A DNA stretch of 26,219 nt from a virus, in the IMG/VR virus record IMGVR_UViG_3300025132_000248, positions 1 through 26,219 of that record; one strand, written 5' to 3'. Shown piece by piece: positions 1 through 26,219 of the stretch. Within the stretch, counting starts at the first letter, position 1. Each line of letters begins with the position of its first letter. The position numbers and the translations under genes were made by a program. The notes under the pieces are model-generated. The model made no database searches. It had not been told where the DNA came from and saw nothing but the letters and a program-made list of their open reading frames with translations.

Positions 1-153
1 TAATGCATTCTGAGGTGTGCCTCCCCATGGCATTGCAACTATATGAATATCATATTTATTTGCTCTAATTAAAGCTGTAACTAAATCTCTTGTATGATTG
101 CCGTAACCAGATCTGGTTGCAATCGGTCCTTGAACTACTATATATGGTTTCAT
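1..153 (-). CDS. Glycosyltransferase, N-terminal fragment (cut by window edge)
   Basis: The first 51 codons of a minus-strand gene run off the left edge of the window. The translation begins MKPYIVVQGPIATRSGYGNH and continues with a Thr-Arg-Asp-Leu-Val helix and a strand ending in a Met-Pro-Trp-Gly segment. This Gly-rich SGYG loop after the first strand is what the N-terminal Rossmann half of GT-B (GT4-like) glycosyltransferases looks like. Its ATG overlaps the stop of the larger glycosyltransferase upstream (ATGA), so the two are translationally coupled and probably act on related sugars. The catalytic half is outside the window, so the family call is moderate. Confidence 0.6.
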   Translation of the reverse strand, partial: MKPYIVVQGPIATRSGYGNHTRDLVTALIRANKYDIHIVAMPWGGTPQNAL

Positions 154-1604
154 ACTATTCCTGGATTTTCTATTTTTTGTAACTGATTAATTTTATATAA
201 ACTAAATTTCTTTCTTTTTGTCCAATTATTTAAGCATGCGTCTATACATTCTATAAATCTTTCTGACATTCTTCTTGCAGACATATTTGATTCATTACCC
301 AATACCCACTCACGGCCATCTAATCCACATTCTACTCTTCTTTCTGGCATCATATTATACCATTCCAGAATTGCATTTCCTACATCTTTATGATTTGCTC
401 TATCATCAAATATATAAGGCGTCATTGGAGATCCTTGTAATGATATATTAGTTGGAAATACTGGTTTACACCAACTTGCATGATTTTTATACGTTCCTGC
501 ATGATTTGTAGAAAATTTAGTATCAAATTCAATCCAATCGCCTGTTGTATTTTCGAATCTACATCCATCTTGTAATCCTCCAGTTACATTATTGATTATA
601 GGAGTTCCTGCATGAAGTGATTCACACCATGAAATACCAAATCCTTCATTAGATGCTATGTTCAAAGTAACATCTGCCATATTATAATAGAAATTTAATT
701 GTTTTTGAGAAATACCTGAGTTACTAAATATTATATTACAATCAGGTGCAACTGCATTTTTAACGGCCATTAAATCAGTACCGTTAGGATCAGATATTTG
801 AGTATGCATTAATAAAGCACATTCAGAAGCTTTTTCTGGAGATAATTTATCACAAAAATCTTTAAACGCTAAAATAACATCGCCGGGCTGTTTTCTTCTT
901 ATATTTCTATTATTCCAAAATACTAAAAATTTATGCGGATGTTTCGAATGAAAATCTCTCTTAAAATTTTCATATTCAGAAGAATGTTCATGTAAGGTTG
1001 TTATAGGAAAATACTTTTTTTCGTTAACGCCATGCGGTACCCATTGTACTGCCCAATCTGGTTTAGGAAATTTTCTTAATACATTTTTAACTATATTTTG
1101 AGTTTGTCTAGATATGTTCATTATAAGATCACATGACTCATAGAAAGGCTCATTCCAAAATGGATATGGCAAATCATCCCAAATATTATAATACATAATA
1201 GGAACTAGTTGTCGTATTTCATGTTCTATTTGATACAACCATTGCCAGAATCTAGGATCTGTAAAATGCAATATTGCATCTGGCCTTTCCATATTCATTA
1301 CTTGGCCAAGTATTTGAGCATTACCGTATCCAGAACATGCATATATTTTAACATATGAATCTGTTATTCCAGCTTCTTTATTTACCTCATCAGACACATC
1401 AAATACTTTGCCTTCTTCTGGATGTTTAACTGCCGCGCCGATTTGTACCCAATCATACAAATGTGCTGTGCCTATGACAAATTCTTTAGCCATAGTTGCG
1501 ATCCCTGAATGTACTCTGATATCATCACATAACAGCAGAATTTTTTTCTTTTTTGGCTTGTTCGGATCGATTTTTTTTAATTTAGGTAACTCTATTTTTT
1601 GCAT
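150..1604 (-). CDS. Glycosyltransferase, GT-B fold (GT4/GT1-like)
   Basis: A 484-residue protein expected to transfer a sugar from an activated nucleotide-sugar donor. The N-terminal part has a first strand (KILLLCDD) followed by a HSGIATMAKEF segment typical of the acceptor-side Rossmann domain. The C-terminal part has the donor-side signature NEGFGISWCE followed by HAGTPII and a VTGG loop, which is the E-x7-E element of GT4 enzymes. There is no signal peptide or membrane segment, so it should be cytoplasmic. The gene lies between a SLOG-family gene and another glycosyltransferase with which it overlaps by ATGA. An AAGGAA element precedes the ATG. The acceptor cannot be read from sequence: DNA base, virion protein and host glycan are all possible. 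Confidence 0.85.
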   Translation of the reverse strand: MQKIELPKLKKIDPNKPKKKKILLLCDDIRVHSGIATMAKEFVIGTAHLYDWVQIGAAVKHPEEGKVFDVSDEVNKEAGITDSYVKIYACSGYGNAQILGQVMNMERPDAILHFTDPRFWQWLYQIEHEIRQLVPIMYYNIWDDLPYPFWNEPFYESCDLIMNISRQTQNIVKNVLRKFPKPDWAVQWVPHGVNEKKYFPITTLHEHSSEYENFKRDFHSKHPHKFLVFWNNRNIRRKQPGDVILAFKDFCDKLSPEKASECALLMHTQISDPNGTDLMAVKNAVAPDCNIIFSNSGISQKQLNFYYNMADVTLNIASNEGFGISWCESLHAGTPIINNVTGGLQDGCRFENTTGDWIEFDTKFSTNHAGTYKNHASWCKPVFPTNISLQGSPMTPYIFDDRANHKDVGNAILEWYNMMPERRVECGLDGREWVLGNESNMSARRMSERFIECIDACLNNWTKRKKFSLYKINQLQKIENPGIV

Positions 1605-1639
1605 TTATTTCCTTGTAACTAATTTATAATAAATATTCA

Positions 1640-2041
1640 TTAAGTTATAATAACCACCTTTTTATTTAACTTTACAGCCTGCTTTACAGCACTTTCTGAT
1701 CCATTTGCTTTGGATCCTTGTGGTACTAAAGCAATCATATAATCACAATCTCTTGCTATTAACATATTTCTATGATGAAATTGAGATACATGATATGGTC
1801 TTCCATAATATCCTTCAGACATTGCACTATATAAATTTTGCGGCGTATGTGCCGGATTAAATTCTTTATAGTTTAGGCCAAATTCTAAAGCATACTTTTT
1901 TACATATTTATCTGCTCCTTGTTTAGCTCCGCCGGATACTATCATTAACTCTTCTCCAAATTTTCTTTTTAAATCTGTCAAGAGATTTTTTATCTTTCTT
2001 GTATTTTCATATTCACGACTTCCGATAATAGCTATTTTCAT
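1640..2041 (-). CDS. SLOG-family (DUF2493/YspA-like) nucleotide-binding protein
   Basis: A 133-residue protein with the hallmarks of the SLOG/DprA-like Rossmann superfamily. It has an N-terminal strand and loop MKIAIIGSREY, a central Gly-rich loop VSGGAKQGAD that binds a nucleotide or nucleotide-derived ligand, and a late MIALVPQGSKANGS segment. This matches DUF2493 (YspA-like) proteins, which are common in large phages and of unknown function. Some SLOG proteins bind NAD- or ADP-ribose-type ligands, but no specific ligand can be assigned here. The start ATG overlaps the stop of the upstream Fe-S nuclease gene (ATGA), suggesting co-translation with a DNA-processing enzyme. Confidence 0.8.
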   Translation of the reverse strand: MKIAIIGSREYENTRKIKNLLTDLKRKFGEELMIVSGGAKQGADKYVKKYALEFGLNYKEFNPAHTPQNLYSAMSEGYYGRPYHVSQFHHRNMLIARDCDYMIALVPQGSKANGSESAVKQAVKLNKKVVIIT

Positions 2042-2973
2042 CCTTTGATTCTATTTACTTTTGGACATAAATCTTCTTGATCTTTGAATTCGCAATACTT
2101 ACAATTTTTATTATTTTTACCTGCAACAGATGGATATTGTCGTTTAGTATTATAATCCCCATCTTTATCAAAACATGTACCTATCCATTCTTCTATAGAT
2201 CTAACAAGTTTATTTCTAGTTGGCTTGCCGCTAGCAGGAATAAATTCTTGTACTCTTCTTTGAGGAAACATTGCTCCTTCAATAAGTTTTCTTTTCACTA
2301 TGAAATATAATATATCTATTTTTTCAACATCAAACCCATATTGTTTAGCAAAGTATTCCTTATATAATACTAGTTGAGATGCTTTTAATTTATCTGCTTT
2401 CTGATATTTGTTCCAGCCCATTGTAGACGTTTTAATATCAATGATACGTACTCTATCCGTACGTTTATCTCTAAGAACGACATCTAAATATCCTAACATC
2501 AATACTTTATCATTTTCTGGTAACACCGGATGATATATTTCTACCTCAATACCGACCAATTCATCGTTCTTAGGAGAAAAATATCGTGCACGATTTTTCT
2601 TAACCCAATTCAGTATAGCAATACCATCTTCATAAAATTCAGATAATTCAAATTTAGTTGAAAAATGATCTCCCATCTTCTCAACTGCATTTTTATATTC
2701 TTTCTGCATATTTTCTAATAACATCTTATTCAGATCTAATTCATCTGCCTTTTTAGCTGTTTCTTCTAACATTACCGTTAAATATGTTTGTAATGTTTCG
2801 TGGAATGCAGTACCAAACAATGTATGTATGCTCTGAGAAAATGTTCTTAAGCCTTTGATATAAGCTAATTCCCATTGTTTAGGACATTTTTGATACATTG
2901 AGTATTGTGAATACGATACTTTTCGTTCGCCCTTAACTCTCGGACGTTGATTAAATTTTATTAATGAATGCAT
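2038..2973 (-). CDS. PD-(D/E)XK nuclease with probable 4Fe-4S cluster (Cas4/RecB-like)
   Basis: A 311-residue member of the RecB/Cas4/AddB-type PD-(D/E)XK superfamily. Visible motifs in order are the SYSQYSMYQKCPKQW entry helix with Cys30, GTAFHE with His58, GYLD with Asp164, IDIKTS with Asp179-x-Lys181, and QLVLY with Gln200. The C-terminus carries Cys291, Cys294 and Cys303. Cys30 plus this C-terminal triad is the four-cysteine arrangement that holds a 4Fe-4S cluster in Cas4 and AddB. The active-site residues are all present, so it is probably an active exonuclease, plausibly for recombination or host-DNA degradation. No Cas1 or Cas2 is nearby, so a CRISPR role is not supported. A promoter-like element ends 4 bases before the ATG, implying a very short leader. 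Confidence 0.85.
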   Translation of the reverse strand: MHSLIKFNQRPRVKGERKVSYSQYSMYQKCPKQWELAYIKGLRTFSQSIHTLFGTAFHETLQTYLTVMLEETAKKADELDLNKMLLENMQKEYKNAVEKMGDHFSTKFELSEFYEDGIAILNWVKKNRARYFSPKNDELVGIEVEIYHPVLPENDKVLMLGYLDVVLRDKRTDRVRIIDIKTSTMGWNKYQKADKLKASQLVLYKEYFAKQYGFDVEKIDILYFIVKRKLIEGAMFPQRRVQEFIPASGKPTRNKLVRSIEEWIGTCFDKDGDYNTKRQYPSVAGKNNKNCKYCEFKDQEDLCPKVNRIKG

Positions 2974-2976
2974 ACT

Positions 2977-3008
2977 TAAATATAAGTAAAAATTTTCAAA
3001 TAACCTAA
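2977..3008 (-). promoter_or_regulatory. Bacteroidota-type promoter upstream of the Fe-S nuclease operon
   Basis: On the minus strand TTAGG (3008-3004), a 13-base spacer and TTTACTTATATTTA (2990-2977) reproduce exactly the arrangement seen upstream of three other operons (9774-9805, 16053-16084, 16360-16391). Read as the Bacteroidota pattern it is TTAG-N20-TATATTTA, compared with TTTG-N19/20-TAnnTTTG. It sits between the stop of the 190-aa gene and the nuclease ATG. Confidence 0.65.
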
Positions 3009-3547
3009 GGATTTTCCTCTTTTATTTTTATTTTAATGTCATGTGGAGCTTTTTCATTTCCTCCAAAATATGGATAAAGATAATATCTGCCTTGATTTAA
3101 TCCACATGGCCTATTAGTTTCGATAGTATCGCCATCAACAGAAACAATATATTTACTCTCACCTAATTCTATACTACAATTAATTACTTCATTTAAATTT
3201 ACATCTTTTATTTTACCAAAAGAAAAATTTCCATTGAAATGTTTAAACCATAATAATTCTAAATTATCGTTATACCATCTCCATCCTATTCTAATAGAGG
3301 ACTGTAGATGATGGTCGTTGCAATCACTTACGCCGTATAATTTATTTACATCTGCTTGATTTGTACTATCTTCAGTATTATAAATTGCTGATTCATCAAA
3401 AATTGTTTGAAATTTTATAACATTTTTCCATGTTCTTTTATATTTCACCGTTGATCGATGTTTGCCTTCTTTGATGACATAAGACTTAAAACCCTGGTCA
3501 TCTATTTTTCTGCATGCCCATTGGGTCATTAAAACGCTAGACATCAT
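3005..3547 (-). CDS. Conserved Bacteroidota-type hypothetical protein, probable beta-sandwich
   Basis: Function not recognised. The protein is rich in predicted beta strands, with segments such as NQADVNKLYG, HHLQSSIRIGWRWY and YYLYPYFGGNEKAPHDI. From memory these resemble a family of uncharacterised Bacteroidota (often lipoprotein) proteins with a lectin-like sandwich feel; this is recall, not a search. No convincing signal peptide is present here. An in-frame ATG at 3577 would extend the protein to 190 residues but overlap the upstream gene by 41 bases. The ATG-ATG pair at 3547/3544 gives an 8-11 base overlap, typical of this genome, and is preferred. It is the last gene before the next promoter. 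Confidence 0.6.
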   Translation of the reverse strand: MMSSVLMTQWACRKIDDQGFKSYVIKEGKHRSTVKYKRTWKNVIKFQTIFDESAIYNTEDSTNQADVNKLYGVSDCNDHHLQSSIRIGWRWYNDNLELLWFKHFNGNFSFGKIKDVNLNEVINCSIELGESKYIVSVDGDTIETNRPCGLNQGRYYLYPYFGGNEKAPHDIKIKIKEENP

Positions 3548-3749
3548 AATACTTACTAATAGCCTCCAATCGATCATCTGCTTCCGCTAATAAATTTAAT
3601 GCTTCAGTTGCATCCTGGAAAAAATCATTTGCTGTATGATCTCCAATTCCAACTGCTTGATTTTCTAATAGGTCTAATGCCATTAGTGCCTTTTCCTTAT
3701 CGGCTAACGCTTGTGCTTTCAACGCACCTATAACTTTGCTCTTTTTCAT
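3537..3749 (-). CDS. Small hypothetical protein (70 aa)
   Basis: A 70-residue, almost wholly helical protein. It has a basic N-terminus (MKKSKVIGALKAQALADKEK) and an acidic second half with heptad-like leucines and alanines (EALNLLAEADDRLEAI). No motif or family was recognised. It lies 2 bases downstream of the clamp-loader small-subunit gene and overlaps the next gene, so it is transcribed with the replisome operon. A small helical binding partner is plausible but unproven. Confidence 0.65.
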   Translation of the reverse strand: MKKSKVIGALKAQALADKEKALMALDLLENQAVGIGDHTANDFFQDATEALNLLAEADDRLEAISKYYDV

Positions 3750-3751
3750 AT

Positions 3752-4186
3752 CTATTTTTTTAATAATTGCTTTACTTCTTTATCTGATTTACCATATTTT
3801 TTACAAATAGATAGTATATCATCTTTATTTAATAATGATAAATATTCTTCCGATTCGCTTTTAGATACTTCATAATGTTTAGATATCAAAGAAACTAAAT
3901 CTTTATTATACTTGTCACTTTTTTTACCTTTTATATATTTTGAAAAGAATTTACCTTTTGGTAAAATATCATAATATAATTTATACACATGCTCCTTACT
4001 TAAAGGTCCTATCGTGTAATGCTGAAACATATCCACTATTTCAATCAATTGGGGTGACATAGATAGCCATCTGTTAATTAAATATGGAGTAAATGATTTT
4101 TGATCTGCTTCAGTTAGATCTTCCCATTTAGTTTTCTTAAATGTTATTCCTGCTAAATGATCGAATATTGTTTTTGGTTTTTTCAC
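3752..4186 (-). CDS. 62: Sliding-clamp loader small subunit (T4 gp62-like)
   Basis: A 144-residue protein that aligns by eye with T4 gp62. The segment LPKGKFFSKYIKG, followed by a helix LISKHYEVSKSESEEYLSLL, corresponds to the VPRGKRYGKWAK and LLAKRYQVNTNDAINYKSIL region of gp62. In T4, one gp62 and four gp44 subunits form the ATP-driven loader that places the gp45 clamp on primer-template DNA. The gene is shorter than T4 gp62 (187 aa). The start is a GTG at 4186 overlapping the upstream stop (GTGA); no upstream ATG is compatible. Its position just downstream of the gp44-like gene, with one small gene between them, supports the call. Confidence 0.8.
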   Translation of the reverse strand: MKKPKTIFDHLAGITFKKTKWEDLTEADQKSFTPYLINRWLSMSPQLIEIVDMFQHYTIGPLSKEHVYKLYYDILPKGKFFSKYIKGKKSDKYNKDLVSLISKHYEVSKSESEEYLSLLNKDDILSICKKYGKSDKEVKQLLKK

Positions 4187-4422
4187 TTAACTAAAAATTC
4201 TTTGTTTATATGACCACAATCGTCACATCTAAATGCCGGAACTGGTACTATTTGCTCTTTACCTGTCGGTGATATAATTGCCGATAATCTTTTAAAGGCA
4301 CTTACTTGTCTAAAATATTTACCTCCGCAATTTTCACATACTATATCATTTAAATCTTCCGGTTTGATATTAACTTGTGCGTTAGGCGGCTTATTACCGT
4401 CCATTCCTATAATTTTAGCCAT
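4183..4422 (-). CDS. Small zinc-ribbon protein between clamp-loader subunits
   Basis: A 79-residue protein with two CxxC knuckles, VCENCGG near residue 30 and FRCDDCGH near residue 66, separated by about 35 residues. This is the geometry of a zinc ribbon. Between them is a conserved-looking stretch with ISPTGKEQIVPVPAF. Zinc ribbons of this kind are usually nucleic-acid or protein interaction modules. The gene is wedged between the gp44-like and gp62-like genes, with 8 bases to the former and a GTGA overlap with the latter, so a role at the clamp loader or in transcription coupled to replication is a reasonable inference. No precise family name is offered. Confidence 0.75.
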   Translation of the reverse strand: MAKIIGMDGNKPPNAQVNIKPEDLNDIVCENCGGKYFRQVSAFKRLSAIISPTGKEQIVPVPAFRCDDCGHINKEFLVK

Positions 4423-4430
4423 TATTTTCC

Positions 4431-5360
4431 TTATTTAAGTTCATTTAATATTTTGACAATTGTTGACATTATATGTAACTCTTTATCAACTGCAAATGCA
4501 TCTTGATATTGTGATTCAGCTAAGATTAATATAACGCTAGCAATATGACCTTTTGCATAATTATCTAACTCATCGAATAAATACTTATGTAGTGCTGAAA
4601 AATCTTTTACTTTACTATCTGCGATTAACTGTCTAATATCTTTAAATGCTGTTTTTTTATCACGATCGGATTTCAACATTTCTAACAGTTTAGTCATATA
4701 ATTGGCTTGTATAACACTTGTATCATCTATTTTAAGTTCTCCATCAATTACTTGCCTTTGACATGAATTAAGAACTCTTCTTATATCAGGATATCCTGCA
4801 TTGATAATAGTTGCTATATCCTTAGTATCATATTTGACTTGTAACTCATTTAAGATATTAACTATACGTTTAGCAACCTCCGTTTTATTAGGTGGAGTTA
4901 TACCAAATACTTGACATCTACTTTGAATAGGATCAATTATTTTTTCAACATAATTACATGTTAAAATAAATCTAGTTGTTTTTGAAAATGTCTCCATTAA
5001 GTTTCTTAATGCTGCCTGACCATTAGGAGTCATATAATCGGCCTCATCTAATATTACAATCTTCCATCGTTTGAACCCTACTGTACTAGCATAGTTCTTA
5101 ATTTTAGTTCTAACTGTTTCTATATTATTTTCATCTGATGCATTTATGTACATTAAATCGGCATCTACGTTATTTGCAATAATTTTTGCTAATGTAGTTT
5201 TACCTGTACCTGCTCCCCCATAAAATAATAAATGAGGAACATCTCCTGACTTAAGATATAATTTTACTTTATCTATGATATGTTCATTTCCGACATATCC
5301 ATCTAATGTTCCGGGTCTAAACTTTTCAACCCATAATGTATTTTCTTGATTTCCAAACAT
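4431..5360 (-). CDS. 44: Sliding-clamp loader ATPase subunit (T4 gp44 / RFC-like)
   Basis: A 309-residue AAA+ ATPase of the replication factor C / T4 gp44 family. Seen in order are the N-terminal LWVEKFRP motif (residues 9-16), Walker A GGAGTGKTT (48-56), Walker B ILDEAD (103-108), sensor 1 around LTCNY (133-137), and the SRC motif (147-149) supplying the trans arginine finger. The length matches T4 gp44 (319 aa). It hydrolyses ATP to open and load the sliding clamp encoded upstream in the same operon, together with the gp62-like subunit. All catalytic motifs are intact. Confidence 0.95.
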   Translation of the reverse strand: MFGNQENTLWVEKFRPGTLDGYVGNEHIIDKVKLYLKSGDVPHLLFYGGAGTGKTTLAKIIANNVDADLMYINASDENNIETVRTKIKNYASTVGFKRWKIVILDEADYMTPNGQAALRNLMETFSKTTRFILTCNYVEKIIDPIQSRCQVFGITPPNKTEVAKRIVNILNELQVKYDTKDIATIINAGYPDIRRVLNSCQRQVIDGELKIDDTSVIQANYMTKLLEMLKSDRDKKTAFKDIRQLIADSKVKDFSALHKYLFDELDNYAKGHIASVILILAESQYQDAFAVDKELHIMSTIVKILNELK

Positions 5361-5370
5361 ATTTTTTTAT

Positions 5371-5871
5371 TTAAGATCCTATACAATATTTTAAATATAG
5401 TTTAAACCATCCTCCGGTAAGCTCTATATAGTTATATTGTATATCATTTTTAATTATTTGTTGTGCTAATCTATGATTACCATCGATTACATAATTTTCA
5501 TTTTTTATTCTTGCAATTATAGGCAAATTATTTTTTTTGTACCATCTTTCTCTAATCCAATCCGATGTGATATTACGTAAAAAATAATCTTTATAGTAAC
5601 CGCCATGAACAGTTTTTAAATTAATTAAATCAACTTCTTTACGTAATCGAACACTTCTTCCCATCATTGATACTAATATATGAATCGTTAATGCCCTATG
5701 TAAACAATATGAAACTAATTTTCTTCTTCTCCAATCTGCAAAATTATCTTTGGATTCTGTATCGAAATATAATCTAAATATTTGTGTTTGCCGCGGAGTA
5801 AGTTGTTCGTCATTAATTAATTTAGGAATAACTAAATATCTTACTAAACAATATTTAATTTTTTTCATCAT
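5371..5871 (-). CDS. ParB/sulfiredoxin-fold-like protein
   Basis: A 166-residue protein with the short ParB-like core: a strand LPIIARIKNENYVIDG followed by NHRLAQQI. The DGNHR element corresponds to the DG(N/H)HR motif of ParB N-terminal, Srx and related phosphoryl-handling folds. The N-terminal part is basic and helical (TPRQTQIFRLYF, DWRRRKLVSY). Such stand-alone phage proteins are of unknown function; some relatives are nucleases or NTP-binding. It lies between the dUTPase and gp44 genes in the replisome operon. Two adjacent ATGs (5871 and 5868) could each serve as start. Confidence 0.6.
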   Translation of the reverse strand: MMKKIKYCLVRYLVIPKLINDEQLTPRQTQIFRLYFDTESKDNFADWRRRKLVSYCLHRALTIHILVSMMGRSVRLRKEVDLINLKTVHGGYYKDYFLRNITSDWIRERWYKKNNLPIIARIKNENYVIDGNHRLAQQIIKNDIQYNYIELTGGWFKLYLKYCIGS

Positions 5872-5873
5872 AT

Positions 5874-6314
5874 TTATTTACCTGTCGAGCCATAACCGCC
5901 TTCGCCTCTTTCTGACTCTGTTAAATTTACTACTTCTCTTAATTGTACTTCTGGATATGGCATTACTACTAATTGGCCTATCCTATCTCCTTCTTCAAAT
6001 CTTTTTAATGATGCAAAAAAACTATTTTTATCAAATTTATATCTGAATGTTATTTCACCTCTATATCCTGAATCAACTACTCCTACACAATTAGCTAATC
6101 GAATATCGGTTTTAGATACAGATGATCTTGGAAATAATAATCCTACATGACCTTCTGGTATTTCAAATGCCAATCCTGTAAAGTATTCAATATAGTTATA
6201 ATCTTTATCTACTTTATAAGTAATACAACTAATATCTAATCCAGCATCGCCTTTTTTAGCATATGATGGAGTGACAGCTTTTTCTGATAATTTTTTAAAC
6301 TTTACTTGTATCAT
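5874..6314 (-). CDS. dut: dUTP diphosphatase (trimeric dUTPase)
   Basis: A 146-residue trimeric-type dUTPase that hydrolyses dUTP to dUMP and pyrophosphate, keeping uracil out of phage DNA and supplying dTMP precursor. All five family motifs are visible: GDAGLDIS, PRSSVSK, GVVDSGYRGEI, GDRIGQLVV and the C-terminal GEGGYGSTGK phosphate-binding tail. The length is normal for the family. The gene overlaps the sliding-clamp gene by ATGA, so it is translated with the replisome. Confidence 0.95.
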   Translation of the reverse strand: MIQVKFKKLSEKAVTPSYAKKGDAGLDISCITYKVDKDYNYIEYFTGLAFEIPEGHVGLLFPRSSVSKTDIRLANCVGVVDSGYRGEITFRYKFDKNSFFASLKRFEEGDRIGQLVVMPYPEVQLREVVNLTESERGEGGYGSTGK

Positions 6315-7027
6315 GTTGCCTGTAATTGTACTAAATAATATGTTGATGCATATGTTTTAGATGTAAATGTTACTTTACCTAAACCTGCTGCCGATACTTC
6401 TAATTTAGCTGTCTCTGCATCTTTATTAGCTTGTAATATTTCTTTAAAGCCGTTAGATGAAAAACATACAACATCCATATCATTCTGAGATGATGAATCA
6501 ACATTAAATTTAATTCTATTAGTATTTATTGATGAATAATTAATAATAAAATCTGTAATACCTTGTTTACTTTCTATACCAAAATTTTCTGATTCTGGAA
6601 TAGCATTTTTTGCTTTAATAAATTTAGTAGTAAACTCTTTTGTTAAGTCTACAGTAACATCCCAATCAGGTAATTGCTTTAGATCTGGCACTTGTCTTAT
6701 AACAGATAAATCGGCTAACATAAACTTCATATTAACATCTTTATCTTTCATATCTATACTAACGGCAGTGCCATCGACGTCATTAACTTTAACATCTAAA
6801 TCATCACTTACTGCAGTTAACATTTTTACTAGACCAGGAGTTGCATAAACACCTAATTCATGATCGCCCATATCCAAATTATTTGCAGTTATAGTTCCTA
6901 TAACATTTTGATCATCTGTTATAAATTTAGTTTCTAATGAACCTCCCTTTGCTGTCCATTTTACAGATGTAGTAGCTCCTGCTAAATGATATCTGTTTAT
7001 AAAATTTAATAATTCTTGTTTTTTCAT
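6311..7027 (-). CDS. 45: DNA polymerase sliding clamp (T4 gp45-like)
   Basis: A 238-residue protein close in length to T4 gp45 (228 aa). It is placed in the canonical 45-44-62 order, though with dUTPase, ParB-like and zinc-ribbon genes interposed. The N-terminus MKKQELLNFINRYHLAG and repeated strand-rich halves (for example GITDFIINYSSINTNRIKFN and GLGKVTFTSKTYASTYYLVQ) fit the two-domain clamp protomer that trimerises around DNA and tethers polymerase. The sequence is weakly conserved in this family, so the call rests on length, fold character and location next to the loader genes. It overlaps the DpdA-like gene by ATGA. Confidence 0.85.
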   Translation of the reverse strand: MKKQELLNFINRYHLAGATTSVKWTAKGGSLETKFITDDQNVIGTITANNLDMGDHELGVYATPGLVKMLTAVSDDLDVKVNDVDGTAVSIDMKDKDVNMKFMLADLSVIRQVPDLKQLPDWDVTVDLTKEFTTKFIKAKNAIPESENFGIESKQGITDFIINYSSINTNRIKFNVDSSSQNDMDVVCFSSNGFKEILQANKDAETAKLEVSAAGLGKVTFTSKTYASTYYLVQLQAT

Positions 7028-8274
7028 AGTTCTTGTTTTTCTTCAAAAAATTGATTAAATATATCTTTATTAATCGTTGTTATACTCTGTCCTCCAAACT
7101 TCTGATAGTATTGCTTATATTTTTCATAAGTTGTTATTGCCTTATCAGGATCTTCAAACATTTCGTATATACTTTTCAATACGGCAGCTAAATTATTTGG
7201 TACCATATATTGTGCAACATCTCTATGTGCTGCAACTATTTTATTTACTTCTCCAATAGTATTTTGAAATACATGTACATTATGTAATACCATTCTAGGA
7301 ACAGCTTCTTTATTATATTCTTCTAACATGCCCCATGTAAAATCTTGGCATGCTGGATCACCTAAACTATCTGGCACTAATGTATTATGCTGTAGATCCG
7401 GTATTTTAGATTCAGATAATGGAATTAGATTTCCATCTTTATCTTTGTCCGGCTTTGGCATATAAACATCACTAAAAGATAATTTCTTAAAATTATGTGA
7501 ATGCAAAAATGTTCCATATACAGGATATTGTCCTGGAGAACTTGAATCTGTAGTCACAGTTATTCTATTACCATAATGTTTATTTAATAACTTTTGCATT
7601 GTCGATAAAATAAAGAAATCAGATATTTTAGAAATACCTAACAAATGCAAATATTCTAAATTGGTATTTTCAAATTCTCTATTTTTTAACATTAGAGCTA
7701 ATGCCCACATAAAATCAACTAATTTTTGAGGACCTCCAATTGCCCATCCGGAGAATTCAAAATGCTTAAATTTATTATACCACCATTCATACTCTTGAGG
7801 ATTAGATCCTTGTAACATATTTAAGAACTTAGTTTTACCAGATTGATTTTTTTCAAACCAAGCAAAATTATCAAAACTAATATCTGCACATTCATAAAAT
7901 TTATTTTCATAAACTGTTTTAGGTGGTATATCTAAATTAGCTGCTACATCTGAATTAGCTTCTAACCAATGAAATATTTTTTCTCTTAGGTCATTACTAT
8001 ATTTTAATGCGCCTGTAGCAATTTGATATCCTCCGGAGTCTCCAAATACTAATACATCTTTTCCTAATCCCATCTGTTCTCGTATATCCATCTTCTTATA
8101 ATAGTGGCCTGCAGTAACTAGGAAGTATTTATGTCTCCATTCCTCAGGATACTCATCAGAATAGAATCTGCAAGGAACTCCGGAGGATAATTTTTCATCT
8201 TTTATTAATGCCGAAGCAAATCCGCCTGCTGATAATGACGGAAAATATATAAATTCTTTTTGTTTATTGCTCAT
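7024..8274 (-). CDS. dpdA: DpdA-like 7-deazaguanine DNA transglycosylase (TGT superfamily)
   Basis: A 416-residue member of the tRNA-guanine transglycosylase superfamily. Core TGT motifs are present with correct order and spacing: GDSGGYQ (Asp79 to Gln84, cf. DSGGFQ of TGT), LQGS (Gln155-Gly156), AIGGP (Gly180-Gly181, cf. GGL), LLGIS (211-215), and TTDSSSPG with Asp243 at the nucleophile position. The C-terminal zinc site of bacterial TGT is not clearly conserved, with only Cys309 and His331/His334 nearby. In phages such enzymes (DpdA) exchange guanine in DNA for a 7-deazaguanine base, protecting the genome from restriction. The gene sits between a glycosyltransferase (11-base overlap) and the sliding clamp (ATGA), in an operon of DNA-replication genes. 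With folE, queD and queE nearby, a DNA rather than tRNA substrate is favoured, but this is inference. Confidence 0.85.
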   Translation of the reverse strand: MSNKQKEFIYFPSLSAGGFASALIKDEKLSSGVPCRFYSDEYPEEWRHKYFLVTAGHYYKKMDIREQMGLGKDVLVFGDSGGYQIATGALKYSNDLREKIFHWLEANSDVAANLDIPPKTVYENKFYECADISFDNFAWFEKNQSGKTKFLNMLQGSNPQEYEWWYNKFKHFEFSGWAIGGPQKLVDFMWALALMLKNREFENTNLEYLHLLGISKISDFFILSTMQKLLNKHYGNRITVTTDSSSPGQYPVYGTFLHSHNFKKLSFSDVYMPKPDKDKDGNLIPLSESKIPDLQHNTLVPDSLGDPACQDFTWGMLEEYNKEAVPRMVLHNVHVFQNTIGEVNKIVAAHRDVAQYMVPNNLAAVLKSIYEMFEDPDKAITTYEKYKQYYQKFGGQSITTINKDIFNQFFEEKQEL

Positions 8275-9325
8275 TGAATAATACCTTTTTTAGTCCATTA
8301 CATGAAAAATAATTTTCATTTAAGAACGTTGTTAACTTATTTAAGTTTTTAGCATGATGATCATAATGTTCCATAAATTCTATGATCACTGTTATTAAAT
8401 TATCTTTATATTTTAAATATGATTCCCATGATTCTGTCCATATACTAGGATAAAAATAATCATCTGAATACATTTCTTTGTAACTTAATCTATTTGGAAC
8501 CATTGGAATAGCACCTGCCAAAGCACCTTCATAACATGAAATACCTAACGTCTCTTGTAGGTTTGCAGAAAATACTATCTTAGACCTTTCTAACAGACTA
8601 TGATACTCTGTCTTAGATAAATTTTGTTCTTGACATACTATGCATTTATATTCTTTTGGCAATGATTTAGCTAAATCTTTAAATATCTCTACTTGTTTTT
8701 CTGGAGCTATTCTATGAGGAAATAATATAATATTTTCTTTCTTTTGAGGAGTAAATGTCTTTTCTAAATACTCCATTGGCCAGCCTGTTCTGAAACATTG
8801 AATATCATCATACCCAAAATTATCTCTAAACATTTTTAAATGATCATCAGAAGCAAACCAATTATAATCTATAGTTTGTGCTAATGATTTTTCAAATGTT
8901 TTTACCCATTCATCTTTTATTAATCTACCTAAAAAATCGTTCGGATCATAATTACCAGCATGCCAAAGACCATGTATCTTAATCGGTATCTGCAATAATT
9001 GACTCATATACTTAAGTTGAATTATTGTGGGATTCCATGCATCTGTATAAATAAAATGATCTCCTTCTTTAACTTTGCCTTCACAGAATAATCTAGCAAT
9101 CTTTTGCATTTGAGCACTTTTATATATGTTAGTGCCTCCAAAATTTAAGAATGCTCCAGGAGTAGTTGCTTCTGGAATATTTGTAGGTCCTTCTATAACT
9201 TCTACTTCATGAGTTCCAAATGCATGTATTCTCATTAAATCAGGAAAATGATGCTTCCATTCTCCAGTATATCGACTTTCAACCGCTTCTAAGTCGACTA
9301 TCCAAATTGTATTAAGGTCTGTCAT
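8264..9325 (-). CDS. Glycosyltransferase, GT-B-like, overlapping dpdA
   Basis: About 353 residues from the ATG at 9325. The N-terminal half contains WIVDLEAVESRYTGEW, an FLNFGG loop and YTDAWNP. The C-terminal half has a donor-side fold with ILFPHRIAPEKQ, followed by VFSANLQETLGISCYEGALAG, which is the E-x7-E region of GT4-type enzymes. The overlap with the upstream gene is 14 bases; ATG at 9337 is an alternative start, while the longest frame would need a TTG at 9400. No signal or membrane segment is seen. Its tight coupling to the DpdA-like gene suggests it could decorate modified DNA, by analogy with T4 hydroxymethylcytosine glucosyltransferases, although a protein or glycan acceptor is equally possible. 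Confidence 0.75.
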   Translation of the reverse strand: MTDLNTIWIVDLEAVESRYTGEWKHHFPDLMRIHAFGTHEVEVIEGPTNIPEATTPGAFLNFGGTNIYKSAQMQKIARLFCEGKVKEGDHFIYTDAWNPTIIQLKYMSQLLQIPIKIHGLWHAGNYDPNDFLGRLIKDEWVKTFEKSLAQTIDYNWFASDDHLKMFRDNFGYDDIQCFRTGWPMEYLEKTFTPQKKENIILFPHRIAPEKQVEIFKDLAKSLPKEYKCIVCQEQNLSKTEYHSLLERSKIVFSANLQETLGISCYEGALAGAIPMVPNRLSYKEMYSDDYFYPSIWTESWESYLKYKDNLITVIIEFMEHYDHHAKNLNKLTTFLNENYFSCNGLKKVLFNEQ

Positions 9326-9761
9326 ATTTGTAATCATCTGGTGTAACATGTTGCATATTTTGTATACTTGTGCAATATAAAGAATAATCGCCATAAACAA
9401 CTTTTATACTATCATTCTTTTTTAATAATGCAATATCTGGATCTACCATCATATACATAATATGCGTTTTAATTCTAATCATTGGTGGTATCAAACTTAG
9501 TTTATCTGGCTCCACTTCTAAACTTACTGTTGTATTTTCATTATCAACAATATTATTGAGCGTATTCCAATTTATACTATACTTTGAAGCATCTGGATTT
9601 TTAATTAATTGTTCTACAGCTCCGGAACAGAAATAAATATGAGGCATCCTTTCACATTTACTTAAATCTAATCCTTTTATATCACAAATAAATAATGTTT
9701 CAACATCAGTTAATCTGCCTTCACATTCTTTACCATACCAATACTTTTTAAATCCTATCAT
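9312..9761 (-). CDS. Hypothetical protein, first gene of the dpdA-replisome operon
   Basis: A 149-residue protein with no recognised family. It is mixed alpha/beta, with several cysteines (CEGR, CDIK, CERM, FCSGA) that do not form an obvious metal site, a LEVEPDKLSLIPPMIRIKTH stretch, and a charged C-terminus. The ATG at 9761 lies about 12 bases below the -7 box of a promoter, making it the first gene of a roughly 6.8-kb transcription unit running through the glycosyltransferase, dpdA, clamp and clamp loader. The start is well determined by that promoter. Function unknown. Confidence 0.7.
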   Translation of the reverse strand: MIGFKKYWYGKECEGRLTDVETLFICDIKGLDLSKCERMPHIYFCSGAVEQLIKNPDASKYSINWNTLNNIVDNENTTVSLEVEPDKLSLIPPMIRIKTHIMYMMVDPDIALLKKNDSIKVVYGDYSLYCTSIQNMQHVTPDDYKYDRP

Positions 9762-9773
9762 ATAACTTTTTTT

Positions 9774-9805
9774 TAAATATAAGTAAAATTTTACACATAT
9801 CCTAA
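9774..9805 (-). promoter_or_regulatory. Bacteroidota-type promoter for the dpdA-clamp-loader operon
   Basis: On the minus strand TTAGG (9805-9801), 13 bases and TTTACTTATATTTA (9787-9774). The 14-base downstream box is identical to the copies at 2977-2990 and 16053-16066, and the spacer length is the same. It begins immediately after the DNA polymerase stop codon and ends 12 bases before the ATG of the 149-aa gene. Confidence 0.75.
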
Positions 9806-12283
9806 TTAAAATGCAAAAAACTTTCCTAAATTATTATTTTTTGGAATAGAACCCCAATTCATCGCACTATAAAAATCTCCTAATTTATTTGCAAAAGCCG
9901 AATCAAATACTTTTTCATAATCTATATTCGTAGATACAAATTTTTCTATTTGTTCTGGATCCTCAAATCCTTTCATTGCCATAGTATCTAATCCCATAGG
10001 GTTTGATCTTAAATAAGTCCATTTAATTTTTTCGCCGTTACCTATTCCTTGAAATGTTTTAGTTAGTCCTAAATGTTTAATCATATCATTATAATTTAAT
10101 GCTGATTTTACATGTACTGGAGTACCTTTCATTCTTTCCCATTTTTTATTAGCACGGCCTGCATATTTTTTAACATTTTTTACTCCTACTGGAAACATGA
10201 CATCAATTAATGGTAATGACTTCATATGTTCTCTGAAATCTAATATCTTCTGATCTAAATCAGGTTTGTCAATATCATTTAACATGTCTTCTAATACTTG
10301 AGCCATAAATTTTCTAAATGAAGGAGGAAAGGATGATCGAACAACATCTAACCCTTTAACGTCTAATTTAGATACTGTATGTCCTTCTACATTTATAATC
10401 CACTGCGCATATCTTTTTTTAGCTATCCATAAACCTGCCTTAGCAACATTTTCTTGTTTGATATCAAATCTATGTTTATCAACATTATGAAATCTCTTAC
10501 CATATATATCATATGACTTATTGATAAATGATTGCACTTCATCAGCTATTTGAATAGTCTTATCTGCCATCCATTTTTCATTTGATATATCATAATCTGG
10601 ATATCTATGTTTTATTAATGGCAATGATGAAAAGAATGTTGAATCTGTATCTGTATAAATGCAATAATCTTTTTCTTTACCTAATTCTTTTTTATAATAT
10701 TGGTTACCTATATCTGCAGTAAACTTTATTAATTGTTGCCCTGTAGATGTAATAGCCGTTGCATTATCTGGATCAAAGAATCTGAATCCTGGATTGCCTA
10801 GTACTCCATAAAATGAATTCAAAAGAATTTTAGTTACTAATTGCATTCTATCAAAATATTCAGCTTTAGCTTCATTGCCCTCTTTTTCATACTGTTTACG
10901 TAAGTTTTTATATTCTACTCGCTCATTAAACCAATTATCTAATATTGATGGTAAAAATCCTTTTATTTGTGTATCATATACGACTCCGTTAGCTGCTATA
11001 GAGTATTTATTCTTTTCGAGATAATTTCTTAAGTCCTGAGCAGTTTCCCAGCCATTCCATTCATCTGAATAATGTGTACCTTTATTTTTGATATATGTCT
11101 GTCCATCAAAGGACTGTAATTTTGTAACTTTAGTTTCTGGAGATATATTAAGTGTCATTATAATACTAGGATATAGAGATGTTAGATCTAAATCATATAC
11201 CCATTTGTATCTACCTGGATTCGGTGCCTTAACAAATGCTCCTAATAAATTTAATTTTTCTTCTGATCTAGGCTTTTTACTAGGAGCCACAATATTAAGT
11301 CGTTTTAAATATACTAATGCTGCCCCATCTAAGTATCTTGTTGGAAATAAAAAGTCTTCATATGGTACATGGCCTTTATGACATATACTTCTTGCCAAAT
11401 CTATCAACTTCATTTTTTGATCTATTTCATATACAAGATCGACGTCATTCATATTATAATCTATATAACCTTGAATATCATTGCGTAATAAATCATCTAA
11501 TGAACCTTCGTATTTAATTTTACCTTTACCTAATTCTTTTTGAGATATTGCTTCTAATGAATAACTAGATTCTTGATTATATGTAAAGTTTTTATACAAT
11601 GCCATATAATCCAGGCATGATACGCCCGATATCCTATATCTATTTCTATGTTTAAGCCATATAACATCTTTAATAGGAGATAATGTTCTTGCACGGGATT
11701 CTCCTAAAACTTGAACCATTCTATTATAAAGATATGGAATATCAAAGAAATCTATATTCCATCCTGTTATAATGGTAGGTTGTATTTCATGATAAGAATT
11801 TAAAAAACGAGCTAATAATGTATTTTCGTCAGAACATGAAACTATAGAATATTTTTGAGAATGTTTATCTTGTACAACGCCTTCTTTATCTAATATCCAT
11901 ACACTTCGATGATCTCCTAATTCATCATATATTGCAATTGAAGTTATAGGATTCTGTGCTTCTTCCGGCGTAGGAAATCCTGTTGATATATCAACCTCTA
12001 TATCTATAAATAACGTTTTATGTCCTGTAGATGCATCATCAGAATCTGTATACATATCTATCAATGTACGAACTTCTGGATTTAAATCTGATTCATATAA
12101 GGTATGGTCATTAGGTTCAAATTCATAGATTTTTTCTACTTGTTTACCATCTAAAGCAACTAATTTGCCATATGATGATTTTTTATATGCGTAAGGTCTA
12201 TATTTTATTTTTAAATGACCTTTTTTATCATCCCATACATGTACTGTATTCGAATTTTTATGATATGCTACTGCTTGATACAT
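9806..12283 (-). CDS. 43: Family B DNA polymerase with 3'-5' exonuclease (T4 gp43-like)
   Basis: An 825-residue replicative DNA polymerase. The exonuclease domain shows Exo I IDIE (Asp94, Glu96), Exo II GWNIDFFD (174-181) and Exo III YNMND (Tyr276 to Asp280). The polymerase domain shows motif A DLDLTSLYPSI (364-374), motif B KILLNSFYGVLGN (485-497) and motif C YTDTDS (543-548), followed by a KKRY element. Both activities therefore appear intact. It is a little shorter than T4 gp43 (898 aa). It would work with the gp45-like clamp and gp44/62-like loader encoded in the next operon. The ATG overlaps the stop of a 51-aa membrane peptide (TAATG). Confidence 0.97.
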   Translation of the reverse strand: MYQAVAYHKNSNTVHVWDDKKGHLKIKYRPYAYKKSSYGKLVALDGKQVEKIYEFEPNDHTLYESDLNPEVRTLIDMYTDSDDASTGHKTLFIDIEVDISTGFPTPEEAQNPITSIAIYDELGDHRSVWILDKEGVVQDKHSQKYSIVSCSDENTLLARFLNSYHEIQPTIITGWNIDFFDIPYLYNRMVQVLGESRARTLSPIKDVIWLKHRNRYRISGVSCLDYMALYKNFTYNQESSYSLEAISQKELGKGKIKYEGSLDDLLRNDIQGYIDYNMNDVDLVYEIDQKMKLIDLARSICHKGHVPYEDFLFPTRYLDGAALVYLKRLNIVAPSKKPRSEEKLNLLGAFVKAPNPGRYKWVYDLDLTSLYPSIIMTLNISPETKVTKLQSFDGQTYIKNKGTHYSDEWNGWETAQDLRNYLEKNKYSIAANGVVYDTQIKGFLPSILDNWFNERVEYKNLRKQYEKEGNEAKAEYFDRMQLVTKILLNSFYGVLGNPGFRFFDPDNATAITSTGQQLIKFTADIGNQYYKKELGKEKDYCIYTDTDSTFFSSLPLIKHRYPDYDISNEKWMADKTIQIADEVQSFINKSYDIYGKRFHNVDKHRFDIKQENVAKAGLWIAKKRYAQWIINVEGHTVSKLDVKGLDVVRSSFPPSFRKFMAQVLEDMLNDIDKPDLDQKILDFREHMKSLPLIDVMFPVGVKNVKKYAGRANKKWERMKGTPVHVKSALNYNDMIKHLGLTKTFQGIGNGEKIKWTYLRSNPMGLDTMAMKGFEDPEQIEKFVSTNIDYEKVFDSAFANKLGDFYSAMNWGSIPKNNNLGKFFAF

Positions 12284-12438
12284 TATACTAATTCTTCTAT
12301 TATTCCTATTACTTCACTTAATATAAGTATAATTGCTGAAATTAACAAATTATATGGAATAAAAATGTATCCTAATATTCTTATAGCTGATTTAATAAAA
12401 CTTATTAGTTGATGTTTTTTTGCGTCCGGATACTGCAT
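12283..12438 (-). CDS. Small hydrophobic membrane peptide (51 aa) between hpt and DNA polymerase
   Basis: A 51-codon frame fits exactly between two genes, with TAATG overlaps at both ends (start 12438, stop 12285-12283). The translation begins MQYPDAKKHQLISFIKSAI and continues with one long hydrophobic segment (ILGYIFIPYNLLISAIILIL) ending in acidic SEVIGIIEELV. The precise double coupling and membrane-helix character argue that it is real. It could be an inner-membrane peptide, possibly tethering or a small effector, but no function is known. No known lysis-protein signature is seen. Confidence 0.75.
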   Translation of the reverse strand: MQYPDAKKHQLISFIKSAIRILGYIFIPYNLLISAIILILSEVIGIIEELV

Positions 12439-12944
12439 TAATTAATTTTATAAATGTTATTATAATTTCTTTTCAATGAATAATCATCTAAGCCATAGCC
12501 GACTATCCATTCATCTCCTATTTCGAAACAGTAATGATCTAAATTCATAAATGGCTCTTTACGTTGAACTAATGTAACTATAGTTACTTCATTTGGCACT
12601 CTCCCATTTACTGATTGTAATATTTCTAACATGGTAGCGCCTGTATCAATAATATCTTCAATAATATAAACACGTTTACCTTTTAGATCTATTTCAATAT
12701 CTTTAAGTATTTCTACTCCTCCCGAATTATCTTTGCCGTCATATGATTTAGCTCTAATAAAATCTACCTGCACATCTATAGACATATTCTTTACTAAATC
12801 TGTAAAAAACATAAATGCTCCATTTAAAACACAAATCATAACAGGCGGTAAATCATTACCGCTAGCTTTATGCTCATTACAAATACGATCGGCCATTTTT
12901 TTGACTTCTCGTTGTATATCTTCTTTATGTATTACAATTTCCAT
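12438..12944 (-). CDS. hpt: Hypoxanthine/guanine phosphoribosyltransferase
   Basis: A 168-residue type I phosphoribosyltransferase that converts hypoxanthine or guanine plus PRPP to IMP or GMP. The PRPP-binding loop VYIIEDIIDTGATM (residues 92-105), with the acidic pair Glu96-Asp97, is diagnostic. LNGAFMFFTDL, SYDG and a late VGYGLDD segment match Hpt enzymes. The ATG at 12944 aligns with the start of E. coli Hpt (MEIVIHKEDI... versus VEVMIPEAEI); the longest frame would require a GTG at 13001. It overlaps folE by 20 bases, so the two are translationally linked. That pairing suggests supply or recycling of guanine toward GTP, the FolE substrate. Confidence 0.92.
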   Translation of the reverse strand: MEIVIHKEDIQREVKKMADRICNEHKASGNDLPPVMICVLNGAFMFFTDLVKNMSIDVQVDFIRAKSYDGKDNSGGVEILKDIEIDLKGKRVYIIEDIIDTGATMLEILQSVNGRVPNEVTIVTLVQRKEPFMNLDHYCFEIGDEWIVGYGLDDYSLKRNYNNIYKIN

Positions 12945-13599
12945 AACCTCTGACGAATTCATAGTATTCATTTCTAGTTGCAGGATCATCTTTAAATGCA
13001 CCTGTTAATTTACTTGTTTTCATTGATGCGCCTCCATGCTTAACACCTCTACATGAAACACAATTATGAGTTGCATCTATCATAACTGCAACTCCTTTAT
13101 TATCATTAATAATAGTATCAATAGCATTATGTATAGCAACCGTTAATTGTTCTTGTATAGCACCTCTTCTACCAAAATGCTCTACCAATCTATTTAATTT
13201 TGATAATCCAATTACTTTACTATCTTTACCAGGAATATAAGCTACATGTACTCTACCCATAATAGTTTGATGATGATGAGAACACATAGATGTTAATGGA
13301 ATACCCCCTTCAAATACTATACCATCATATCCATCAGATGGAAATGCTGTAATATCAGGTGATCCATTATATCTGCCTGCCCATAAATCATTAACATATG
13401 CTTTTGCAACTCTTCTAGGAGTATCATTGGAATTTGGATCATTTCTCCAATCACATTCCAATGCATCTAAAAATTCGCCAAAGGCTTTTGCTGCCTTTAT
13501 TATCATATCATTTTTTTGATAATCATCTAATGGCCCGCTTTTTGCTATACCATTTGCGAATCCTTCTTTAACTAATTCAATTGTTTTCTTTGTTGTCAT
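12925..13599 (-). CDS. folE: GTP cyclohydrolase I
   Basis: A 224-residue enzyme converting GTP to 7,8-dihydroneopterin triphosphate, the first step toward 7-deazaguanines (and folate). Zinc and catalytic elements are visible: MCSHHHQT (Cys106, His108, His109), IGLSKLNRLVEHFGRR, IQEQLT, and THNCVSCRGV (His178, Cys180) followed by HGGASMKTS. The length is normal. A promoter-like element ends only 4 bases above the ATG, so the message may be essentially leaderless. It starts an operon with hpt, a membrane peptide and DNA polymerase. With QueD and QueE in the preceding operon, it most likely serves deazaguanine synthesis. Confidence 0.96.
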   Translation of the reverse strand: MTTKKTIELVKEGFANGIAKSGPLDDYQKNDMIIKAAKAFGEFLDALECDWRNDPNSNDTPRRVAKAYVNDLWAGRYNGSPDITAFPSDGYDGIVFEGGIPLTSMCSHHHQTIMGRVHVAYIPGKDSKVIGLSKLNRLVEHFGRRGAIQEQLTVAIHNAIDTIINDNKGVAVMIDATHNCVSCRGVKHGGASMKTSKLTGAFKDDPATRNEYYEFVRGYGNCNT

Positions 13600-13602
13600 A
13601 CT

Positions 13603-13634
13603 TTAATATAAGAATTTTTTTTCATATAAACAAA
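13603..13634 (-). promoter_or_regulatory. Bacteroidota-type promoter for folE-hpt-polymerase operon
   Basis: On the minus strand TTTGT (13634-13630), then CTTATATTAA positioned exactly as in the other four copies (17 bases from the -33 pentamer to CTTAT). It is TTTG-N20-TATATTAA in Bacteroidota terms. The upstream box lies inside the left arm of the inverted repeat at 13625-13644. The ATG of folE follows after only 3-4 bases. Confidence 0.6.
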
Positions 13635-13941
13635 TAACTCACACATTTTATTTATTTTTTTATTTTTTTATTTTATCTACTTTTTGATCTATTTTATTTA
13701 AAAGCTGATCTGCTCTTCTGTCTGCATTTCTATGTAATTCACCTAAGTCCACTTCCATATCACTTCTCAAGTTTGATATTTCTGTATACAAAGAATTTTC
13801 TGTTTCTGTTATTCTAACTGACAATTTTCCATATGCCCATACACATGCACCTACAAATGCACAAGCACTAATCGTAATTAAAACTATATATGTTGCTTCC
13901 ATAATTTATCCTCCTATTTACGGTGTGAGTTATTGTTTATA
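13625..13941. repeat. Inverted-repeat pair flanking the 80-aa membrane gene
   Basis: The left arm, 13625-13644 (TATAAACAAATAACTCACAC), and the reverse complement of 13923-13941 (TATAAACAATAACTCACAC) differ only by one extra A. The arms enclose the 80-aa gene and nothing else. The right arm overlaps the groES stop codon and the left arm overlaps the -33 box of the folE promoter. They could pair in RNA to form a long stem closing a 278-base loop, or mark the ends of an inserted cassette. Confidence 0.7.
13660..13902 (-). CDS. Small single-pass membrane protein with coiled coil (80 aa)
   Basis: An 80-residue protein with an N-terminal membrane helix (roughly residues 4-25: TYIVLITISACAFVGACVWA), then a charged, heptad-rich helix with LYTEISNLRSDM and LLNKIDQKVDKIKK. 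The topology resembles small phage proteins that sit in the inner membrane with a coiled-coil domain, such as spanin-like, holin-associated or superinfection-exclusion proteins, but none can be named. An AGGAGG ribosome-binding site 7 bases before the ATG is the strongest in the window, suggesting high expression. The gene is bracketed by an inverted repeat. Confidence 0.75.
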   Translation of the reverse strand: MEATYIVLITISACAFVGACVWAYGKLSVRITETENSLYTEISNLRSDMEVDLGELHRNADRRADQLLNKIDQKVDKIKK

Positions 13942-14233
13942 CAGATACCATTACAATTTCTGATTCATGCAATAGTAAATATTCTTCATTTTCTAATTTA
14001 ATTTTTTTATTCGATCCAGATTGATTTTTATGCAAAACTACTGTATCTCCAGGCTTGACTGTCATAGGTATTCTATTTCCTGTCTGAGTAAATAGTCCAG
14101 GACCTGTCGAAATAACATCTCCATATATATAATCATTTTCGACGCTATCTGGTATAATGATTCCTGATTTTGTTTTATCTATTTTTTCTTGTTCTTTAAC
14201 AAGAATTAAATCTCCAATTGGTTTTAATTTCAT
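13937..14233 (-). CDS. groES: GroES-type co-chaperonin (Cpn10)
   Basis: A 98-residue protein with the full Cpn10 pattern: N-terminal MKLKPIGDLILVKE, a mobile loop with KTKSGIIIPDS that contacts the GroEL apical domain, GDVISTGPG, VKPGDTVVLHKNQSG, and the C-terminal EEYLLLHESEIVMV. It should cap the host GroEL. T4 uses the unrelated-in-sequence gp31 for folding its capsid protein, so a similar head-protein role is plausible. The length matches cellular GroES (about 97 aa). It lies downstream of queD, queE and two tiny genes, with only 2 bases separating it from the second. Confidence 0.93.
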   Translation of the reverse strand: MKLKPIGDLILVKEQEKIDKTKSGIIIPDSVENDYIYGDVISTGPGLFTQTGNRIPMTVKPGDTVVLHKNQSGSNKKIKLENEEYLLLHESEIVMVSV

Positions 14234-14235
14234 AA

Positions 14236-14373
14236 CTATTCCTTTATATTTTCTAAAATTTGTCTTAATTTAAAAATTAATGATTCCACTTCATCTGGAT
14301 CCATTGTTATTGCACAACAAGTATGAACATTTTCTTCTATTTCTTGTAATATTTCTAAAGCCTCATCTATCAT
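14236..14373 (-). CDS. Tiny Cys-Cys helical protein (45 aa)
   Basis: A 45-codon frame begins MIDEALEILQEIEENVHTCC and ends in a KLRQILENIKE helix. It starts inside the end of the preceding 53-aa gene (11-base overlap) and stops 2 bases before groES. The adjacent cysteines in an otherwise Cys-free helix are shared with the preceding gene, suggesting a paralogous pair. No family recognised. The gene packing supports it being real. Confidence 0.55.
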   Translation of the reverse strand: MIDEALEILQEIEENVHTCCAITMDPDEVESLIFKLRQILENIKE

Positions 14374-14524
14374 AACTTAATCGTATTTCAGATAATAACT
14401 CCATTATTTCTTCTAATTTTAATCTTGATAACTGTCCTTCACACATATCTTGACAACATATATCTAAATTACGATGAATATATTGAAAATGTTCATCTAT
14501 TTTATTCCATTTTTCTTCTATCAT
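14363..14524 (-). CDS. Tiny Cys-Cys helical protein (53 aa), downstream of queE
   Basis: A 53-codon frame whose ATG overlaps the queE stop (ATGA). It begins MIEEKWNKIDEHFQYIHRNL, continues DICCQDMCEGQL, and ends in an acidic LKLEEIMELLSEIR helix. Three cysteines (CC plus C) might bind a metal or form disulfides. It resembles the following 45-aa protein in layout (helix, CC, helix). Unknown function; the position suggests co-regulation with the deazaguanine genes. Confidence 0.6.
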   Translation of the reverse strand: MIEEKWNKIDEHFQYIHRNLDICCQDMCEGQLSRLKLEEIMELLSEIRLSYDR

Positions 14525-15291
14525 ACTCCACGTTCTGTATCATATGCTATTATATGATCTCTACCGGTCATATTATAACCTGTTTCTGCTACCATTTCAA
14601 ATACTAATGGATACATTTTAACTAGTTGTTCTCTAGTATCTCCAGCTGGCATAACAAATGTCTTTTCTTTTGGAATATTCATTTCAACTCTAAATGCTTC
14701 TATCTCAGCTAAATTTTCGTCAGTACCATCCCATACTGGCTTGAAATGATAATCTTTATGATAATCAATAGTTTTTCTAATAGCATCCTTATTTAGTCTA
14801 AGTCTATTATGAACTTTAATCATTCGTTCATCAGCAACAGATCCATTTGGGGTAATAGCACCAAGTACAGGCACACTATTACTAAATTTAGGACTAAGAC
14901 TAATAAGATCCAAAGGAAAATCTGTTTCAAGAAAATGAGAGCCTTCTGTCTCAATCGTAACCAAAATGTTTCTTTCATTTGCAAAATGTGTTATTTCATT
15001 TACTAAAGCAGGATGCATTGTAGGCGAACCACCTGTTAACATCATTTCTTTTACTTGCGGATTTTCATCATATATTTTAATAATATCATTAAATGTAAAT
15101 GTACCTTTTTCTGGATGAATACTCGTATACCAACTATCACACCATCCGCCTTCTCCAAAATAACATCTATGAGTACAACCAGTTGTTCTAACTGCAATGG
15201 TAGGTCTTCCGAATCTGCTGCCTTCAGATTGAACACATCTATATACTTCTAAAACTGGAAGTATTTTATCATAATCTTCAATCCTCTTCAT
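14521..15291 (-). CDS. queE: 7-carboxy-7-deazaguanine synthase (radical SAM)
   Basis: A 256-residue radical SAM enzyme of the QueE family, converting 6-carboxy-tetrahydropterin to 7-carboxy-7-deazaguanine. Seen are EVYRCVQSEGSRFGRP (cf. QGEG...G), the cluster-binding segment GCTHRCYFGEGGWCD (Cys39, Cys43, Cys51), LTGGSP (SAM binding, 85-90) and IETEGS (113-118). The cysteine spacing is CX3CX7C rather than the usual CX3CX2C, reflecting a five-residue insert. The ATG at 15291 gives a 14-base overlap with queD; a TTG at 15327 would be the only longer option. An aromatic Trp precedes the last Cys as in canonical WCD. Confidence in family is high. Confidence 0.93.
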   Translation of the reverse strand: MKRIEDYDKILPVLEVYRCVQSEGSRFGRPTIAVRTTGCTHRCYFGEGGWCDSWYTSIHPEKGTFTFNDIIKIYDENPQVKEMMLTGGSPTMHPALVNEITHFANERNILVTIETEGSHFLETDFPLDLISLSPKFSNSVPVLGAITPNGSVADERMIKVHNRLRLNKDAIRKTIDYHKDYHFKPVWDGTDENLAEIEAFRVEMNIPKEKTFVMPAGDTREQLVKMYPLVFEMVAETGYNMTGRDHIIAYDTERGV

Positions 15292-15748
15292 AGATTGCTG
15301 TATTCTTTTTATTTTCAAAAAACTCAACTCTTGCTATACTTACTCTTCCATCAGTTTCTTCTTGTACAAATGCATCTAATTTTTTATAAATGTATTCTGC
15401 AAATCTTTCTGCTCCTACCGGGCCTGACATAGGTCTTAACTGAATAATACCTTTCATATGCATATCTTTGAATATTTCTATTTCTGGATCATCTTCTGCA
15501 ATAACTACTGTATGATCGAACATATAGTCCATCCATTGTTTTGCAGACATTCCATCTATTTTAGTTTTTGCTCTTTTCATTCCTCCGAAATCCCAAACCC
15601 AATTTCTATGATCTAATTGACCTTCGAATGTTACCTTAAACTCAATTGCATATCCATGTAAGAATCTACAATGAGTATTTTTTGCTTGCCATTGACGAAA
15701 TACTGTACTGAATCCGTCAAATATTTTTGTTGATTTAAACTTGCTCAT
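15278..15748 (-). CDS. queD: 6-carboxy-5,6,7,8-tetrahydropterin synthase-like protein
   Basis: A 156-residue protein of the QueD/PTPS family, expected to convert dihydroneopterin triphosphate into 6-carboxy-tetrahydropterin. Motifs include FRQWQA, the catalytic Cys plus zinc region HCRFLHGY (Cys27, His31, Tyr33), LDHRNWVWDFGGMK (45-58), FDHT (His79) and ERFAEY (Glu114). Canonical QueD has CxxxHGH, so the last His is Tyr here, and the upstream zinc His is not obvious. This divergent FRQW/HGY form is, from memory, also found in some bacteria and phages. It is directly upstream of queE with a 14-base overlap, which supports the assignment. Confidence 0.88.
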   Translation of the reverse strand: MSKFKSTKIFDGFSTVFRQWQAKNTHCRFLHGYAIEFKVTFEGQLDHRNWVWDFGGMKRAKTKIDGMSAKQWMDYMFDHTVVIAEDDPEIEIFKDMHMKGIIQLRPMSGPVGAERFAEYIYKKLDAFVQEETDGRVSIARVEFFENKKNTAIYEED

Positions 15749-16034
15749 ATGTCCATGCTAAATAATATTTTTTTCCTTGCAATCTATGTGATGCTGTATT
15801 TGCATATGGATAAGAAAATTCGCACATATATCTTTTCATTGACGTTTCATCATCAAATAAGGCAAATGTACTTGCACAAGGAAAATATTCACTAAAATTA
15901 CGTCCAGAATGCTTTACTGAACGATCTAAAACTGTTTCATAAAACATTGTTCTTAAATATTCTTGATCATAGGATGCTAATTTTCTAAAATCAAATATAA
16001 GATCAACATCTTTAAATTTATAACTTTTCTTCAT
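15735..16034 (-). CDS. Hypothetical protein (99 aa), first gene of queD-queE-groES operon
   Basis: A 99-residue protein, aromatic-rich (MFYETVL, YFPCASTFALF, YYLAWTYEQV), with no recognised domain. It overlaps the queD start by 14 bases and follows a promoter copy (16053-16084) by 18 bases, so it heads the operon containing queD, queE, two tiny proteins and groES. A function linked to deazaguanine synthesis is possible from position only. Confidence 0.65.
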   Translation of the reverse strand: MKKSYKFKDVDLIFDFRKLASYDQEYLRTMFYETVLDRSVKHSGRNFSEYFPCASTFALFDDETSMKRYMCEFSYPYANTASHRLQGKKYYLAWTYEQV

Positions 16035-16052
16035 ATAATTTTTATTTTGTAA

Positions 16053-16084
16053 TAAATATAAGTAAAATAATTTAGAAATCCTAA
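16053..16084 (-). promoter_or_regulatory. Bacteroidota-type promoter for the queD-queE-groES operon
   Basis: On the minus strand TTAGG (16084-16080), 13 bases and TTTACTTATATTTA (16066-16053), identical in both boxes and in spacing to the elements at 9774-9805 and 2977-3008. It lies in the 62-base gap between the 81-aa and 99-aa genes. Confidence 0.75.
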
Positions 16085-16096
16085 TAAAATGTTAAA

Positions 16097-16342
16097 TTAT
16101 TTTTTCTTAATGTAATAACTATATAACCAACCACAATCATCATCTTCCCATTCAGATATTGTAACTGTAAAAAATAATGGTTCAAATATTGATTTTAATT
16201 TTTCTATATCAACTTGTCCCCAATATCCAAATCTAAGCATATATGTTAATGTATTTGAACCATGCTCATTACCGGCCTCAATTTGAAAATCTTGACCAAA
16301 TTCTTTTGCAACTTTTTTTAATGTACTATAATCTATTCTCAT
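16097..16342 (-). CDS. Hypothetical acidic protein (81 aa)
   Basis: An 81-residue protein beginning MRIDYSTLKKVAKEFGQDFQ, with a central LRFGYWGQVDIEKLKSIFEPLFF and a late SEWEDDDCGWLYSYY patch. It looks like a small alpha/beta fold. No family recognised. It has its own promoter-like element upstream (16360-16391) and another promoter directly downstream, so it may be a single-gene transcript that reads into the next operon. Confidence 0.65.
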   Translation of the reverse strand: MRIDYSTLKKVAKEFGQDFQIEAGNEHGSNTLTYMLRFGYWGQVDIEKLKSIFEPLFFTVTISEWEDDDCGWLYSYYIKKK

Positions 16343-16359
16343 ATCTTTTAATTTATATA

Positions 16360-16391
16360 TAAAAATAAGAAAAAGATCTCACGATTCCAAA
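16360..16391 (-). promoter_or_regulatory. Bacteroidota-type promoter for the 81-aa gene
   Basis: On the minus strand TTTGG (16391-16387), 13 bases, then TTTTCTTATTTTTA (16373-16360). This copy has a perfect -33 TTTG with TATTTTTA 20 bases on, and the same spacing as the other copies. It lies 18 bases above the 81-aa ATG. Confidence 0.65.
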
Positions 16392-16411
16392 TTTTTTGAC
16401 AGCTTTTTTTA

Positions 16412-17104
16412 TTAATCTATAACTTTTAAATATGAAAATAAGTATGGTTTATTAAGATAATGTTCTGTCTGATAATCAATATCTATCTTATCTAGACCAA
16501 AGAATTTTGCTTTGTATATTGCTTGATCATATTCATCTAAATTAATCCATTCCATTTTTCTATTTACAAATGAATCTCCTAATCGAGTCCATTCTGCAGA
16601 TAAAATATATTTTTCTAATTTGCTAACTATATCACAAAACTTATCATAATCTCTACAATCTAATTCTATATGAAATAATTCTATAACTTGAGATTCGTCT
16701 ATCCAATCAATTGCAAAATCTAATCCATATTTAGGTTTTGTAAATACTAACTTATTTAATTTTGGATTAGTTAATGACTCCCTTTCCAATTGATCTAATG
16801 CATCTCCGGAGAATCCAAATCTATGTAATATATGTGCATGATCAATAAAAATATTAGGATGTTCTTTTTCTTGAGTAAACCAATGTTGTAGAACTACATT
16901 TAATGCATCATCTGAAACTCTTCTTGCCATTCTATCTTCTGTATGAATATTAACTTCGTTGATAGCATGATAAGCTTTTTCAATACCATTTAATTGATAT
17001 CCTTCTCTATCAAAAAAATCAAGTTCCCAATCAGTATGAGATACTGGTAATGGTTTTGTTAATAGAAGATCTTTTATTATTTTAACGTTATTTTTTTGAA
17101 ACAT
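16412..17104 (-). CDS. Hypothetical protein (230 aa)
   Basis: Function not recognised. The ATG at 17104 (MFQKNNVKIIKDLLL) overlaps the upstream pterin-dehydratase-like gene by 17 bases; the longer frame would need a TTG at 17113. The protein is mixed helical with segments such as HTDWELDFFDREGYQ, FIDHAHILHRFGFSGDALDQL and FHIELDCRDYDKF. It has no membrane segment, signal peptide or metal-binding cluster. It is the last gene of its run before the promoter at 16360-16391. Confidence 0.7.
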   Translation of the reverse strand: MFQKNNVKIIKDLLLTKPLPVSHTDWELDFFDREGYQLNGIEKAYHAINEVNIHTEDRMARRVSDDALNVVLQHWFTQEKEHPNIFIDHAHILHRFGFSGDALDQLERESLTNPKLNKLVFTKPKYGLDFAIDWIDESQVIELFHIELDCRDYDKFCDIVSKLEKYILSAEWTRLGDSFVNRKMEWINLDEYDQAIYKAKFFGLDKIDIDYQTEHYLNKPYLFSYLKVID

Positions 17105-17459
17105 CTTTTGCAAATTCTATGTCTTTAGAAGTTACACCGTTATGAGAATGCGAATATATTTCAACAGTTACTGTATCATAGTTAAAAAATATATCCGGAT
17201 GATGATCTAGTTTTTCGGATATCTTCGCAACATCGTTTACAAACTTCATTGTTTTTTTATAATCATCAAATTTTCTAGTTGTTTTTATTTGAAATACTCC
17301 GGCCTTTACTTCTGCGGTCCAATCTTTAGCACCCGATCTAGATAATTCGCTAGTAATTTTATCGTTAGGAATAATGATAACATCTTCTTCTTGAGTATCA
17401 GTTAATCGGCTTACGCCTCTAAGTACAGGGGATTGTTCTAATAATGTTTTGAGTTTCAT
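17088..17459 (-). CDS. Pterin-4a-carbinolamine dehydratase-like protein
   Basis: A 123-residue protein whose last 80 or so residues match the PCD/DCoH fold. It has DWTAEV (Trp47), a TRKFDDYKKTMKFVNDVA helix, the active-site motif HHPD (86-89), VTVEIYSHSHNGVTSKD (His104, His106), then EFAKDV. Canonical enzymes read HHPx...THxxxGLTxxD, so Thr is Ser here. The family dehydrates 4a-hydroxytetrahydropterins. A roughly 30-residue N-terminal extension (MKLKTLLEQSPVLRGVSRL) is unusual. The gene is coupled by TAATG to the 333-aa gene. With FolE and QueD nearby, a role in pterin or deazaguanine chemistry is attractive but unproven. Confidence 0.85.
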   Translation of the reverse strand: MKLKTLLEQSPVLRGVSRLTDTQEEDVIIIPNDKITSELSRSGAKDWTAEVKAGVFQIKTTRKFDDYKKTMKFVNDVAKISEKLDHHPDIFFNYDTVTVEIYSHSHNGVTSKDIEFAKDVSKK

Positions 17460-18460
17460 TATCTAATACGACCAGATTTTAATGCATTTAAAATACTTTT
17501 AATCTCTAGAGCATTGGTTTTCATATCTCCTCGATAGAAATCATCTCTTTCGCCGGCTCTGCTACCACCCTCTGCATACTCTGGATATTTTTTTAAGAAG
17601 TTTGCATTATTATTTTCTGCTCTAATATATCTAGCATAATAATCTAAGCCATTATTCATTGCTCTGCTTATAACATTTACAGGAACATCATTACCATTCA
17701 AATCTGCAACAAGTTCATTGTATTGTCCCATTCTAGGTAAAGCTAATGCTTTTGTAACTGCATCATTTGCTATTTTTACGATCTGAGCAACCATTTTATC
17801 TACTTGATCTCTACTACCCACTTTATCAGCTAACATTGCTGTATATCTATCTAAGTTTGCCTTTTTCCAAGCTTTAGGATTTGTAAAAAGATCTTTACCA
17901 GATTTAAGTTCTGCTCTTTTTGCTTTTAATGCTGTTGTACCACCTCTAAATGCTTCGAGATCAAAATTATACATTACATCTGCTAGCTCAACAAGCTTTT
18001 TAAACATTAATGTACCTCTCATACCTTTTCCAACTGCTTGATCAGCGTCTCGAGTTGTAAATCCTGTTCCTTTTGGACCTATTGTATCTCCCTGAGAACT
18101 ACGTACTGGCTGAAAATATTGTACTTTACCATCAACTGTAACTGCTAACACTCCTTTTCTCAAAGTATTATCATATGCATAAGAACTCGTTCCAAATGGA
18201 TTTGGTTTTTCTCCTGTTACAACATAAAATGTCATTCCTTTTTTGGCTTCATTGGCACTATTAATTTTTCTGAAAGATCCTTTGGGTAATTTGTCCCATG
18301 CTATTTTATATGTATTCGCAGCTGCTCTCCAAAAACTTTTATATCTTTGATCTAGTCCACCTAACTTTTGTAACTTTGAAGCAATTGGATCTCCAAATGC
18401 TTCTTTGAGTATTTTTATATACTCTTCTTTAATTATTTTTCTTAATTCTGATCGTTTCAT
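17459..18460 (-). CDS. Hypothetical protein (333 aa) with amphipathic N-terminal leader
   Basis: A 333-residue basic protein without a recognised catalytic domain. The N-terminus MKRSELRKIIKEEYIKILKE is a strongly amphipathic helix followed by Ala21. ILKE followed by A fits the (L/I)xxE cleavage consensus of T4 prohead protease gp21, which removes capsid-targeting sequences. The rest is mixed, with GMTFYVVTGEKPNPFG, VQYFQPVRSSQGD, a Lys-rich middle and GGSRAGERDDFYRGD near the end. A head-packaged internal protein is one possibility. It starts about 40 bases below a stem-rich spacer and is coupled to the PCD-like gene by TAATG. Confidence 0.7.
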   Translation of the reverse strand: MKRSELRKIIKEEYIKILKEAFGDPIASKLQKLGGLDQRYKSFWRAAANTYKIAWDKLPKGSFRKINSANEAKKGMTFYVVTGEKPNPFGTSSYAYDNTLRKGVLAVTVDGKVQYFQPVRSSQGDTIGPKGTGFTTRDADQAVGKGMRGTLMFKKLVELADVMYNFDLEAFRGGTTALKAKRAELKSGKDLFTNPKAWKKANLDRYTAMLADKVGSRDQVDKMVAQIVKIANDAVTKALALPRMGQYNELVADLNGNDVPVNVISRAMNNGLDYYARYIRAENNNANFLKKYPEYAEGGSRAGERDDFYRGDMKTNALEIKSILNALKSGRIR

Positions 18461-18473
18461 GGTTTGCTTTATT

Positions 18474-18505
18474 TTAATATAAATATTGTCCTGTAATTAA
18501 AAAAC
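18474..18505 (-). promoter_or_regulatory. Weak candidate promoter for the 333-aa gene
   Basis: On the minus strand TATATTAA (18481-18474) has the same box sequence as the folE promoter. The position 19 bases upstream reads GTTTT (18505-18501), a poor match to TTTG/TTAGG. It lies 14 bases above the ATG, the same distance as in the better copies, so it may be a degenerate member of the set. Confidence 0.35.
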
Positions 18506-18586
18506 GGGGTACTATAGTTAAGAGCTTTAATCTTCATTGGCTTTTCAAACTTCTATATAGGTTAACAGCCTATTCGACCCCGTTTT
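18501..18586 (-). ncRNA. Candidate structured RNA or large terminator stem in 156-base spacer
   Basis: A perfect 10-bp stem pairs 18501-18510 (AAAACGGGGT) with 18577-18586 (ACCCCGTTTT). It encloses a 5-7-5 hairpin (18557-18561 ATAGG with 18569-18573 CCTAT) and a second, weaker stem-forming stretch with CTATAG repeats. On the minus strand the closing stem is followed by six T residues, so it might act in termination after the nuclease gene, although the loop of 66 bases is long for that. The 86-base size is tRNA-like but canonical tRNA positions do not fit. No RNA family is assigned. Confidence 0.4.
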
Positions 18587-18592
18587 CAATTG

Positions 18593-18610
18593 ACTGCATT
18601 TACATGCAGT
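18593..18610 (-). terminator. Perfect 7-bp hairpin just after the nuclease stop codon
   Basis: ACTGCAT-TTAC-ATGCAGT (18593-18610) forms a 7-bp stem with a 4-base loop, 6 bases downstream of the thermonuclease stop. No T-run follows it directly on the minus strand, so it may stabilise a transcript 3' end or act with the larger stem at 18501-18586 rather than being a classical terminator. Confidence 0.4.
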
Positions 18611-18616
18611 ATCTTA

Positions 18617-19066
18617 TTATGAAACAGCATCTATCTTTGATTGCAGTATAATACCTTCATTCAATAATTTTTTTCTATTTAATAAATGTGCATTTTGAAC
18701 ATCATCTTTTGATTGTCCATGGTAAGCAACCGCATACCCTTCTTCTATCAAAATATCCGTCACCATTCTCCCATCGGCGGCAACAAAATCGCCTAACACT
18801 CTACCAAATTTACCTTTCATATCCTCGCCATCTTTATTAATTTCAGTTTTAAGAATACATTGCTCAGATAATAATTCTTTTAATCTTTTTTTAGATGCCA
18901 AACCAAATAATTTTTCTACTTTATTTCTTGTTCTAGATTCGGGAGTATCGATCCCCATGATTCTAACTCTTTCATCTGTTAAAACAACTCCAAATCCCAA
19001 ATCTATATCGACGTCTACTGTATCTCCGTCTATGACTTTATTTATTTTACATTTATATTCGTACAT
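18617..19066 (-). CDS. Staphylococcal-nuclease-like thermonuclease (SNase)
   Basis: A 149-residue OB-fold nuclease that hydrolyses DNA and RNA in a calcium-dependent manner in characterised family members. Visible active-site elements are VIDGDT (Asp13/Asp15), RVRIMGIDTPE (Arg35, Glu43) and GKFGRVLGD (Arg89), matching the essential Asp, Arg, Glu, Arg set of SNase. The C-terminus has the usual ILIEEGYAVAY segment. There is no signal peptide, so it would act in the cytoplasm, perhaps in host-DNA breakdown. It is coupled by TAATG to the exported thioredoxin-fold gene. Confidence 0.93.
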   Translation of the reverse strand: MYEYKCKINKVIDGDTVDVDIDLGFGVVLTDERVRIMGIDTPESRTRNKVEKLFGLASKKRLKELLSEQCILKTEINKDGEDMKGKFGRVLGDFVAADGRMVTDILIEEGYAVAYHGQSKDDVQNAHLLNRKKLLNEGIILQSKIDAVS

Positions 19067-19392
19067 TAAAACGACTCCATTACTGTTTCATCAACTAATG
19101 TTTGTATGTCCTCTAATTTTGCTTCGATTTGCATCATAATGTTTGCTTGATATCGCTTAACCTCTTCTCCATGATGAAAAACAACGATAGTCGGAACTAC
19201 TATTATTTTATATTTTGATTGAGCAGCTTTATCAGTAGCTATATCAACATTTGATGTTTTGCAGTCAGTTAATTTATCTAACCAATTCACGCTATTAGCT
19301 GAATTCCAATTAGCATTAAACTGCACTACTTGTATTTGCGAAGAAACACTGAGTGTCGTAACTAAAGCAAATAATGTTAATAATTTTTTCAT
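19066..19392 (-). CDS. Exported thioredoxin-fold protein lacking CxxC
   Basis: A 108-residue protein with a clear Sec signal peptide (MKKLLTLFALVTTLSVSSQ), cleavage probably near Ser-Ser-Gln. The mature part follows the thioredoxin pattern: strand VVQFNANW, helix, NVDIATDKAAQSKYKI, then the cis-Pro strand VVPTIVVFHHGEEVKRYQ. Where thioredoxins have WCxxC it has NWNSANS, so the redox cysteines are gone; one Cys remains at TDCKTS. It is therefore likely a periplasmic binding or chaperone-like module, not an oxidoreductase. Coupled to the thermonuclease gene by TAATG. Confidence 0.78.
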   Translation of the reverse strand: MKKLLTLFALVTTLSVSSQIQVVQFNANWNSANSVNWLDKLTDCKTSNVDIATDKAAQSKYKIIVVPTIVVFHHGEEVKRYQANIMMQIEAKLEDIQTLVDETVMESF

Positions 19393-19397
19393 ATTAT

Positions 19398-19691
19398 CTA
19401 CCTCTTTTCTATTAACTTGTCTAATTTTTCTTCTATACGCTCCATATCATCCTTCAATTCTTCAACATCTTTTTGTGTTGTCATGATAGTCTGACGTATC
19501 AATTGATCTTTCATATCAAATTCCATTCTAGTAACATCTGGTGGTAATGGAGCAGGAAGTTCTTTTGCCTCTGCAATATCTGCTTGAAGAGCAAACCACA
19601 TCCCAACGACTGTTGCAATACCAACTCCAATTCCTCCTAAAGTTTTTATACTTACATTGAAACTGGTATCTTCATTTAATTCTTTTCCCAT
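19398..19691 (-). CDS. Small membrane protein with C-terminal coiled coil (97 aa)
   Basis: A 97-residue protein. After a polar N-terminus (MGKELNEDTSFNVSIK) comes one membrane helix (roughly 17-38, LGGIGVGIATVVGMWFALQA), a Pro-rich hinge (ELPAPLPPDVTRMEF), and a coiled coil ending DDMERIEEKLDKLIEKR. The layout resembles that of the 80-aa protein at 13660-13902. Similar proteins are, from memory, frequent in marine phages, but the function is not known. It lies between the beta-barrel and thioredoxin-fold genes in the envelope-related block. Confidence 0.75.
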   Translation of the reverse strand: MGKELNEDTSFNVSIKTLGGIGVGIATVVGMWFALQADIAEAKELPAPLPPDVTRMEFDMKDQLIRQTIMTTQKDVEELKDDMERIEEKLDKLIEKR

Positions 19692-19702
19692 TTTATTATC
19701 TC

Positions 19703-20824
19703 TTAAAAAATTATGTAATTTAGTCCAATACTGAAATCATGCCATTGTCTATTCCAGTATTTATTATATTTTCCTTCAACAAACACTCCTAAATGTTTAT
19801 TAAATTTATGTCCTAATATAAAGCCTGCCCCAAAATCTATCCATGTTTGTTTAGGAGCTATAAATTTATGATATGCATATGTTCCAGTTTCTAAATGAAA
19901 TGGCATAATACTTGCCCATGAATGCAACCAAAATGTTTTTGTATAATGATAAAAATCATAGCCAGCTACCAATGAATGATTCCATTGTTGAGGTATTTCA
20001 TTTTTCTTTCTTTCAACATAATCAGATAATACTTGAGGTATAACTACTTCTTCCCAAATTATGCTATTATCAGCAACTACTTCGCCTTCAGGATTTAAAT
20101 AATTTATTTCGCCGTTAGGTAAGAAATCTACATTATATCCTTCTTGTAATGCTAATGATGTATAATGTAAACTACCATTTGGTAATATAAATTCTTGTAA
20201 TGGATTATATCCATATGGTTCAGATATTCTTTGAACTATACCTATATTCCAAGAAAACTTATTACCTACTTTTTGTCTATATCTTTGAGATGATTCAAAA
20301 TATTTTATATCTGCAAAACCTTGTTGCATATACTCTACCTTTACAATCCAATGGTCAGCTACATATCTTAAAAAATGTTGTTGATCTAAAAATGTATTTC
20401 CAAATCTTCGTTTCCAATCTACTTCAAATAAAAATTCAAATCCAGATACTTTACCTATTGTAGCCGCATCTGCATATGAATGTTCTTCGCCATTATAAAA
20501 TACAGCTTGCCTATTTTCATATCCAAATCTAGCTATTTTTCTTACTCCGGCTACTATAGAATAATCAAATGGTGTTTCTTCTGTATTAGTAATTAATTGT
20601 CCTGTACTAACTGAATACTGATCAACATCTGCTATACTATTATTGCCATTTACTGCTCCATAAAAAGTAGCAAATTTAATTGCTTTTTTAAACTTTTTAT
20701 CAAAGTCTTCAAATGGCTTCCACTTTTCTTTTTCTTTATTCCATGATTCGGTTTCACTAGTTACAGTAAACTGACTAAATATAATAGATGGCAATAATGT
20801 TAATATTAATAAAATTCTAATCAT
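19703..20824 (-). CDS. Putative outer-membrane beta-barrel protein
   Basis: A 373-residue protein with a Sec signal peptide (MIRILLILTLLPSIIFSQF). The mature part alternates aromatic/polar residues as amphipathic strands, for example FDYSIVAGVRKIARFGYENR, KFSWNIGIVQRIS and LGVFVEGKYNKYWNR. It ends in LNYIIF, with the terminal Phe typical of BAM-assembled barrels. It most likely inserts in the outer membrane of the host. No TonB or SprF/PorP signature was recognised. It overlaps the T9SS-signal repeat protein by ATGA, so the two are made together and may act together at the cell surface. Confidence 0.7.
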   Translation of the reverse strand: MIRILLILTLLPSIIFSQFTVTSETESWNKEKEKWKPFEDFDKKFKKAIKFATFYGAVNGNNSIADVDQYSVSTGQLITNTEETPFDYSIVAGVRKIARFGYENRQAVFYNGEEHSYADAATIGKVSGFEFLFEVDWKRRFGNTFLDQQHFLRYVADHWIVKVEYMQQGFADIKYFESSQRYRQKVGNKFSWNIGIVQRISEPYGYNPLQEFILPNGSLHYTSLALQEGYNVDFLPNGEINYLNPEGEVVADNSIIWEEVVIPQVLSDYVERKKNEIPQQWNHSLVAGYDFYHYTKTFWLHSWASIMPFHLETGTYAYHKFIAPKQTWIDFGAGFILGHKFNKHLGVFVEGKYNKYWNRQWHDFSIGLNYIIF

Positions 20825-23800
20825 TGTTTAATTACCTTTCTAATAAAAGTTAATTCTCCTACTTTCACATTCATAAAATAAACTCCATCTTCTAAATGAC
20901 TTATATCAATTACTTTCTCATTTGTTTCATTAATAACTACTTGTCCTGAGACATTAAATAATGTAACCGTTATGTTCTTAAATCTAGAACTTACAACATT
21001 TAATTCTCCTGTAGTTGGATTAGGATAAATAGTTACACTTCCTTCATTTACTAAGTCTTCTAATCCTACCCATCCACTATTTGATGCACAATAATCATAT
21101 GTATTTTGACAATTAGCATCCCATCCTACTGAACAACAATATGGGTCTATACTTATTACCCATGCATAACACTCATCATTTAACCAATATGGATTACCAG
21201 GTCCTGTAATACAACCGGCATCATATAAACAACTTGCTGAATCAGGAACATTTGCATTTGGGTCATAATTATATGCATTTGGGTCAGTACAGCCCGGAAC
21301 TGCAGTTATACATGAGCCATTATCCACATTTGCTAATGGATTATAATTTATAGCTAAAGAATCTGTACAACCGTATACTACCGGTATACATGGATTTGAT
21401 TGATTAGTAGCTGAAACTTGATTTGTATTTGCATTAGGATTATAATTAAATGCAAATGGATCTGTACATCCATACACTATAGGAATGCAAGTTCCATTAT
21501 CGGTATTAGCTAAAGGGTCATAGTTAAATGCTGTTGAATCCATACACCCGTAAATATAAGGTATACATGAACCATTATCAACAGTTGCAGTTGAATCATA
21601 ATTAAACATTGTATTATCCATACAACCATATATTATTGGAATACAAGTTCCATTATCCACATTTGCGTTTGGATCATAATTTAATGATGTTGAATCCATA
21701 CATCCGTAAATATAAGGTACACAAGAACCATTATCGGTATTAGCTAAGGCATTATAATTAAATGATGTAGGATCGGTACAGCCATAAACTATTGGTACAC
21801 ATGAACTATCATCTACATTTGCATTAGGATTATAATTAAATGATGTAGGATCGGTACAACCTAATACGACCGGTATACATGATCCGTCATCTGTATTTGC
21901 TAATGGATTGTAATTATATGCCGTTGAATCAGTACAACCATAAACATAAGGTATACAACTCCCATCGTCGTCTGTAGCATTAGGATTATAATTTATAGAA
22001 AGAGGATCCATACAACCGGCTATTTCTAATGAATCGCAAATTCCATCGTTATCAGAATCTTCTAAACATATTCCAAAACAATCATAATATTGAGCAGGAT
22101 ACATACAACCCCCATTATCAACATTTGCTGTTGAATCATAATTACAAGCTGTAATATCTGTACAACCCAAATAAATACAACTACCATCATCTGTATTAGC
22201 ATTTGCGTTATAGTTCCATGCTGCCGGATCCATACATCCATTAACTACTGCAACACATGAACCATCATCAATTGTAGCTGTCGAATCATAATTAAATGCT
22301 AATGGATTTGTACATCCGTATATTATTGGAATACAAGTCCCATTATCTACATTGGCATCTGGATTATAATTTAATGATGTTGAATCCATACAACCATATA
22401 CCTTAGGAGTACATACATACCCACAAAATGGTATTGCAGTATAAACATCTGCTATAGTATTAAACTTTTTAAGCTTATTGCCATTAGCCCATGGAAAATT
22501 TCCTTCATGTATTAAAATACCATAATCATTTTCTATCTTAACTGAATTTTGTATTGTCTGAATATCTATTTGTTGAGAATTTTGTTGATCATCTCCTATT
22601 TCAAAGTAATACATTTCAACTTCATCTTGTAAACCTGAATTATCTTCTACTATAAAATGTAAATAAAAAGTATCTACATATGTTCCAGGTCCTAATCTAA
22701 AGTCCCATAACGAATCTCCTTGTTTAATTCCAACAAAGCTTTCTCCCCAGCCATCTCCGCCGTCATCTTCTAATATAATTCTATATTCACATATTTCGAT
22801 GTTATCCCATGCAGTATGATTAGAGTTATAATTAACTGCTGCAGTATCCATACATCCATATACATGCAAATTCTGACAACTTCCGTCATCAATTGTGGCC
22901 AATGAATCATATTCTTGATATGCAGGGTCTGTACATCCATCTATAGAAGGACCTCCACAATATTGTTCTCTTTGACTCCAATAATTCGGATCACTAGTAG
23001 TTATATAACCAAAATCTGCATCTCCTTCAGACATATAAAATATAGTATCTGGACATGACATATTTTCGACTAAGCAAAATCCACTATTATTAGGTGGCTG
23101 AGAACCTCTTATACCATCACCATATGAATCTTGTAACACAAATTGTAATAAATGATTCGGGCCCGCAGGAGCACAAAAGCGAGTTACAATTGTTTGTCCT
23201 TGTTGTTGCCAGTTGTAAGTAAATCTAGGAGCGTGCCAAACTGTATCTGTTAAATTTTGATTTGGATTTGTATGTTGTAAATACCAACTAGTTTCTGTAG
23301 GCCAATTATCTAATTTAATAGTAACTTTTATTTCTATAGAATCAAATCCACAATTAAAATCTGCTATACAAGTTCCATCATCTGTATTAGCCCATGGGTT
23401 ATAATTAATAGAATTAGGATTTGTACATCCAAATACTTTTAAAGTTTGACAACTACCATCATCCCAATCTGCATTTGGATCATATTCTACATAATCATCA
23501 TCCATACATCCGGGATTATAAAAGCATTCTGTTATACTCCATGGAAATCCTGAAAAGACGGGGCCATTAAGCATTCCACCTACTGTCCATTCATTGCCAT
23601 CTGCTTGGCCAGGAGAATTAGCAACATATACTAAAGCTACTCCGGCATTACAATTACTATGAAATGCTACGGCATCTATCCAATATTCTTGTCCAGCAAA
23701 TGTAATTTTAGTTCCGACTGCAAATTCACTACTATAATCATTATAGAATGCTGCATTGATTCCTACATAATTTTGCCACCAGATAAAATTACATGATGAT

Positions 23801-23940
23801 GCTTCGACTAGTCCTTCTAATGGCTGGTCTGCATTTGGATCATAATTGGCAGCTGCGGTATCTGTACAACCGAATGTTAAATTTTGTGCATTACTAAAAA
23901 CTGTAATAAAACAAAATAAAGATAATATAAAGTGTTTCAT
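20821..23940 (-). CDS. Large Cys-rich repeat protein with T9SS C-terminal sorting signal
   Basis: About 1039 residues from the ATG at 23940, which has GGAG 6 bases upstream and starts a clear signal peptide (MKHFILSLFCFITVFSNAQ). The longer frame would need a TTG. About 19 copies of a 21-28 residue module, GC(T/M)D-x4-NY(D/N)P-x-A-x-x-D(D/N)GSC, occur, some spread through the N-terminal half and 14 packed at the C-terminal side. They are Asp/Asn-rich, suggesting calcium binding and a disulfide each. The last about 75 residues (IYPNPTTGELNVV, then LFNVSGQVV, DGVYFMNV, RKVIKQ) are a type IX secretion C-terminal sorting domain. In the host it would be exported to or past the cell surface. Confidence 0.92.
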   Translation of the reverse strand: MKHFILSLFCFITVFSNAQNLTFGCTDTAAANYDPNADQPLEGLVEASSCNFIWWQNYVGINAAFYNDYSSEFAVGTKITFAGQEYWIDAVAFHSNCNAGVALVYVANSPGQADGNEWTVGGMLNGPVFSGFPWSITECFYNPGCMDDDYVEYDPNADWDDGSCQTLKVFGCTNPNSINYNPWANTDDGTCIADFNCGFDSIEIKVTIKLDNWPTETSWYLQHTNPNQNLTDTVWHAPRFTYNWQQQGQTIVTRFCAPAGPNHLLQFVLQDSYGDGIRGSQPPNNSGFCLVENMSCPDTIFYMSEGDADFGYITTSDPNYWSQREQYCGGPSIDGCTDPAYQEYDSLATIDDGSCQNLHVYGCMDTAAVNYNSNHTAWDNIEICEYRIILEDDGGDGWGESFVGIKQGDSLWDFRLGPGTYVDTFYLHFIVEDNSGLQDEVEMYYFEIGDDQQNSQQIDIQTIQNSVKIENDYGILIHEGNFPWANGNKLKKFNTIADVYTAIPFCGYVCTPKVYGCMDSTSLNYNPDANVDNGTCIPIIYGCTNPLAFNYDSTATIDDGSCVAVVNGCMDPAAWNYNANANTDDGSCIYLGCTDITACNYDSTANVDNGGCMYPAQYYDCFGICLEDSDNDGICDSLEIAGCMDPLSINYNPNATDDDGSCIPYVYGCTDSTAYNYNPLANTDDGSCIPVVLGCTDPTSFNYNPNANVDDSSCVPIVYGCTDPTSFNYNALANTDNGSCVPYIYGCMDSTSLNYDPNANVDNGTCIPIIYGCMDNTMFNYDSTATVDNGSCIPYIYGCMDSTAFNYDPLANTDNGTCIPIVYGCTDPFAFNYNPNANTNQVSATNQSNPCIPVVYGCTDSLAINYNPLANVDNGSCITAVPGCTDPNAYNYDPNANVPDSASCLYDAGCITGPGNPYWLNDECYAWVISIDPYCCSVGWDANCQNTYDYCASNSGWVGLEDLVNEGSVTIYPNPTTGELNVVSSRFKNITVTLFNVSGQVVINETNEKVIDISHLEDGVYFMNVKVGELTFIRKVIKQ
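21229..22395 (-). repeat. Tandem array of about 14 GC-D-NY-P-A-DDGSC coding repeats
   Basis: Within the T9SS-signal protein, consecutive modules of roughly 75-84 bases repeat with the same Cys, Asn-Tyr, Asp-Gly and Cys positions. Only the seventh to eleventh modules are broken by inserts (for example a DSDNDGICDSLE segment near 22040). Some adjacent units are nearly identical at the DNA level (around 21650-21700 and 21530-21560), so copy number may vary by recombination. Confidence 0.85.
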
Positions 23941-23977
23941 CAAATCTCCATTTATCATAAATATATGAAAACCCAAC

Positions 23978-23989
23978 AAAACCGGTTTT
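23978..23989. promoter_or_regulatory. 12-bp perfect palindrome upstream of the T9SS-signal protein
   Basis: AAAACCGGTTTT is its own reverse complement, located 38 bases upstream of the ATG at 23940. A TATATTTA box (23965-23958) lies between them. With no loop it cannot form a hairpin, so a dimeric regulator site is the main idea. A matching -33 box at the usual spacing is absent. Confidence 0.3.
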
Positions 23990-24001
23990 TATACTGAAAG
24001 A

Positions 24002-24160
24002 TTAATAGGGACAATGGTAACATCCGTTGGTACAACAATACCCTCGTTTTATATGATAATTTTTAGTCATTACCATTTTACCATTTTCCCAATAAAAATC
24101 TTGATCGCTATTAAATTTTTCTTTGAAATCTAATACTGAAATCCAATCGTCTACTCTCAT
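24002..24160 (-). CDS. Tiny CC-GC-HCPY cysteine protein (DUF5522-like)
   Basis: A 52-codon frame whose ATG overlaps the ribonucleotide reductase stop (TAATG). It begins MRVDDWISVLDFKEKFN and ends in the motif RGYCCTNGCYHCPY at the C-terminus. The GYCC-x-x-GC-x-HCPY tail is, from memory, the signature of small Bacteroidota proteins catalogued as DUF5522; four cysteines and a histidine suggest metal binding. Function unknown. Coupling to the reductase suggests a helper role in redox or metal supply, which is only inference. Confidence 0.72.
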   Translation of the reverse strand: MRVDDWISVLDFKEKFNSDQDFYWENGKMVMTKNYHIKRGYCCTNGCYHCPY

Positions 24161-26016
24161 TATTGAATCTCACATGCTCCGCCGGCACAAGCTAATTCGC
24201 CAGTCAGATTTGTTTCATCTTTTTCTTCTACAATTTTTGATAAATCAATTTCAGTTAATAAACTTAACATTTCATTATATACTTCTTCGGTGCAATCTTC
24301 GAATGGTGCTTGTTTATATGTACCGCCATCATAATTTAATACTGACAATCCATTATAAAAATTTCTATTATCCCACATCCAATTCCCTGCTGCTTCCCAT
24401 TCATGGTCTCTTAGTGATATAGTTGCAGAAACATTATGAGTATTATTACCTGATCTATGTCCTGGCTTTATCCATTCTTGAGCAACACGTTTTACTCTTT
24501 CCAATAATTGAAATGGCGATTCTGTTCTTAATATAGCGCCTTCTGGAGCTTTTTGTGGTATACTGATTACTGCAGTATCATGTGGTCTAAAATATTCATC
24601 TTCAACAAGCTCCGGATGATGTTCATTTAAATGATTATAAATTGCTTCATTTTTACCGACTCTAATTCTTCTTATGTAATAATCGTTATGCCATGCATGA
24701 ATACCAGATGATGTTCCTAATGTCAAAGATGTTGTTCCGGCTGGCTTAACGGTCGTACATCTAGCTGATTTATTTATACCAATTAATTCTGCAACTCTTT
24801 CATTTTCTTTTTTTACAATTTTTGCTGCAGATTTCATATCATATCCTAACACTGTACCAGATCCTATACCTGTCATTGATACTCCTATCAAAGCATCTTT
24901 TTCTGTTGTTCTTTGCCATATAGGTCTTAGATAATGAAAATCTGTATATGAAGCTTGTAATGTACCAATAAATGTAGCTGCCTTCACTCTTTGTTCAAAA
25001 TCATCTTGTGATTCTATGTCAGATGAATTAACTTCGCATAAGTTACAAAATTGAAAAGGTCTTAATGCTATTTCACAACAAGGATTAGTACCCCAATCTT
25101 TATCATTGGACAAATATATACCAGGCTCTCCTGCACCAGACAATTCAACTCTTTTCCATAGTTCCATAAAAAACTCTTTAGTTATTTTATGTCTCATTAA
25201 TACTGCTGAATTATTAGCTCTTCCTCTTTGTGGATCTATTTCCCACCAATTACCTGATTTACAAGATATCATTTCATTATCATCTGCTGAAAATAAACTA
25301 ATTAATGCTGCTCTTCTTATGCCTCCTGCTAACACCGCATCTGCTATATGACAAACAATATCATGAACTTCTATAGGAGATAATTTATCATTTTCTTTTT
25401 TTGAATCTAAAACTCCTTGTACTTTAATTAAACATTCTTTTAATGGTTGTGGTCCAGGTGCTTTACCTCCTGATGTAACTAATCTAGAACCTTTAGGTCT
25501 TATATCTGAAAAATCAAATTTAAGTTTTGATCCTCCATTATAATATGTTTTCATTAATGCTTTAACTGCATCTGCCCAACCCTCGATTGAATCTGCAATT
25601 AAAAATCTTCTTGTTCTATTAGGATTTGGTTTTTTAATTTCTGGTAAATTTTCTATATGATGATATTGTACTGAATATCCGACTCCTGTACCTCCTAACA
25701 ATAAGAACATTACTTCACCAAATGCTCTCCAATCATCGATAGGAACATATGCGCAATTATAAACTCTATTAGGTGATATTTCGATAGGCTTTCCTCCGAA
25801 TTGTAAACTTCTCATTGAAGGCAAAACTTTTTTATCATACACTAATTTATAAACTTCTTCTATTTCCTTTTTAAGTGTAGGAAATTTTTTAATATGCATA
25901 TTCTTGTTCCTTGTAACAAGTTCTTTCCATGTTTCTCTTCTGTTTAGTTCTGGAACATACTTTGCATATTTCATGTAAACGGTTATGTCAGATAAAATCC
26001 TATTCGATATATCCAT
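24160..26016 (-). CDS. nrdJ: Adenosylcobalamin-dependent (class II) ribonucleotide reductase
   Basis: A 618-residue reductase making deoxyribonucleotides. The residue pattern matches the monomeric Lactobacillus-type enzyme. Cys88 (NCAYVP) and Cys324 form the substrate-reducing pair, NPCCEIAL supplies thiyl Cys313 and Glu315, and the C-terminal LACAGGACE supplies the shuttle pair Cys610/Cys615. Cys313 to Cys324 is 11 residues, the same spacing as Cys408 to Cys419 in the Lactobacillus enzyme. GGTGVGY and a PAGTTSLTLGTSSGIH phosphate-loop region are also present. At 618 aa it is shorter than the 739-aa prototype. AAAGGAG sits 7 bases before the ATG. It needs host cobalamin but works with or without oxygen. 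Confidence 0.93.
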   Translation of the reverse strand: MDISNRILSDITVYMKYAKYVPELNRRETWKELVTRNKNMHIKKFPTLKKEIEEVYKLVYDKKVLPSMRSLQFGGKPIEISPNRVYNCAYVPIDDWRAFGEVMFLLLGGTGVGYSVQYHHIENLPEIKKPNPNRTRRFLIADSIEGWADAVKALMKTYYNGGSKLKFDFSDIRPKGSRLVTSGGKAPGPQPLKECLIKVQGVLDSKKENDKLSPIEVHDIVCHIADAVLAGGIRRAALISLFSADDNEMISCKSGNWWEIDPQRGRANNSAVLMRHKITKEFFMELWKRVELSGAGEPGIYLSNDKDWGTNPCCEIALRPFQFCNLCEVNSSDIESQDDFEQRVKAATFIGTLQASYTDFHYLRPIWQRTTEKDALIGVSMTGIGSGTVLGYDMKSAAKIVKKENERVAELIGINKSARCTTVKPAGTTSLTLGTSSGIHAWHNDYYIRRIRVGKNEAIYNHLNEHHPELVEDEYFRPHDTAVISIPQKAPEGAILRTESPFQLLERVKRVAQEWIKPGHRSGNNTHNVSATISLRDHEWEAAGNWMWDNRNFYNGLSVLNYDGGTYKQAPFEDCTEEVYNEMLSLLTEIDLSKIVEEKDETNLTGELACAGGACEIQ

Positions 26017-26089
26017 ATTTTTTCTCCTTTAGTGTAATTGATTAAATTAAAATAACGTTTTTATTGAACTTAAAACAACGTATTTTCAA

Positions 26090-26120
26090 TAAATATACGC
26101 CTTGTTCAACGTCAACCAAC
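26090..26120 (-). promoter_or_regulatory. Candidate promoter for the ribonucleotide reductase gene
   Basis: On the minus strand GTTGG (26120-26116), 18 bases, then TATATTTATTG starting at 26097. The -7 box equals the other copies; spacing is one base shorter and the upstream box is GTTG rather than TTTG/TTAG. It leaves a leader of about 70 bases before the strong ribosome-binding site at the reductase ATG. Confidence 0.5.
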
Positions 26121-26147
26121 TTTTTTGTTACTTTTTTTAATGTTTTT

Positions 26148-26219
26148 TTATTCAAAACCTTGAATCTCTTGAAACTTACGTGATAACATTTTTCTCGTAT
26201 ACTCTTCACCATTATCCAT
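26148..26219 (-). CDS. C-terminal end of an unidentified gene (cut by window edge)
   Basis: An open frame enters from the right edge and stops at TAA (26150-26148). The visible 23 residues are MDNGEEYTRKMLSRKFQEIQ followed by GFE. The Met at the very edge may be internal. Charged and helical, with no recognisable family. It is followed by about 130 bases holding the reductase promoter and ribosome-binding site. Confidence 0.4.
   Translation of the reverse strand: MDNGEEYTRKMLSRKFQEIQGFE

Follow-up and report, generated by a model that had tools for sequence, protein, structure and literature searches.

A retaining GT4-type glycosyltransferase linked to a DpdA-like protein in phages and bacteria, with a proposed role in the glycosylation of DNA 7-deazaguanine

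Gene organization of the locus

The window, which is the whole stretch of viral DNA analysed (26,219 nt), contains on the minus strand an open reading frame for a glycosyltransferase (GT) of 353 aa, with the ATG at 9325 and the end at 8264. It overlaps by 11 bases (8264-8274) a gene on the same strand for a putative DpdA-like DNA guanine transglycosylase of 416 aa, with the ATG at 8274 and the end at 7024. The latter overlaps by 4 bases a sliding clamp-like gene (6311..7027, minus strand), which is followed by a dUTPase and the clamp loader (5360-4431; phrog_168, E=7e-84). The ORF ends confirm both the overlap and the position of the pair ahead of clamp and loader, as claimed in an earlier note on this DNA. 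The clamp protein itself only matched phrog_12062, of unknown function, and it was assigned by synteny with the annotated clamps of PAC2 and Phosso and by the nearby clamp loader. Since the overlaps are tight, co-transcription of the GT, DpdA and clamp genes is likely. The shared promoter that the earlier note had assumed was not established, with 48 promoter-like matches in the window compared with 43.1 ± 6.2 in shuffles, which is chance level.

The start of the GT gene is overlapped by 14 bases by ORF149 (9312..9761, minus strand), encoding a small conserved protein with no function assigned. Also on the minus strand are genes for a hypoxanthine-guanine phosphoribosyltransferase-like protein (12438..13001; TIGR01203, E=1.8e-41, below cut-off), FolE or GTP cyclohydrolase I (12925..13599; PF01227, E=9e-46), QueE or 7-carboxy-7-deazaguanine synthase (14521..15327; phrog_2076, E=1e-47; TIGR03365, E=6.5e-15, below cut-off) and QueD or 6-carboxytetrahydropterin synthase (15278..15748; PTPS, E=2e-15; phrog_2389, E=4e-38).

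Two further glycosyltransferases had been placed at the left end of the window. One of them (GT2, 150-1604) is full length and scored above the Glycos_transf_1 cut-off, while the possible third, an N-terminal part of 51 aa at 1-153, was recognized by eye only and has no Pfam match. GT2 was present in just 4 of the 71 deduplicated loci from a wide search with the GT and therefore does not track the DpdA pair; the left-end enzymes are a matter separate from the DpdA-linked GT. In agreement with the earlier note, no transmembrane-like stretch was found in the proteins tested (maximum 19-residue Kyte-Doolittle mean of 1.14).

Fold and motifs of the glycosyltransferase and the DpdA-like protein

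The GT was modelled with a pLDDT of 92.9 and a pTM of 0.90. Comparison of the model with the PDB gave sucrose-phosphate synthase (Z 25.6), BshA (Z 24.5 over 306 aa) and MshA (Z 24.1) as the nearest folds, with tetrahydrobiopterin glucosyltransferase also among the structural neighbours. The 50 best entries, with Z between 20.4 and 25.6 over about 280-330 residues, were all glycosyltransferases or closely related GT-B proteins, and the description of the protein as GT-B-like was thus correct. E258-x7-E266, H122, R205 and K210 were invariant across 65 GT homologues; from general knowledge of GT4 enzymes, we take them to be the E-x7-E motif, the N-domain histidine and the Arg/Lys for the nucleotide diphosphate. 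With the catalytic set intact in this model, the enzyme is classified as a retaining GT-B glycosyltransferase of the GT4 type, and transfer activity is predicted. The Pfam Glycos_transf_1 profile scored 24.4 bits on the window GT against a cut-off of 26.4 (E=2.4e-5), and 45.5 on the X1 homologue, above the cut-off. The family has no match in PHROGs. Its net charge is -11, making it an acidic protein, and it shows no obvious signature of DNA binding, a point against the DNA-level role proposed below.

BshA and MshA, the GlcNAc transferases of bacillithiol and mycothiol, have the same E-x7-E layout. In phage PhiXhv-12, the distant GT homologue adjoins a PIG-L-type deacetylase, as MshB/BshB follows MshA/BshA, together with a Gat-QueC fusion. 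Nevertheless, identity to BshA and MshA is only about 10-14%, and the context of the GT is 7-deazaguanine DNA modification rather than thiol synthesis.

The earlier note had also compared the GT with the T4 enzymes. The T4 alpha- and beta-GT and related DNA glycosyltransferases (PMC13216743) are similar in being phage enzymes that attach sugars to a modified base in DNA, but homology to them was rejected. The T4-type families of Pfam (alpha-GT, beta-GT, TET-associated GT) gave no match for the window GT (E≤1), for four distant homologues (E≤0.5) or for the 65 members (E≤0.01). The window GT also differs from those enzymes in its retaining GT4-type fold, nearest to BshA and MshA, and its acceptor would be a deazapurine instead of hydroxymethylcytosine.

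The product of 7024-8274 is DpdA-like by its TGT motifs, and guanine exchange in DNA is predicted. The TGT-type DSGG(Y)Q motif is found at 79-84, with D79-S-G-G-Q84 conserved, D243 is invariant at the position of the TGT nucleophile, and D115 is likewise invariant. The PDB matches of the DpdA profile (27, with weak E values of 0.5-0.9) were all TGT, and the ACP17 homologue matched TIGR00449 with E=4.6e-7, below cut-off. Pfam TGT detected all 14 controls but no DpdA in any GT phage. The name given in the earlier note was correct, the identity being based on motifs, profile search and the TIGR00449 match of one homologue.

It was also considered that the DpdA-like protein could be a tRNA enzyme and that the GT glycosylates a queuosine-type tRNA base like animal QTMAN/GTDC1, which place a sugar on a 7-deazaguanine-derived base. 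Both systems use 7-deazaguanine, and the C-terminal half of the GT may resemble GTDC1. The substrate of QTMAN is the cyclopentenediol of tRNA queuosine. A tRNA role is highly improbable, since neither Pfam (E≤1) nor NCBIfam listed any Q-tRNA mannosyltransferase family for the GT, and since the DpdA homologues lack the zinc cysteine cluster of TGT and adjoin DNA polymerase and clamp genes. Moreover, no enzyme specific to queuosine, such as QueA or QueG, was seen among the recurrent neighbours, and QueF is absent.

Conserved linkage of the glycosyltransferase with DpdA and Que genes

Relatives of the GT are encoded by at least 598 viral contigs. Conservation of the gene pair was evaluated in both directions on the best-scoring 80 loci of each search, with counts that cover this GT and DpdA subfamily and not all DpdA. 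With the GT as sole query and 5 kb on each side, DpdA was found in 35/35 deduplicated viral loci (QueE in 34 and FolE in 32) and in 10/10 bacterial/MAG loci. The wide GT search gave 71 deduplicated loci, and in the 11 that had no DpdA the GT was always located at ≤ ~3.5 kb from the upstream end of the contig. The reverse search by DpdA subfamily showed the GT in 19/19 loci with 5 kb on each side and in 31 of 35 with 3 kb. Used alone, the PA5oct-type GT found no match among viral contigs. DpdA was also present in all six lineages of complete GT phages (PA5oct-like PAC2, Phosso, ACP17, X1, BUCT-ZZ01 and PhiXhv-12), which differ in gene order and spacing, the GT being ahead of DpdA, behind it or distant. 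Because adjacency was reached by different arrangements, inherited synteny alone is hard-pressed to explain the pair.

These data bear on whether the targets of the GT are virion proteins or glycans of the host surface, with its place next to DpdA due only to a shared replication block. Enzymes of the GT4 type often serve in polysaccharide synthesis, structural proteins are indeed glycosylated by phages, and in the window-like clade synteny is kept over the whole block. Such a role is very unlikely, however, since the pair is kept in phage lineages that are unrelated and differ in gene order, as well as in bacterial contigs in which the stretches that were read held no phage replication block. 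The recurrent neighbours of the GT are replication genes such as DNA polymerase and clamp, and Que genes, usually FolE, QueD and QueE; structural or surface genes are not among them, and the GT has no membrane segment.

The GT could otherwise modify another DNA base, such as a hydroxymethylpyrimidine, with the 7-deazaguanine genes serving a parallel modification. Known phage DNA glycosyltransferases do use hydroxymethylcytosine (PMC13216743), but it is DpdA and Que genes to which the GT is specifically linked and, by inspection, no pyrimidine hydroxymethylase-type gene was among the recurrent neighbours, making this the least probable of the readings considered.

Sugar-nucleotide genes were found in some GT clusters (UDPG_MGDP_dh, E=3.6e-16; GFO_IDH_MocA; DegT), each type in just about 10 of 35. 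Together with the two-way linkage and the complete phages, they strongly support the functional partnership of GT and DpdA behind the proposal that the GT decorates the modified base, whereas the DNA-base acceptor is a matter of inference. ORF149 is a probable recurrent partner of the GT. Its profile matched the wider family with a probability of 77.6 (E=1.9e-5; controls at most 0.9), while in HMMER a profile built without the window clade misses the window ORF149; its counts in the GT-locus census come from a model of both clades and are biased towards matching. The fold model of ORF149 (pLDDT 90) has a weak QueE-like resemblance. That it is a truncated QueE is only a lead: three QueE structures rank among its best fold matches with Z of 5.8, 5.7 and 5.2 (Z under 8 being weak), and profile comparison gave less than 1% probability. 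A short recurrent gene, 'QueDs', is QueD-like by motif only (probability 10.8 compared with 0.2 for controls).

Proposed glycosylation of 7-deazaguanine in phage DNA

The gene set resembles the DpdA systems with FolE, QueD, QueE and QueC described by Hutinet 2019 (PMC6884629), in that a single cluster holds FolE, QueD, QueE and a TGT-like DpdA, and that guanine, here by prediction, is replaced in phage DNA. They differ in that here a GT is added, a partner not mentioned in that work, and in the DpdA, which is too divergent for Pfam TGT. QueC is also missing in 5/6 complete GT phages, including PAC2, Phosso, ACP17 and BUCT-ZZ01, PhiXhv-12 being the exception with its fusion; none was found in the window either, itself only a fragment. 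Candidates for QueC in X1 and some contigs turned out to be NadE or weak PP-loop proteins, the weak X1 match being NadE. Since four DpdA phages without the GT do carry QueC, the base offered to DpdA may be 7-carboxy-7-deazaguanine (CDG). Phosphoribosyltransferase genes also recur in GT clusters, and the one in the window may recycle the guanine freed by DpdA.

The reading preferred here, with a probability of about 0.7, is that the GT glycosylates the 7-deazaguanine installed by DpdA in phage DNA. The acceptor, sugar, timing and benefit that we infer would be as follows. FolE, QueD and QueE would produce CDG, or preQ0 where host or phage supplies QueC, and DpdA would swap guanine in DNA for either base. 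The GT would then move a sugar from a nucleotide-sugar donor onto the position-7 group. With clamp and polymerase genes close by, this step may take place at or near the replication fork; the T4 alpha-GT works with the replisome (PMC13216743). Some of the phages have UDP-glucose dehydrogenase, Gfo/Idh/MocA and aminotransferase genes, which would tailor the sugar. The likely benefit would be protection from restriction enzymes and from host glycosylases recognizing the bare modified guanine. A point against this reading is that, to our knowledge, no known DNA 7-deazaguanine has a hydroxyl like that of T4 hydroxymethylcytosine; the GT would need a carboxylate, amide or amine acceptor.

The GT could instead act on a free base or another molecule. 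If it glycosylated the free 7-deazaguanine base or an intermediate before insertion by DpdA, the end product would be the same, and the linkage data fit this order equally well. The structural neighbours of the GT use small molecules (malate for BshA, inositol phosphate for MshA, and tetrahydrobiopterin), and eukaryotic TGT can use queuine, a bulky base. The T4-type precedents point to action on DNA, and the free-base order is considered unlikely.

For the DpdA-GT pair as a whole, which spans hundreds of viral contigs, cultured jumbo phages such as PA5oct and bacterial chromosomal islands, slightly better than even odds are given to a widespread, undescribed DNA hypermodification in which it installs a 7-deazaguanine bearing a sugar, a tailored hexuronate or aminosugar in some phages. 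The sugar on deazaguanine taken alone stands at these odds or a little above. It is more likely than the further proposal that QueC-less phages link the sugar through the 7-carboxyl of CDG as a glycosyl ester, which is doubtful.

Neither a GT-DpdA link nor sugar on 7-deazaguanine DNA was found in the literature searched, whose coverage of recent (2023-2024) work is incomplete, and we know of sugar-decorated DNA bases only on pyrimidines. If true, a sugar-bearing 7-deazaguanine would constitute a chemically new class of DNA bases. It would also give phages a second layer of counter-defence; work cited in PMC13216743 reports that bacteria carry glycosylases, Dag1/Dag2, which cleave modified guanine. 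Cultured laboratory phages, namely PA5oct-like Pseudomonas phages and Acidovorax phage ACP17, are open to a test of the prediction, which assigns a likely function to a glycosyltransferase family that PHROGs does not match.

The glycosyltransferase gene and its DpdA-like neighbour

The source of the window, a viral fragment of 26 kb, is uncultivated. On the minus strand, four genes are arranged in series with overlaps of 14, 11 and 4 bases: ORF149 (9761-9312), the glycosyltransferase gene GT (9325-8264, 353 aa), the DpdA-like gene (8274-7024, 416 aa) and a clamp-like gene (7027-6311). They are succeeded by dUTPase and clamp loader genes. Upstream of this run lies a family B DNA polymerase gene (12283-9806), identified from its own sequence and its similarity to annotated polymerases, and FolE, QueD and QueE genes are all present within the window. 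ORF calls reproduced exactly the coordinates given in the earlier note (7024-9325) and its 11-base GT/DpdA overlap, which spans 8264-8274. As it had also stated for the glycosyltransferases, a membrane-like stretch was absent from all proteins tested. The common promoter proposed for both genes found no support, promoter-like matches being no better than chance. Two more glycosyltransferases had been placed at the left end: one, GT2 (150-1604, minus strand), was confirmed, and the other is only a possible glycosyltransferase, present as the start of a gene (1-153, minus strand). Of the 71 loci from the wide GT search, GT2 was found in 4, which means that it is not a regular companion of the DpdA pair.

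Against Pfam, GT matched Glycos_transf_1 slightly below the cut-off (E = 2.4e-5), with no matches in PHROGs and NCBIfam. The structure predicted from 65 homologues had a mean pLDDT of 92.9, and the solved folds closest to it belong to retaining GT-B enzymes, namely sucrose-phosphate synthase (Z 25.6), BshA (Z 24.5, 306 residues, 3.0 Å) and MshA (Z 24.1), which each share about 8-14% identity with it. The best viral predicted-structure match was the homologue in Acidovorax phage ACP17 (TM about 0.9). The catalytic set expected for GT4 enzymes (H122, R205, K210, E258-x7-E266) is invariant among the 65 aligned homologues. GT differs from the T4-type DNA glycosyltransferases in that it matches none of their families.

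The DpdA-like subfamily is not detected by the Pfam TGT model. The family retains the catalytic Asp together with the TGT signature DSGG[FY]Q; it has no conserved zinc cysteine cluster. The only matches of its profile among PDB sequences were 27 TGT sequences, all weak (E 0.5-0.9). The homologue in ACP17 matches the TGT superfamily model TIGR00449, and that in Xanthomonas phage X1 is annotated as queuine tRNA-ribosyltransferase.

Other window genes include a pterin-4a-carbinolamine dehydratase (17088-17459, minus strand, E = 2e-22), encoded along with FolE and QueD, and a GroES-like Cpn10 (13937-14233, minus strand, E = 8e-25) between QueE and FolE. A 1052-aa protein (20821-23979, minus strand) carries repeated C-D-P-x-A-x-N-Y-N motifs and a C-terminal Por_Secre_tail domain (E = 9e-14). 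This domain is the signal for sorting to the type IX secretion system in Bacteroidota, and it suggests a Bacteroidota host.

Linkage of GT and DpdA

The GT protein as query gave 17 close relatives, all of them accompanied by DpdA. The GT profile detected a relative in at least 598 viral contigs, of which the best 80 loci were read, 71 remaining after removal of GTs >95% identical. Conservation of the gene pair, which the earlier note had proposed as a check, was clear: DpdA was present in 35/35 viral loci flanked by 5 kb in each direction (QueE in 34/35, FolE in 32/35), and in 10/10 such loci from bacterial and archaeal genome assemblies, where contigs with the pair include Magnetospirillum, Shimia, Devosia and Sulfitobacter. 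In all 11 of the 71 loci without DpdA, GT lies within about 3.5 kb of the upstream contig end. Searching in reverse from DpdA, GT was found in 19/19 deduplicated loci that had flanks of 5 kb, and in 31/35 where the flanks were 3 kb, again in both directions. Since the queries held no partner-gene information, the linkage is not built in; since the loci read were the best-scoring matches, the counts apply to this GT and DpdA subfamily. Models made without the window clade picked out two proteins of the window, GT (E = 2.9e-154) and DpdA (E = 1.2e-46), and none of the others. No description of the link was found in the literature searched, whose coverage of phage 7-deazaguanine papers was incomplete, so it may have been described earlier.

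By tblastn, GT was found in 20 of 50,697 phage records, which we grouped into six lineages. DpdA was present in all six representatives checked, one per lineage: Pseudomonas PAC2, Sinorhizobium Phosso, ACP17, X1, Synechococcus BUCT-ZZ01 and Xanthomonas PhiXhv-12. GT precedes DpdA in the window and X1, follows it in PAC2, ACP17 and, with one gene intervening, BUCT-ZZ01, and lies far from it in Phosso and PhiXhv-12. The BUCT-ZZ01 GT (21% identity) clusters with QueE, QueD, FolE, phosphoribosyltransferase, DpdA and a second GT; within this cluster, the two different glycosyltransferases flank DpdA (L140:3010-7167).

Pairs also occur in alphaproteobacterial genome contigs (L117, L120, L121, L124, L113, L125). 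L121 has in addition a queuosine-precursor transporter-like gene, and both L117 and L121 have tyrosine-recombinase-like genes. These contigs are possibly bacterial islands with glycosylated 7-deazaguanine DNA.

Candidate base and sugar

QueC was found in one of the six GT phages, compared with 4/4 DpdA phages without GT (GR7B, Lauda, 2.275.O and NCTB), in a small sample. It was not found in PAC2, Phosso, ACP17 and BUCT-ZZ01; the weak X1 candidate turned out to be NadE, and PhiXhv-12 has a Gat-QueC. Among 14 large GT contigs, no QueC match rose above the cut-off, and the PP-loop candidate in a further contig (G004) is weak. QueF was searched for and not found. The QueC contrast suggests that GT accompanies a CDG (7-carboxy-7-deazaguanine) precursor, an inference only, as host QueC could still convert CDG. 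CDG was already proposed as a possible base in the QueC-less phage Bipper (Hutinet 2019, PMC6884629).

As for the sugar, a UDP-glucose/GDP-mannose dehydrogenase recurs in about 10/35 loci with 5-kb flanks. GT clusters also hold, in about 10 cases each, Gfo/Idh/MocA genes and alcohol-dehydrogenase-like genes; a short DegT-type aminotransferase gene is found in 13 loci, and PAC2 has an epimerase-fold gene. These genes point to tailoring of nucleotide sugars in some phages; none of them was recognised in the window itself. In PhiXhv-12 (L139:3669-6903), the distant GT relative adjoins the Gat-QueC fusion and a PIG-L-type deacetylase, a trio suggestive of an archaeosine-type base bearing an amino-sugar.

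Recurrent neighbours and proposed pathway

ORF149 was placed by profile-profile comparison in a family of small proteins (58 aligned members) that are encoded beside the GT/DpdA pair, or close by, in dozens of viral loci and for which Pfam and PHROG give no function. Its fold model (pLDDT 90) shows a weak likeness to QueE that was not borne out by sequence comparison. ORF149 may be a third component with GT and DpdA.

A 125-aa protein with QueD-like motifs (phrog_17812) recurs beside GT (L048:6650-7030 and 72 loci), also in genomes having a normal QueD. A cupin/cysteine-dioxygenase-like protein (phrog_4786; L050:11068-11541 and 50 loci) recurs in GT clusters; its target could be the base or the carboxyl group that the base carries. 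Some clusters contain HhH-GPD-type DNA glycosylase genes (L104:4691-5128 and 12 loci; L020:5011-5544), and in Phosso a gene annotated as glycosylase lies two genes upstream of GT.

In the proposed pathway, FolE, QueD and QueE would make CDG (or preQ0), DpdA would insert it, and GT would then add a sugar to the inserted base. The phosphoribosyltransferase, which recurs near GT in 53 of the 90 loci clustered, may recycle the guanine freed by DpdA. The T4 alpha-glucosyltransferase is associated with the replisome in its action (PMC13216743). Since the pair lies between clamp and polymerase genes in the window, and homologues of both lie near GT in 68 of these 90 loci, it is plausible that the modification would be coupled to replication.
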